Assembly (NCBI GenBank): GCA_028280565.1
Contig: JANQLQ010000007.1
Span: 1 to 55,152 of the forward strand
Direction of reading: 5' to 3'
DNA from: Fulvivirga sp.
Lineage (GTDB): Bacteria > Bacteroidota > Bacteroidia > Cytophagales > Cyclobacteriaceae
DNA: 55,152 bases
Positions within the stretch are counted from its first letter, which is position 1. Each line of letters opens with the position of its first letter. The notes under the pieces are model-generated. The model ran no database searches and had not been told where the DNA came from. It saw only the letters and a program-made list of their open reading frames with translations. A program made the translations under genes and the position numbers. This document shows, piece after piece, positions 1 through 55,152 of this stretch.

Positions 1-153
1 CGGTATATCTCGTGGAGGGGATGGCTTCGTAGCCCCCAGCACCCTCACCGCCAGCCTCGCCAAGACGATCCGTTTTTTATTTTGTCATCCCAACTCCAAG
101 CATTTTGCGAATAGGTCTATTCCCAAGGACGATAAGGGTAAAACTACAGAGGA
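1..153. other. Window edge, no confident gene
   Basis: This is the stretch beyond the stop codon of the large outer-membrane protein gene. On the minus strand a short frame beginning at a TTG near 62 stays open to the window edge, but its roughly 20 residues resemble no family I recognise. I see no clear terminator hairpin. It may be intergenic or the start of another minus-strand gene. Confidence 0.3.
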
Positions 154-3100
154 TCAGAACAGGGCGCTGATCTGCACTCGCCCTATATGGATCACGCGCT
201 GTTCCCCGGACTTACGCCCGTCGTAGCCGAGGTTGAGCTGTAAACCCGAAGTTATTTTTTGTTGCCAGTTTAACGACCAGGTCAAGTTCGTTCCCGGCCT
301 TAAGGCTTCTAATAACTCGTATCCCAAAGGGCTATTCTCCTCTCCTACAAAATCAATATCCACCCATCTAAATTGGGCATTAAGAGAGTTTTGGATGGCT
401 TTATTGAAGCGTAGCTCCATAATACCTTCATTAAAAATGGCTTCTTCCCCAGTTTCTGCGGTAAGATTATTTTCTTTACTGGTGTAAACATATTGAAAAG
501 ACAACCTAAAACTTTGCCCCGGCTGCCACGAAAACTCGGGGTTAAGGCGGTAACCGTCGATCTTATACTCGCGCCCGGATAAAAAATCAGAATCCGCCTC
601 TCGCACGTTAGTGGCGGCTCGAAATCTCAGGTTATAGCTGCGGTTAAGATTGACCCGGGTATTGACAGCGTACTCTTCAAAAGACCTGCGCTCAAAGCCA
701 TTGGTGAGGAGTTGTTTTACTTGCTGGTTGGTATACACTCCCTCGATGCCATAAGCGGAATGTGTACGATTGTAGAATAGGGTAGACCGGAGGTTATTCC
801 TTTCACTGAGCAACAGTTCTTCTTCTATATTCCTCGCAAAGGTAAGCAGCCTGGCCCCAAGCCGTTCATCGGTGATCTTGTTATCGGCCGTCCAGGAAGT
901 ATTATTGGAAAATCGACTTAAAAAACTTTTCAGCCCCCCCTGGTTTTTCCATGACCGTGGCATATCGATATTCACCCGGTATACAAAAAGGTTCTGGAAA
1001 GCCGTGATAAATTCATTGGAGGGAAGAAATATTTTAGCATAATTCCGCTCATCCGGGTTCAGCGCTTCGAAAAACTCATTGAGATCCTGTACATTATCGT
1101 TATTGAGATCACGCCATGTGTGGGTGCCCTGGCCCGCGGGTACGTTGATGTAGATAAACTCACGGCGCAGCTCACGGCTGTTGGCCACGGAATAGGTAAG
1201 TTCCGAGCGCACGTGGCGGTCAAACCAATGACCTGTCCAGTCTAGCCGTCCCGAGATGGTCTCTTCGTCCTCCCCTTCCCGGGCCAGGTCGAGCTTCCTA
1301 TAAATGAAGACGGTTTCAAATCGATTGTTTTTGAATTTCCTGTCCAAAGTAAGCCTAGTGGTCTGGGAGGCTGAAAAATTATCCATGGCACCTTCCAGCG
1401 GGCGCTGGTCTTCACGGTAGCTGTACCTCAGGTCAAAGTTGAGTTTGGACTCCTTCCCATTCCTAAGGTAGCCCGTGTGTTCATCAAAATACATGGCAGA
1501 AAACGACACAGAATCAGATTCCGAATCCCTTACAACGTTGCGATCAGATCGAAAAAGATACCCGGGGATCACCTTGGCCGTGGGGTAAGAGAGATCCGCA
1601 GACCACTGGTTCCATACGGAGGAGGTATTTCCGGGATCACTTCTCATCAAAAAAGCGGACGATTTAAGCTGGAACCTATCGAGTGCCTGGTGTACCATAA
1701 ACCTATGCTGGTACCCATCCACTTGCTCTCCTCTCTTTCTTCGGCTGAGTGTATATCCCCACCGGTTAGCTTCGTCTTTGACAATCTCAACACCGGTATT
1801 AAGTATATGATCCTCATACCTGCGCAGGTCCGTGGTGGGATCGTAGCTCCAATCGCGGTCGTATTCAATATACCTGAAGCGATCAATAGGATTGAAATAC
1901 TGGTCATCGTACTCAAAATCCAAAAAAGAATTGATCTTGTATCCTTTTAAGGGGGCAAAGTCTCGCCCTTGGCTTTTTATACCCATTTTAACCGCAAACC
2001 CCCTGTCGTCTTCACTATCGAATTCTGAAAACAGGTTGATATCATTTGTTGAAAAAGCCATTTCCAAAAAGAACTCTTCATGGTGCGTGATCGAGTAGCT
2101 CCCTCCTACCGTGGTCATTTGCCTTTTATCCGGTACGGGCACCCTTATGACAGGTTCAAAGTCTCCTTGCGGCACCCCCATGATAGGTGAGACCCACTCG
2201 AAAACCCTTCCATTCGCCGTGGCTTGGGTTTGAAGGTAGTTCCCATTCCCGGCCCCAACGTTAGAAAATGTGATCCGGAAACGGGCGCTGTCAGGGTTAG
2301 TAGAAAATTTGTAGATCCGTTGGAGATTGCCGTCGGCGTCTACGGTATCCAGTTGTTTGTAAAGGATCTGCTCGTTGTTAAACTCGACACTGTCCACCCC
2401 GCTGGCCACAGCTCGCTGAAGATCGTCACCGATCGTGCTTAAAAATTGTTTGTCTTCATTGGTAAGCTCGACTAAAAGTGGCCGGTTACGATTGTCACTT
2501 TCGCTGTAGGTATTAAAAAAAAGCTTCAATTTCCCAAAGTCATGGTAGTGACTGGCGGTGGCAATGGTCCTGTTGTATTCCTGGTCTGAAAATTCGTAAT
2601 CCACGCGCAACCTTGAAAATTCAGTGATCAGCACACGGTTCGTAAACGTGATTTCCCCTATGTTATAATCGATGATGTAATCTTTGTTAAACCCTCGCTC
2701 TAACTGCACCCCATCTAAAAAGACTCTTTCAGAATTGGCCAGGACAATCACAAACGTCTCGTTATTGGGTCCGGGGATACGGTAAGGCCCTAAAGAACCC
2801 TCGATAGGATCCACTTGCACGGAAGCAAACCGGCCTTTGGCTACGGATATCCCCGCCGAGCTTACCGCTGTATCCCCTTTTCCAAGTTTATACCGCACCT
2901 CGGCCTGGCCTCCTTGCACATTCTTATAGAACCTCAGGAACTGCGACGGGCGATTCTGCAAAACCACGTCTCCCCCGGTCATTGTAATGTTGTCATTGTA
3001 TACTTGGATGAACACGTTATCAAAATCCTGCAATTGCTGGGTATTCCCTTCCGGCTGATAAGGTACATTCTGATCAGTGATGGAGGCCCGTATTTTAAGA

Positions 3101-3576
3101 TCATCCGTAAGCTGTCCGTCCAGGTTCAGGTTTAGGGTGGAATTCACGAACACATCTTGGTTATTGCCAAAGGAGATCCCCCGGCTGATGGTACCGCTCT
3201 TACTAAGATCGGGGGTGTTAAAAAGTTCATCCCGTTGCCAGTCCTTTTTGTTGTCAACGACAGGATCTTTAAATAAGGCATTAGAATCATAGATATGGAG
3301 ATCCCTATGAAAATAGCGCTGGTGGAATTTGAAAGGCAACACTTTATAGCACACAAGAATACTATCCTTAGCGCTTTCCCTTTTGAACGTCACCTTTCCA
3401 CTCGCCAAGCTATGGACTACATCCACCTTATCGCCGTTGGGAAACATAAACGACCCGGGCGCCAGGGACAGGGTGTCTAAAGCGAATGGCTGGTTAAAGA
3501 CAGTAACCCATCGGCATCTGTCATTAGAGACCTGGGAAAACACCATGTTTCCTAGCATCATTAAGGTCACGACCAT
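154..3576 (-). CDS. Large outer-membrane beta-barrel protein of unknown function
   Basis: The 1140-residue product starts with a short hydrophobic signal peptide ending near the FSQ at residues 13-15. It continues with long stretches of alternating polar and aromatic residues typical of amphipathic beta-strands, and it ends in ISALF with a C-terminal phenylalanine, as outer-membrane barrels do. A segment near residue 130 (SGTISRGISFGNNQDVFVN) and the following LNLNLDGQL recall the N-terminal modules of SprA-like and related large Bacteroidota surface proteins, but I cannot assign a named family. No TonB plug or carboxypeptidase-regulatory domain is visible. The start ATG lies 14 nt after the stop of the histidine kinase gene, so the two are probably co-transcribed. 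The role is unknown; a structural or translocation-related barrel is possible. Confidence 0.7.
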   Translation of the reverse strand: MVVTLMMLGNMVFSQVSNDRCRWVTVFNQPFALDTLSLAPGSFMFPNGDKVDVVHSLASGKVTFKRESAKDSILVCYKVLPFKFHQRYFHRDLHIYDSNALFKDPVVDNKKDWQRDELFNTPDLSKSGTISRGISFGNNQDVFVNSTLNLNLDGQLTDDLKIRASITDQNVPYQPEGNTQQLQDFDNVFIQVYNDNITMTGGDVVLQNRPSQFLRFYKNVQGGQAEVRYKLGKGDTAVSSAGISVAKGRFASVQVDPIEGSLGPYRIPGPNNETFVIVLANSERVFLDGVQLERGFNKDYIIDYNIGEITFTNRVLITEFSRLRVDYEFSDQEYNRTIATASHYHDFGKLKLFFNTYSESDNRNRPLLVELTNEDKQFLSTIGDDLQRAVASGVDSVEFNNEQILYKQLDTVDADGNLQRIYKFSTNPDSARFRITFSNVGAGNGNYLQTQATANGRVFEWVSPIMGVPQGDFEPVIRVPVPDKRQMTTVGGSYSITHHEEFFLEMAFSTNDINLFSEFDSEDDRGFAVKMGIKSQGRDFAPLKGYKINSFLDFEYDDQYFNPIDRFRYIEYDRDWSYDPTTDLRRYEDHILNTGVEIVKDEANRWGYTLSRRKRGEQVDGYQHRFMVHQALDRFQLKSSAFLMRSDPGNTSSVWNQWSADLSYPTAKVIPGYLFRSDRNVVRDSESDSVSFSAMYFDEHTGYLRNGKESKLNFDLRYSYREDQRPLEGAMDNFSASQTTRLTLDRKFKNNRFETVFIYRKLDLAREGEDEETISGRLDWTGHWFDRHVRSELTYSVANSRELRREFIYINVPAGQGTHTWRDLNNDNVQDLNEFFEALNPDERNYAKIFLPSNEFITAFQNLFVYRVNIDMPRSWKNQGGLKSFLSRFSNNTSWTADNKITDERLGARLLTFARNIEEELLLSERNNLRSTLFYNRTHSAYGIEGVYTNQQVKQLLTNGFERRSFEEYAVNTRVNLNRSYNLRFRAATNVREADSDFLSGREYKIDGYRLNPEFSWQPGQSFRLSFQYVYTSKENNLTAETGEEAIFNEGIMELRFNKAIQNSLNAQFRWVDIDFVGEENSPLGYELLEALRPGTNLTWSLNWQQKITSGLQLNLGYDGRKSGEQRVIHIGRVQISALF

Positions 3577-3590
3577 GGCATGGCGTGCAA

Positions 3591-6500
3591 CTAGTTTTCC
3601 GATGGTAGCTCTATAAAAAATGACGTCCCCCTTCCTAACTCGGTCTCAAACCATATCTTACCCCCGGCATGCTCTACTCCATGCTTGGCAATCGCCAAGC
3701 CAATACCAGAGCCCGTTTCCTTAGTGCTAAAATTCGGTATGAATATCTTGTTGTGGATCTCATCGGCAATGCCCACCCCGTTGTCCTTTACCTCTAATCT
3801 CACCTTACGGGCACTTACCCTTAAAAGCGTTACATATACTTGCTGTTTATTACTTCCATCCATCGCCTGGATAGCATTTAGCAGCAAGTTATTGATGATC
3901 CTCCCCATGAGTTGCTCATCGCCTACGGTATATACCGGCTCTTCTTTAATTTGTAAGTCAATGTAAAGATTTTTTTGCGCATCATGCAGGCTTACCGCAT
4001 TTTTTAACACATGTGTGAGCTCATAACGCTCATGTTCCGGGATGGGCATCTTGGCAAATGAGCTGAAAGAAGAGGCGATGTCATCAAGGGTTTGTACTTG
4101 TTGTAGCAGCGTGTTGATGGGGCGGTTCATGTTCTCTTCCTCTCCTTTCGCCACTAGTTTACGGTTCAGGTGCTGGAGCGTCAGCTTCATGGGGGTGAGA
4201 GGGTTTTTGATCTCATGGGCCACCTGCTGCGCTATTTCGCGCCAGGCGGATTCTTTTTCACTACGTGCCAGGGCTTTCTTACTGTCTTCCAGGTTATCCA
4301 GCATCCGGTTATACTCCCCTACCATCAATCCTATTTCGTCGTCTGCATCCCAAGAAAGTGGTTCGTTAAGTCCCGTAAGCGTGGTTTTTTTAAGCTTTTG
4401 GGTAATGAAACGCAAGGGGAACGTAAGCCATTTGGCGGCCATGTAGGAAACGACCAAGAATACAATGAATACAAAGGTAAATACATTGATGACATTGGTT
4501 AACACCGTGATCTGGCTCTGTTCCAAATTATACTCGGACTGGAAATAAGGGATACTGACGATACCGATAAGGTTGCCTTTGTCAAAAGACCTGACGGCAA
4601 AAAAGGTCGTATTATAATTGAGCTCTCCGACGGACTCTTCCAAGATATGGGCATTTTCCCGGCTTTCACGGATCAAGGAATAGGCCACGGGATTAATATA
4701 GCTGCTGAGCAGGTCATTCTCATAGATCAGCGGCTGGCTAGAGGCGATCAGGCGGCCTTGTGTATTAAATAAGTTGACGTCAGCCCCGGAATACTTGGAG
4801 ATCTGTGCCAGCTCGGTGCGTAGCTCCTCGGGATCGGCCGTTATGTCGTTAACATAGTTATTCAGGTCCTCGCTCACGTTCGTACTGATGCTTTCGGCCT
4901 TCTTGTAGTATTCGTAGTTTACTTCGCTTTCAAATGATGAATTGATCAAGCTAAGGGTGGTGGCGCTCACCGCGAACAGCGGCAGGAAAAAGGCAATGTT
5001 TAGATACAATTGGATCTTAGCGGAATAGTTCAGGCTCTCATTCTGTAAGCTAAAGTATAGTGCGTATAGCCCTGTAAACACCAATATGGTAAAGACTTGG
5101 ACCAGGAATAGGAAAGAAAAATTGGAAACAATATCGGAAAACGGGTGGTCATCCGAGCTGATAACGATGACCCGACCACTGGCATCCTTAACCCCGGTAT
5201 GCCAAAAACCTGCCCCCATTAAAGAGCGTCGATATAAAATTGGGTCGTCGAGTAAGTTTTCATCAAAATCTAACAAGTAGTTAAAATCCCCGGAGCTGTA
5301 GGTCACCTTAGCATTTTCAAACACGGCATAACTATAATTTGCGTTTTGATAGGGAGTGAGGAAGCGGTGGTCCACCAGCAATTCCGGGTATACACTTTCC
5401 GGGATGATCCGTTTTAATACAAGATCGATAATGATGTATCCCACGGTAATCCCCCGCTTTTTGATCTCTATGAAATTTATATAACGTTTGGATACATCCC
5501 CGCCGAGGTTGTTGATAAAATAAATACCGTCATAGGACGTCCGGTAGTCCGCAGCGTCGAATTGCTGGATCTCCTCCGGCGACAGGCCTTGCGAGGTATT
5601 TTCCAAGGATCGCCCGGCAGCATTGTAGAGGTAAATGTCGATATCGTACTTATCAAAATAATTGCTTAAATACACCTGCCGGATCTTCTCTTTAACAATT
5701 TCTTTGGAAAAAAATGGGCTTGACATCCGGCTTTGGATAAAAAGATCTCGCTTGATCTTACCGCTCGCTTCATGAAGTAAGTATTCGCCTAGGTTATCAT
5801 TTTCTATCAGGAGCTGGCTGGCAAATCTTTTCTTACGTTCTACTTCTCTTTCATTTTCGAATTGGTAAATGGAGATAGCTCCCAGCAACGCCCCCCCAAT
5901 GATATATACAAAAAAATACAGGAAGGTGGTGTACTTTAAAGTCACCATGGACGCCGGCAATTTCGTAACACTGAGCACAAAATAAACGCCGCTTCCCACG
6001 ATCAAAGCCGGCCAGAAGACCTGTTGCAGGAAAATATTGATCAATGAAAACACCAGCGCTCCCAGGCCGAAAACAAGGATCAACTGTCGCCGCCTGGAAA
6101 AAAGGCGATGTACTGCTTCATAGGCGGAATGAAAAATAAAGAAAATGGACAGCATCGAGACCAGGAATATCACAAAAACTATGATCCTATTGCCGTCAAA
6201 TTCCAAGGAACGATTAATGTCAAAGGTGACCCGGGAGTTGTGATACAACGTTTGGAAAACAAGGTATTTGACATGGAACATCAACAGCCCGAATCCTGCG
6301 ACGAGCGTCCCTAATAATAATCGCATCGATTGGGACAGGCTATGCCACACTTCTTTTTTAAAAGCATTTTTATGATTCCTGAAAACGTACAGGCAGACCA
6401 GGCACAAGCAAGCCAAGTTGATCAGCAGATCACCTAGTGAACGATTAAAGCTGGAAGAAGCAAAATAGCGAGAGTCAAACAATGACCCCTCCACCATATC

Positions 6501-7280
6501 ACCTGGGAAACCGATCCATTGCATTAGCAATCTCACGATCAATAAGATTCCGAACATGAGCAATGACCCAAGCCACAAGCTCTTTTTTACCATGGTTTCG
6601 AGCAAGAAATAGACCCCCATTAAGATCAGCGCAAAGGCCATGGTATAAAAGAAAATTATCCATCCACTTACCGAATGCTTTGAACGCAAGTAATCTTCGC
6701 TAAAGCTGACTTTAAATAGGCAGGTCCCATCTTTAAGGCAAACCGGCTCTCCTTTATCGTCTTCCATGTCATGGACAACGACTTGCTGATCCGCAAAAAT
6801 TTTAGGATTGTAGAGAGAAGTAACAAAATCGTTTTCAATCTTATAACCGCTGTAAATAGGTAACAGCGCAAATACTTCGAGGTCAGAATGGGTAAGTTCC
6901 CATTTCCTTGCCACGAACTGCTTTCTTTGGGACCGGGTAAACTTATAATCGTATTGGCCTCTTACCAGCCGGTAGTCTGGGACGAAGCGGTAGTCCGACC
7001 AATATACGAGGCTCCCGGACTTGTAAATGTAAAACAGCGGCCCTGCATATTCATTAACTTGCCAGAATTGAAATTTAGGATTTTGTTCTAAGATTTCCAG
7101 CACCGGCACCATACTTCGTTGGAGGTTGAGCACCTCCCTGGAAAGCCTATCGCTGATGAATTCTGCTTCATCCTCCACTAAAAAGTCTATTTCTTCACGG
7201 CCAACCCACTGGAACACCAGTCCTGCTATGAGAAATGGGATGGATAACAGTAACAGCCTATGTCCTACGTTGAATGTCAA
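3591..7280 (-). CDS. NtrY-like membrane sensor histidine kinase with several extracytoplasmic sensor segments
   Basis: The 1229-residue kinase has a C-terminal catalytic core. The H-box is VAHEIKNPLTPMK with phospho-accepting His near residue 1022, the N-box contains NNLLLNAIQAM, and the G-boxes are DNGVGI and GSGIGLAIAKHG. The residues around the H-box (AWREIAQQVAHEIKNP) match the NtrY-like subgroup. A HAMP-like linker containing DDEIGLMVGEYNRM precedes it. The N-terminal 900 residues hold a first membrane segment at about 8-25, a periplasmic region to about 215, a cluster of about eight membrane helices, a second extracytoplasmic region, further helices, and a third short sensor before HAMP. 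This is far longer than a usual kinase. The start codon is TTG, the first start-type codon after an in-frame TAA. No response regulator is adjacent. The stimulus is unknown; the downstream outer-membrane protein suggests envelope sensing. Confidence 0.88.
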   Translation of the reverse strand: MTFNVGHRLLLLSIPFLIAGLVFQWVGREEIDFLVEDEAEFISDRLSREVLNLQRSMVPVLEILEQNPKFQFWQVNEYAGPLFYIYKSGSLVYWSDYRFVPDYRLVRGQYDYKFTRSQRKQFVARKWELTHSDLEVFALLPIYSGYKIENDFVTSLYNPKIFADQQVVVHDMEDDKGEPVCLKDGTCLFKVSFSEDYLRSKHSVSGWIIFFYTMAFALILMGVYFLLETMVKKSLWLGSLLMFGILLIVRLLMQWIGFPGDMVEGSLFDSRYFASSSFNRSLGDLLINLACLCLVCLYVFRNHKNAFKKEVWHSLSQSMRLLLGTLVAGFGLLMFHVKYLVFQTLYHNSRVTFDINRSLEFDGNRIIVFVIFLVSMLSIFFIFHSAYEAVHRLFSRRRQLILVFGLGALVFSLINIFLQQVFWPALIVGSGVYFVLSVTKLPASMVTLKYTTFLYFFVYIIGGALLGAISIYQFENEREVERKKRFASQLLIENDNLGEYLLHEASGKIKRDLFIQSRMSSPFFSKEIVKEKIRQVYLSNYFDKYDIDIYLYNAAGRSLENTSQGLSPEEIQQFDAADYRTSYDGIYFINNLGGDVSKRYINFIEIKKRGITVGYIIIDLVLKRIIPESVYPELLVDHRFLTPYQNANYSYAVFENAKVTYSSGDFNYLLDFDENLLDDPILYRRSLMGAGFWHTGVKDASGRVIVISSDDHPFSDIVSNFSFLFLVQVFTILVFTGLYALYFSLQNESLNYSAKIQLYLNIAFFLPLFAVSATTLSLINSSFESEVNYEYYKKAESISTNVSEDLNNYVNDITADPEELRTELAQISKYSGADVNLFNTQGRLIASSQPLIYENDLLSSYINPVAYSLIRESRENAHILEESVGELNYNTTFFAVRSFDKGNLIGIVSIPYFQSEYNLEQSQITVLTNVINVFTFVFIVFLVVSYMAAKWLTFPLRFITQKLKKTTLTGLNEPLSWDADDEIGLMVGEYNRMLDNLEDSKKALARSEKESAWREIAQQVAHEIKNPLTPMKLTLQHLNRKLVAKGEEENMNRPINTLLQQVQTLDDIASSFSSFAKMPIPEHERYELTHVLKNAVSLHDAQKNLYIDLQIKEEPVYTVGDEQLMGRIINNLLLNAIQAMDGSNKQQVYVTLLRVSARKVRLEVKDNGVGIADEIHNKIFIPNFSTKETGSGIGLAIAKHGVEHAGGKIWFETELGRGTSFFIELPSEN

Positions 7281-7435
7281 AAATCGAAATTAAAGGTTTA
7301 GCCTGGCCAAACCGATCAGCCTAGGCAACCATTTTCGTTAGGACAGTAAGCCCTACTTATGGCTGAAGTTAAACCAACGATCTATAAATAGATGTACCTA
7401 AACAGTCCGGCTAGGCTAAATATAACGTATTTGGA

Positions 7436-7813
7436 TCAATTCCCGTATTGCCGGTCGAAGTCTATTCCCCCGAAAAAGTGAAGAAACAAGATACGAGAGT
7501 ATCTAAAACTCAAAGGGAGTAATAACAAAACACTACCCCCGATACCGATAAAGTAGGTGGATAAAGAAAAGTCGCCGAGTACGGTCAGCGCAACTCCCAC
7601 GGTAGTGAAGATGGCGACGGAAAACGCATAGCTGATATACATTGCGCCAAAAAAGAACCCGGGCTCTCGCTCAAAATGAAGACCACAGACAGGACAGTCT
7701 TCATTCATTTTAAAGAATTTTGGTAGGTTATAAGCACTGTATGGGAACATATTCCCCCTCCTACATCGCGGACATTTACCATGCAATATGGCGTTTCCTT
7801 TGGTGTTTGGCAT
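7436..7813 (-). CDS. DUF983 family membrane protein
   Basis: The 125-residue protein has two cysteine pairs near the N-terminus (CPRC and CPVC, about 22 residues apart) that look like a zinc- or metal-binding knuckle. They are followed by the EPGFFFGAMYISYAF stretch diagnostic of DUF983, and then two hydrophobic helices. It is the last gene of the respiratory operon. Its ATG lies inside the end of the preceding gene, a 38-nt overlap; starting at the next methionine would delete the first cysteine pair, so the overlap is probably real. DUF983 genes are often found near cytochrome oxidase genes, and a role in oxidase assembly or metal handling is an inference from that location. Confidence 0.85.
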   Translation of the reverse strand: MPNTKGNAILHGKCPRCRRGNMFPYSAYNLPKFFKMNEDCPVCGLHFEREPGFFFGAMYISYAFSVAIFTTVGVALTVLGDFSLSTYFIGIGGSVLLLLPLSFRYSRILFLHFFGGIDFDRQYGN

Positions 7814-8033
7814 TATTCTCTTTACTTTTTTTATACCACAAGTATCCGACTACGGCTATGGCTAGGTAAGGTGTTACAAATAAATAAAGAATCCCAAAAT
7901 TGAGGCTCGCCCCTATTCCTACTTCTCCATTACTCACATTGTTTTCAATAGTAGCCCTACACATAGCACATTGCGCAAATGAACTCATCGTAGGTATTAG
8001 CCACGAAAACAACAAGAATACTATCTTTTTCAT
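7776..8033 (-). CDS. Small CAMC-motif membrane protein of the oxidase operon
   Basis: The 85-residue protein begins with a signal peptide or first helix (about residues 1-20). A Cys-Ala-Met-Cys motif follows directly (QCAMCRATIENN), then a second hydrophobic helix (about 45-68) and a lysine/arginine-rich tail. CxMC-type motifs can bind copper or form a redox disulfide, and the position after SCO-like and DUF420 genes suggests a part in loading or assembling the oxidase; this is inference. The gene overlaps the DUF983 start by 38 nt in another frame, which suggests translational coupling. I do not recognise a named family. Confidence 0.75.
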   Translation of the reverse strand: MKKIVFLLFSWLIPTMSSFAQCAMCRATIENNVSNGEVGIGASLNFGILYLFVTPYLAIAVVGYLWYKKSKENNAKHQRKRHIAW

Positions 8034-8280
8034 CTTCCTTACTGATTATGATCTTCCTGCTCCCCGCTTTTAAACGATCCAAAATTACATGTTTTGTAGG
8101 TAACGATCGTATACGGTCATTACTTTCTGGATCCTATCTTTAAAACGCAGTTTATACATCTTTTGTTGGCCATATTATTTCTCAAGGAGTTGCTGCGAAT
8201 CCTGATAAATAGTGAGTTAGATTATGCGCTTTCCATGCACGGATAACTCACCCCTACCACCTAACAATTACAATACACAC

Positions 8281-8811
8281 TCACGAATAATAAGGACTGA
8301 TCATCAAATAAACCACTACGCCCGTGACGGCCACATACAACCAAATAGGAAAGGTGACCCTAGCCAGTTTCTTATGCTTGTCAAACCGTTCTGCCAAAGC
8401 TCTTACAAAAGTGAACAGGACCAATGGAATGACCGCTATGGAAAGTAAAATATGGCTGATCAAAATGACAAAATAGACTATTCTTAAACCCCCGGTACCC
8501 CCGTATGGAGTGGATTCACTGGTTATGTGGTATATAATGTACATCACCAAAAACAGGGCAGACAAGACCAGGCATACTTTCATGAGGGTTTCGTGCAGTT
8601 TAATTTTCCTGTTTTTGATCGCCCATAAAGCGATGACCAACAACACGGCCGTGACCCCGTTTGTGGTAGCATAAATGGGAGGCAGGAATGAGAAGTCATA
8701 GCCCTCGATCTTTACACCGAAAAGTATGGCTACGGCCAGTGGAATGACTATGGACAGCCCTATGATGAGCTTATTATATTTTGTGTCTTTATTCGCTATG
8801 GCTTCACTCAT
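8281..8811 (-). CDS. DUF420 family membrane protein (oxidase-associated)
   Basis: The 176-residue protein has five predicted membrane helices and conserved histidines within or next to them (LHETLMK, YIIYHIT, SHILLS). This is the pattern of DUF420, a family related to Bacillus CtaM/YozB, which is needed for maturation of some heme-copper oxidases. The start overlaps the end of the upstream SCO-like gene by 8 nt, so they are likely co-translated. Gene order (coxIV, SCO-like, DUF420) supports a role in oxidase maturation, probably heme or copper insertion in the membrane; the exact step is not shown by the sequence. Confidence 0.85.
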   Translation of the reverse strand: MSEAIANKDTKYNKLIIGLSIVIPLAVAILFGVKIEGYDFSFLPPIYATTNGVTAVLLVIALWAIKNRKIKLHETLMKVCLVLSALFLVMYIIYHITSESTPYGGTGGLRIVYFVILISHILLSIAVIPLVLFTFVRALAERFDKHKKLARVTFPIWLYVAVTGVVVYLMISPYYS

Positions 8812-9325
8812 CTTCCAACAATATTTTTGTCTCTACAATCAGGCGGTCCACTTCCGCCAAGTCAGTGGAATAATATCCTCTTATTACACCGTTCCTATCG
8901 TGCAAAATGAATTGGTTTAATGTATCGGTCACAAAATCACAATGCATAGACCGTTTGAATTCCGTGGAATCCAACACGGTTATCTCGCCTATCTCTTGCG
9001 GTCTCAAGCCAAACGGCGTAAACGTAAAATTATCAGGAAAAACGGCAACCAAGCGTCGCTGGATATTGGTGAGATCATTAGCCTGGAAGGTGTTGTTCTC
9101 ACGAAAAAAGACAGTGACATTGGCTTTTTCACCCTTGTAGCGCCCCGTATTTACCACATAGGGCACTCCTTTGTACACGCATTCGTGAAAAGGCGCTTTC
9201 ACTCCTTGCGCATAGTACACTGGGATTGAAAACTCGTTACTCCCAAATAATTTCAGGAAAACATAGATAACAACCGGTATGGCCAATATGGCGAGAAGTA
9301 TAACACCTTTTACAATTCCTTTCAT
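8804..9325 (-). CDS. SCO1/SenC-like protein lacking the copper-binding CxxxC motif
   Basis: The 173-residue protein has an N-terminal membrane anchor (residues 5-25) and a thioredoxin-like periplasmic domain. Its last third (FILHDRNGVIRGYYST, then DRLIVETKILL) matches the C-terminal pattern of SCO proteins, which deliver copper to the CuA site of oxidase subunit II. The usual CxxxC copper ligands are absent: only two separated cysteines are seen, in HECVYKG and MHCDFV. It may therefore be a redox or scaffold variant rather than a copper donor. It lies between coxIV (76 nt upstream) and DUF420 (8-nt overlap), which supports an oxidase-assembly role. Confidence 0.7.
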   Translation of the reverse strand: MKGIVKGVILLAILAIPVVIYVFLKLFGSNEFSIPVYYAQGVKAPFHECVYKGVPYVVNTGRYKGEKANVTVFFRENNTFQANDLTNIQRRLVAVFPDNFTFTPFGLRPQEIGEITVLDSTEFKRSMHCDFVTDTLNQFILHDRNGVIRGYYSTDLAEVDRLIVETKILLEDE

Positions 9326-9401
9326 CCAAGATCCTTAACCTCCAGGCCAAAGATAAAGATCAACTTTCACCTATAGAGATTACACTTTTGTGAACTTCTT
9401 C

Positions 9402-9728
9402 TTAGTAATTGATAGCATTTATGGCCGAGCCCTCATAAATAAAGGCAATCAGCATCCACACCACGAAGATCATCGGGATAAGGATAGACCAAATGAGAAC
9501 CTTCATTTCGTATTTCAGGTGCATAAATTCGGCTACAATGTAGAATGCCTTCACTATGGTCATCGCTACGAAGATGGCCACTCGAGTTGTGGCCATTTCC
9601 AACGGAACGGTAAATGCTATCAAGAATTCTAATGCCGTAATTAAGGCAAGGTACAAAGCCGTGATCCAAATTTTCCTAACCTTCGCTTTATCAACAGGTT
9701 GGGGTTGTATATGAGTAGTCTCTTCCAT
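9402..9728 (-). CDS. Cytochrome c oxidase subunit IV (prokaryotic type)
   Basis: The 108-residue protein has three membrane helices (about residues 22-42, 50-70 and 77-100), the layout of the small prokaryotic oxidase subunit IV. The conserved segment AEFMHLKYEMK between the second and third helices is typical. It follows the subunit III gene by 20 nt. The subunit packs against the oxidase core and probably stabilises it; it carries no cofactor. Confidence 0.88.
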   Translation of the reverse strand: MEETTHIQPQPVDKAKVRKIWITALYLALITALEFLIAFTVPLEMATTRVAIFVAMTIVKAFYIVAEFMHLKYEMKVLIWSILIPMIFVVWMLIAFIYEGSAINAINY

Positions 9729-9748
9729 TTTATGCTAATATTTGAGGA

Positions 9749-10468
9749 TTAAACGAGGTAAAAGAAGGTAAATACGAATACCCAAACAAGGTCTACGAAG
9801 TGCCAGTAAAGGCCTACTTTCTCCACCATTTCATAGTGTCCCCTCCGATCGTACACACCAGTTACTGTATTGTAATATATAATAAAATTAAGCACCACGC
9901 CACTGAATACGTGGGTACCATGAAATCCAGTGATAAAGAAGAAAAATGCTGCAAAATCCGGTGGTCCGTATTCGTTCCAAGCTAAGCCAGCACCGCCGCC
10001 GCCTACACCATGGATAAAATGGGACCATTCCCATGCCTGGCATCCTAGGAATACCAATCCTCCAATTATGGTCCACAACATCCATTTTTCTACATCCTTG
10101 CGGTCCATCCTATGTCCGGCTTCCACGGCGAGTACCATAGTTACACTACTCATGATAAGGATGAACGTCATGATCCCTACAAAAACCAATGGGAGGCTCA
10201 CACCATGTAAGAAAGGAACTGCCTCAAATACTTTTTCAGGAATAGGCCAATAGTCTTGGGAAAAAACGAAAGCTTCCGCTGAACCTTCGTAGCCTTGATG
10301 TGCAGATCGTATTAATCCATAAGTAATCAATAAAGCTGAAAAAGTAAAAGCATCAGAAAGTAGGAAAAACCACATCATGAGTTTCCCATAGCTAGCTTTT
10401 AATGGTGATTGACCGCCGTCCCAGATGCTTCTTTTTGGGGAGTCAATTGTGTGAGCGGTAGCAGACAT
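9749..10468 (-). CDS. coxC: Cytochrome c oxidase subunit III
   Basis: The 239-residue protein belongs to the heme-copper oxidase subunit III family. It has a short polar N-terminus, then six or seven helices with the signatures GKLMMWFFLLSDAFTFSA, ITGFHGTHVFSGV and, at the C-terminus, LYWHFVDLVWVFVFTFFY. The glutamate-containing insert and length suit a Bacteroidota caa3-type enzyme. It is preceded at 21 nt by a second, shorter member of the same family. Subunit III stabilises the oxidase and helps proton uptake in the plasma membrane. Confidence 0.93.
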   Translation of the reverse strand: MSATAHTIDSPKRSIWDGGQSPLKASYGKLMMWFFLLSDAFTFSALLITYGLIRSAHQGYEGSAEAFVFSQDYWPIPEKVFEAVPFLHGVSLPLVFVGIMTFILIMSSVTMVLAVEAGHRMDRKDVEKWMLWTIIGGLVFLGCQAWEWSHFIHGVGGGGAGLAWNEYGPPDFAAFFFFITGFHGTHVFSGVVLNFIIYYNTVTGVYDRRGHYEMVEKVGLYWHFVDLVWVFVFTFFYLV

Positions 10469-10489
10469 AAATTATATTTTAAATCTCAA

Positions 10490-11119
10490 TTAATGGTTTA
10501 CCAGTAAAAAAACGAATAAATATATCCAAAGTGCATCCAAAAAGTGCCAATAGGTGGCACACATTTGCAATTGGTTTAAATTCTTGGAGTGCACTTTATA
10601 TTTAAGGGTCGAAATTAACACAATTATTAGAAATATAACACCACTGACAAGATGTAATCCGTGTAATCCTGACAGGACATACAAAAAGGATCCAGAAGGA
10701 TTGCCCACAAAAAACACGCTTTGCTCCACTAGCGCATTCCAAACGTATACCTGGCCTACTAAGAAAGCAACCCCTAAAAGCGTGGTAAGTGATATGGCGA
10801 TCTTTACCTTTTCCAGCTCATCTTTTTTAGCAGATAGGTAGCCCCAATGCATGGTAGCACTGCTCAATAGGATAATCCCTGACGTCACCCAAAGCTCTAA
10901 CGGCAGCTTGAAAAGCATCCAGTTGCCTTCCCCTTGCCTTACGATGTAAGCGCTGGTCAGGGCGGCAAAGATCATCACCACGGTGATCATGAACAACCAT
11001 AACGCAAACTTACGGGGGTTCATGGCCATGGGCCTTTTGGGCTCTTCTATCAATTTTAAATCACCAGTCATATCTTCTCCTTTCATATTCATTGTTCCAA
11101 TCACCGCTTGATAAAACAT
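10490..11119 (-). CDS. Second cytochrome c oxidase subunit III-like protein
   Basis: The 209-residue product is also in the subunit III family. It has five hydrophobic helices, the motif LSGLHGLHLVSGVIF, and the terminal signature CATYWHFLDALWIYLFVFLLV. It is shorter than its neighbour and lacks the first-helix FFLLSD motif. Paired subunit III genes in tandem are a common arrangement in Bacteroidota oxidase operons. The first methionine at 11119 may be too early; methionines at 11092 and 11086 are also possible and would remove a short atypical leader. It is likely a structural part of the oxidase. Confidence 0.85.
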   Translation of the reverse strand: MFYQAVIGTMNMKGEDMTGDLKLIEEPKRPMAMNPRKFALWLFMITVVMIFAALTSAYIVRQGEGNWMLFKLPLELWVTSGIILLSSATMHWGYLSAKKDELEKVKIAISLTTLLGVAFLVGQVYVWNALVEQSVFFVGNPSGSFLYVLSGLHGLHLVSGVIFLIIVLISTLKYKVHSKNLNQLQMCATYWHFLDALWIYLFVFLLVNH

Positions 11120-11159
11120 ATCAAATCTCTATGCCCTTGTCATGGGCATGAGGGGTTGT

Positions 11160-12053
11160 CTAGATCATATCCAATAAATAAGCGATCTGCACTATGGGTA
11201 AGTATAAGAACGACCCAAACATAATTCGCAAAGCAGACTTTCTTGATCCATTTTTCATTAAAGCGAAAGTCTGGCTTAAAAATAATACACCGCATATCGT
11301 CACCACTACTGCGGAGTCTATGCCGGTGATACCAAATTTGGCAGGTAATAACCCTAAAGGGACCAAGAACAACGTATAGATCATGATCTGTATGGCGGTA
11401 TTTAGATCTTTTTGTCCGCCAGAGGGCAACAGCTTAAAACCTGCTTTTTTGTAGTCTTCATCAGCTACCCAGGCAATCGCCCAAAAATGCGGGAATTGCC
11501 AGATAAACTGTATACCAAAAATGATCAAGGCTTCGTAGGTGATCATTCCTGTCACCGCGGTCCATCCTAACAAAGGTGGCAACGCCCCGGGGATTGCCCC
11601 CACAAAGACCGCAATAGGGCCCACCCGTTTTAGAGGGGTATATACAAAGCTGTAAAGTACCATGGACAGCAGTGATAACAGGGTGGTGAGTGTATTCGTG
11701 TACAGGGTAAGTATTGTCAACCCTATGCCCGCGATTACCATGGCAAAGATCGCCGCTTCTTTCACGGATAATCTCCCTGTTGGCAGTGGCCTGTCCATGG
11801 TACGGGACATTAGCTTATCCAGGTCTTTTTCTATGATCTGGTTGATCGTGATCGACGCGCCAGAAACTAAGAACCCGCCTAAACACAGCCAAGCTAAGTG
11901 TGCCCAATTTAAATGACCTCCGCTCGCCAGCACATAGCCGAATCCACAGGAGAAAGCCACCAAAAAGGAAAGCCTGAATTTAACCAGCTCCATGTAAGCG
12001 CTAATTTTGGCTGTGATCAATGCACCGTATGATCCGTATGTGCTTGTTACCAT
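11160..12053 (-). CDS. ctaB: Protoheme IX farnesyltransferase (heme O synthase)
   Basis: This UbiA-family prenyltransferase of 297 residues attaches a farnesyl group to heme B, giving heme O, the precursor of heme A. The first prenyl-diphosphate/Mg-binding motif is NQIIEKDLD, where the usual first aspartate is glutamate; the second region contains WVADEDYKKAG. About nine membrane helices are visible. The frame is open further upstream, but that extension overlaps the heme A synthase gene and looks random. The ATG at 12053 overlaps the stop of ctaA as TAATG, so the two are translationally coupled. Confidence 0.93.
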   Translation of the reverse strand: MVTSTYGSYGALITAKISAYMELVKFRLSFLVAFSCGFGYVLASGGHLNWAHLAWLCLGGFLVSGASITINQIIEKDLDKLMSRTMDRPLPTGRLSVKEAAIFAMVIAGIGLTILTLYTNTLTTLLSLLSMVLYSFVYTPLKRVGPIAVFVGAIPGALPPLLGWTAVTGMITYEALIIFGIQFIWQFPHFWAIAWVADEDYKKAGFKLLPSGGQKDLNTAIQIMIYTLFLVPLGLLPAKFGITGIDSAVVVTICGVLFLSQTFALMKNGSRKSALRIMFGSFLYLPIVQIAYLLDMI

Positions 12054-13105
12054 TATACTAGAACCTTTTCTTTTCGAGTAAGCTGCAAAAATAATAAAAA
12101 CTGTAGTCCAAAGCCCACGGTGCCAATCAATAAGTGGATCGGCTGCATGGCCGGCGGTATAGCACCATAGGCCATGATCACTCCCGAGAGAATGGATATC
12201 AAAATAACAACAATTAAAGCGTTGACAAGTTTGTATGAACCCCCTGACTTTCTTACCAAGTATATCAATGCCAAATGTAGTACCAGTACTAGCCAGGAAA
12301 AAGACCGGTGAATTACAAACTCCAGCCCTAGGCTGCCGATCCATTGATCACGGGATTGGTGAGCGAAATAATCGGCTGCCCTATCTACGGCTTCGCGAAC
12401 CTGTGTGCCTAAGGCTATTTGTACCAGCGTTGTCAACATACACGCCACCAATATGATATTAACTAGTTTCGGATGCGGTATCTGCACTCGTGCTATACTA
12501 GAAGGGGTTACCCTATGATATAGCAGCGTCAATAACGCCATGATCAATAATGCCAAGAACATGTGTATGGTAATCATCCAGGGAACGAGGTTTGTAGAGA
12601 CTACGATGGAACCAATCCATCCTTGGAAAACCACTAAGAGCAATGTTGAAAGGGCCACCGCCGGGATCATCTTATCCGACTTTAAAAAGTAGAGCGATCG
12701 TACAAACGTAGCTATGATCAATAACCCAATAACTACCCCGATCAAGCGATTTACATACTCAATCCAGGTTTTATGCTTATTGAAGTCAGCCTCTTCTAAA
12801 ATGGATTTATCATTTAGAATGTTATAGGCTGTTTCTTCGAAGCCTAACGCTGTAAGATACTTGGCAAATCGTTCGTTCTTCTTAGCTCTTTTATCAGAGT
12901 AAACCTCTTTGTAATTACTAGGGAGCTGGCTAACCTGCGTGGGTGGCACCCAGCTGCCAAAACATTTGGGCCAATCCGGGCAGCCCATACCAGACCCCGT
13001 ACTACGAACTACTCCTCCAACTAAGATCAGGAAATAAACCGCTATTAAAGTCACCAGGCTGATCCTACGGAACAGCCTGGTGTTTTTGGATTCTTTATTT
13101 CTCAT
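12053..13105 (-). CDS. ctaA: Heme A synthase (COX15/CtaA family)
   Basis: The 350-residue membrane protein starts with VVRSTGSGMGCPDWPKCFG, the hallmark of COX15/CtaA enzymes. Histidines in HKTWIEYVNRLIG, the ITIHMFLA helix, and the C-terminal HRSFSWLVLVLHLAL and MQPIHLLIG segments fit the conserved heme ligands. It oxidises the methyl group of heme O to the formyl group of heme A. The N-terminal extracytoplasmic loop (about residues 55-105) is longer than in Bacillus CtaA and is characteristic of the COX15-like group. It overlaps coxA by 11 nt upstream and ctaB by 1 nt downstream. Confidence 0.94.
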   Translation of the reverse strand: MRNKESKNTRLFRRISLVTLIAVYFLILVGGVVRSTGSGMGCPDWPKCFGSWVPPTQVSQLPSNYKEVYSDKRAKKNERFAKYLTALGFEETAYNILNDKSILEEADFNKHKTWIEYVNRLIGVVIGLLIIATFVRSLYFLKSDKMIPAVALSTLLLVVFQGWIGSIVVSTNLVPWMITIHMFLALLIMALLTLLYHRVTPSSIARVQIPHPKLVNIILVACMLTTLVQIALGTQVREAVDRAADYFAHQSRDQWIGSLGLEFVIHRSFSWLVLVLHLALIYLVRKSGGSYKLVNALIVVILISILSGVIMAYGAIPPAMQPIHLLIGTVGFGLQFLLFLQLTRKEKVLV

Positions 13106-14969
13106 CCACGACGATCACCTGCTCATCGTTATCCGTCTCGAGTTTTATCAGCTCGTTTTCATGTGGAAGATTTGACCCAGGTGTTTCTGAAAACGGTACG
13201 GTTTGCGGGATAAAATCTTCGTCCGCTCCCGGCTTACTGTAATCGTAAGGCCAACGATATACCGTAGGTATTTCGCCTGGCCAGTTGCCATGGCCGGGAT
13301 TGACAGGTGTGGTCCATTCCAACGTAGTTGATCTCCACGGGTTAGCCGAAGCTTTTCTCCCCCTGTAGATGCTATAGAAGAAATTAAACAAGAAAATGAA
13401 CTGCGCAGCCAACGTTATGATCGCTGCAATACTCACAAACATGTTCAGATCACTGAACGTGTTGAATGTATCGAAGTTTGTGAACGAATAATATCTCCTA
13501 GGATAGCCAGCGATCCCGATATAGTGCATAGGGAAGAAAACCATGTACACCCCGACGAACGTAAACCAGAAATGAATGTACCCTAATTTCGCATCCATCA
13601 TACGACCAAACATTTTAGGGAACCAGTGATAAACACCGGCCATGAGGCCAAAGAACGAAGCACTACCCATTACCAAGTGGAAGTGAGCTACTACGAAATA
13701 TGTGTCATGCAATTGGATATCAATAGCTGAATTGCCCAGGAAAATCCCTGTTAGTCCCCCGGAAATGAAGAAAGAAACCAGCCCGATGGAAAAAAGCATT
13801 CCGGGCGTAAAGCGAATGTTCCCTCTCCATAGTGTAGTCAAGTAATTGAATACTTTCACCGCTGATGGTACCGCTATGATCAATGTCAACAGCATAAAGA
13901 TGGATCCTAAGAAAGGGTTCATCCCGGTTACGAACATATGGTGTGCCCATACGATAAAGGATAGGATGGCGATGAACAGCATCGATCCCACCATCGCCTT
14001 GTAACCAAATATAGGCTTACGGGCATTGGTAGCGATTACCTCGGAAGTTATACCCAATGCCGGTAAAAGGACAATGTATACCTCCGGGTGACCTAGGAAC
14101 CAGAAAAGGTGTTGGAATAAGATAGGGCTACCTCCTTGGTTAGGCAGAGCCTCCCCGTTGATGTAGATATCGGACAAGTAGAAACTTGTTCCAAAACTAC
14201 GGTCAAAGATCAATAATAGAGCGGCAGCAAACAATACGGGGAATGACAACAAACCTATGATGGCCGTAAGGAAAAAGGCCCAGATGGTCAAAGGAAGTTT
14301 TGAAAAAGACATTCCTTTGGTCCTCATATTGATCACCGTGGTGATATAATTAATTCCACCTAATAGTGTCGAAATAATAAACAAGGCCATAGACGAAAGC
14401 CATAGGGTCATCCCCAGGCCAGATCCATTGACCGCTTGTGGCAGGGCGCTCAAGGGCGGATAAATTACCCATCCACCTGACGCCGGACCGGTTTCAATGA
14501 ATAGTGATATGAACATTACCACACTGGATGCGAAAAAGAACCAGTATGACAACATATTCATGAACCCGGAGGCCATATCCCTTGCCCCAATTTGCAGGGG
14601 GATCAAAAAGTTACTGAATGTACCACTAAGACCGGCGGTAAGCACAAAAAACACCATAATGGTACCGTGCATAGTTACTAACGCCAAATAGAATTCAGCG
14701 TCTATCTTACCTTCAGGGGTGATCCACTCTCCTAAAATAGGACGTAACCACTCCAGCTGCATCTCGGGGAAACCCAGCTGCAACCTGAATATTACTGATA
14801 ATATCCCACCTAGCAATGCCCAAAAGATCCCTGTGATCAGGAATTGCTTGGCGATCATTTTATGATCTGTCGAAAATACGTAAGTGGTCCAAAAATTACC
14901 ATGATCATCATGATGCTCATGATCATCGTGGTGTGTCTCTTCCGTAATATGAATATCTGCCGTAGCCAT
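13095..14969 (-). CDS. coxA: Cytochrome c oxidase subunit I
   Basis: This is the 624-residue catalytic subunit. Ligands can be placed: low-spin heme a His101 and His431, heme a3 His429 (in AHFHLVMG), and CuB His294, His343 and His344 (GHPEVYI and WAHHMF), with Tyr298 available for the His-Tyr cross-link. The HPEVYI motif without an ESGAGTGW-type segment needs checking for A1 versus A2 class. The N-terminus (residues 5-25) is unusually rich in His, Asp and Glu before the first helix. It reduces O2 to water while pumping protons in the plasma membrane. It follows coxB by 14 nt. Confidence 0.97.
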   Translation of the reverse strand: MATADIHITEETHHDDHEHHDDHGNFWTTYVFSTDHKMIAKQFLITGIFWALLGGILSVIFRLQLGFPEMQLEWLRPILGEWITPEGKIDAEFYLALVTMHGTIMVFFVLTAGLSGTFSNFLIPLQIGARDMASGFMNMLSYWFFFASSVVMFISLFIETGPASGGWVIYPPLSALPQAVNGSGLGMTLWLSSMALFIISTLLGGINYITTVINMRTKGMSFSKLPLTIWAFFLTAIIGLLSFPVLFAAALLLIFDRSFGTSFYLSDIYINGEALPNQGGSPILFQHLFWFLGHPEVYIVLLPALGITSEVIATNARKPIFGYKAMVGSMLFIAILSFIVWAHHMFVTGMNPFLGSIFMLLTLIIAVPSAVKVFNYLTTLWRGNIRFTPGMLFSIGLVSFFISGGLTGIFLGNSAIDIQLHDTYFVVAHFHLVMGSASFFGLMAGVYHWFPKMFGRMMDAKLGYIHFWFTFVGVYMVFFPMHYIGIAGYPRRYYSFTNFDTFNTFSDLNMFVSIAAIITLAAQFIFLFNFFYSIYRGRKASANPWRSTTLEWTTPVNPGHGNWPGEIPTVYRWPYDYSKPGADEDFIPQTVPFSETPGSNLPHENELIKLETDNDEQVIVVDEK

Positions 14970-14983
14970 ATCTTACTGTTTTC

Positions 14984-16051
14984 TTATAATGACGCTTTCA
15001 AATTATTTTCATCTCCCTCAACCATCCCTGATTTGATCTTGGCAAGCTCCCTGTTTCTTTCAGGTACTTTTGACAAGTAATCCGGGTTTAACTTCAACCA
15101 TGTAGGTTGCTCAGATTTCCACTTTTCGAATTCAGCAGGTTCGTCTACTACTAATTTCATTTTCATAGAAAAATGCCCTTTTCCGCAGATCTCTGTACAC
15201 GTTACAAAATAATCGAATTCGGGATCTCCCAGTTCATCTCTCATCTCCTGGGTAGTTTTGGTAGCCGTGAATTTAAAGTGTGTTGGCATACCGGGGACTG
15301 CATCCATCTTCACCCTAAAATGGGGTAAAAACACACTGTGCAATACATCACGCGCTCTTATTTTTAATAATACTTCCTTACCTTTCGGGATATGCATTTC
15401 TATTGGCATGAAATCATCGTAGCTATTCTTATCTTGGAGATCCATGCCAAATTGATTTACCGCATCTATGAGTTTGTAGTCGTATTCACCCAGCGTGTTA
15501 TCTTTTACACCGGGGTAGCGAACTCCCCAAGCAAATTGATATCCCATGATCTCCACCACTTCTGCGTCTGCTGAAGCTTCACTGGTGATATCATTCCATG
15601 CTTTCAAGCCTGTAAATACAAGCACAGAAAGAACCACGGCGGGCACGATAGTCCATAGTAGTTCTAACTTTGTATTGTCAGGATAAAATTTTGCCGTACT
15701 TTTTTCCCTGTGCTGGTAAGCGTAACTAAACCAAAATAAAAGAACATTAGTGATCACGAAAACTACCCCGGTCACCGCCATGGTCACCCAAAATAAAGTA
15801 TCCGTCCACACGCCGTGGTCTGAAGCTACGGGCAAATTGTAATCATCGAAATATGCCCATGAGTACCAAAAAAACAATCCAAACCCTCCAAATAAAAAGA
15901 CCAAGAATAGCCCTGCGTTCACTTTGTTACTTGTAGTTGCTATTTTCTTGTCAGATCCTTTTACCACACTCACTAACCTGCTGATCCTGAACAACGTGTA
16001 AAGGATGATCAGTAGCAGCAGTATTCCCAGGACAATGATAAATTGAAACAT
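14984..16051 (-). CDS. coxB: Cytochrome c oxidase subunit II
   Basis: The 355-residue subunit has an N-terminal membrane helix (3-22), two further helices (about 48-70 and 87-112), and a periplasmic cupredoxin domain. The CuA ligands are visible as His in VLHSVFLPH and as CTEICGKGHFSM (two Cys, Glu backbone, His, Met). It accepts electrons from cytochrome c and passes them to subunit I. No C-terminal cytochrome c domain is fused, so electrons must come from a separate carrier or directly from the Act complex. The extra N-terminal helix before the canonical pair is usual in Bacteroidota. Confidence 0.95.
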   Translation of the reverse strand: MFQFIIVLGILLLLIILYTLFRISRLVSVVKGSDKKIATTSNKVNAGLFLVFLFGGFGLFFWYSWAYFDDYNLPVASDHGVWTDTLFWVTMAVTGVVFVITNVLLFWFSYAYQHREKSTAKFYPDNTKLELLWTIVPAVVLSVLVFTGLKAWNDITSEASADAEVVEIMGYQFAWGVRYPGVKDNTLGEYDYKLIDAVNQFGMDLQDKNSYDDFMPIEMHIPKGKEVLLKIRARDVLHSVFLPHFRVKMDAVPGMPTHFKFTATKTTQEMRDELGDPEFDYFVTCTEICGKGHFSMKMKLVVDEPAEFEKWKSEQPTWLKLNPDYLSKVPERNRELAKIKSGMVEGDENNLKASL

Positions 16052-16077
16052 AGTGTACTAATTATCTTTTCTTTAAA

Positions 16078-17445
16078 TTAAATATGGTGATGCAGGCTTT
16101 CCTGTAACATAGGATGGTTCTTGGCATATAGCGGCGCTTTGGCCAAATTGGTTAGCGTTACAAAAAGAAAAGCTACCGCAAATATCAAGAACATTCCAAT
16201 CTCCATAAATCCAAAACCTCCATCGTTTTGCATAACCCCCGGTGTTATCATCAAATAAAAATCGAAAAAATGACCGGCGATCACGATAGGGCATACAATT
16301 TTCAACATCGACATGTGCCTCTTTGCATCCCTCGTCATTAATAACAAGAAAGGGAGAAAGAAGTTAAGTATTAAGTTCACAAAAAACACCCACTTATACT
16401 GCGAAGTTTCGAGACGCTGGATAAAATAGACGGTTTCTTCCGGGATATTGGCATAATAGATCAGAAGAAACTGTGAGAACCAGATGTACGTCCAGAAAAT
16501 ACTAAATCCAAAAATGAATTTGCCAATATCGTGCAGGTGATTGGCATTGACCACTTGCAAGTAACCTTGTTGTTTTAGCAAGACTATGATCAATGTGATC
16601 ACGGCAAGGCCATTCACCCACCAGCTGGCGAACATATACCATCCAAACATAGTGCTGAACCAATGGGGATCTACTGACATCACCCAATCCCAAGCGGCTA
16701 CAGATGAAGTGACAGCAAATATTACCAAAAAGACTGCAGAATGTCTGCGCGCTTTAAACCAATGTTTTATATCACCGTCAATATCCTCGGCGAGCATTTC
16801 TTTTTTGATCCACATGAAAAACATGTACCACAACGCGAAAAACACTACCATACGAAGTACATAGAATAATGGGAATGACCCCATTTCCAACGGCCAATAC
16901 CACATGGCGCTTTTTCCAATTAAAATCTCATCTGCATGATCCCCATGATAGAGATCGCTGTGTGTCCAATGGAATACGTCATGGTTGACCAGGAACCAGG
17001 AAACGATCATGAGTATCCCCGCAAAGGGCAGCCAATGGGCCATAGCCAGCGGTATCCGCTTCATCCCTGCCGACCAACCCGCTTGTGCAGCATATTGAAT
17101 GGCGACAAAAAAGAGACCGATAATGGCTAGGCCGGTGAAATAAACATTATTGATCCAAAGGTTAGAGAATATCCTTTTCAGCCACGGGGCACTGCCATGG
17201 TGGCCTCCCCCATGGTCACCAGCCTCCGCATGACCGCCTTCTTCCGCTTGGATGCTTGCGACAAGGGCATTTTCTTTAAACGTGGCCAGTGCATGACCCT
17301 CTTCTGCGTGATGCCCTGAATTCATGGACAAGATCGTTCCTAGGACAGTGAGTAATACCCCCACGATTCCAAGGATGGTCAGTGTCTTTTTGGCTCCGGT
17401 GGTGAATGAGTATCTTTCGTCTTTTATTTCAGTTGTATTTGCCAT
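16078..17445 (-). CDS. actF: Alternative complex III membrane subunit ActF
   Basis: The 455-residue NrfD/PsrC-type membrane protein has about ten helices and is the second quinone-site subunit of alternative complex III. After the first helix there is a long periplasmic or cytoplasmic loop unusually rich in histidine, alanine and glutamate (about residues 45-88). Typical sequence includes HVFHWTHSDLY, WYWPLEMGSFPL and FGWYMFASWWVNGLA. It is the last Act gene, directly before coxB (26 nt), as in other Act-oxidase operons. It lies in the plasma membrane and takes part in quinol oxidation or proton movement. Confidence 0.9.
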   Translation of the reverse strand: MANTTEIKDERYSFTTGAKKTLTILGIVGVLLTVLGTILSMNSGHHAEEGHALATFKENALVASIQAEEGGHAEAGDHGGGHHGSAPWLKRIFSNLWINNVYFTGLAIIGLFFVAIQYAAQAGWSAGMKRIPLAMAHWLPFAGILMIVSWFLVNHDVFHWTHSDLYHGDHADEILIGKSAMWYWPLEMGSFPLFYVLRMVVFFALWYMFFMWIKKEMLAEDIDGDIKHWFKARRHSAVFLVIFAVTSSVAAWDWVMSVDPHWFSTMFGWYMFASWWVNGLAVITLIIVLLKQQGYLQVVNANHLHDIGKFIFGFSIFWTYIWFSQFLLIYYANIPEETVYFIQRLETSQYKWVFFVNLILNFFLPFLLLMTRDAKRHMSMLKIVCPIVIAGHFFDFYLMITPGVMQNDGGFGFMEIGMFLIFAVAFLFVTLTNLAKAPLYAKNHPMLQESLHHHI

Positions 17446-17464
17446 ATCCTGGTAGATATCGTAA

Positions 17465-18100
17465 CTATTGGTTTTGGAGTTTTTTTACATAATGGGAGAT
17501 CTTCCAACGATCTTCCGGGCTAATTTGGGAACCATGTGCTCCCATAAGACCTTTCCCGTGGGTGATCACATGAAATACATGACCCGGTGTAATGTTTTGG
17601 TAAGCCATCCCGGTAAGATTCGCTACTCCCGGATATTTCTCGGCCACTAAGCCATCTGCCTGTCCTTTCGAACCATGGCAATGCTCACAAAAACGATCGT
17701 ATAGCGCCTCTCCATCTTTCAAAATAGCCTGGACATTCGCCGAGTCAAATGGGCTGACCAAGGTACGCGCCGCTAATTGAAGGCTATCTTTGTGCATACG
17801 ATAGGGTAGATAACCTTCTTTTGATCTTGGTACCGTATTGGCCGGGGGCACACGCATGGTCATACGATTGGGATTGAGCGGGTTAGAATTATAATATTCT
17901 CCATGCCCATCCGCCGTGTTACTCAAAAACTGGGCGGCCTCACCTGCCCCTTCGTCTGTTATTTGGGTAAGGGGCTCATAAGGTACAGAATGGTACATAT
18001 TGGGGGCAAACTCCAGCCCTTGATTATCACCACCGGCTCCACACCCTGCCACTGCTATGGCAAGGGAAAGAACAAGGGCAGATCGTAAATTGCTATTCAT
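17465..18100 (-). CDS. actE: Alternative complex III cytochrome c lipoprotein ActE
   Basis: The 211-residue product begins at the ATG at 18100; an upstream TTG would only add four residues. A lipoprotein signal peptide ends at VAGC (cysteine near residue 20), so the mature protein is anchored to the membrane by lipid. A single heme c site, CEHCH, lies at about residue 141, and a methionine in GKGLMGAHGSQI is a possible axial ligand. In alternative complex III, ActE is the mono-heme subunit that probably hands electrons to the oxidase. It lies 17 nt after actD and 19 nt before actF. Confidence 0.92.
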   Translation of the reverse strand: MNSNLRSALVLSLAIAVAGCGAGGDNQGLEFAPNMYHSVPYEPLTQITDEGAGEAAQFLSNTADGHGEYYNSNPLNPNRMTMRVPPANTVPRSKEGYLPYRMHKDSLQLAARTLVSPFDSANVQAILKDGEALYDRFCEHCHGSKGQADGLVAEKYPGVANLTGMAYQNITPGHVFHVITHGKGLMGAHGSQISPEDRWKISHYVKKLQNQ

Positions 18101-18117
18101 ATCGTATCGCAAAATCG

Positions 18118-18648
18118 TTAATCTTCAAAATCTTTATCGTTTACCTCGCTGGCACCCGATTCGTTCACTATCTTTTTAATATCATCTTTAGCCAACGTGT
18201 TACTGGCCAGGTCAATCGCCATCACATGCTTGTCATCTGTGATCCTGGTGTCCATCAGGCGCGCTTTTTTATAAGGCTTTAGATCACTTACGATCATAAA
18301 AGTACCTACCATACCCAGCGCGGCTAATAGCACCGTAAGCTCAAAAGTCACCGGGACAAAAGGTGGCAGGGATACGAAGTTCTTACCTCCTATGATCATA
18401 GGCCAGTCAAAGCCTAACATCCATATCTGCATGGTCAAGGCGAGCGAAGTACCTAATAGCCCGAACATAAAAGCGGCTATCGGAAGGCGTGTTCTCCGGT
18501 ATCCTAACACCTCATCCAGTCCGTGTACAGGAAATGGGGAGTAGACCTCTTGGATCTTGATGCCGCTTTCCCTTACGGTTTTAACGGCGGATAAAAGAAC
18601 GTCTTCGTCTTCGTAGACCCCTAATACAAAGTGTTTATTTTTCTCCAT
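18118..18648 (-). CDS. actD: Alternative complex III subunit ActD (DUF3341)
   Basis: The 176-residue protein has a cytoplasmic N-terminal domain (starting HFVLGVYEDEDVLLSAVK, with a EVYSPFPVHGLDEVLGYRRTRLP segment diagnostic of DUF3341) and two membrane helices (about 57-78 and 103-122), followed by a short soluble tail. ActD is a structural subunit of alternative complex III without cofactors. Its start is 1 nt after the actC stop, which implies tight translational coupling. Confidence 0.92.
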   Translation of the reverse strand: MEKNKHFVLGVYEDEDVLLSAVKTVRESGIKIQEVYSPFPVHGLDEVLGYRRTRLPIAAFMFGLLGTSLALTMQIWMLGFDWPMIIGGKNFVSLPPFVPVTFELTVLLAALGMVGTFMIVSDLKPYKKARLMDTRITDDKHVMAIDLASNTLAKDDIKKIVNESGASEVNDKDFED

Positions 18649-18649
18649 C

Positions 18650-20017
18650 TTAGTTGCTCTGCTTTAAAGAAGATGATTTAATGATACTTTTCACCTCGGC
18701 CATGTTGATCACCGGGAAGAATTTTGCAAAGAGCAAAAATGCAGTAAAGAACAATCCGAAGGTAAATAAGTAAACCCCTACGTCATAAAAAGTAGGATAG
18801 AACATGGTCCAACTGGAAGGCAAGTAATCCCTGTGCAACGAGGTAACGATGATCACAAAGCGCTCGAACCACATACCGATATTTACAATAATGGATAAAA
18901 TAAAGGTAGCCGCTATGTTCGTCCTGATCTTCTTGATCCAAAACAACTGCGGTGAGATCACATTACACGTCATCATGGTCCAGTAGGCCCACCAGTACGG
19001 GCCGGTCATCCTATTAATAAAGGCGTACTGTTCTGCCTCTACCCCGGAGTACCAAGCGATAAAAAACTCCGTGATATAGGCAATCCCCACAATCGAACCG
19101 GTGATGATGATGATGATATTCATCAACTCGATGTGGTTGATGGTGATATAGTCTTCTAGTTGGAACGTTTTCCGTGTGACCAGCATCAAGGTAAGTACCA
19201 TGGCAAACCCCGAAAAGATAGCTCCTGCCACAAAGTAAGGAGGGAAGATCGTGGTGTGCCAGCCCGGTATTACCGAAGTAGCAAAGTCAAAAGATACGAT
19301 GGTATGAACGGAAAGTACTAGCGGTGTGGCAAGACCTGCTAAGATCAAGGCTACGGATTCGTATCTCATCCATGTTTTGGCGGCCCCATCCCATCCGAAA
19401 GATAAAGCGCCATAAACTGCTTTAGAAATTTTATTTTTTGCCCTGTCACGGATCGACGCGAAATCAGGAATAAGACCAATATACCAGAATACAAGTGATA
19501 CGGTAAAATAAGTACTGATCGCAAACACATCCCATAGCAGCGGTGAGTTAAAATTCACCCATAACGATCCGAAGGTATTCGGCAGGGGCAGCGCCCAATA
19601 AAACCCTAGCCACAACCTTCCCATGTGGAGACCGGGAAAACATGCGGCACAGATCACAGCAAATATTGTCATCGCTTCGGCAGCGCGGTTGATGGACATC
19701 CTCCATTTCTGGCGGAACAGCAATAGGATGGCGGAGATCAGGGTACCTGCGTGCCCGATACCCACCCACCAAACGAAGTTGGTGATGTCCCAAGCCCAAC
19801 CTACCGTTTTATTGAGTCCCCAAACACCGACACCTTCCCAAAGGAGCATAAATACGCAATATGCGCCTATGGCCAGTGCGCCCAATGATATAGCCATGCC
19901 CATCAGCCAGGGCATTGTGGGCTTGCCTTCTACTTGCCTGCAGATGTCTTCCGTGACGTCATGAACGGTCTTACCCCCGGTCACCAGTGCTTCACGAACA
20001 GTTGAAGTAACTTGCAT
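18650..20017 (-). CDS. actC: Alternative complex III membrane subunit ActC (NrfD family)
   Basis: The 455-residue integral membrane protein of the NrfD/PsrC family has about ten helices. Signatures include [46 protein letters not shown] and [19 protein letters not shown]. In alternative complex III this subunit sits under ActB and forms the main quinol-binding site. It follows actB by 46 nt and couples to actD with a 1-nt gap. Length and motif order are as expected for the family. Confidence 0.94.
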
Positions 20018-20063
20018 ATGATTTGTTTATGTGTTCTGAGTTATCGTTCTATTATCTCTCTTA

Positions 20064-23000
20064 TTATGCCTTGTCTTTGTTCCTGATCTTGGTCAGGTAA
20101 GATACATTAGGTTTCACACCGATAGCATCTAGTACATGGTAGGCTCTCGGCTCCCCTATTTCTTTTTCAATCAAGTAGTCTGCTTTTTCGGTGTCCTTGA
20201 TCTTCAACATGTTATAGATCTTGCTGTCTTGATCATTCATATCGCCAAATACGATGGCATCGGAAGCACAGGCGCTGGCACAAGCCACGTTGATCTCCCC
20301 GTCTTTTACTTTTCTACCTTCCTTCTTAGCCTCTAACTTGCCGTATTGGATCCTTTGAACACAAAGCGAGCATTTTTCCATAACCCCTCGAGACCGTACG
20401 GTCACATCCGGGTTCAGCACCATTTTCCCCAGGTCATTACTCATTGCGGTATTGATGTCCTCGAATTGGGCGTTGTCGTGGTATTTGAACCAGTTGAAAC
20501 GTCTTACTTTATAAGGACAGTTGTTTGCGCAATATCTTGTGCCTATGCAACGGTTGTAGGTCATTTGGTTCAGCCCTTCCGTACTGTGGGTAGTGGCTGC
20601 CACGGGACATACTGTTTCGCAAGGAGCATTGTTACAGTGCTGGCACATCATAGGCTGGAAAGTCACCTCGGGATTTTCCGCCGCTACTTCAAGTCCCCTA
20701 AGGTCACCGGCTTCAGCATCACTGCTATAGTACCGGTCAATCCGTATCCAGTGCATATCCCTCCTATTGAGGACTTCTTGCCTACCTACTACGGGAATAT
20801 TGTTTTCTGATTGGCAAGCCACATGACAAGCACTACAACCGGTACAGGAATTGAGATCGATAGCCAATCCCCAGTGATGATTTTTATATTTATGACCTTT
20901 CCACAAGCTCAGCGTACCGGGGCTGGTTTCACCACTCTCTTCCTGCCAGGTAGCCACATGCGCATGATATCTCCCGGCCCCGGGATCTTTCTGATACTCC
21001 TGTAAGGTGGCTTCTTGGATCACCGTCTCCCGTCCCATGTAGGTTTGGTGTGTTTGGGTTTGTGCCACTTGGTAGGTTTCAGGCAACACCTCTATGCTCA
21101 CCCCTATCATAATGTCAAAGGATGATACCCCATTTACTTTATTCACCAAAGGATAGGCATCTACCCCTACGCTATTGGCTACTTTACCTGCACTAGTACG
21201 ACCGTACCCTACAGCCAGTCCAACACTGCCGTTGGCTTGACCGGGCTGTATGACGATAGGTAGAGTTATAGTGTTACCACCTACCGTAAGTTTGGCCATA
21301 TTGCTCTTTCCTTCGACGAACTGGACATTGTTTTCAGTGGCCCATGCTTGTGATACCGTGAGATAGTTATCCCAAGTAGCTTTCGTGATCGGGTCCGGCA
21401 TTTCTTGCAGCCAAGGGTTATTCGCTTGGGTACCATCACCGATCCCTAGTTTTTGGTAAAGTGATAATTCTACCCCTGAACCTTTATAGTTGGCATTGAT
21501 CTGTTGTATCGCTTGTGAAACAGATACTCCCTGCGGGTTGGCTTGGTCTTCTTCCGTTTCTCCCTCGGCCGGTGGGTCGATCTCTATTACACCATCATGT
21601 AATATGTGATCCCATGTTTTCCCTGCGGAAGCTAACGCGCTTGTCCAGCTATCCTTGAGATATGTGTAATAATCCGGTTGTGCGACTCCTGCCCACTTCA
21701 TTAAGCTTTCCTGTGCCTGGCGTGTATTAAAGATAGGTGTAATGGCCGGCTGTGAGAAGCTGTAGGTCCCCATTACCGGGTTTGCATCGTTCCATGATTC
21801 CAGGAAATGATGATCCGGGGCTATATAATCCATGGCAATGGCCGTTTCGTCCGGCCGATCTGCCGTAGAGATCTTCAATGATATTTTTGAAAGCGCTTCT
21901 TTTAGCTCGCTACCTGCCTTGGTGTTGTACAGGGGATTACAGTTATAAAATATGGCGGCGGCCACCCTGCCTGCCTTGGCATCTGCTACGAACTGATCAA
22001 AGGCTTTTTCGTTCCCCTGTTTGTAATGTACGGGCTTATCAGCATCGATCGTGGTACCGTAGCTACCTAGCATGCTATTAATACCGTTGATCACCATTTG
22101 CACCGCGGGATCATTTGAGCCAGAAACGACCAATGACTTATTACCTGCCTTTTTCAAGTCTGCAGCGGCCTTATCAATGTTCGGGATCGATGATTTTTTC
22201 CCGGACAGTGCTTCGAAAAGTGCTACTACAGCTTTGGCCTCGTCAGAAGGTTTGAGCGGTGTACGGTAATCTGCATTGGCACCGGTCAATGATAAATTGC
22301 CTTCAAATTGATAATGACGCGACATGGTCTTCTTGCCATTATTCAATTTCCGGGTTTTACTGTATTGCTTCGTAAATTCTACTGGTGAAAGCCACGTACC
22401 CAAAAAATCCGCACCAAAACTTACGATCACTTCCGCTTTGCCAAAATGGTATGACGGGATCATACGGGTACCGAAAGACGCCTCATTGGCTACCAGTGCC
22501 CCTTCCATCGGGTGGCTGTCGTAAACCACATGTTGGGTGGTGGGATGCTTAGCAGTAAAATCTTCGACCACCTTTTTCGTAGTAGGGCTTAAGACCGTAT
22601 TGCTTACAATGCGTATTTGCCCACCCTGCGCGGTAATACTATTGAGTTTAGTGGCGACTTCCTTATCCAGGTCGTCCCAACTAATTGCAGAGCCTTCTTT
22701 TTGAGGTTCTCTTAAGCGCTCATTATCGTAGAGAGAAAGTACGGAGGCTTCGACCTGTGCATTTACCCCACCTTGGGAGATCTTGGAAAGATCATTCCCT
22801 TCGATCTTAATGGGTCGGCCTTCCCGGGTTTTTACTACGATACTGCAGTAGTCGCCTCCTTGCGTGTAAGTAGACGCATAGTAATTAGGGATACCGGGAT
22901 CTATGTCTACCGGCTTGTTAACATATGGAATAGCTTTTCTCACAGGCGCTTCGCAAGCCGCTAAGGATGCCGCCGCTATCCCGAAACCCATTAGTTTCAA

Positions 23001-23144
23001 GAAATCTCTCCTGTTGCTACCCCCTTCTTCATTTTGATTTATGGGAAGGAACTCCGGAAATTCGCTTTCAGCATTTTTTACAAATGCCGGGTCATTGGTC
23101 AATTGCTCTACGCCTTTCCAGTACGTCTTTTTATTATCACTCAT
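20064..23144 (-). CDS. actB: Alternative complex III iron-sulfur/molybdopterin-like subunit ActB
   Basis: The 1026-residue protein fuses a molybdopterin-oxidoreductase-like domain (about 90-740) to a ferredoxin-like domain (about 770-1000). The N-terminus has a twin-arginine signal, NRRDFLKLMGFG, ending in a lipobox-like LAAC, so export by Tat and lipidation are likely. Cysteine groups for iron-sulfur clusters are visible: CTGCSACHVAC, CQHCNNAPCETVCP, CIGTRYCANNCP and CSLCVQRIQ with CASACASDA. In characterised alternative complex III the first domain binds no molybdenum, and the clusters carry electrons from the quinol site to the cytochromes. It sits 40 nt after actA. Confidence 0.95.
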   Translation of the reverse strand: MSDNKKTYWKGVEQLTNDPAFVKNAESEFPEFLPINQNEEGGSNRRDFLKLMGFGIAAASLAACEAPVRKAIPYVNKPVDIDPGIPNYYASTYTQGGDYCSIVVKTREGRPIKIEGNDLSKISQGGVNAQVEASVLSLYDNERLREPQKEGSAISWDDLDKEVATKLNSITAQGGQIRIVSNTVLSPTTKKVVEDFTAKHPTTQHVVYDSHPMEGALVANEASFGTRMIPSYHFGKAEVIVSFGADFLGTWLSPVEFTKQYSKTRKLNNGKKTMSRHYQFEGNLSLTGANADYRTPLKPSDEAKAVVALFEALSGKKSSIPNIDKAAADLKKAGNKSLVVSGSNDPAVQMVINGINSMLGSYGTTIDADKPVHYKQGNEKAFDQFVADAKAGRVAAAIFYNCNPLYNTKAGSELKEALSKISLKISTADRPDETAIAMDYIAPDHHFLESWNDANPVMGTYSFSQPAITPIFNTRQAQESLMKWAGVAQPDYYTYLKDSWTSALASAGKTWDHILHDGVIEIDPPAEGETEEDQANPQGVSVSQAIQQINANYKGSGVELSLYQKLGIGDGTQANNPWLQEMPDPITKATWDNYLTVSQAWATENNVQFVEGKSNMAKLTVGGNTITLPIVIQPGQANGSVGLAVGYGRTSAGKVANSVGVDAYPLVNKVNGVSSFDIMIGVSIEVLPETYQVAQTQTHQTYMGRETVIQEATLQEYQKDPGAGRYHAHVATWQEESGETSPGTLSLWKGHKYKNHHWGLAIDLNSCTGCSACHVACQSENNIPVVGRQEVLNRRDMHWIRIDRYYSSDAEAGDLRGLEVAAENPEVTFQPMMCQHCNNAPCETVCPVAATTHSTEGLNQMTYNRCIGTRYCANNCPYKVRRFNWFKYHDNAQFEDINTAMSNDLGKMVLNPDVTVRSRGVMEKCSLCVQRIQYGKLEAKKEGRKVKDGEINVACASACASDAIVFGDMNDQDSKIYNMLKIKDTEKADYLIEKEIGEPRAYHVLDAIGVKPNVSYLTKIRNKDKA

Positions 23145-23184
23145 GATCTATTTTATAATAGAATACTTGCTTTGCTTATTTGAT

Positions 23185-24432
23185 TTAATAATGACATTTT
23201 GAACACTCAAGGCCTCCAATGTCTTCTACTTTCAGGGCCTCTTTGCTTTCCGCATCGTGAAGTTCCACTAACTTATCATAGTAGGCGTTCCCCTTCGTGT
23301 TCACCTCTGTCTGCCTGTGGCAATCAATACACCAGCCCATGGTCAATAAAGAATGCTGGCGGACTACCTCCATTTCTTCAATAGGACCATGGCAATCCTG
23401 GCACTCAATATTCCCGACTTGTACGTGCTGGGCATGGTTAAAGTAAGCCAAGTCGGGAAGGTTGTGGACCCGTACCCATTCTATAGGCTTATCGTTTTCT
23501 ATGGCCGCGTATATCTTTTGTATCTCGGGTGATTCCGTTTTGATAGCGCTATGACAATTCATACAGATATTCGGAGAAGGGATATTGGCACTTTTACTTT
23601 TCCTTACTCCTGTATGACAGTATTGACAGTCTATTTCATATTGCCCGGCATGTAATTCATGCGAAAAGGCGATCGGTTGCTTCGGAGCATAATCGACTTG
23701 CACCCCTACGGCGAATAGCTGGTTGATCACTACTTTGAAAACAATGGCGGTAAACACAAAAGTGACAAGAAAGATAAATGGTTTGCTTTTTACGAGCCCG
23801 TCGAAACTAAACGTAGGATTTACAATTTCCCTGTCGTCCTCATCCAGTTCACCGCGTTGATTTAAGTATTTCCTCAATACGGAGGTGATCAAGATCAACA
23901 CCAACAAGATAAGCACAAGCACCACGACCAGCCCGATCATGATCGCATTCAAATAGAACGAAGGGATCGCATCCCCGGCAGGCTGTGCTCCGTCTCCAGC
24001 TGCCGCTACGTCTGCCACTACCTCGGGACCTGCTTCCGTCTCCGCTTTAATATACGCTAAAATGGAGAGGATCTGATCACGGCTAAACGTTGGAAAAGCC
24101 GTCATCTGGGTCGGTTGGTATTCGTCCCATAATTCGTTGGCATACTCATCGCCGTCAGCGATCATTTTTTGAGAGTTCCACACAAAGTTGACGATCCAAT
24201 CGATGGAAGGCGCACGGTCATAGACATTTTTCAACGCCGGGCCCACCAGCTTCTCATGCACCTTATGACAACTTTGGCAGTTTCCTTTAAAAAGAGATTC
24301 ACCTTCTGAGATCCGTGCTTCTTCAGTAGGGATCTCTTCATCCTGGGCATAACTGGTATAATGAGAAAAGGAAAGCGTTATGAGAAACAGCAGAAAAAAT
24401 AAAACGCGGGTCACTGTTACTTTTTGCGTCAT
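23185..24432 (-). CDS. actA: Alternative complex III multiheme cytochrome ActA
   Basis: The 415-residue cytochrome carries six CxxCH heme sites. One (CQSCH, about residue 53) is in an N-terminal mono-heme domain after a signal peptide. Five (CQYCH, CMNCH, CQDCH, CIDCH and a final CSKCH two residues before the end) are in the C-terminal pentaheme domain. Two membrane helices separate the domains, at about 154-180 and 216-236. ActA passes electrons from ActB to ActE or to the oxidase at the periplasmic face. It is the first gene of the respiratory operon, and a good promoter lies about 55 nt upstream of its start codon. Confidence 0.93.
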   Translation of the reverse strand: MTQKVTVTRVLFFLLFLITLSFSHYTSYAQDEEIPTEEARISEGESLFKGNCQSCHKVHEKLVGPALKNVYDRAPSIDWIVNFVWNSQKMIADGDEYANELWDEYQPTQMTAFPTFSRDQILSILAYIKAETEAGPEVVADVAAAGDGAQPAGDAIPSFYLNAIMIGLVVVLVLILLVLILITSVLRKYLNQRGELDEDDREIVNPTFSFDGLVKSKPFIFLVTFVFTAIVFKVVINQLFAVGVQVDYAPKQPIAFSHELHAGQYEIDCQYCHTGVRKSKSANIPSPNICMNCHSAIKTESPEIQKIYAAIENDKPIEWVRVHNLPDLAYFNHAQHVQVGNIECQDCHGPIEEMEVVRQHSLLTMGWCIDCHRQTEVNTKGNAYYDKLVELHDAESKEALKVEDIGGLECSKCHY

Positions 24433-24488
24433 GTTCTATTAATCGTTTTTAAGTTAAGAGCGCATAATTATGCCCTCTCATGTGGGGA

Positions 24489-24519
24489 CAAAGCTAATAT
24501 GGGCAGATTTTATTTCAAA
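24489..24519 (-). promoter_or_regulatory. Bacteroidota-type promoter of the act-cox operon
   Basis: Read on the minus strand, TTTG (24519-24516) is followed by exactly 19 nt and then TAGCTTTG (24496-24489). This matches the -33 TTTG and -7 TAnnTTTG consensus of the Bacteroidota housekeeping sigma factor. Transcription would start near 24482, giving a leader of about 50 nt before actA. The same search upstream of the other genes gave only partial matches. Confidence 0.7.
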
Positions 24520-24651
24520 CATATTTAAAGCGGCTTTTGCCCGCCGGTGTAACATAAACAGGCGTACCATCGTAAGGGATAACAAAAAACGGCTTCTTGG
24601 GGTCAAGAAAGCGGTTTCATAATTACAATTTAGAACGGTTATAAATAATAA

Positions 24652-24665
24652 ATGACGTTCGTCAT
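24652..24665. promoter_or_regulatory. Crp/Fnr-like palindromic operator candidate
   Basis: ATGACGTTCGTCAT is a perfect inverted repeat of 6 bp with a 2-nt centre, or TGAC-N4-GTCA in Crp/Fnr terms. It lies about 175 nt upstream of the predicted start of the act-cox transcript, in a non-coding gap. The family and the distance are suggestive only, because activators of this type normally bind closer. Confidence 0.35.
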
Positions 24666-24842
24666 GGTTCTTTTATGATATTAGTCAGTTGGTTTTGGTG
24701 ACCCTGAACCCTGTTCGCCGATATTAATAGGGTCCTCTTCTGCGGTAAGTCTTACTTATCCGATTACTGGTGAATGAACTCGTTTTTATGTTTATGTTTA
24801 GCAGTAGACGTCCATTTTTCAATGTGTGAGTTCGAATTGTTT

Positions 24843-26777
24843 TTACCGGAAAGGTAGCACCCCCGGTTGATCTACCCTAAAATCTGGTATTTGCAGGGAA
24901 GCACTACCGGTGACATCAAAATCAAAGTTAGCCACATCCGCAGGGGTACGAGGATACCATGCCAGCCGTACTTGTATGGTGTTAAAGGCCAGGTTCTCAT
25001 TTCTAAACCGGAACCCTAGCCCATACCCCTGGTAGAGGTCGTTATAAAAAAGCCGTGTGCGTCGGTTGTTTACAATGGCAAAGTCAACAAACGTAAAAAT
25101 GGCCATTCTAAAGCCTATAAAGTAAATCGGTGTGAAAGCCACGGTCTCGCTCCTGAAATTGAACCGTTTTGTACCACGCAGGAAAACGTTGCTCAGTCCA
25201 CGGACCCCTAGGTCATCGTTTATCGTGATAAACTCATCATCCACGCGACGCATACCGTGGGTATAATCCACGTTGAAAAATTGCCTGAAATTGACACGTT
25301 TGAAACGGTAGAGATTGCTAAAGTAGGTGAAGTTAAAGTTGACCAGCGCTTGCTCCAGCCTATCATCCCGCAAAAAGCCACCTACCGATATGGCAGGACG
25401 AGCGTATCCCAACCGCCCAAAATACTTACCATGGGTAACCCTGGCTCCTAAGTAAGTACGATTGAAAAACTCACTAAGGTCTCTTCCAGCCGTAATTTCA
25501 TACAACGCACCTTGCGGGATATCCTCGGTACGGCCGTACCCTAAGATCAGGCTACTTTTTTCATACGCCCGTTTTGAATACCCTATGGAAAAAAGATAGA
25601 GCTCACTGTTAAAAAACAGCTGGTTGGTATCTTCATTCACTAGCGGCCTATCGACAAAGTCTGTTTTGGAATACCTTCCTGCAATTTGCAGGTTAGTCCT
25701 CACATCTTCTTTTCGATTGATCATGTAAGACCGTCCGAACCAAAAATCCTGGTTATCGAATTCAGAAAAGAACTCTGTTACGCCTTCTTCTTCTACGCGC
25801 CGTATGAGTTCGTTCTGTCGCATGAATTGTATTCCCCCGGCATACTTGGTTTCAGGGGTAATGAAATTCCGGAACACCCTGACACGGGTCCGGTCCAGGT
25901 CTTGTGAACTTACGAAGTTAAAATCAGCAGAAATGAAGGTATTTTTGATGCTGTTGACCGTATAGGTACCGCTGTAGCCCACCTGGGGATTGTCCATCCT
26001 GTCGTACTCAAATTGGTTCCTCACTTCATGCCCTAGTCCCAGGAAGTTCCTTTCTGTCAGTGAAAAGTCCCAGGTATCCAACCCCCCGGCATTGCCATCA
26101 AATGAAATAGACCAGATATCCTTCACCACTATGATCGCATCCACCTTCCCGGTTTCCTTATTGGGTGCCAAGTATATCCGTGAATCTTGCACAAATGGGA
26201 GTGACCGCAGGATACGCTCACTGTCTACGACCAGGTCTGGATCTACCCTGTCGCCCACATCGAAAAACAGGTTGTTACGGATCACGCGGCCGCGCGTATA
26301 TACATGGAGTTTATTCCCTGCTTTAATGATCCACTTGTCGGAATGTTTGGTAGTGTCATTGATACTGGAACCAAAGATGTCCAGTTTTTTGATGATCAGC
26401 CGGCCGATGACCTGGCCGGTAAATTGTTCATACTTGCTGGTGGGTTTTACGGTAGGAGTGCTGGGCGCCGGTTTTTTGGAAGTGTCTTTAAAAAGCAGGT
26501 CGTAGAGTTCTTTAGTAAACCGGCTTTTATAAAAGCGCTCTTTGAGTTTGCCATAAAATTCGTCACTGCGCTGGGTTTCGTCTTTTTTAAGTTTCGTCGC
26601 AATTGAATCCGGTAATAGGATCAAGGTATCTCTTTCAATATACATAGATGATTGCCCCAAGATGAGAAAACTTCTTCCCCTCACAAATACGCTGTCGTGG
26701 TCATGATCAGCATTGACCTGGCCATAAAGGGTAAAAAAATTGATCGAGATCAGCGATATGGCAATTAACGATTTCAA
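24843..26777 (-). CDS. BamA/TamA-like outer-membrane protein
   Basis: The product has a signal peptide (KSLIAISLISINFFTLYGQ), POTRA-like segments (IIKKLDIFGSSIND, GDRVDPDLVVDSERILRSLPFV, DAIIVVKDIWSISFDG), and a C-terminal barrel beginning near the typical LTERNFLGLGHEV motif. This resembles Omp85-superfamily proteins, which insert or translocate outer-membrane proteins. It is shorter than BamA, with fewer POTRA repeats. No ATG is available: the frame opens with TTG at 26867, which would overlap the methyltransferase gene by 17 nt. TTG at 26777 gives the cleanest signal peptide and was chosen; TTG at 26825 is also possible. Its substrate is unknown. Confidence 0.8.
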   Translation of the reverse strand: MKSLIAISLISINFFTLYGQVNADHDHDSVFVRGRSFLILGQSSMYIERDTLILLPDSIATKLKKDETQRSDEFYGKLKERFYKSRFTKELYDLLFKDTSKKPAPSTPTVKPTSKYEQFTGQVIGRLIIKKLDIFGSSINDTTKHSDKWIIKAGNKLHVYTRGRVIRNNLFFDVGDRVDPDLVVDSERILRSLPFVQDSRIYLAPNKETGKVDAIIVVKDIWSISFDGNAGGLDTWDFSLTERNFLGLGHEVRNQFEYDRMDNPQVGYSGTYTVNSIKNTFISADFNFVSSQDLDRTRVRVFRNFITPETKYAGGIQFMRQNELIRRVEEEGVTEFFSEFDNQDFWFGRSYMINRKEDVRTNLQIAGRYSKTDFVDRPLVNEDTNQLFFNSELYLFSIGYSKRAYEKSSLILGYGRTEDIPQGALYEITAGRDLSEFFNRTYLGARVTHGKYFGRLGYARPAISVGGFLRDDRLEQALVNFNFTYFSNLYRFKRVNFRQFFNVDYTHGMRRVDDEFITINDDLGVRGLSNVFLRGTKRFNFRSETVAFTPIYFIGFRMAIFTFVDFAIVNNRRTRLFYNDLYQGYGLGFRFRNENLAFNTIQVRLAWYPRTPADVANFDFDVTGSASLQIPDFRVDQPGVLPFR

Positions 26778-26850
26778 TGAATATGCGCGGGAACACGAGT
26801 AGACCCTAAATAACAAGTTAACCAATCTAAAATTTGTTCCACATCTTTGA

Positions 26851-27435
26851 CTAATTTTTCTTGGCAAGGTTTATAAACAATTCTCTCCCTGCTCGAGGTT
26901 TGATGGAATTATAGCACCTTTCAAAAACGTGGAATTCAAAGTAGGGCAGGAAGTAATTTTCATATTCCTTTCGATCCCCGCCATAGGGAGGATGGTCTTT
27001 GAATAATTCATCTTCAAACAAGACTCCAACTAACCGCCCCCCAGTGGAAAGCAGGGCATGCATTTTTTCAGCGTAGGGCTGTCTTTCCGAAGGATGCAAA
27101 GCACAAAAGAAGGTTTGCTCTACAATAAGATCGTAGGTATCGTTCAACTCAAAAAAATCACCCTGGACCAGGTGTTTGGCAGGAAAAGCCGGGTATTTCT
27201 TTGAAAAAGCTTCCAAAGGACGGATAGAGATGTCCACTAGGAAAACTTCGGTAAAACCCTGCCCATGAAGGTAGGCGGCCTCATAGGCATTTCCACACCC
27301 TGGGATAAGGATCTTCTTATTTTTTTGGGTCAATTGATCGAAATAAGCTTTGAGCGGGGTGGAAATGTAGCCTATGTCCCACTGTGTTTGTTGATGGAGG
27401 TAACGGTCTGTCCAATACGCCTCGTCATGTATCAT
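26851..27435 (-). CDS. TPMT-family SAM-dependent methyltransferase
   Basis: The 194-residue enzyme matches the thiopurine S-methyltransferase family. It begins with DEAYWTDRYLHQQTQWDIG, has the SAM-binding glycine motif KKILIPGCGNAYEAAYL, the acidic loop FLVDIS, and the motif VEQTFFCALHP. These bacterial TPMT-like proteins methylate thiols, selenium, tellurium or halide substrates, and the physiological substrate here is unknown. It precedes the BamA-like gene on the same strand. It diverges from the plus-strand coiled-coil gene across about 100 nt. Confidence 0.88.
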   Translation of the reverse strand: MIHDEAYWTDRYLHQQTQWDIGYISTPLKAYFDQLTQKNKKILIPGCGNAYEAAYLHGQGFTEVFLVDISIRPLEAFSKKYPAFPAKHLVQGDFFELNDTYDLIVEQTFFCALHPSERQPYAEKMHALLSTGGRLVGVLFEDELFKDHPPYGGDRKEYENYFLPYFEFHVFERCYNSIKPRAGRELFINLAKKN

Positions 27436-27537
27436 GGTTTACCCTCGTTTATTCATTGAGATCCAGAAAAGTGCCGTATGCATTGATAAATCTCAAATAA
27501 ACAATAATTTTACACGTATTTGAGACGAAAATCAACT

Positions 27538-28485
27538 ATGGAAGATCAGAAGCCAATGGGAAGTAGCAATCCTTCCCCACCTACCGCGCTTAAGGCTAAA
27601 AATAATAAAAAATCGGTCATCATCATTGTTGTTTTGGTCATGGTGATCATTGTCCAAGGCATCAAGATCTACCTGGATCACCAGGAGAGCATCGCAAAAG
27701 AAGACCAGCTGGCTAACACCGAGGAAGAGCTAGCCATTACCATGCAGCGGCTCACGGATATCAGTGAAGAATTAGAAGAAAAAATAGCCGAGATCGAGCA
27801 GCTCGGGGGCGATGTGGAAGAATTAGAACAGGCAAAGGCTGAAATAGAAGCCGAGCTTTCCCGGAGCAGGAGGGCTAACCGGCGAACTATTCGCGACTTA
27901 AAGGATAAAGTGGATGGTTATGAACTGCTGCTAAAAGCGAAAGATGTGGAGATAAGCAAACTTCGAGAGATCAATAGTGAATTGCTTACTGAAAATACTT
28001 CGCTGAAAACGGAAAAGAATGTATTGAGTGACTCTTTGAACCAGCTCACCGAGTCCAAAGAAGAACTAGCGGATAAAGTGGCGGAGGCCTCAAAGCTGAA
28101 AGCAGAAGAAATCAAGGTTTTGGCGATCAACCGAAGAGGTAAAGAGCGCGAATCCCCTTTTAAGGGCCGGCAAATTGAAAAGATCAAGGTAATGTTCAAT
28201 ATTGCTGAAAACAATGTGGCCCCCATAGAAGGCAAGAATATACTCGTACGTATCGTGGACGGGAATGGCCAGGTGATCTTTGATGTGGCCAAAGGCTCAG
28301 GCACGTTCATGTATGAAGACAAAGAAGAGTTTTATACTGCCAACCAGGAAATCCTATTTGACAACAGCCGGCAGCAGCTTTCCTTTGAATACGAAAAGGG
28401 CAGTGAGTATGAGCCGGGAGTTTACCTCTTAGAGGTGTACACGGACGGGTATAAAATGGGAAGTGAGCAGTTTGAGGTAAAGTAA
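27538..28485 (+). CDS. Membrane-anchored coiled-coil protein of unknown function
   Basis: The 315-residue protein has a Ser/Pro-rich N-terminus and one membrane helix (about residues 24-42, IIIVVLVMVIIVQGIKIYL). A long Glu/Lys-rich coiled coil (about 50-185) follows, then a C-terminal globular beta-rich domain (about 190-315) that ends in GVYLLEVYTDGYKMGSEQFEVK. The C-terminal domain has alternating hydrophobic strands suggestive of an immunoglobulin-like fold. The ATG at 27538 is preferred over a TTG six codons upstream. The layout recalls Bacteroidota envelope or division-linked scaffold proteins, but I cannot name a family. Its stop codon abuts the stop codon of the converging gene with no gap. 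Confidence 0.75.
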   Translation: MEDQKPMGSSNPSPPTALKAKNNKKSVIIIVVLVMVIIVQGIKIYLDHQESIAKEDQLANTEEELAITMQRLTDISEELEEKIAEIEQLGGDVEELEQAKAEIEAELSRSRRANRRTIRDLKDKVDGYELLLKAKDVEISKLREINSELLTENTSLKTEKNVLSDSLNQLTESKEELADKVAEASKLKAEEIKVLAINRRGKERESPFKGRQIEKIKVMFNIAENNVAPIEGKNILVRIVDGNGQVIFDVAKGSGTFMYEDKEEFYTANQEILFDNSRQQLSFEYEKGSEYEPGVYLLEVYTDGYKMGSEQFEVK

Positions 28486-29187
28486 CTATTGAAGAGAATC
28501 GTAGTGCTGGACAATTTTGGCTAGATCGAGTTCATTTTTGAATTTTAATTTATTCTTTTTTATAAAAGTTTCCATTGCTGGTGCATAGGGATCAAACAGC
28601 TCTAGAAGAGTCTTCTTATTCCCCGGGAGTTTTACCGGTTTGGAGTCTTTCAACCATAGAAAAACAGAATAGTCCGAAACATACTTAGCATACTGCGCCC
28701 CGGAGGAATAAGCTTGGCTATTATCGCTAGGTTTCTTTAGTATTTTCTCTCTTTTTCGCAATACCTTGGATCTTTCATCCAGCAGTACCTGGAAGAATGA
28801 AATGCCATCGTCAAAAGAAGCTAAGATAAACTTATGTTTTTGCCCATTCTCTCCCATCATTTCAAAACCTTCGATATTTGACTTTTCTAGGATCACTCCT
28901 TTTGAAATACCAGGCTTGTAGACCAATAGATCATCATTCAATTCATCATACCTAAGCTTAACGTCAGTTATGCTCCCTCCATTTTTCAAGTCAATATTTC
29001 CCAGGCGCCAGGCATCAAACATAAATCTACTGCCTACCGCTCCATCGTTTTCATTAAAGTCTCGAAGGGCATTGGTCTTGAGCCAGGTCTCAACATCGTC
29101 GTTGGTATATTGGTTTTGCATCCCGGCGTTTTGACCTTTGAGCAAAAGTGGAGTACTGATAATGAGTAGTGTTAAGAAGTGTTTCAT
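28486..29187 (-). CDS. Secreted protein of unknown function
   Basis: The 233-residue product starts at the ATG at 29187 with a clear signal peptide (KHFLTLLIISTPLLLKGQ). A longer in-frame start at 29259 would run through a terminator hairpin and was rejected. The mature part is mixed alpha/beta with no cysteine pair and no recognised motif. It contains a KVLRKREKILKKP basic stretch in the middle and ends KIVQHYDSLQ. It could be a periplasmic or surface protein. It follows the susCD-type locus on the same strand, but the hairpin between them suggests an independent transcript. Confidence 0.65.
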   Translation of the reverse strand: MKHFLTLLIISTPLLLKGQNAGMQNQYTNDDVETWLKTNALRDFNENDGAVGSRFMFDAWRLGNIDLKNGGSITDVKLRYDELNDDLLVYKPGISKGVILEKSNIEGFEMMGENGQKHKFILASFDDGISFFQVLLDERSKVLRKREKILKKPSDNSQAYSSGAQYAKYVSDYSVFLWLKDSKPVKLPGNKKTLLELFDPYAPAMETFIKKNKLKFKNELDLAKIVQHYDSLQ

Positions 29188-29212
29188 GGGGATTTTAGTT
29201 GAATTTAAAGAG

Positions 29213-29244
29213 AAATCGAGGGGTACAATAACACCCCTCGATTT
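29213..29244 (-). terminator. Rho-independent terminator after the susCD-type locus
   Basis: AAATCGAGGGGT (29213-29224) pairs perfectly with ACCCCTCGATTT (29233-29244) across an 8-nt loop. On the minus strand it is followed by a T-rich run (TTTCTCTTT). It lies directly after the stop of the 29276-31012 gene and is probably the end of that operon. Confidence 0.75.
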
Positions 29245-29275
29245 TCTCATTGGTCTCAAATTTATCGGTTAGCTA

Positions 29276-31012
29276 TCAACCGCCTTGGAACTGGATATTA
29301 TCAATATAGATCTCTTCAGCGTTGCTATCGGTACTGATCTGTATTTTTAAAATAGCCTCGTCCTCCACCAAAGAGGTAACGTCGAGTACGATATTTTTCC
29401 ATGTACCATCGTCGAGTCCTTGTTCTTCAATATCCGCACCGCTGACGGTGTAAATAGCCACGGGTACCCCGGAGCCAGATTCAACGATAAGTTCAAAATA
29501 ATCATCCTCTTCATAGTCAGTGGGATTGAATAAGTAATCCACACTAATTTTTAGAGCAGAAAAGGTAGAAGCATCTACAGGATCAAAAACAATACTCATA
29601 ATGCCATCCGTGTCATCCGCATAATACCCCTGTACTCCATCAGAAAATGCGCCAACAATACTTGTTTTTGTAGTTACACCCAGGTCGTCACCATCCGTAG
29701 CACCTACGCCACCGGTAGATACATAAAAGGTGCGGAACCCAATCTCCCCTCCTACACTGGAGAATTGAATAGGGGCTTCGTCAACATTATTGATCAGTTC
29801 GCGATTAAGATCAGGGTCCCCGGTATCTGTGTAATCCACATCCAGTCCAGCGGGCTCTTCAAAACTTGTGCCTGCTATTACTTCCAGGGCCACACTAGAG
29901 ATCGTCAAATCCTGTGTCACCGCCCCACTTGAGGAATGGGAAATATCTCCTGTCAACACCCCGTTATCTCCTGCCCCAGGAGCAAACCTAGCATAGACTC
30001 TTATGAATTCTAGAGAATTGATGGTTTCAAAATCCAAACTTAAGGACTGGGAATAATCTAAGCTATCCAATGAAAGTTGAAAAGACGGGGGTGCCATGAC
30101 TGTAATATCTTCAGTCAAGCGATAACCTCCCACGCTGTATACCTGTACTATCGATGTGGTATCAATCAAGGTAGGGTCAAAAGGATTTAGCTCTTCTTCC
30201 AACAAAATAGTGGGGGGTTGAATCACCCCACTACCTTCCACGTTTAAGCTCAGATCATCGGCATTCTCTGATGTAAGTACCAGGTTCCCGTTTATAGCCC
30301 CTAAAACATCAAAACCAGGCGTAAAACGAACAAACACTGCCACCGTATCACCATCTACCTCTTCTCTTGAAAAACTGATCTCATCATCGAAATCGCTGTC
30401 ATCTGCAGACACTTGGAACTGTGGTGGAGCCTCTATCACAAGATCATCCGTCAATCCCCTGCCCGTAACCTGGAAGCCCTGTGATCCAGATGTTTCAAGT
30501 TCAAAAACGTCACCGAAATTGGTTAAACTACCTACGAGGAATAATTCTGGTTTATTGATAAAGGTGATACTCCCAAAGTCCTGCGTGCCAAAAGCTACTC
30601 CCCCACTCGCATTCATTTCAAAATTAATAGTTTTTGAAGGGTTTACATTTTCTTCCAAAATCGACTCAATTGAAAAGGAGGCTTGTTGTGTACCTGCCGG
30701 CACAGCCAATGTTATCACTCCTGAAACAGCCGCAGGATCCGTCTCATAATCCTCCCCATAAACCACATCATCATTAGAACTTAATTTGACCGTAATTGTA
30801 CCCTCTTGCACGGTCGGTTTGACTAATGTGATCTTAAAAGTTTGACTTCGCCCTTCTACCTCCTCTAGTTCATTTTCTATCACAGCCGATAGTACTATGT
30901 CCGGGCTTACTCCTTGTTCATTATCCTCACAAGAGAACAAAACCAGTAATCCCAGGGCTAAACCGGCAGAAAGGGTAATATATTTAAATCTTAGTGTCAT
31001 ATCTTTCATCAT
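29276..31012 (-). CDS. Surface lipoprotein with Calx-beta and Ig-like modules
   Basis: The 578-residue product has a lipoprotein signal ending LLVLFSC (cysteine near residue 28). An N-terminal Calx-beta-like domain (about 40-150) contains EGRSQTFKITL and the VYGEDYETDP type loop. Two related Ig-like repeats follow (about 155-265 and 268-380), recognisable by VTGRGLTDDLVIEAPPQFQVS and VGGYRLTEDITVMAPPSFQLS. The C-terminal region (about 385-578) has the jelly-roll-like SFEEPAG...YIDNIQF pattern seen in extracellular Bacteroidota proteins. It is the last gene of the susCD-type locus, where SusE/SusF-type surface glycan binders usually lie, so binding of the transported ligand is a reasonable inference. 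Confidence 0.75.
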   Translation of the reverse strand: MMKDMTLRFKYITLSAGLALGLLVLFSCEDNEQGVSPDIVLSAVIENELEEVEGRSQTFKITLVKPTVQEGTITVKLSSNDDVVYGEDYETDPAAVSGVITLAVPAGTQQASFSIESILEENVNPSKTINFEMNASGGVAFGTQDFGSITFINKPELFLVGSLTNFGDVFELETSGSQGFQVTGRGLTDDLVIEAPPQFQVSADDSDFDDEISFSREEVDGDTVAVFVRFTPGFDVLGAINGNLVLTSENADDLSLNVEGSGVIQPPTILLEEELNPFDPTLIDTTSIVQVYSVGGYRLTEDITVMAPPSFQLSLDSLDYSQSLSLDFETINSLEFIRVYARFAPGAGDNGVLTGDISHSSSGAVTQDLTISSVALEVIAGTSFEEPAGLDVDYTDTGDPDLNRELINNVDEAPIQFSSVGGEIGFRTFYVSTGGVGATDGDDLGVTTKTSIVGAFSDGVQGYYADDTDGIMSIVFDPVDASTFSALKISVDYLFNPTDYEEDDYFELIVESGSGVPVAIYTVSGADIEEQGLDDGTWKNIVLDVTSLVEDEAILKIQISTDSNAEEIYIDNIQFQGG

Positions 31013-31028
31013 TTAAAGTCATCAACAG

Positions 31029-31865
31029 CTATCTTTTTGTATAGACCAGCAGCATCTCGTTGGCAACTGAACTATTAGACGTCCGTATTAGTTGGGCATC
31101 CACGGTAAAGGACAGGCCACAGGTGCTCAACAGCCCCGGCGGCTTAGCGCCCTGGATGAAAGATCTTTCAAGATTGCTGCTGTTAAAATAAGCAAATTGC
31201 TGCCCGGGTAATGTCACTTCTAAGGTCGACGGATCTATACTTATAATCACTTCACCTCGCTCCCAGAAACCAGGATCGATCAAGGTATTTGGATCATCTC
31301 CAAGTCGCAGAGAAGTGGTATAGGTAAGGGATGTAGCACTGACTCCAAAGGTGGACGCACTGGTCACTTCCACATCAAAAGCTCCTACAAACTCACTAAT
31401 CTCGAAAACGCAATCATCTTCATTGATGGTAACCTCCACCACCGAATTGTTGGCAGCAGGACCCGGAAAGCCAAAATTGATCTCGGCACTGTTAGAAGCG
31501 AACGCTATGGTCACCTGCTTGTCCTCCCCGGTTTCATCATCATCAATAGGTGTTAGTGTGATAGAAGCTGTTGCCTTATTTGCAGGAATAATTAGTGACC
31601 CTGAATCTTCAATTTCAAAATCACCGTCATTAGTGTTTTCTCCTAATGTCACGGTGTAGTTGATCACTACATCCGCAGGTTGTAAAGGACCACTAAGTAA
31701 AGCGGTTATGGTCAAAGGCGAATCATTCCCTTCTGGGATCGATAAGCTTTCACTTTCGAAATATATAAATGTTTCATCCAAAGTGGCGTCATACTCATCG
31801 AAACAGGCCGAACAGGTCAGCAGGATGAACAGAAAATACTTTGACTTTATTCGTATATTTTTCAT
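31029..31865 (-). CDS. Calx-beta-type surface lipoprotein
   Basis: The 278-residue lipoprotein has a signal peptide ending LLTCSAC. An N-terminal Calx-beta or DUF1735-like domain (about 35-150) includes IYFESESLSIPEG and IPANKATASITLTPIDDDE. The C-terminal beta-rich domain (about 155-278) has a single conserved-looking cysteine pair (EDDCVF and STCGLSF). The ATG at 31865 was chosen because it starts the signal peptide; a start 12 codons upstream would overlap susD. It is co-transcribed with SusC/SusD, so a surface ligand-binding or accessory role is likely. Confidence 0.72.
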   Translation of the reverse strand: MKNIRIKSKYFLFILLTCSACFDEYDATLDETFIYFESESLSIPEGNDSPLTITALLSGPLQPADVVINYTVTLGENTNDGDFEIEDSGSLIIPANKATASITLTPIDDDETGEDKQVTIAFASNSAEINFGFPGPAANNSVVEVTINEDDCVFEISEFVGAFDVEVTSASTFGVSATSLTYTTSLRLGDDPNTLIDPGFWERGEVIISIDPSTLEVTLPGQQFAYFNSSNLERSFIQGAKPPGLLSTCGLSFTVDAQLIRTSNSSVANEMLLVYTKR

Positions 31866-31888
31866 TGATCTATCTTCTTGGTAAAACA

Positions 31889-33361
31889 TCAATTCCCCCA
31901 CAAGTCATCCTGCCGCATGTTAGCATTGGCATCAAGTTCCTCTTGCGGAATGGGGTAGGTAAACAAACGATCTCCATACGGGATGAAACAGTTGCCATTG
32001 GTAAGCTCACAGTCATCAGGGGTCTTCTCGCGATTTATATCTTGTTGCCTTCTCTTCAGGTCAAAATACCGGTGACCTTCCCAAGCAAGTTCCCTCCTTC
32101 TTTCCTCTTGAATGTCCTCCCTGAGTTGTATCCCGGAAGATGTGATCCCCGGTGCGTTAGCTCTCAGGGCGATCATGTTAACGGCATCCCTTGCGAGATC
32201 GTCTTCGTTAAGTTCGGCGTGGCATTCTGCTTTTATCAAATACATTTCACTTAATCTCAAGATAGGACAGGTAAAGGCCAGCGGGTCATCTCCTTGCCCC
32301 GGGTATTTGTTAACAAACCAAGTATCATCATCTTCCAGGAACCATGTTTGCCGATAATCATCTTCTGTGTAGATACTGCGTATATCATTGCTAGGACCTA
32401 AGTCACCATAGCCAGCCTCACGCACATATATACTCGCCAATAACTCCAACTGTCCATTGTTAGGAGGACGGTAATCGACGTTATTGGATTCCATCTCAAA
32501 GATTGCCTCGGAATTAGGTTCAACCTCGATCCAGCTTTTGATAGCTCCAAATCGGTTGGGCGGAACAGCATTGTCCGTCAAAGAATCTATTTCGCTGTAA
32601 TCTGCCAATACAAATCTACCGCTGTTAATTACCGCATCTGCATCTGCCAGTGCCGCTTCCCAATCGCTCATATAAAGGTTCACCCTTGCTCTTAGGGCAC
32701 GTACGGACCAAAGTGTTCCCCGGTCTGCCAAGGGGACCGTCTCAACCGTCATAAGACCCTCGGCGGTATTGAGATCGGTCATTATTTGTTCGTATACTTC
32801 CGCTACGGTATTGCGTGCAGGAAAGAGATCTTTATTGACTTCAAAGACCAACGGTACCCCTAGGTGGCTGGCATCCGATGTAAAACCATAGTCCTGGGCA
32901 AATAACCTTACCAGGTCATGGTACCCTAACGCCCTCATAAAAAGAGCCTCTCCCATGATATTGTTCCTGTCTTCTTCCGTTCCCCCGGTAAAGCCCTCCA
33001 TATTATTAATAATGTTATTGGCCCGAGCGATGACATTATAGATGACATTCCATGTCAGCCCGGCAGTATTGACCGAATTCAGGTCCAATGTGTAGAAGGA
33101 GGTCAGGCGTGCGCCCGCTCCAGCCGGAATAGCGCCATTATCGGAAGAGGCGTCCCCTATGGCTGGGAAATTCCTGCCATAGTAGCCTCGAGGCTGCATA
33201 CCACTGTACATCCCGGTAGCATTTACCCGGAAGTCATTGATCGTATTGAATGCAGTCCCGGTATCGACAGAATCTTCTGGTTCCGTATCTAATTGATCAT
33301 CACAGGACAAGACAAACACAAAGCCCAACAGGTATATGAAATTTTTTATCACTGATTTCAT
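31889..33361 (-). CDS. SusD/RagB-family nutrient-binding outer-membrane lipoprotein
   Basis: The 490-residue protein starts with a lipoprotein signal ending FVLSC (cysteine near residue 20). It continues with family features: DTGTAFNTINDFRVNATGMY, the TPR-like segment IIARANNIINNM, EALFMRALGYHDLVRLF and the C-terminal LAWEGHRYFDLKRRQ. SusD proteins form the lid of the SusC channel and capture oligosaccharide or peptide ligands. It lies 33 nt after susC. The sequence does not identify the ligand. Confidence 0.95.
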   Translation of the reverse strand: MKSVIKNFIYLLGFVFVLSCDDQLDTEPEDSVDTGTAFNTINDFRVNATGMYSGMQPRGYYGRNFPAIGDASSDNGAIPAGAGARLTSFYTLDLNSVNTAGLTWNVIYNVIARANNIINNMEGFTGGTEEDRNNIMGEALFMRALGYHDLVRLFAQDYGFTSDASHLGVPLVFEVNKDLFPARNTVAEVYEQIMTDLNTAEGLMTVETVPLADRGTLWSVRALRARVNLYMSDWEAALADADAVINSGRFVLADYSEIDSLTDNAVPPNRFGAIKSWIEVEPNSEAIFEMESNNVDYRPPNNGQLELLASIYVREAGYGDLGPSNDIRSIYTEDDYRQTWFLEDDDTWFVNKYPGQGDDPLAFTCPILRLSEMYLIKAECHAELNEDDLARDAVNMIALRANAPGITSSGIQLREDIQEERRRELAWEGHRYFDLKRRQQDINREKTPDDCELTNGNCFIPYGDRLFTYPIPQEELDANANMRQDDLWGN

Positions 33362-33394
33362 AGTTCATTAAATTTTCTTAGTTTGAAAATGTAA

Positions 33395-36300
33395 TTAAAA
33401 GCCTATGTCCAGGCCGATGGTCCAAGTCCGGGGTTGTGGATAGAGCCCAAAGTCGATACCAGTAATACTTACTTCGGGGTCCATGCCATTGAACTCGGTA
33501 AATGTTAAGAGGTTTTGCCCTTGAACGTAAAGCCTAACGTTCTCCAGCTTATACTTGGACAGCCATGCTGACGGAACATTGTACGCCAACGTCACATTTC
33601 TCAACCGAATAAAAGATCCGTCCTCCAGGTAACGCGTGGAATGCTGGTTGCCACCATCCGTGTTGTTCCTTTTGATAATGGGTACGTCTGTAACATCCCC
33701 TGGCTTTTGCCATCTCCTAAGTTGCTCTACACTTTGGTTACGGCCGAACCTGGAGCCATCACTGCTTATGAAACGACCGATGGAGCGGTAAACGTCCAAT
33801 CCTTGGCTGAAGAAGAAAAATACCGAAAGTGAAACGCCTTTATAGTTAAATGTATTTGTTAAGCCTCCAAAGAAATCTGCATAAGGTTGGCCTACTACCA
33901 CCCGGTCGGCATCTCCATACGCGGTGACCACATTACCATCTTCATCGTACCATAAGGGTTGTCCATTGGCAGGATTTACACCCGCCCAGCGTGGCATGAA
34001 AAAACTATTTACAGGCTCCCCTTCTCGCTGGATCTCTACCCCATCGATAATATCAGCGCCTCCGACAAGTGAGATCACCTCGCTGTCGTTAAAAGCAATG
34101 TTGAAATCGGTAGACCACTCAAACCCTCCAAGCGTAAGATTCACCGAGCTCAAGGTGGCCTCGAATCCCTTATTTTGTATCTCTCCTACATTTTCGTTGA
34201 TGTTTGTGAATCCAGTGGTTCGGGATAATTGGCGTTCTAACAATAGGTCTTTCGTGTTATTCCGATAATATTCGAAACTACCTGACAACCGACTGTCAAG
34301 TACGGAAAAATCAAGCCCTACATTGAATTGTACCGTGGTCTCCCAAGTGAGATCGGGATTAGCAAGCTGCGAGGGACGTCCGGCCGACTGGCCGTTGTAT
34401 GATCCATATTGGTAAAGCCCGCGCGAGTCAAAATTATCAATTCCCGATTGATTCCCCGTGGTCCCATAGCTTCCCCTGAGCTTTAGGTTATCTACGAAAG
34501 AAAGTCCCGAGGCAAATTGCTCATCTGAAATGAGCCAACCCCCTCCTACCGACCAGAAGGTGGCATAACGATTATTGGCGCCAAAGCGTGATGAGCCATC
34601 CCTTCGGACACTTAGATCCAGGAAGTATTTGTTGTCATAGTTGTAGTTTATCCTGGAAAACAGCCCCCAAATGGACCATTCCGTATTAATCGACCCGTAA
34701 CCATCGTTTTCCGCGCCTGATTCAACTGTTCTCACCCGGTCGGAGGGAAAGTTGATAGCAGTAACATCAATCGACTCTCTTGTGGCCTCCTGGTATTCAG
34801 AGGCTACCAGGGCGGTGATATTATGGAGGTCCGCGAAAGTGCGGTTATAGGTAAGCATATTGGTAATAATGTAATCCAAATTCTGGGTGGAGATTGAAGT
34901 AGATTGTCCCCCATCATTCAAACCATCTTGATGGTTTGCCGAGACCCACTCATCTTCCTTGATTTCAACAAGGTCCAGCCCAATACTCGTGTTAAAAGTT
35001 AGATCCGGAATTATATCATAGTTTGCATATACTTTACCTACCACCCTTCCGGAAGTAGTCTCATTGCTTCTTAGCGCAATGGTGGCAGCACTATTATGGC
35101 CATTGAAGCCCTGGGTATTAAAGTTGAAACCTGTGCCCCTGTCTTCTCCATTGGCAATTTGTTCTGCCGACGCAAAGACCGGGTACAAAGGAGAAAGATA
35201 ATGCCCCCCGTAAATAGGATCAGAGAAAGATGTATTGCCCCCTGGTCTGCTGTTCTGGATGTTATGGCTTAACCCTAGGTTGATGCCAAAGGTTAATTTT
35301 TCTGAAGCTGAATGATCAATGTTGAACCGGGTAGAATACCTTCTTAGCCTCGTTTGAACGGCAATCCCCTCTTGATCCATGTAAGAACCCGATATAAAAA
35401 ACCGTGTTTTATCATCCCCACCTGAAGCGTTCAACTCATAGCTCTCGGTGATACCATCTTGAAAGGCGATATCAAACCAGTCGGTATCCACCGTGTCCTG
35501 CACATAAGGAAAATACGTAGCTGATGGTGTTGGGCTATCGGGATCTGCCCCGCTATTGATGATGGCCTCACGCATATATTCTGTAAACTGGGCCGAATTC
35601 ATTACGGAAAAGTTATTGGGGTTCTCCCAGTCTGATACCCCGTACTGGGCACGGAAGTTAAACTTTGTTTTCCCCGGTTTTCCCTTTTTAGTCGTGATCA
35701 GGATCACCCCATTAGAGGCCCGTGAGCCGTAAATAGCAGAGGCCGACGCATCTTTCAACACGGTAACTGATTCTATATCATTAGGGTTGATCGTTGCCAA
35801 GACGTTAGATGATAGCGTGGTTCTTGACAGCTGCCCAATATTTATGGGCACTCCATCCAGTACGTACAATGGGGCATTTCCCGCATTGATGGAGTTAATC
35901 CCCCTAAGACGAACGTTGGCCGTACCCCCGGGCTGTCCGCTCGTACCCGTCACGTTCAGTCCTGCCACATTACCCTGTAATATCCTATCAAAACTCGGGA
36001 CCGGTACTTGTTCAAATTTGGTGGAACCTACAGTCTCGACAGAACCCGTAAGTTTTTGTTTGTTGGATTCACCATACCCTACTACCACTACTTCAGTGAG
36101 TGTTTTAGCATCTACCTCCATCTCTACATTGATGACTGTACTAGCACCCACGGCCACTTCCTTTGTAAGGTAGCCGATAAATGAAAATACCAGTGTAGCG
36201 CCTTGCGCGGCCTCCACGGCAAAGTTACCTTCAATATCGGTGATGGTGCCTTGGGTAGTGCCTTTCACTACCACGTTTACCCCGGCAAGGCCTTCACCAT

Positions 36301-36730
36301 TCTCATCGGTAACTTTCCCGCTCACAGGGACTAAGTCAACAATAGTAATGGCATCGTTATCTGCATTTTCAATTTTAGAAACCGCTATGTTGTAATTGAC
36401 TTGGCGAAATTTGAGATGGGCCATATCGGCTATTTTGTACAATATATCAGCCACAGCCTGTCGCTTTCCACTAATATCCAGCTTCAAATCCTTGTTTAAA
36501 TCCTGCTGGAAAAAGTGGAACTTAAAATCTGTCTTTTTTTCGATGTCTTTAAATACCTCAACAATACGGGCGTCTTTAGCATCCACGGAGATATAGACAT
36601 CCTTTACACTCTTTAATTGAGCGGAAGCATCAGAAGCGATCAAGGAAGTCAAAGACATGGCCTGTAGAGTGAATATGTAACATGAGAACTTTAAAGACAT
36701 TAGGATAAATCGTAAAAGTCTATATTTCAT
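33395..36730 (-). CDS. SusC/RagA-family TonB-dependent transporter with signalling domain
   Basis: The 1111-residue protein has a signal peptide (to about residue 38), an STN (secretin/TonB short N-terminal) domain at about 45-115, and a carboxypeptidase-regulatory-like domain (VSGKVTDENGEGLAGVNVVVKG). A TonB box region, the plug (VGYGESNKQKLTGSV, PLYVLDGVPI, SIYGSRASNGVILITTKKG) and a large barrel ending in TWTIGLDIGF follow. The STN domain makes it a transducer that can signal through the FecR/ECF-sigma pair encoded upstream. It imports an unknown ligand across the outer membrane together with SusD. Confidence 0.96.
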   Translation of the reverse strand: MKYRLLRFILMSLKFSCYIFTLQAMSLTSLIASDASAQLKSVKDVYISVDAKDARIVEVFKDIEKKTDFKFHFFQQDLNKDLKLDISGKRQAVADILYKIADMAHLKFRQVNYNIAVSKIENADNDAITIVDLVPVSGKVTDENGEGLAGVNVVVKGTTQGTITDIEGNFAVEAAQGATLVFSFIGYLTKEVAVGASTVINVEMEVDAKTLTEVVVVGYGESNKQKLTGSVETVGSTKFEQVPVPSFDRILQGNVAGLNVTGTSGQPGGTANVRLRGINSINAGNAPLYVLDGVPINIGQLSRTTLSSNVLATINPNDIESVTVLKDASASAIYGSRASNGVILITTKKGKPGKTKFNFRAQYGVSDWENPNNFSVMNSAQFTEYMREAIINSGADPDSPTPSATYFPYVQDTVDTDWFDIAFQDGITESYELNASGGDDKTRFFISGSYMDQEGIAVQTRLRRYSTRFNIDHSASEKLTFGINLGLSHNIQNSRPGGNTSFSDPIYGGHYLSPLYPVFASAEQIANGEDRGTGFNFNTQGFNGHNSAATIALRSNETTSGRVVGKVYANYDIIPDLTFNTSIGLDLVEIKEDEWVSANHQDGLNDGGQSTSISTQNLDYIITNMLTYNRTFADLHNITALVASEYQEATRESIDVTAINFPSDRVRTVESGAENDGYGSINTEWSIWGLFSRINYNYDNKYFLDLSVRRDGSSRFGANNRYATFWSVGGGWLISDEQFASGLSFVDNLKLRGSYGTTGNQSGIDNFDSRGLYQYGSYNGQSAGRPSQLANPDLTWETTVQFNVGLDFSVLDSRLSGSFEYYRNNTKDLLLERQLSRTTGFTNINENVGEIQNKGFEATLSSVNLTLGGFEWSTDFNIAFNDSEVISLVGGADIIDGVEIQREGEPVNSFFMPRWAGVNPANGQPLWYDEDGNVVTAYGDADRVVVGQPYADFFGGLTNTFNYKGVSLSVFFFFSQGLDVYRSIGRFISSDGSRFGRNQSVEQLRRWQKPGDVTDVPIIKRNNTDGGNQHSTRYLEDGSFIRLRNVTLAYNVPSAWLSKYKLENVRLYVQGQNLLTFTEFNGMDPEVSITGIDFGLYPQPRTWTIGLDIGF

Positions 36731-36824
36731 ACCTTTGTGTGTTTTTATGGATTTTTTTCATAAAGATCTCTTATATCATCTTGGATTATTTGGCGATAAT
36801 GGAGATGGATAAGAGGAATGCAAG

Positions 36825-36845
36825 ACCCGGGCACTTTGCCCGGGT
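36825..36845 (-). terminator. GC-rich hairpin after the anti-sigma gene
   Basis: ACCCGGGC (36825-36832) pairs perfectly with GCCCGGGT (36838-36845) around a 5-nt loop, inside the 164-nt gap between fecR and susC. There is no strong T-run on the minus strand, so it may only attenuate transcription from the regulator genes into susC, or act bidirectionally. Confidence 0.5.
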
Positions 36846-36894
36846 TTGCCTTTTAAGTAGAGTTGGTGTTCATAGTTGTTTTCGTTTAGGTCAG

Positions 36895-37935
36895 TTAATC
36901 ATTAAATTCAATAAGTACGGACTTGTCTTTGATCCGGAAGGAAAACTCACCGGAAAACCCCAACACTTTCAGTACTTCCTCCAAACTTTCGTTGGAAAAC
37001 GTACCGGAAAAGGCATCCGTCTTTCTTTTATTTTCATTTAAAACATCGATTTGCACACCATACCATCTTTCCAATGTGCTTATTACATCTGAAAACTTTG
37101 AATCCCGGAAAGCAAGCTTCCCTTCTCGCCATCCTGTATGAAGCAGGGCGTCGAAAACCTGGATGCTAAATGTCTGTTGCTTCTTATCAAAAGTAGCTTG
37201 CTCCCCGGGCCCTAATATGGTCGGTGGTTTACCTGTACTGTACAAGCTTTCCACTTTCACCTTGCCAGTCAATAGTGATACCCTGTGTTTATTTTCGTCT
37301 TTGTAGGCGAAGACGTTAAAAGAAGTACCTAGAGCGGTTGTGGAAAAGTCTCGCGTTACCACGGTAAAGGGCCGGGACGTATCCTCCACTACTTCGAAAA
37401 AAGCTTCCCCGGCCATTGCAACTTCTCGTAAGTCATTTTTAAATTCCTTGGGGAATTCTATGCTGCTAGAAGCGTTAAGCTTGACCTTAGTGCCGTCCGG
37501 TAACTTAAAAGCTAATTTCTGCCCCGGGAGCGTGTTCTTTCTTATTAGTATAGGCTGCGATACTACCTTCGGGGGTTCATCTTTTTTATCGAGTCCAAGC
37601 CATATCCCCAAAGAAGCTACGATCAACAACAGGAAGAACGCAGCTATTTTAGTGAAGTTAGCGCTGGCAGGTCGGTACCCCCGCCTTATCGGTTCAGACC
37701 TCCGTAGTATATTTTCGTACAGCGAAAGGTATTCGTTTGTCGAAAGTTTATGGCTGTCCTTATATTCGATGGAGCGGATGATCCGGGCGGCCTCTTCCAG
37801 CATGGGAGCTTTTCCCGGGTGAGCTGCCAGCCACTTTTGCCAGAAATCGTCGACATGGGGGTCATTCTCTTTGATCCATCGATTAAAAAGCTCATCGGCT
37901 AGGAAATCCTGGAGCTGGTATTCTGAATATTTCAT
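36895..37935 (-). CDS. FecR-family anti-sigma factor
   Basis: The 346-residue protein has a cytoplasmic N-terminus (about 1-85), one membrane helix (about 89-108), a periplasmic FecR domain (PDGTKVKLNASSSIEFPKEF, AMAGEAFFEV, TALGTSFNVFAY, SLLTGKVKVE), and a C-terminal DUF4974 domain (FSDVISTLERWYGV). It probably holds the upstream ECF sigma factor inactive until the STN domain of the SusC transducer signals ligand binding. It lies about 80 nt after the sigma gene and 164 nt before susC, the standard order for these loci. Confidence 0.94.
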   Translation of the reverse strand: MKYSEYQLQDFLADELFNRWIKENDPHVDDFWQKWLAAHPGKAPMLEEAARIIRSIEYKDSHKLSTNEYLSLYENILRRSEPIRRGYRPASANFTKIAAFFLLLIVASLGIWLGLDKKDEPPKVVSQPILIRKNTLPGQKLAFKLPDGTKVKLNASSSIEFPKEFKNDLREVAMAGEAFFEVVEDTSRPFTVVTRDFSTTALGTSFNVFAYKDENKHRVSLLTGKVKVESLYSTGKPPTILGPGEQATFDKKQQTFSIQVFDALLHTGWREGKLAFRDSKFSDVISTLERWYGVQIDVLNENKRKTDAFSGTFSNESLEEVLKVLGFSGEFSFRIKDKSVLIEFND

Positions 37936-38017
37936 AGTTGATCCCTAATTCAGAATTAAGAGCTACCAAAGAACTAAATGACCCCAAAAAATTTTGAATT
38001 TTTTCTAAATATTAAAA

Positions 38018-38689
38018 TTATCTACGGAAAAAAGATTCGAAAACAATGGAGGTAGCCAAGGCGGGATATAGCCAAAGAACTGGATGATTGAATATTTTTC
38101 GTAGGCTGTCAATAGACCGATAAACCAGTTTCCTTGCTGATTTCGAATTTTTTAGGTCAAATATATGGCTGATTTCCTTGTAGCTGAGTCCTTCATAATA
38201 GAACAACAGTAGGGCTTGCCGTTGTTTTGTTGACAACCGGTTTAAGGATTCGGTCAAGTGTTTGCGCTTTATTTCGTCTGTTTGTTCATTGAACAAGCTA
38301 TGTTCCACGGACAGCGAAATAGCAAAGGGATCTTGCACAGGCGAAGTATACAACTTCTCTCGCTCCATCTTTTTGACCAGGTCCCTGTAAAAGCATTTAA
38401 AGAGATAAGAACGGATAGACAAGACTTTTCCCGTACTTTTTGATTTTCGCAACCGGACAAAAAGATCTTGGATCACATCTTTGATCAACTCACTATCCTG
38501 CGAGAACTGTCTTCCAAAATTAAAAAGCCTGTTGACATAAAGCCTGTAGATATGAGCAAAAGCTGCCTCATCCCCGCTTATAAACCTCTTCCATATCTCC
38601 GGATCCGGGAAATTATCCAAGGCACTGGGAGTATTTCGGCGCTCGTCGTTTTCTCCTCCCAGTTCAAAATAGATGTTCCTTACTGCCAA
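38018..38689 (-). CDS. ECF-type RNA polymerase sigma factor
   Basis: The 223-residue protein has sigma region 2 (DEAAFAHIYRLYVNRLFNFG, DVIQDLFVRLRKSK) and region 4 with the helix-turn-helix (STKQRQALLLFYYEGLSYKEISHIF). It ends in an extra hydrophobic stretch (VLWLYPALATSIVF) that could touch the membrane. The only start available after an upstream stop is TTG. It most likely directs transcription of the downstream susC operon when released by FecR. I did not identify its promoter motif in the 164-nt gap. Confidence 0.92.
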   Translation of the reverse strand: MAVRNIYFELGGENDERRNTPSALDNFPDPEIWKRFISGDEAAFAHIYRLYVNRLFNFGRQFSQDSELIKDVIQDLFVRLRKSKSTGKVLSIRSYLFKCFYRDLVKKMEREKLYTSPVQDPFAISLSVEHSLFNEQTDEIKRKHLTESLNRLSTKQRQALLLFYYEGLSYKEISHIFDLKNSKSARKLVYRSIDSLRKIFNHPVLWLYPALATSIVFESFFRR

Positions 38690-38899
38690 AGTAGTGGTGT
38701 TTTGTTTAGGTTAAAATAGCAGTTGTCCGGATTGATTCAATTTTCAGTAAAAGACGAATATAACTATTATCGGTAAAAATCAAAGGTTATCTGTTGACAA
38801 TTGCACCTTTGTTTCACCATAGGCTAGGAGCAGGAAGCTTTTTTAAAACATAATATTATTTTAATACTAATCTTCACAGGTACATTGTATTATAAAAAA

Positions 38900-38925
38900 G
38901 AGGTCGCTGTGAAACAGGCGACCTC
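38900..38925 (-). terminator. Rho-independent terminator after the DUF547 gene
   Basis: GAGGTCGC (38900-38907) and GCGACCTC (38918-38925) form a perfect 8-bp stem with a 10-nt loop. Read on the minus strand the stem is followed directly by TTTTTTATAA. It lies 20 nt beyond the stop of the DUF547 gene. Confidence 0.85.
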
Positions 38926-38945
38926 ATTCAACCAAAACCCGGGAA

Positions 38946-39707
38946 TCATTCTTCCCCATCATTCAACCCCCAATGATAATCAAGGTAATCTATCTTAGAT
39001 CCTTCCGGGATCTTTGTTTTTGAATACGTATTAATGAAATCCTTCAATGACGTGTCTTTGGTAAAATCCCCTTTAAACCAGCTAAATATCTTGGAAACCT
39101 CTACTTTACCCGTTGTGATTTTATTGCGCAACGGATCATTGATAAAGAGAATAGCTTGTTCATTTAGCTGCTCTTCGATCTCTTGGGCGGTGTAGGCTCC
39201 TGCCCTCAATACTGGGCAAGATACAGAAGCACAGTTGACCGCAAAATGGATCCTGGGTTCGTTAAAATCCTTCCGTAGTATACTGTGTTCAATTTGGTCG
39301 AGGCTCATTTTAGTACCTCCTATTTGAAAGAATTTTTTCTGCCATACGGAACTGACAAAAGGGATATTGACCGGGTGCAGATCTTTGATGCTCTCCACTG
39401 GGTAGTTGTCAACGATCAGTTTTATGGTAAAGGCATTGTAGGCATTGATCCAGTATGCCAATTGTTCTTCCCGGGTCCAGGTCTTGGGGTTAGGAGCATT
39501 ATTGCTGAGCAGCCCCAAGTATTGCTCTAACCTATCCTTCTGCCGGATAAATGCTTTATAATTTACAAGTCCATTCTTTAAGACACCCGTTTTAAGCAGC
39601 TCATCCCAAACTTCATGCGAGGGCGGCTTTTCGCTCATTTCTGCGGGTTGCGCGTTGCAAGCGGTTATTGATAGAAGCACTAATAGGAGATAACGATGAA
39701 CTTTCAT
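38946..39707 (-). CDS. DUF547 domain lipoprotein
   Basis: The product (253 residues from the ATG at 39707) has a lipoprotein signal (YLLLVLLSITAC) and then a DUF547 domain: LAYWINAYNAFTIKLIV, a conserved HFAVNCASVSCPVLR segment with paired cysteines, and SLDQIEHSILR. DUF547 is widespread and its function is unknown. An upstream ATG at 39722 would add five residues. The gene stands alone, with a terminator after it and a -7-like TACTTTTG (39762-39755) before it that lacks a matching -33 box. Confidence 0.88.
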   Translation of the reverse strand: MKVHRYLLLVLLSITACNAQPAEMSEKPPSHEVWDELLKTGVLKNGLVNYKAFIRQKDRLEQYLGLLSNNAPNPKTWTREEQLAYWINAYNAFTIKLIVDNYPVESIKDLHPVNIPFVSSVWQKKFFQIGGTKMSLDQIEHSILRKDFNEPRIHFAVNCASVSCPVLRAGAYTAQEIEEQLNEQAILFINDPLRNKITTGKVEVSKIFSWFKGDFTKDTSLKDFINTYSKTKIPEGSKIDYLDYHWGLNDGEE

Positions 39708-40078
39708 AAACTCATTTTTCATTTAATGATAACGGTGATGACGACGGATGGATTCAAAAGTAAGCCATGTGTCACGGGAAGGACTTTTCCTCGTCATTTA
39801 CCCTTAATCTTAATAGAAAACAATCGCAGGCTAGAACGATCGACATTGTGGGAAGTGATCAACACTTTAAACTTCGTAATTTTTGATTTAGACCATCTTG
39901 GACATGCATTGGATTATGGATCGTTTTTATCTTCACCATCGTATAATTTTTTAGCAGTTAGCGGGGAACACGACATTTTAAAGGAGATCAATCATTATTC
40001 TTGAAGAATACCAGTGTTCTGTCAAGCCTCAAATAACGTATAGCGATGTTATATTTACCCGTCGAGGAGTTTGATAAG

Positions 40079-40140
40079 TTGGCAATAGGCAAAGGACAGT
40101 AGGCAAAATATAGGGTTGCTTATTGCTGACTGCCGACTTT
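40079..40140. repeat. Degenerate word-type intergenic repeat
   Basis: The words GGCAATAGGCAAAGG, CAGTAGGCAA and then TTGCTTATTGCTGACTGCC are variants of one 7- to 8-nt unit and of its complement. The segment resembles the degenerate filler repeats seen in some Cytophagales intergenic regions. No function is known to me. Confidence 0.5.
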
Positions 40141-40293
40141 GGGAACGAGACCGAAAAAATAGTTTAACTGCCATTTGAGGTGTAACATGATACTAGTTCC
40201 ACTTTGTAACGTTGAATTATTTGATAGACAGGGACTTAATGATAATGGAGCCCATTGGGTATCCTCATCAAAAACGAAAAAAACCTTCTTTAT

Positions 40294-40454
40294 CGTCATT
40301 CCTGCCGGCCTTGCAGGGTGAGCGATGCGCTAGAGCAGGAATCTGCTGTGTCGTTGAACGTGAACCTTTTTTTTGAGTGTACTGGCTTTTTGTTTCATGA
40401 CTTCGCAGATTCCTTGTCACGCCTAGCCCAACGCACAGGCTGCAAGGAATGACG
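40294..40454. repeat. REP/BIME-like palindromic intergenic element
   Basis: The outer ends are inverted (CGTCATTCCTGC at 40294-40305 and GCAAGGAATGACG at 40442-40454). An inner pair is also inverted (GGAATCTGC at 40338-40346 and GCAGATTCC at 40405-40413). Each half forms its own hairpin: ATTCCTGC with GCAGGAAT, and ATTCCTTG with CAAGGAAT, each 8 bp perfect. Two REP-type units in opposite orientation around a spacer are the layout of a BIME. One further half unit is at 53510-53561. Confidence 0.75.
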
Positions 40455-40703
40455 TTCTTAGGTATGGGTTTTGGATAGATTTAGAACAGCAGGTTGGTCC
40501 CCTATCCTTTGCAATTCGCTGACAATAGGTTTGAAAATAAAATCTTATTATCAATGACTTAAACCTGGCAAAGTAATCTTAGTTAGTGTTAGTTGCCACC
40601 AGTTCTAAAAAAAGGAGCAGTGAATATGCGTAACTCCCTGGCTATTAATAATCCGCTACTAGGATCAAATTAGGATCATCGACAGGTGACAACTGATCGT
40701 ACT

Positions 40704-40925
40704 ATGTCACTGGCTCACAGGTTGCTACCAACCTCAGACCCCGAAATACGCAAAATGCTGAAAGAATTGAGGGCCCGGCAGATCAAGCTCGGTAACGATC
40801 TTTGCTGGTTTGAACTCGCAGGATGTCCCTTCGAAATACGTTTAAAGGTAAACGAAAATGAACCTTTATGTTTACCAAATGCACCCCGTTACCTATTCCA
40901 TAGTGGATATATTAATTTTTCTTAA
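40704..40925 (+). CDS. Small protein of unknown function
   Basis: A 73-residue frame starts at ATG 40704; a GTG six codons upstream is also possible. It begins SLAHRLLPTSDPEIRKMLKELRARQ, a helical charged stretch, and then LGNDLCWFELAGCPFEIRLKV with two cysteines. It ends 11 nt before the next plus-strand gene, so a two-gene unit is likely. I do not recognise a family, and with such a short frame it could still be spurious. Confidence 0.45.
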   Translation: MSLAHRLLPTSDPEIRKMLKELRARQIKLGNDLCWFELAGCPFEIRLKVNENEPLCLPNAPRYLFHSGYINFS

Positions 40926-40936
40926 ATGTAAATGCT

Positions 40937-41413
40937 ATGAAATACACAGCTAATATGGTAATACTAGAGTGTACTACCTGCCACATGATATTTGGAGTAA
41001 CACAGAAGAGCTATGATAGGCTCAAAGAAACAGGAGAAGGTTTTTCTTGCCCTAACGGCCATCAAAACTACCTTAAGAATACGATCAAAGACGAACTTGA
41101 GCAAAAAAAGCGCGAAATAATAGGTAAAGAAAAAGTCATCAAGGAAAAAGAGGAACACATAGCTGAACTGATGGACGAGATAAACGAGTACAAATGGAGC
41201 GGTAAAACAGGCATTTGTTCCGTCTTCCCGGAAGAATTAGCTTTTAGGTTGTACGACCAAGGGATCAAATTCCTGGAAGACCTTATCCATTTGACCTTGG
41301 ATGATATCAAGAGAATGGACGGGATTGGACCTCAGCGTTTTCGAGAATTCCAACGAGCTTTGGAAGCAGGCTACAAAAAGCTTTACTATCACTTTTTTGG
41401 CAAGAATCCATAA
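40937..41413 (+). CDS. Zinc-ribbon, coiled-coil and helix-hairpin-helix protein
   Basis: The 158-residue protein has three parts. An N-terminal zinc knuckle (residues 10-45) contains ECTTC and FSCPNGH. A short Lys/Glu-rich coiled coil lies at about 50-85. The C-terminal segment (about 95-150) contains RLYDQGIKFLEDLIHLTLDDIKRM and GIGPQRFREFQRAL, which follows the helix-hairpin-helix pattern of the RNA polymerase alpha C-terminal domain. The CPNGH ribbon followed by a coiled coil resembles small phage-type zinc proteins. Nucleic-acid binding is a reasonable inference. No phage genes are nearby. Confidence 0.65.
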   Translation: MKYTANMVILECTTCHMIFGVTQKSYDRLKETGEGFSCPNGHQNYLKNTIKDELEQKKREIIGKEKVIKEKEEHIAELMDEINEYKWSGKTGICSVFPEELAFRLYDQGIKFLEDLIHLTLDDIKRMDGIGPQRFREFQRALEAGYKKLYYHFFGKNP

Positions 41414-41769
41414 TGATGACTGAAGAGCTGGTAAAACGTATTCACCTTGTTTGATACCAAGTAATGTGGATGATCGCATCATCATTGAGCAAACAATATT
41501 TAGTCCCGGTCAGCTCGGTATCGAATGAGCGGGTACAGTCTTACGTAGTAAGGCTTAGGTGGAAATCAAAGCCATTATCCCCCGGAACCATTGGGCTTAT
41601 GGAAAAGAGCTTGGTGGATCCGGTTCCTATTTGGACAGGGTGCATCCTCTCGATACCAGGTGATTTCGTGACAATATACATGGCGTCGCTGTCGGTTACT
41701 CGTTCTAGCTTTTCAGCTCGGCCAGGGAATGAAAAGGTACCAAAGCATGGTACATACGCTCCATTCTTG
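41414..41769. other. 356-nt spacer, possible coding remnant
   Basis: No confident gene. On the minus strand one frame reads through most of the interval with a single in-frame TAA at 41541-41543, and both flanking parts look protein-like (FSFPGRAEKLERVTDSD; DTELTGTKYCLLNDDA). This could be a decayed gene or chance. No terminator for the flanking genes was clear. Confidence 0.3.
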
Positions 41770-43353
41770 TCAGTTAAAAAACAAATACAAAAACAGCATA
41801 ACCGCAAACAAGGTGCTCCAAGCTATCATTACCTTATTGGATACCCGGTAAGACAGTTGACGATAGGATTGTTTTAAGCTAGGGAAAGAAACCTTATCCT
41901 TCCTGGTGCTGGTCAACCCCACAAAGATGACTAGGATGACAATAGCTACAAAAAGGTAAAAAGATACTAACAAGAAGTGAGGCCATACCCCCTCATTAGG
42001 TGTACCGGTCAGTTGGAGTATTCCTACCAGTAGGCTGATCAAAGAGCCAAAGACTAGCCCGGCATTTGCGGCCTGTGATGTCATTCTTTTCCAAAGCACG
42101 GCCAGCAAAAATACAGCGGTCATTGGCGGAGCTAGGTAGCCAAGAATGGCTTGGAAAAGACTGAACAGGTCCATTCCACTGATCCTGGCCAAGCCCAGCG
42201 CAATGAGGATGGCGAGAAAAGCACCCATTAGTGTAACCAGCCTGCCCACGGTGACAAGTTGCTTAGGGCTGGCATTTTTATTGAACCTCCTGGCATAGAT
42301 ATCGAGTGTAAATACTGTGCTGAATGAGTTTAAAGCCGAATCAATGGTACTCACCAGCCCTGCGATCAGTACGGCTATGATAAAGCCGATCATACCCGTG
42401 GGTAAAAGCCCGGTGACCATCGTCATATAAGCCTCGTTTTCATCCCCGAGACCGGGATATAACAAGTAACAAATAATGCCCGGCAGGATGAACAGGGGCA
42501 CATCCAAGATCTTTAGCCACCCGGTGAGATTAGTACCCAACTGCCCCTGTTCAAGGTTTTTGGCACCCAATACGGATTGCACCATACTCTGGTCTGTACA
42601 CCAGAACCAAACGCCCAGGATAGGATAGCCGAGGACAATGGCCACCCAGGGATAATCCGGGTTATCTATGGGTAAGAACAGCTTCCAGTAATCTCGGGGA
42701 ACCTGTGTAGCCAGTGCATCGAACCCTCCAAGTTTAATAATACCTGCAATGACCAGGATGAACGATGCCGTGATCAATAGGATCATCTGGAACACATTGG
42801 TGACCGCAATGGCTTCCAGTCCACCGGCAAAAGCGAAGAAGGTGGCCAAAAGCATAAGCGTGACCAACGAAAGCCAAAGCGGCCAATCCATTATTTGGCT
42901 GATGAGTAATCCCCCGGCATACAGCGTAAGGCCTAGCCAGGAGATGAGAATGGTCACCAGCGAATACCAGGCAAGCAATTCACGCGTGGTGCTATTAAAA
43001 CGTTTTCCCATGAATTCAGGCAGTGTGCTAACGCCGGTGTTTTTATAATGCGGGGCAAAAACCAAGGCAAGCAAGCAGATAAAAATAAAGGCATACCAGG
43101 AAAAATTACCTGCCACGATCCCCGTAGTGTACCCAATGGCACACGAGGCGATCAGCATAGAAGGCCCCACATTTGTACCCCACATAGTAAGTCCTATGCT
43201 GTACCATTTCAAGGTACCTCCCGCCAAAAAGTAGTCTAGACCCGTGTTTTTCTTTTTTCGGAAACTGATATACGCGCCAATACTCATCAGCACCAGCAGG
43301 TAGGTGATCACGACCCCAAAATCAAGCGCCCGTAGGTGTTCATGAATTTCCAT
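41770..43353 (-). CDS. Sodium/solute symporter (SSS family)
   Basis: The 527-residue protein has 13 or so membrane helices and SSS-family motifs: DYFLAGGTLKWYSIGLTMWGTNVGPSMLI in the first repeat, FAFAGGLEAIAVTNVFQM, and LVSTIDSALNSFSTVFTLDIY, which carries the Na2-site serines and threonines. It imports a small organic solute, probably a sugar or sugar acid, with sodium. It lies 58 nt after the enolase-superfamily gene and ends the reductase-dehydratase-symporter unit. The substrate is inferred only from context. Confidence 0.92.
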   Translation of the reverse strand: MEIHEHLRALDFGVVITYLLVLMSIGAYISFRKKKNTGLDYFLAGGTLKWYSIGLTMWGTNVGPSMLIASCAIGYTTGIVAGNFSWYAFIFICLLALVFAPHYKNTGVSTLPEFMGKRFNSTTRELLAWYSLVTILISWLGLTLYAGGLLISQIMDWPLWLSLVTLMLLATFFAFAGGLEAIAVTNVFQMILLITASFILVIAGIIKLGGFDALATQVPRDYWKLFLPIDNPDYPWVAIVLGYPILGVWFWCTDQSMVQSVLGAKNLEQGQLGTNLTGWLKILDVPLFILPGIICYLLYPGLGDENEAYMTMVTGLLPTGMIGFIIAVLIAGLVSTIDSALNSFSTVFTLDIYARRFNKNASPKQLVTVGRLVTLMGAFLAILIALGLARISGMDLFSLFQAILGYLAPPMTAVFLLAVLWKRMTSQAANAGLVFGSLISLLVGILQLTGTPNEGVWPHFLLVSFYLFVAIVILVIFVGLTSTRKDKVSFPSLKQSYRQLSYRVSNKVMIAWSTLFAVMLFLYLFFN

Positions 43354-43411
43354 TACCTCTCAATGCCGGTCATAGAATAATGAATAAATACCAGGATAGG
43401 CATATTAGCTT

Positions 43412-44593
43412 TTACTTCCAAACTTGTTTGCCTAATATCCTATTCTCCTTTTCCAGCTTGTGCCAATCCACCTGGACCCCTATGCCCGGCACCCCCGGCA
43501 AAACAAAATACCCTTGCTGTACCACGGGTTTTACTGAAAAAAGGTCTTCCATAGGTTTGATGATCGGGGCCAGGAATTCCAGCATGGCATTGTTCCCCAA
43601 AGCCGCCACAAACTGGCAGTTGATGTACGATGTACCTCCAGAGGTGAAATCCAACCCAGCGCTCTTGGAAAGTCCAGATATTTCAAACCAATCTTTTATA
43701 CTATTGATGTGGCCTGCAATGGGCTGCAAATGCTCCACGCCTGACCGGATAATAGAAGGGAATACTTTAGCCGACCGTTCAGATTCTCCATAGGCGATCT
43801 TTATGCTAGACCGCGCACATAATTGCTCTATCTCGTACAAAGAAGCGGATTGTATGGGCTCCTCTAGCCACGCTATGTCCAATCCTTCCAGTTCCCGGAC
43901 AAGCCCTAGGGCTTTGGGCAGGTTCATGGATTGGTTAGCATCTATGGCCAGGTTCGTATCGGGATGCAGGGCCTCCCTAACGCTGGCGATGCGCTGAACA
44001 TCCTCCTTGGTAGAGGAATGGAGCCCCCCAAACTTAATCTTGATGGTATCATACCCCTCGGCTTCCCATTCGAGGCATTCGTTGATCAATTCTTCACCAA
44101 TAATATTAACACCGCCACCACTGGCATAGGCTTTTACTTTCGTGCTGCTGGCAGCAAGATACTGATGTACAGGCATATTGTTTCTTTTGGCTACCAGGTC
44201 GTAAAATGCCCTATCTAAATGCCCTAAGGCCAATGCTGCACCTCCCCTGAACCCTTCGTTGCGGATGCTCCAGAAAAGTGTATTGTACAATGATGCGTAA
44301 GAAGTTTTCCCTGCATTTAAAAGTACAGGAGCAAAGTAGTTTTCAAGGTAACCAATAGAGTTTATGGGGTATTCACACTCCCCTTCGAAGCCACTTTCGT
44401 CGGTAATCCTTAAAAAGCAAGCCCTGTATTCTTTGAATGGGCCCATCGTAGCATCGTAAAATGGCCTCGGGTATTTAATAGGAGTAATACTTTGAACAGC
44501 TACCTGCTTAATGTGAAAGTTCTCTCTATCCAGGGGAAAGGTCAAGACGTCTGCAGGTTGGGTTTTGGGATTGATAGGAACGTCTTCCATCAT
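43412..44593 (-). CDS. Enolase-superfamily (mandelate racemase/muconate lactonising-type) enzyme
   Basis: The 393-residue protein has the N-terminal capping domain (about 1-150) and the barrel. In the barrel I see KIKFGG (KxK acid/base motif), metal ligands in AIDANQS, AWLEEPI and AYGESE, and HLQPIAGHINSIKDW. The usual His at the seventh strand is replaced by GLDFTSGG, so the second acid/base may differ from classical MR enzymes. Members dehydrate acid sugars or isomerise substrates. It overlaps the aldo/keto reductase gene by 4 nt (ATGA type). The pair suggests oxidation of an aldose to an aldonate followed by dehydration; the sugar is not identified. Confidence 0.85.
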   Translation of the reverse strand: MMEDVPINPKTQPADVLTFPLDRENFHIKQVAVQSITPIKYPRPFYDATMGPFKEYRACFLRITDESGFEGECEYPINSIGYLENYFAPVLLNAGKTSYASLYNTLFWSIRNEGFRGGAALALGHLDRAFYDLVAKRNNMPVHQYLAASSTKVKAYASGGGVNIIGEELINECLEWEAEGYDTIKIKFGGLHSSTKEDVQRIASVREALHPDTNLAIDANQSMNLPKALGLVRELEGLDIAWLEEPIQSASLYEIEQLCARSSIKIAYGESERSAKVFPSIIRSGVEHLQPIAGHINSIKDWFEISGLSKSAGLDFTSGGTSYINCQFVAALGNNAMLEFLAPIIKPMEDLFSVKPVVQQGYFVLPGVPGIGVQVDWHKLEKENRILGKQVWK

Positions 44594-45513
44594 TTGACCT
44601 GGTCCGTTAGTTCATCAAAAATTTCACGAGGCAGCACACCTTGCCGGCAATCGGCCAGGGTACTCTTCAACTGTGCCATATTCCTGGCGCCTATCACTAA
44701 ATGGTCCACCTCCTTGATAGATAATAAATAGCGGTGAGCCAGGGTAGAAAGCTCTAAACCATGTTCTTTAGCTATTTTATAGGCCTTTTGTGCATTTTCA
44801 ACAGACTTTAGCGATAGCCAACCCGGCGGGTCTTGAATGTATTGCGGGTAGCGGTTACCCAATAGCCCCATATTCAGGGCGCTCCCTTGGTACAGTATTA
44901 GCCCCTGCTGCCTGAAATAGGGGATCTCTTTTTTTATTCCTGTCAAAGTGCAAGCATTGAGGTTATTGAATCCCATGACGACGTCAAAAACCCCTTTTTC
45001 TATGTAAGGGTAATAAGCGGTAGACACTATTCCCCCAAGCCCAATGGACTTGACTTTCCCAGTTACGGTCAAGCTCTCTAAGAAAGCCACGACTTCCCGG
45101 ATCATTTCAGCAGGTACCTTTTGCGGCTCGTGGAGGAAAAGAAGATCCAGTTGGTCACACCCCAGCCTTGCCAGGCTATCTTCTATACTTTTTTCCATCA
45201 CCTCTAAGTCGTAGTTATTAAGGCTGTCATCATCCGCCTGGCCGGGCAATTTACCTACCTTAGTACTGACAATTGGTTTACCTCCCCTCCATTGGCCCAG
45301 CACCTCGCCTACTATCTTCTCAGCGTTTTGATAGGCAGGCGCAGTATCTAACCTTTCTATACCTTGCTCAAGAGCGTACAATAGGGTCCGAAGGGATTCC
45401 TCCTTATCAATTTCGCCCCAAGCACCCCCTAGTCCAGCTGTACCAAGCACCAACCCGGGAGTTTGTAAATCCTCGCGATAAGAAGGTAATTGCTCTATCG
45501 TTTTTCCATTCAT
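44590..45513 (-). CDS. Aldo/keto reductase (possible sugar dehydrogenase)
   Basis: The 307-residue AKR has its catalytic tetrad visible: Asp and Tyr in RLDTAPAYQNAE, Lys in VSTKVGKLPG, and His in LLFLHEP. The cofactor region near the end contains HLVIGARNMAQL. The sequence resembles the group that includes L-fucose and D-threo-aldose dehydrogenases, which oxidise aldoses to lactones. It is the first gene of a three-gene unit with the dehydratase-like enzyme and the symporter. A divergent AraC gene and a 48-bp repeated element lie upstream. Confidence 0.88.
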   Translation of the reverse strand: MNGKTIEQLPSYREDLQTPGLVLGTAGLGGAWGEIDKEESLRTLLYALEQGIERLDTAPAYQNAEKIVGEVLGQWRGGKPIVSTKVGKLPGQADDDSLNNYDLEVMEKSIEDSLARLGCDQLDLLFLHEPQKVPAEMIREVVAFLESLTVTGKVKSIGLGGIVSTAYYPYIEKGVFDVVMGFNNLNACTLTGIKKEIPYFRQQGLILYQGSALNMGLLGNRYPQYIQDPPGWLSLKSVENAQKAYKIAKEHGLELSTLAHRYLLSIKEVDHLVIGARNMAQLKSTLADCRQGVLPREIFDELTDQVK

Positions 45514-45931
45514 TTTATGCTAACATCACAGTTCATGCCCTTATACTGTATAAATCTATCAATGGTTCCAAGGATCGATTTCTAAGGTTTACGTACGGGA
45601 GGTCGTAACAAAGCAAAAAGAATATACATTGGCATTCTTCAATTATTTTACTTCTTTATTACATTATTTTGACTACCTATGAACCTCTACAGCTACTTTT
45701 GTCCGTAGGAATAACACCTCGAAAACTCTTTCAATAAAATGTATTGATGGCGCAGGGTCTTTCACTATCCAGGAATGGGCTTTTCCTATCAATAGACTGA
45801 CGGTTCTTTTCTATGACGTACAATTTCTGATCATTTTATAGTACTTTCTTATCAGCTTGTATACAAGACAAGAAATAAATTGCTAATTTCTAGTTAGTTT
45901 TTCACATTAATCCAACTAAAACGAGCTGGCA
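45514..45931. other. 418-nt divergent control region
   Basis: This spacer separates the minus-strand reductase gene from the plus-strand AraC gene. It contains the 48-bp element at 45626-45673. It also holds a possible plus-strand promoter for the AraC gene, TTTG (45668-45671) then TACTTTTG (45694-45701), with a slightly long 22-nt spacing. No coding frame is convincing. Confidence 0.55.
45626..45673 (-). promoter_or_regulatory. 48-bp repeated upstream element, copy A
   Basis: ACATTGG, then AATTAT, TTCTT and ACATTATTTTGAC recur in the same order and spacing at 48756-48803. The two copies agree at 39 of 48 positions, and 13 nt at one end are identical. Copy A lies 112 nt upstream of the aldo/keto reductase start codon, next to the AraC gene. 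An AraC operator is the simplest explanation. Confidence 0.6.
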
Positions 45932-46807
45932 ATGAAAACTTTGATCGAAAAATGGTCGCATTCCCAGGAGCATTCTTTCATCATTAAGCAATACCCGGTG
46001 ACCAAACAACCGACCGACCCACAAGAGGTTTTAATGCGGTTGCATGACGAATACGAGGTCACGATTATCACCGGTTGTAGTGGCAAAAGGTTTATCGGGA
46101 ACACCATTGAAAACTTCTCGAAAGAGGAACTATTCCTGATCGGTCCGCAGGTACCTCATTCCATCCAGCTTGATGACGGTGAAGAAGGGGATGTGATCAC
46201 GATTCATTTCCTGGAAAATGCCTTCGGCCAAGGTTTCTTCGATCTCCCGGAAAACGATTCCATCAGCCGGCTGTTGCAAGAGGCTAAATTAGGTGTAGGC
46301 TTTAGTACCAAGGTAGCCAAGCACTTTCACAAAAAGCTGGCACGGCTTTTCTCCCTCAAGCCATTTGAAAGAATGATTGCCTTTATCAAGATCTTACAGC
46401 AACTATCGCTGGCGCAGGAAAGAAGGGTACTTTCCAGCCACGGGTTTACCCCCATCAATAATCATAAGGACTACGTGATCGTGAATAAAACGTACGAATA
46501 CATTATCAACCGTTTTGAAGACCACCAGATCACGCTAGACGAGATCTCCAGCTATGTCAATATGTCGCCGGCTACATTTTGCCGGTACTTTAAAAAACAC
46601 TTCCACAAAACGTTTACCGGCTTCCTAAACGAGGTGCGCATAGGGCACGCTTGCAAATGCCTGCAAGAAACCAACAAAAACATTGCCGAGATCGCTTTTG
46701 CTTCCGGGTATAACCAGCTCACCCATTTCAACCGGCAGTTCAAGCGGATCATGGGGTACAGTCCTAAGGCGTATAGAAAGGCGTTGAACGGGGATGTGGT
46801 TAGGTGA
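45932..46807 (+). CDS. AraC-family transcriptional regulator
   Basis: The 291-residue protein has an N-terminal cupin-like ligand domain (about 15-140). The C-terminal double helix-turn-helix (about 190-285) contains DEISSYVNMSPATFCRYFKK and EIAFASGYNQLTHFNRQFKR. The latter is the AraC signature. It is divergent from the reductase-dehydratase-symporter unit and converges with the beta-helix gene, so it probably controls one or both units in response to a sugar or sugar acid. The shared 48-bp element is its likely target. Confidence 0.93.
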   Translation: MKTLIEKWSHSQEHSFIIKQYPVTKQPTDPQEVLMRLHDEYEVTIITGCSGKRFIGNTIENFSKEELFLIGPQVPHSIQLDDGEEGDVITIHFLENAFGQGFFDLPENDSISRLLQEAKLGVGFSTKVAKHFHKKLARLFSLKPFERMIAFIKILQQLSLAQERRVLSSHGFTPINNHKDYVIVNKTYEYIINRFEDHQITLDEISSYVNMSPATFCRYFKKHFHKTFTGFLNEVRIGHACKCLQETNKNIAEIAFASGYNQLTHFNRQFKRIMGYSPKAYRKALNGDVVR

Positions 46808-46810
46808 TTG

Positions 46811-46841
46811 AAGGCTAGAAGTCAGCAGTTACTTCTAGCTT
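46811..46841. terminator. Hairpin between converging genes
   Basis: CTAGAAGT (46815-46822) and ACTTCTAG (46831-46838) form a perfect stem with an 8-nt loop just after the AraC stop; outer AAG/CTT can extend it. There is no T-run on either strand, so termination is uncertain. The sequence also has the word-like character (GAAGTCAGCAGT) of the filler repeats noted at 40079. Confidence 0.45.
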
Positions 46842-46896
46842 CCGACTCGTCAAAATCACTTGATAATCCCGGCCAGGGGCAAGCTCAAGGAATAAC

Positions 46897-48711
46897 TCAA
46901 TAATCCACTTTTAAATCTTTATAGGCTGCTTCCAAACCGACCTCCTTTATGATCTCAGCGCCATTTTTTTGGTTTTTATTTTGAATATTGTTTTTCATTA
47001 TGATGATACCGGCCTGGTTAAATTTGTACATGGTGGAGGTGCCGTTGTCGATGATGTTCTCCTCGATGATCATGGGTTCTTTTTCGCTGCCACCACTTCT
47101 TTCATCGCAGTATATAGCGCAGATGATCTTTTGCCCGAGCAAGGTCGGCTGTGGCAGGTCGTGGATGTAGTTGCGGTAGATCTTAGTACCCGGCTGGTAG
47201 GATAAGGTGTAGATGGCAGCGCCGTCGTTCATTAGTTGGACTACCCTGCTGATAGCATTGTACGCGATGAAGTTATTAGACATCGCATTAGGCCGGTCCG
47301 TCCAGCCGAAGCCTACGCTTATGCCCGAATAAGGTAAGTCTTCGATGACATTATGTGTTATTTGGATTGATTTGGGGTAGCCTGCGGCTATACCCACACA
47401 TCCCGAATAATCTGCTGCAGCTCGCTTAATGATATTGTTTGAAACCACTACATGCTCACATATTTCTTTTCTATCAGCAGGATTATAAGGCACATGAAAT
47501 TCGGTGCCTTCATCTTGTGTGAACTTGCCAATAGAAATAGCATTACCCGCAATGTCATGGAACGTGTTACCTTCTATCCTGCTAGCGGACACACCATGGT
47601 GAAAATCAATACCGGTAGCTCCAAGGTTGCGAAAATTGTTACGTTCAAAGACAATTCCCGCTGCATTGGCCACATATACGGCGGCTGGTGGCCTTTTTAC
47701 ATACTGTTCGTTACGTGGCGTAGCTTTATAGTTATGCTGGCCAGTTTGACCGTTCAAATAGCCATAGCGGCTGGGATGATCCCAATTGGAATAGCGGAAT
47801 GAGAGTCCTTTGAAGGCCAGGTTCCTCACTTCCTTCCCGCGTTCTCCTTTTACGATCAAAAGTGTGTCTGTATCCGGATGGATAGCTTCTATCTTGCTGG
47901 GGTCCCCACTAGCCAGGGGCTTGTAATAAAGTAGACCTTCCTTTGCATCGAAAAACCACTCCCCCTCTTGGTCTATGAAACTCTTCTCGTTTTCGAAATA
48001 AGCCCGGTGTGAGGGCTTGTGTACAGGATAAGGCCGGTTAAACAGGACCTGGGATTCATTGTCATGGAAAGTAATGTGGCTATATTTTAAATAGCTGATC
48101 CCTTCGACTTGTATGCTTTTGACCCGCAGGTAGGATTCTGCCCAGGACTGGAAAAGCTTAAGTTCCAACCCTTCTTTTCCCTGTAAGCGGCTGAAATCAC
48201 CTTTAAGAACCAGCTCTTGTTTATCAAAATCCCATCCTTTTGTTTCTAAAAATATCCCTTTATCCGGGTATCGGGCCCGGATTGCCCTTTTCCCGTTTAC
48301 ATACAACTGCCTAAAGTTTTCAGCTTTCAATGGTGCCTGGTATAGCCCTGGGGTGGTGGCAGGTTTCCAGCCATACACCTGCTTCCCACCACTTATAATT
48401 ACCTCACCGGCGGTATCTCCCACATATTTTACGTAAAACTTACCCCTCCCTCCATCCAGGCTGGTAAAGACCAATGGCTTATCCAGGAAATATGTGCCCT
48501 CACCGATATGTATTATGATGTCCTCTTTTATTCCCCCGTTTAACTGCCTAACGGCTTCTTTCGCTTTTTCTATGGTTTGAAAGGGGGCGGCTTCTGTCCC
48601 TTGATCACTGTCAGACCCGTTAACGGAGACGTACAGATGATGCTGGGCATGAGAAGTAAAGCACAGTAAAAAAATGAACAGGGTGGAGCATGGCCTTAGA
48701 AGATCTGTCAT
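46897..48711 (-). CDS. Right-handed beta-helix glycan-active protein (GH141-like candidate)
   Basis: The 604-residue secreted protein has a signal peptide ending TSHAQ. A DUF1565/pectate-lyase-like start follows (LYVSVNGSDSDQGTEAAPFQTIEKA), then a conserved RQLYVNGKRAIRARYPDKG segment, and a long parallel beta-helix with repeats such as IVFERNNFRNLGATGIDFHHG, ASRIEGNTFHDIAGNAIS and VVSNNIIKRAAADYSG. This resembles GH141-type enzymes, known for alpha-fucosidase or xylanase activity on complex glycans, but assignment needs a search. The 48-bp element lies 44 nt upstream of its start. Confidence 0.75.
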   Translation of the reverse strand: MTDLLRPCSTLFIFLLCFTSHAQHHLYVSVNGSDSDQGTEAAPFQTIEKAKEAVRQLNGGIKEDIIIHIGEGTYFLDKPLVFTSLDGGRGKFYVKYVGDTAGEVIISGGKQVYGWKPATTPGLYQAPLKAENFRQLYVNGKRAIRARYPDKGIFLETKGWDFDKQELVLKGDFSRLQGKEGLELKLFQSWAESYLRVKSIQVEGISYLKYSHITFHDNESQVLFNRPYPVHKPSHRAYFENEKSFIDQEGEWFFDAKEGLLYYKPLASGDPSKIEAIHPDTDTLLIVKGERGKEVRNLAFKGLSFRYSNWDHPSRYGYLNGQTGQHNYKATPRNEQYVKRPPAAVYVANAAGIVFERNNFRNLGATGIDFHHGVSASRIEGNTFHDIAGNAISIGKFTQDEGTEFHVPYNPADRKEICEHVVVSNNIIKRAAADYSGCVGIAAGYPKSIQITHNVIEDLPYSGISVGFGWTDRPNAMSNNFIAYNAISRVVQLMNDGAAIYTLSYQPGTKIYRNYIHDLPQPTLLGQKIICAIYCDERSGGSEKEPMIIEENIIDNGTSTMYKFNQAGIIIMKNNIQNKNQKNGAEIIKEVGLEAAYKDLKVDY

Positions 48712-48755
48712 CCTAATTTTTAAGTTTAATCACCATGATAAAGGAAATCATCAGC

Positions 48756-48803
48756 ACATTGGTATGCTGTAATTATCTTATTTCTTCCTAACATTATTTT
48801 GAC
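48756..48803 (-). promoter_or_regulatory. 48-bp repeated upstream element, copy B
   Basis: This is the second copy of the element at 45626-45673, in the same orientation relative to the downstream minus-strand gene. It lies 44 nt upstream of the beta-helix start codon, in the 132-nt gap after the GH51-like gene. It probably marks an internal promoter or operator in the glycan cluster. Confidence 0.6.
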
Positions 48804-48843
48804 CAGGACATTCAATATAGCATCGACCCACGATACTTGAAAA

Positions 48844-50508
48844 TCACTCTTCTATCACCTCGATCACACTCACTGACCTTGCCGGTAGTTTACAAATGAT
48901 CACCTCGTCTTTAAATTCTAATTCGGATTCTTGCAGGCAGGCGTAACGGAAAGGCTCGTTGCTACAAGGATCATCATTGTCGTAGTTACCTGCCAGGCTT
49001 CTTACCACAGCTTTGGAGAAAGGTACATCCAGCGCAGAGAGGTCCAGTTGTACCTCTTGTCCCGATGTAAAATGACGGTTAATGATGTGAAAATAGACCC
49101 TGCCTCTACCACGCGTGCAAATGGCATCGAGGTAAGCTACTTTTTCTACTTCGGCGATACCATTAAAATCAAAGGGTTGATTATACGTTGGGATGTTCAC
49201 TGTTTCCAGTTTTAATAGGTCTTTACCGTGATAATTGGAATACAGCGCAGTCACTTGTCCAGTAGGAATAGGATAAGGCTCAAAAGCCGCATCGGGTGAG
49301 ACCCGAATAGCGGTAATGCCCCAGGAATTGCCTACTAACATGGATTGTATCCCCACATGGAAAAAGTCTCCAGATCGCATCATGGCATGCAAAAACCCGG
49401 CGGCTCCTACCCCTTTGGCCCAATAGGATCCAAGGTTATCGGGGTCTGTGGAATCCACGTTCCACCAGCCGTTCCAATTCCATTCGGTCATGGCTATAGG
49501 ATAACCAGGGGCCCTAGCAGTACTAAACCTATTGTTATCTAACACAGAAAACCCGTTACTATCGATTTCGGGTACCGAGGCCCACCCTCGGAAGATCTCC
49601 TGGTCTGAAAGGGAATCCCTGTGCGTTTCTACCCCGTCCTTTTTTACATACCTGATCTTCCAGGGCTTATAGTAATGCAAGGCCAGGTAGTCGATCTTTT
49701 CTCCAAACCTATCCCGAAGCGGGGTGGTTATCCCTTCACAATTGCCATCTGCAATGATCTTAAGGCCCGGGGCGAGCTGCCGAAAAGCATCGATATAGGC
49801 TTCCAGGCAGCGCAAATAGTGTTCTTTAGGGCCGGGCGCTATCTCCCCACGGATAGGCAGCTCTTTTTTACTCATGACCCACGGCTCATTGGCTATTTGG
49901 ATATATTTTACAGGGTATGGCTCGGGATGACCATTTTTTACCCGTAGCTCCGTCCATTTTTCGAGGTCACCGGGCAAGTCTACCCCCGCCTCCAAGGCAC
50001 AATAAGCGATCAGCCCGGATTCGTGGGCTATGGCCTCTTCCAATGACTTACGTTTATGATAGGCGTCTCCAAAGTTGACTACTAAGATCAGTTCAGCGCC
50101 CAGCTCCTCGGCCAGCTTACCGGCTTCATCATAGCCGAAGTTGGCCGAAACGGTGTCACCATTTTTACCTACATAAGCAGGCCTTCTTATTTTTTCGTCC
50201 ATGGCATAATCCACCATAGTGGTCCAGTCTACATGCTCTACGTCACTTCCCCCGGGGAATCGCAGCACCGGGATGTTCATGCCTTTCATTAATTCCAACG
50301 TGCCCTCTTGCAATTCATGTGTGCCCGGGACTAACGCCGCTTCTGGTCCGCCTTCACCATGCCAACTCGGTTTTTCTAGGAATTGGCCGAATAAACGACT
50401 ATCGATAGTGGCTAGTTTTTCGTCCTTAACGATCAATTTGATTTTTGGGGTTCTCTCCGTGCAACTGGCGATCAAACATACAAACAGGTAACATAGGATA
50501 TTCTTCAT
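48844..50508 (-). CDS. GH51-like glycoside hydrolase lipoprotein
   Basis: The 554-residue product starts at ATG 50508 with a lipoprotein signal (CYLFVCLIASC). The barrel shows VLRFPGGSD, a candidate acid/base glutamate in YIQIANEPW (the Asn-Glu pair of clan GH-A) and a candidate nucleophile in IAMTEWNWNGWW. A C-terminal beta-sandwich follows (about 460-554). This matches GH51 alpha-L-arabinofuranosidases or GH39-like relatives; the family cannot be fixed by eye. It follows the sulfatase by about 56 nt. Confidence 0.75.
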   Translation of the reverse strand: MKNILCYLFVCLIASCTERTPKIKLIVKDEKLATIDSRLFGQFLEKPSWHGEGGPEAALVPGTHELQEGTLELMKGMNIPVLRFPGGSDVEHVDWTTMVDYAMDEKIRRPAYVGKNGDTVSANFGYDEAGKLAEELGAELILVVNFGDAYHKRKSLEEAIAHESGLIAYCALEAGVDLPGDLEKWTELRVKNGHPEPYPVKYIQIANEPWVMSKKELPIRGEIAPGPKEHYLRCLEAYIDAFRQLAPGLKIIADGNCEGITTPLRDRFGEKIDYLALHYYKPWKIRYVKKDGVETHRDSLSDQEIFRGWASVPEIDSNGFSVLDNNRFSTARAPGYPIAMTEWNWNGWWNVDSTDPDNLGSYWAKGVGAAGFLHAMMRSGDFFHVGIQSMLVGNSWGITAIRVSPDAAFEPYPIPTGQVTALYSNYHGKDLLKLETVNIPTYNQPFDFNGIAEVEKVAYLDAICTRGRGRVYFHIINRHFTSGQEVQLDLSALDVPFSKAVVRSLAGNYDNDDPCSNEPFRYACLQESELEFKDEVIICKLPARSVSVIEVIEE

Positions 50509-50564
50509 AGTAATCAATTAGTGGTTTAAAGAGCTCTTGATCTTTCCCGGGTTGAAAGATTAAA

Positions 50565-52043
50565 TCAGTGCCCAGGATAACTTCCTACCCCCTCGGCCCA
50601 GTATTCTTCTTTGAGGTTTTGGCGAAGCTTTTCGCTGAGTTCTTTCACAAGGTCAGCATTCTCGTCAAGCTCCGCAATATTGGTATTTTCGTCGGGATCA
50701 TTTTCATGATCATACAGCATCCGCGCCACAGTGTTACGGCCGGGATCATGCCATTCGGTATAAAAGTAACGCTCGCCGACATAGGTAATACCATTTTTCC
50801 ATTTTGATATCGCGTAGTCTTTTACCTTTTCTTCCATACCTTGAAGAACAGGCGCTAGGCTTACTCCTTCCAAGATGTGATCCGGCAGGGGAAGCTGGCA
50901 TAGGTCCAATAAAGTGGGGTATAGGTCCACTAATTCCACAATACTTTTTGAAGCACCAGGAACTATGCCCGGCCCTGACAAAGCCAACGTGGTCCGCAAT
51001 GAAGTCTCGAAATTCACATGCTTGCACCAGAAACCATGCTCCCCAAGATTCCATCCATGATCCCCCCAAAGTACGACAATGGTATTTCGTTCCAACTCCA
51101 GCCGTTTTAGCTCGTCCAATACACTTCCTATCAACCGGTCGATGTAAGAAACGCTAGCGTAGTAGCCGTGGAGCAGGACCCTTGCAGTACTATCGCTCAC
51201 GGGTCCTTGTTTCGGAATGCCATTATAAAATCGCAGTTCTTGCCAGTGGTACCCGGCTTGCGGAGGGGCATTTTCCGGCATAAAGGGGTTGTTTGCGAGT
51301 GCAAGTGTCCCGGGATCGTAAAGATCCCAATATTTTTTGGGGGCATTAAAAGGCAAGTGTGGCCTCAAGAAACCTACAGATAAGAAAAACGGCTTCTTGT
51401 TGGCTTTCAATTCCTTCAAGTACTGAATTGCCTTTTGAGCATATTTTCCGTCGTGATAAGCGGTATCGTGCACTTCGGCAATTTCCCACGGCATAGCATA
51501 CCCGCCGGCGTTGTTTTCGGCACGGACCAGGTTTTCCCGGGTAATATAGTTTTGCCAACCCTCACCACTCCAAGTGCCTTCGGGTGTAAGATGATGGTCC
51601 AGGCGATAAGGGACCTGGCTCCAAGCCTCCTGTTCCTTGTCTGCCGGGGTGTGAAAGATCTTGCCTATGGAAATGGTTTCGTATCCATTTTTCTTAAAAT
51701 GCCCAGGTAGTGTGGTTATCCCTGGCGCTTCCACCCTAGCCTCGGTGTAATAGTGCAAAAAACGATGGTAGGCAGGCCGTATCCCTGTTAAAAGACTGGC
51801 CCTGGAGGCCCCGCATACGGGTACATTACAATAGGCTCTTTCAAATTTCACCCCAGCGGCAAGCAGGTTATCGAGGTGAGGGGATTTGACATGCGTTTTG
51901 CCGTAGCCAGCCAGCTCAGGCCTTAGGTCATCTACTGCGATGAACAGCACATTTGGTTTTCCTTCTTCCCGGGGCTCGCTGGTACATTGGACCAAAAACA
52001 AGGTGGAGATGAGTAGTTGAATGATGTTATATCGGGTATGCAT
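50565..52043 (-). CDS. Type I sulfatase lipoprotein (formylglycine-dependent)
   Basis: The 492-residue sulfatase has a lipoprotein signal (LLISTLFLVQC). The metal site is FIAVDDLRPELAGYG, and the signature NVPVCGASRASLLTG holds the cysteine that a formylglycine-generating enzyme would activate. Later metal and substrate segments are GKIFHTP, VLWGDHGWNLGEHGFWCKH and SKWKNGITYVGERY. It resembles the iduronate-2-sulfatase-like S1 subfamily. It lies 20 nt after the BNR-repeat gene. No maturase gene is in the window, so activation must come from elsewhere in the genome. Confidence 0.92.
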   Translation of the reverse strand: MHTRYNIIQLLISTLFLVQCTSEPREEGKPNVLFIAVDDLRPELAGYGKTHVKSPHLDNLLAAGVKFERAYCNVPVCGASRASLLTGIRPAYHRFLHYYTEARVEAPGITTLPGHFKKNGYETISIGKIFHTPADKEQEAWSQVPYRLDHHLTPEGTWSGEGWQNYITRENLVRAENNAGGYAMPWEIAEVHDTAYHDGKYAQKAIQYLKELKANKKPFFLSVGFLRPHLPFNAPKKYWDLYDPGTLALANNPFMPENAPPQAGYHWQELRFYNGIPKQGPVSDSTARVLLHGYYASVSYIDRLIGSVLDELKRLELERNTIVVLWGDHGWNLGEHGFWCKHVNFETSLRTTLALSGPGIVPGASKSIVELVDLYPTLLDLCQLPLPDHILEGVSLAPVLQGMEEKVKDYAISKWKNGITYVGERYFYTEWHDPGRNTVARMLYDHENDPDENTNIAELDENADLVKELSEKLRQNLKEEYWAEGVGSYPGH

Positions 52044-52063
52044 GATATTTTTTTAATTTCGAT

Positions 52064-53473
52064 CTAATCCAACAACACCGGCTTTTCAAAATCCTTCTCC
52101 ATCAGGTAAGGAAGCATTTTCACCTTACCTTGCGAATCACTCATGTATAATCTTGAAATGCTCATCACTTCCGGATCACCATCTGCCCAAAAACAGTAGA
52201 AAGGGTCGGTGGCCTTCAATGGGCGCCGCACATACCCATGATTCCTTGGGCTATTGACAGTGAGCTGCTTTACAATGCGCCAGTTTTTACCCTTATTCAC
52301 CGATTCCCACATGACCAGCTCTCCCCCGGCGCCATAGTGCTGCGGTCCTGTGTGAGAAGGAAGTACGGTTAACCACCGATCCTCCTCTATAAAAAGACTG
52401 CCCATATCATAATTATGGTCAGTTTCACAGACTACATGCGTCTGCCAACGGGCTCCATCCCAATAGGTCACCTTAAACTCCCGGGGACTGTTCGTAGGGC
52501 CGGGCTCATGCCCCGCACTGGTAAGATACAAGCAAATAGGGTTGCCTTCTCGATCAAAATTCACATCTTTTAGATAAACATTTTGATCCAAGACCTGGTA
52601 ATTGAAGATCCTAGCAGGCCCGTCCACAATTGTCAAAGGTATCCCTGTACTTCTCCCTGTCACCGTTTCCCAGAACTCACCCCTGTCCGTGGTCTGTAAA
52701 AAGTACAAGTCCGTCCGTTTATCCGGGTGACCGGCAGGATGGCGATTGAAGAAAGTGACCACTTTATTTCCATAACGGCCGCTAACTTGATAGTGCCCAC
52801 CTTCCTGCTCACTGGGGGCCCTTATACCCGCCAATTTTCGATCCTTGGTCCAGTGGGTCCCGTCAGCACTGGTCTCAACATATAATTCGCGACGGCCGGT
52901 GTATTTGGTAAAAAAGTGAAGCATGCTACCATCGTCATACACCCAGGGTTGTGGGTAGGTCATTTCTTCTTCGGTCACCAGCTCAAAAGCTGTTATATCG
53001 TAAGGAGCTTTACTCTTGTACTTATACCCCATCCTGTGCCGGCCCCTGCCACTTACGAATACCCACAAGTACCCTTTATCGTCTATTTGCAGACTGGGGT
53101 TATCATGAGGATCGTCTACGCCTTGCTTATCGTGTACAATGACCGGTTTTGGCACTACATCCTCCCGGTGATCGTAATAGCCGATCATACACAGCAAGTG
53201 GTTTTCCTTTTCGCCGGTGGTACCCCCGTAAACAAAGAAGGTCTTATCTACCGGTGGAGCATAAACGGCTAATGGACGATGCTTTGCCGTGTAGGTGCCT
53301 AAGCCACCTGAATATTTATCTCCATAAGGGTAGGGCTGCCCTAGTGCAAACCAGATTCCCCGGTAACCGTCGACGGTTTTATTGGCTAAAGATTGGGTGT
53401 TGGCGGGAAAGGTGATAATAGAACTAGCCACAATAAGGAGAATAGAGAAAACATTACCTCTATGGACATTCAT
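52064..53473 (-). CDS. BNR-repeat protein (BNR_4-like, candidate polysaccharide lyase)
   Basis: The 469-residue secreted protein has a signal peptide starting at ATG 53473 (NVFSILLIVASSIITFPANTQ). A seven-bladed beta-propeller pattern follows: DGYRGIWFALGQ, GDKYSGGLGTYTAKH, DDPHDNPSLQIDDKGYLWVFV, VETSADGTHWTKD, YFLQTTDRGEFWE and VNKGKNWRIVKQL. PL24/PL25 ulvan lyases have propellers of this kind, but activity cannot be claimed without matching catalytic residues. The frame stays open 288 nt upstream of the ATG, but that stretch includes a REP-like repeat and has no signal peptide. Confidence 0.78.
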   Translation of the reverse strand: MNVHRGNVFSILLIVASSIITFPANTQSLANKTVDGYRGIWFALGQPYPYGDKYSGGLGTYTAKHRPLAVYAPPVDKTFFVYGGTTGEKENHLLCMIGYYDHREDVVPKPVIVHDKQGVDDPHDNPSLQIDDKGYLWVFVSGRGRHRMGYKYKSKAPYDITAFELVTEEEMTYPQPWVYDDGSMLHFFTKYTGRRELYVETSADGTHWTKDRKLAGIRAPSEQEGGHYQVSGRYGNKVVTFFNRHPAGHPDKRTDLYFLQTTDRGEFWETVTGRSTGIPLTIVDGPARIFNYQVLDQNVYLKDVNFDREGNPICLYLTSAGHEPGPTNSPREFKVTYWDGARWQTHVVCETDHNYDMGSLFIEEDRWLTVLPSHTGPQHYGAGGELVMWESVNKGKNWRIVKQLTVNSPRNHGYVRRPLKATDPFYCFWADGDPEVMSISRLYMSDSQGKVKMLPYLMEKDFEKPVLLD

Positions 53474-53771
53474 CAACCCAAAACGACTTAGTTTTCGTTC
53501 TTCGAACCGGCAGATTCCGGCTCCCGCAATACCCCACGCATGACCACTGGCCAGAATGACGCTTGGACGGAGGTTTTTAATAGTTGAAGCTGCGCATAGA
53601 GTAAAGAGCATGGAGCAGAAAGTGTTTAACAACAGGGCATATCTCGTCAAAAAACGATGTATACAGGTTGATCTATACGGATACAGTAGCCATGTGCTAT
53701 ACGCCATGGACTTTGCGTAACGAAGGTTACTCATTGAGTTGAGCCGCGTAACAACTGTCATTTTTTATCAT
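53474..53771. other. 298-nt spacer carrying a repeat half-unit and word-like sequence
   Basis: No gene is supported here. It holds a REP-like half unit at 53510-53561, then sequence rich in variants of CATGGCG, GCATAGAG and CTATGCGC. The minus-strand frame of the BNR gene reads through it by chance. Confidence 0.55.
53510..53561. repeat. REP-like half unit
   Basis: GCAGATTCC (53510-53518) and the terminal GAATGACG (53554-53561) match the ends of one half of the 40294-40454 element in the opposite orientation. Internal bases ATTCCGGC and GCCAGAAT form an 8-bp hairpin with one G-T pair. The unit is 52 nt against 53 nt for the other copy. Confidence 0.65.
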
Positions 53772-54974
53772 TCACGCATTAATTTTCTTATTCATTAACC
53801 TTAAAAGCGCTTCTAGGAAGTAGTAATCGGCATAGTTGAGCGGCACGTCGATCTCGCCATTATGCGGCATACTCCCCACAGAATGGCCCAGGAAAAATGG
53901 ATGGCCTGGTGATCGGGAGACGTATTTGGTGCCAAGGTTTTTCAATATCTCCCGGGCTTTTTGCCTGTAGCTATTACCGGGTAAATATTGGTCCAGTTCG
54001 ATTAATGCGGAAGCGGTAATAGCCGCTGCCGATACGTCTTTCGGAACATTGGGGATCTTCGGGTCGTCGTAGTCATAGTACGGCACAAGGTCCGCAGGCA
54101 TATTCTCATGATTGAGAATGTATCCTGCTATTTTCCGGGCCTGTTGGAGAAACTCATCCTGCTTAGTTTCGCGGTACATCATGGTATATCCATACAGGCC
54201 CCACGCCTGCCCCCTGGACCAGGCACTTTGGCCGTTGTACCCTTGGTGTGTACCTTTCCACCTAGGGTGGTAGGTGGTAGTATCGTAGTCCACTACGTGA
54301 AAGCTACTGTTATCTTCCCTAAAATGATTTTTAAGTGTAGTTTTAGCATGATCTACCGCTATTTCATAATAAGAAGAGTCGCCCGTAGCCTTAGTGGCCC
54401 AACATAAGAACTCAAGGTTCATCATGTTATCAATGATCACGGGAAATTGCTTGTCCTGGCCAAAATCCCAAGAGCGGATCAACTTGATCTTGTCATGGTA
54501 GCGGGTTTTCAAGGCATTCGCTCCACGAAGCATAATGTCGTACAGCCTTTCGTCTTCGGTAAGTGGGTACCCGTTGCCAGCGCTGCAATAGATCATAAAG
54601 CCCAGGTCATGGGTGCCTTTAAAGTCGGCAATGTCGTCTAATGCCAGGCTATACTCCGTAGCGTCCTCCATCAACGACGGGTCACCGGTGAGCTTATACA
54701 GGTACCAGAGCGACCCGGGGAAAAACCCGCGGGTCCAGTCTTGTCTTGACGCCATCTTTAGCGCACCGTTTTCATAAGTACGGGGCACAGCGGCGTAATG
54801 GGTCACGGTATCGATAAAAGCCTTATACTTTTGGGCCATCGCCGCTATGATCTCTTTTTCGTTGAGGCTTACATTCTCTTGCGGTTGGGTAGTATCACAG
54901 GAAAACAATGACAGGTTTACTAATCCAAGGAAAGTAAACACGCTGGCCGAATAATTATTCAAATGGTTTTTCAT
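53772..54974 (-). CDS. GH88-family unsaturated glucuronyl hydrolase lipoprotein
   Basis: The 400-residue product has a lipoprotein signal (GLVNLSLFSC). The alpha/alpha-barrel follows, with QDWTRGFFPGSLWYLYKLTGD, DDIADFKGTHDLGFMIY, the catalytic-type aspartate in PVIIDNMMNLEFL, and GYNGQSAWSRGQAWGLYGY. GH88 enzymes remove the unsaturated uronic acid left at the ends of oligosaccharides by polysaccharide lyases, which fits a lyase-like BNR protein next to it. Its ATG directly follows the TAA of the upstream partial gene. Confidence 0.92.
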   Translation of the reverse strand: MKNHLNNYSASVFTFLGLVNLSLFSCDTTQPQENVSLNEKEIIAAMAQKYKAFIDTVTHYAAVPRTYENGALKMASRQDWTRGFFPGSLWYLYKLTGDPSLMEDATEYSLALDDIADFKGTHDLGFMIYCSAGNGYPLTEDERLYDIMLRGANALKTRYHDKIKLIRSWDFGQDKQFPVIIDNMMNLEFLCWATKATGDSSYYEIAVDHAKTTLKNHFREDNSSFHVVDYDTTTYHPRWKGTHQGYNGQSAWSRGQAWGLYGYTMMYRETKQDEFLQQARKIAGYILNHENMPADLVPYYDYDDPKIPNVPKDVSAAAITASALIELDQYLPGNSYRQKAREILKNLGTKYVSRSPGHPFFLGHSVGSMPHNGEIDVPLNYADYYFLEALLRLMNKKINA

Positions 54975-55152
54975 TTATTTCACGTTAAATGAGGCCTTGA
55001 CCAATGCCAGTTTCCCGAGGCGGTCATTACTGATCTGGACGGGGGATACACCCCCGATGTAAACCATGTAGTCACCCGGTTCGGTCACTGTTTCCCCTTC
55101 CATGTTGACTTGGGCCAGTAGCCCCGGTGTAATCTCAAAAACGACCGCCTCG
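54975..55152 (-). CDS. C-terminus of a GH3-type glycoside hydrolase (partial)
   Basis: Only the last 58 complete residues are in the window. They begin EAVVFEITPGLL, continue with VTEPGDYMVYIGGVS, and end LVKASFNVK. This is the beta-sandwich (Fn3-like) tail of GH3 beta-glucosidases and beta-xylosidases, where an E-P-G-x-Y/F-x-V-x-I/V-G motif recurs. The 5' part with the catalytic domain lies beyond the window edge. It is the first known gene of the glycan-degradation run. Confidence 0.7.
   Translation of the reverse strand, partial: EAVVFEITPGLLAQVNMEGETVTEPGDYMVYIGGVSPVQISNDRLGKLALVKASFNVK

Follow-up and report, generated by a model that had tools for sequence, protein, structure and literature searches.

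The question raised by this locus is why two non-coding segments, each upstream of a minus-strand catabolic unit, look alike in the window (the whole stretch of Fulvivirga sp. DNA analysed, 55,152 nucleotides). An earlier note had described them as a 48-bp repeat and probable AraC operator, and its measurements were reproduced: the two copies (W1 and W2; Table 1) agree at 39 of 48 positions, their final 13 nt are identical, they stand 112 and 44 nt from the gene starts at 45513 and 48711, respectively, and the araC gene lies between them. In the non-coding DNA of the window (15 segments, 4275 nt, outside every reading frame of at least 120 aa) the best 48-mer match was 39/48, and the maximum reached in 60 dinucleotide-preserving shuffles was 33. 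W1 and W2 were also the top 36-mer pair found de novo in this DNA (29/36; next unrelated pair 24/36). Their likeness is slightly longer than first noted, since TTnCTTTR follows downstream of both copies in the same register. Both copies are AT-rich.

Table 1. Features of the locus (positions in the window)
Feature	Positions	Strand	Remark
Sodium:solute symporter	41770..43353	-	
Enolase-superfamily enzyme	43412..44593	-	best solved match 3,6-anhydro-alpha-L-galactonate cycloisomerase
Aldo/keto reductase	44590..45513	-	best solved match L-galactose dehydrogenase
W1 -7-like box, TTGCTTTG	45609..45616	-	TAnnTTTG consensus, 5/6 letters; offset 55 nt from half-site 1
W1, proposed operator ahead of aldo/keto reductase operon	45626..45673	-	39/48 identical to W2
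W1 half-site 2, TAAAATAATT	45641..45650	-	21-bp direct repeat; adjoins expected -33 region
W1 half-site 1, CAAAATAATG	45662..45671	-	21-bp direct repeat with half-site 2
W3, candidate third site in araC promoter, TTTCTGATCA and TTTCTTATCA	45824..45854	half-sites on +	21 bp apart; 9/10 self-match
AraC-family regulator, 291 aa, proposed binder	45932..46807	+	Pfam HTH_18 87.3 bits, cut-off 33.6
GH141 beta-helix glycoside hydrolase	46897..48711	-	best solved match BT_1002
W2 -7-like box, TTCCTTTA	48739..48746	-	4/6 letters; offset 55 nt from half-site 1
W2, proposed operator ahead of GH141 gene	48756..48803	-	39/48 identical to W1
W2 half-site 2, TAAGATAATT	48771..48780	-	21-bp direct repeat
W2 half-site 1, CAAAATAATG	48792..48801	-	21-bp direct repeat

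W1 and W2 each contain two similar half-sites (YAARATAATK on the minus strand) arranged as a direct repeat exactly 21 bp apart. The likeness of the copies comes in blocks that coincide with these half-sites and with the register of a Bacteroidota -7-like box; in other genera the same positions are conserved again. All 6 catabolic promoters, from three genomes, have such a box at 55 nt from half-site 1 (4 or 5 of 6 letters each, 29/36 overall). Five sites at this offset share 24/30 letters, a value that none of 5000 shuffles reached at any offset from 40 to 75; J4, a Jejuia site outside the five-site test, has 5/6 letters (by chance in 28 of 2000 shuffles), and three decoy matches have just 1–2 of 6. 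The box is not unique within a promoter: W1 ties at offset 50 and A1 (Allomuricauda) at 64, and for W2 two further offsets likewise reach 4/6. Since the box is fixed 55 nt from half-site 1, the operator centre would fall near -52; judged from these boxes, transcription would start at about 45604 for the W1 promoter and about 48734 for the W2 promoter, and in the Jejuia locus L046 near 3734. A scan of 41600–49000 with the sigma-70 consensus (19 sites; shuffles 13.4, sd 3.8) was not used because this consensus is not that of the phylum.

An AraC of 56% identity or more was found in three other genomes, two of which carry such sites: an Allomuricauda MAG and Jejuia, both distant relatives. A1 precedes the same reductase-enolase-symporter operon by 130 nt (128 nt in the window), and in Jejuia the reductase, enolase, symporter and GH141 genes form a single run behind one weaker site, J4. 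With a half-site model built from the window only, J1 and J2 were the top two places in the Jejuia locus L034 (20,858 bp), at 19.4 and 18.5 bits, the next reaching 14.7; in 300 shuffles of this locus the observed best score was equalled 5 times and the observed second-best never. J1 and J2 are also its best non-coding 36-mer pair independently of the window (26/36; next 25/36). Other spacings score highly as well in this AT-rich locus: those of 17 and 22 at places within genes, those of 26 and 29 at places that overlap J1/J2. Taken by itself, J4 fails to reach genome-wide significance (10.0 bits, E 8), and in a matrix scan its margin over the next match outside the training set is small (17.9 against 17.3). 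The Allomuricauda pair was not recovered by the de novo search of non-coding 36-mers, and of 300 shuffles 68 reached its best score and 7 its second-best. A2 (Allomuricauda 9892–9922), included in profile R1 as an operator and omitted from R2, lacks a -7 box at offset 55, aligns with araC promoters and is now read as an araC-promoter site. The relatives' sites were chosen with a window-trained model, so that the test which holds out the window has some circularity; when other sites were held out, A1 and J2 came first but A2 only third, and J1 did not appear among the eight places listed.

When the whole genome (9.05 Mb) was searched by BLAST with 111 bp around W1, only the W1 and W2 places were returned at E <= 0.001. 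A six-site profile with W1 and W2 among its training sites scored them at 22.6 and 25.1 bits, the next place in the genome reaching 10.9 bits (150 of 1946 first-look candidates scored). There are, in short, two strong copies and none at random places, and profile searches of four genomes revealed no comparably strong place elsewhere. The sequence checks that the earlier note had proposed came out mostly in its favour. Two relatives with both the AraC ortholog and the operon have sites of the same architecture; beside two further AraC genes closely related to that of the window nothing convincing was found, either in genome G508 (best score 15.4 bits with R2 and 11.7 with R1) or at the own-genome paralog (contig C57, 21.6 kb only). 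Among 57 other relatives, with no AraC match better than 2.5e-58, three profile matches scored 16.7–17.8 bits and none higher. These three come from three genomes, one of them G004.

Several other matches were rejected or not counted. The one at 23582–23629 of the window (16.2 bits) lies within a cytochrome c reading frame (23185–24432) and is ascribed to chance. In G508, L048 5033–5063 (19.4 with the window half-site model, equal to J1) is inside a gene (frame 4803–5828) and has 2/6 -7 letters at offset 55; L048 6889–6919 (17.3) is within reading frame 5851–6966, also with 2/6 letters; and L047 11823–11853, downstream of the AraC gene (16.3 by matrix, 15.0 bits by profile), has 1/6 letters at offset 55 and was not counted. 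The match on own-genome contig C165 (796–853; 20.3 bits with a longer profile) covers model positions 12–69 only and so lacks half-site 1; no reading frame of at least 60 aa occurs there between 540 and 1543. Matches of 8.1–13.4 bits directly 3' of three AraC genes of 35–37% identity (L017, L028 and L030, the sole three in 30 loci) were likewise not counted; in the L028/L030 pair CAAAACAG and YAAAATAG are 20 bp apart, not 21.

In the regulator both HTH_18 and HTH_AraC exceed their cut-offs, and a C-terminal double helix-turn-helix is present (predicted helices 202–285). Its N-terminal part has no Pfam match; strands are predicted at 16–93 (model mean pLDDT 67), with a match to AraC 2arc at E 4.6e-5. 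The best whole-chain matches are ToxT and Rns (ToxT TM 0.33–0.38, rmsd about 15).

We consider it likely (probability about 0.8), on sequence grounds, that W1 and W2 are promoter-proximal class II activator operators of the AraC encoded between them, which would make GH141 and the catabolic operon members of a single local regulon. The adjacent AraC would be the binding protein, regulation would be positive and the inducer is probably an L-sugar such as L-fucose or L-galactose. The two strong copies and the like sites in two relatives support the operator proposed in the earlier note, which had overlooked the 21-bp direct repeat within each copy, the -7 box at its fixed offset and the single gene run of Jejuia. 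Half-sites 21 bp (two helical turns) apart would face the same side of the DNA; half-site 2 adjoins the position expected for the -33 box, and the weak -7 box, TAnnTTTG-like, follows at a fixed distance. A sugar-bound AraC dimer filling both half-sites could bring RNA polymerase to a promoter whose -33 box is poor, and GH141 (sugar release) and the symporter-reductase-enolase operon (uptake, oxidation) would be switched on together.

The alternative that survives best, though we hold it to be unlikely, is an operator of the same design that serves a different regulator from elsewhere in the genome, either a paralogous AraC or a hybrid two-component system, the neighbouring AraC being a bystander. 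The genome has six matches to the window AraC at E <= 1e-40, one of them 59% identical, Bacteroides HTCS proteins too use direct repeats about 21 bp apart (PMC3878776), and no site was seen at the loci of two close AraC relatives. Against this, the sites of Allomuricauda and Jejuia lie beside the close-ortholog gene, the paralog's own contig has none, and the 57 relatives without a close AraC peak at 17.8 bits, against 22.6 and 25.1 for W1 and W2, which are training sites. Less probable still is that an upstream region was copied when an operon was split or the two units formed, the likeness mainly reflecting descent. The single gene run of Jejuia behind one site makes copying a plausible origin of the second copy, but the coincidence of the conserved blocks with half-sites and -7 register, recurring in other genera, argues for constraint whatever the origin. 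It is very improbable that the repeat is a leader RNA element such as a riboswitch, an attenuator or a terminator: the repeats are non-coding and upstream of related genes, and a small terminator-like hairpin (+ strand, 48752–48769) overlaps the end of W2, but the putative transcription starts lie downstream of the repeat, terminator-like hairpins are no commoner than in shuffles (7 found, mean 7.7), and in 45400–48950 no Rfam match exceeds its curated gathering score, the lone match at E <= 1 (U6atac, 16.6 bits with a gathering threshold of 33) falling within the GH141 gene. Chance likeness of AT-rich intergenic DNA is scarcely credible given the shuffle maximum of 33 against 39 and the recurrence in relatives.

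The proposed AraC operators can be compared with known systems. The E. coli araI1-I2 spacing is 21 bp. In araBAD these direct-repeat half-sites are centred at -52.5 and partly overlap the -35 region (PMC7408454); W1 and W2 likewise have two direct-repeat half-sites with a centre that would lie at about -52, and here too the gene of an AraC-family regulator is beside its target operon. The N-terminal part of the window regulator is tentatively predicted to be cupin-like and would resemble E. coli AraC in predicted fold only. The window differs from araBAD in its Bacteroidota -7 box and probably in its half-site sequence (core AAAATAAT). Bacteroides RhaR (BT3768), of the AraC family, has operators with 21-bp direct repeats (PMC3870299); the likeness lies in the repeat plan, and the gene set of the window differs from the rhamnose operon. 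The HTCS of Bacteroides thetaiotaomicron share with the window regulator an AraC-type DNA-binding domain and direct repeats averaging 21 bp (PMC3878776; exactly 21 bp in W1 and W2), but they are sensor proteins that carry histidine kinase and receiver domains, and the window regulator is a 291-aa one-component protein. In the open-access literature searched, nothing on this system was found for GH141 with AraC or for Flavobacteriia AraC operators.

An araO2-type loop is part of the E. coli system and for the window a candidate. The 9/10 self-match of W3 at offset 21 was reached by 16 of 2000 shuffles, and W3 overlaps a segment that is similar between two orthologous araC promoters; in the hold-out scan it ranks only sixth (9.6 bits). 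It is a speculative and rather doubtful extension that the regulator, with a half-site code of its own, also acts through the distal W3 (~180 bp from W1) on its own gene and on the divergent operon, giving an araO2-araI-like repression loop in Bacteroidota dedicated to an oxidative L-sugar route. The route in question comprises GH141, the L-galactose-dehydrogenase-like reductase and the enolase-superfamily enzyme.

The 21-bp direct-repeat plan is already known in Bacteroides AraC-type regulators, and the W1/W2 system would be a clear but ordinary gene switch. Regulation would link the GH141 enzyme to the reductase-enolase-symporter operon and so yields a testable substrate hypothesis; the locus provides a promoter-regulator pair for Bacteroidota that is compact and probably inducible, and araBAD-like promoter geometry is recoverable by sequence alone in a distant phylum.

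The earlier note had reported that two intergenic segments of the window, W1 and W2, agree at 39 of 48 positions, and direct comparison bore this out. The non-coding DNA of the window was taken as the 15 segments (4275 nt) lying outside every reading frame of at least 120 aa; within it 39 was the best 48-mer match, and 60 dinucleotide-preserving shuffles gave 33 at most. The pair also ranked first in a de novo all-against-all comparison of non-coding 36-mers (29/36; 24/36 for the next unrelated pair). Each copy has the minus-strand sequence GTCAAAATAATG...TAARATAATT, two half-sites with cores starting exactly 21 bp apart; the 48-bp block consists of half-site 1, a spacer, half-site 2 and a common CCAATGT, and past it both copies carry TTnCTTTR in one register.

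Features of the window and of related loci
Feature	Source	Position (strand)	Remark
W1, repeat copy 1	window	45626-45673 (-)	ahead of one minus-strand run: aldo/keto reductase, enolase-superfamily enzyme, sodium symporter
W2, repeat copy 2	window	48756-48803 (-)	ahead of GH141 beta-helix enzyme gene
Reductase and enolase-superfamily genes	window	43412-45513
W3, candidate third site	window	45824-45854	araC promoter; TTTCTGATCA and TTTCTTATCA 21 bp apart
AraC regulator	window	45932-46807 (+)	between W1 and W2; 291 aa
A1	Allomuricauda MAG, L033	3309-3339 (-)	precedes reductase-enolase-symporter operon
A2	Allomuricauda MAG, L033	9892-9922 (-)	adjoins araC
Tandem AraC genes of subfamily	Allomuricauda MAG, L033	10001-10861; 10929-11786	60% and 46-47% identical to window's
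J1	Jejuia, L034	9443-9473 (-)	intergenic, minus-strand genes behind
J2	Jejuia, L034	4561-4591 (-)	intergenic, minus-strand genes behind
J4	Jejuia, L046	3667-3697 (+)	directly ahead of reductase
Reductase	Jejuia, L046	3757-4692	53% identical to window protein
Enolase	Jejuia, L046	4676-5854	same run; 57% identical
Symporter	Jejuia, L046	5944-7527	same run; 74% identical
GH141 (Pfam GH141_M)	Jejuia, L046	7550-9334	same run; 39% identical
In-gene place	G508, L048	5033-5063	window model, 19.4 bits
AraC paralog	own genome, L036 (C57)	10588-11439	59% identical
Near-identical non-coding repeats	own genome, L036	about 4806-4890; 11496-11580	31-35/36 per 36-mer; first near contig end
Near-identical non-coding repeats	own genome, L037	about 3162-3245; 3283-3366	31-35/36 per 36-mer
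Half-site-like repeats	L028; L030	2379-2411; 2372-2405	CAAAACAG/YAAAATAG, 20 bp apart

The element is scarce. A BLAST search of the organism's own genome (9,052,587 bases) with 111 bp returned only the places of W1 and W2 at E <= 0.001. Two operator profiles were then used, with 150 first-look candidates scored per genome: R1 (six sites, including A2) and R2 (70 positions; W1, W2, A1, J1, J2 and J4). Since training sites score high by construction, the informative part is the gap to the remaining matches. R1 gave two strong matches, all of them training sites, in each of G000, G487 and G488 (22.5-27.2 bits; next at most 14.2), and at best 11.7 bits in G508; under R2 the six sites used in training had 34-42 bits and the next match, which lacks half-site 1, had 20.3. 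Among 58 relatives searched with stricter filters, no genome but the own one scored above 18 bits, and three further genomes had scores of 16.7-17.8. The whole-genome profile search proposed in the earlier note therefore yields W1 and W2 as the only strong copies in the own genome and, judged from this confinement of strong matches, the regulon looks local.

Like sites are present in Allomuricauda and Jejuia, the outcome for which the earlier note had advised looking in relatives. A half-site model trained solely on W1 and W2 and set to 21-bp spacing placed J1 (19.4 bits) and J2 (18.5) first and second in the Jejuia locus (next 14.7); of 300 shuffles, five attained the best score and none the second-best. 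Independently of the window, J1 and J2 form the top de novo 36-mer pair of that locus (26/36 versus 25/36 for the next). Single scores of about 19.4 do arise by chance in AT-rich DNA, since a place inside a G508 gene scores the same. As spacing controls in the Jejuia locus, spacing 22 gave 19.0 and 18.1 and spacing 17 gave 19.5, all in genes; the places found with spacings 26 (19.9) and 29 (18.5) overlapped J1 and J2. In Allomuricauda the best two places were A1 and A2 (15.1 bits each), and A1 lies 130 nt from the reductase start (128 nt for W1); support is weaker here because shuffles reached these scores in 68 and 7 of 300, respectively. A matrix from the Allomuricauda and Jejuia sites only ranked W1 and W2 first and second in 55,152 bp (20.9 and 14.2 bits; next 11.3), a hold-out that is partly circular because those sites had been picked with the window model. 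With the Allomuricauda sites held out, A1 came first and A2 third; with the Jejuia sites held out, J2 came first and J4 third, J1 being absent from the best eight.

When ten sources were scanned with the six-site matrix, the best match outside the training set was J4 (17.9; runner-up 17.3, in a G508 gene), and a later enolase search located the Jejuia enolase ortholog to this same stretch. J4 is weak by R1 alone (10.0 bits, E 8). Behind it reductase, enolase, symporter and GH141 genes stand in one run, so that the two window units sharing the element correspond to a single run in Jejuia.

The sites also share a promoter register. The sigma-A -7 box of Flavobacterium psychrophilum, taken as the Bacteroidota box, is TAnnTTTG at -12 to -5 (PMC9723704). 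Summed over W1, W2, A1, J1 and J2 at offsets 31-99, matches to TA--TTTG peak 55 nt from half-site 1 (24/30; next offset 17), and 5000 shuffles of the downstream DNA reached 24 at no offset from 40 to 75. The register was first noticed by eye in some sites; the shuffle test allows for the offset having been chosen, and the consensus was taken from published work. Taken singly, the promoters hold further matches to the box (5/6 at 50 in W1 and at 64 in A1; 4/6 at 61 and 73 in W2). J4 carries TTTATTTG at offset 55 (5/6; chance at a fixed place 28/2000), bringing the six sites to 29/36, and three G508 decoy matches have 1, 2 and 2 of 6 letters there. No -7 box was found at offset 55 of the araC-promoter sites A2, W3 and J3. 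With the box set at -12, half-site 1 would occupy about -67 to -58 and half-site 2 about -46 to -37, putting the centre near -52. The E. coli araBAD operator is centred at -52.5, in part overlapping the -35 region (PMC7408454).

The regulator has an AraC-type helix-turn-helix region; its N-terminus had no Pfam match, and in a structure model predicted from a four-row alignment (mean pLDDT 67) this part is strand-rich and matches the AraC sugar domain 2arc (E 4.6e-5). Its close relatives are rare: counting the own or centre genome, in overlapping samples of which the large ones had at most six candidates scored per genome, they occurred in 1/395 genomes of the phylum (E <= 1e-80) and 1/390 of the order (the own genome in both), 3/397 of the Jejuia family (E <= 1e-75; Jejuia G488, G508 and G691) and 1/71 of the genus of the Allomuricauda MAG (the MAG itself). 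In the relatives sample the best match among the other 97 genomes was 2.5e-58. Three loci came from a scan of genome contigs, the close ones being those of the Allomuricauda MAG (60%) and Jejuia (57%); further close relatives are a 56% protein in G508 and the own-genome paralog on contig C57. That contig also encodes an L-fucose dehydrogenase (NF052481) and, without an NCBIfam match, what we take to be a GH29 fucosidase-like frame; an operator of the W1/W2 kind was not found on it. At L028 and L030, a half-site-like repeat directly follows the 3' end of an AraC gene (35% identity) and precedes a gene whose product presumably resembles the lactate-utilisation protein LldE.

W3 is a direct repeat of TTTCTKATCA whose 9/10 self-match at offset 21, the best among 15-29, was reached by 16 of 2000 shuffles. 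It overlaps a 19-nt stretch, TTATAGYACTWTYTWRTCA, alike in the araC promoters of the window, Allomuricauda and Jejuia, with its first base 96, 94 and 82 nt upstream of araC, respectively; within the stretch lies a sequence resembling a half-site in reverse, most distinct in Jejuia. Together these features suggest self-control of araC, as a lead only; another is that the W3-W1 distance of about 180 bp would allow a loop.

This kind of operator is already known: PMC3870299 describes direct-repeat motifs with 21-bp periodicity for rhamnose-use AraC-family regulators (Bacillales, Bacteroides and Enterococcus groups), and PMC3878776 describes direct repeats averaging 21 bp for 16 HTCS regulators with predicted motifs. 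The regulator, motif and gene set of the window were not found in the literature searched. The best solved matches are an L-galactose dehydrogenase for the reductase, 3,6-anhydro-alpha-L-galactonate cycloisomerase for the enolase-superfamily enzyme and BT_1002 for the GH141 enzyme; the first two enzymes point to a route in which an L-sugar resembling L-galactose or L-fucose is oxidised and its acid dehydrated or cycloisomerised. What the sequence shows directly is the repeat, its spacing and register, its copy number and the similar sites in Allomuricauda and Jejuia. Beyond this we infer that, most likely, an inducer-bound AraC dimer would fill both half-sites of W1 and of W2, its downstream subunit would touch polymerase, and both catabolic units would be switched on together.
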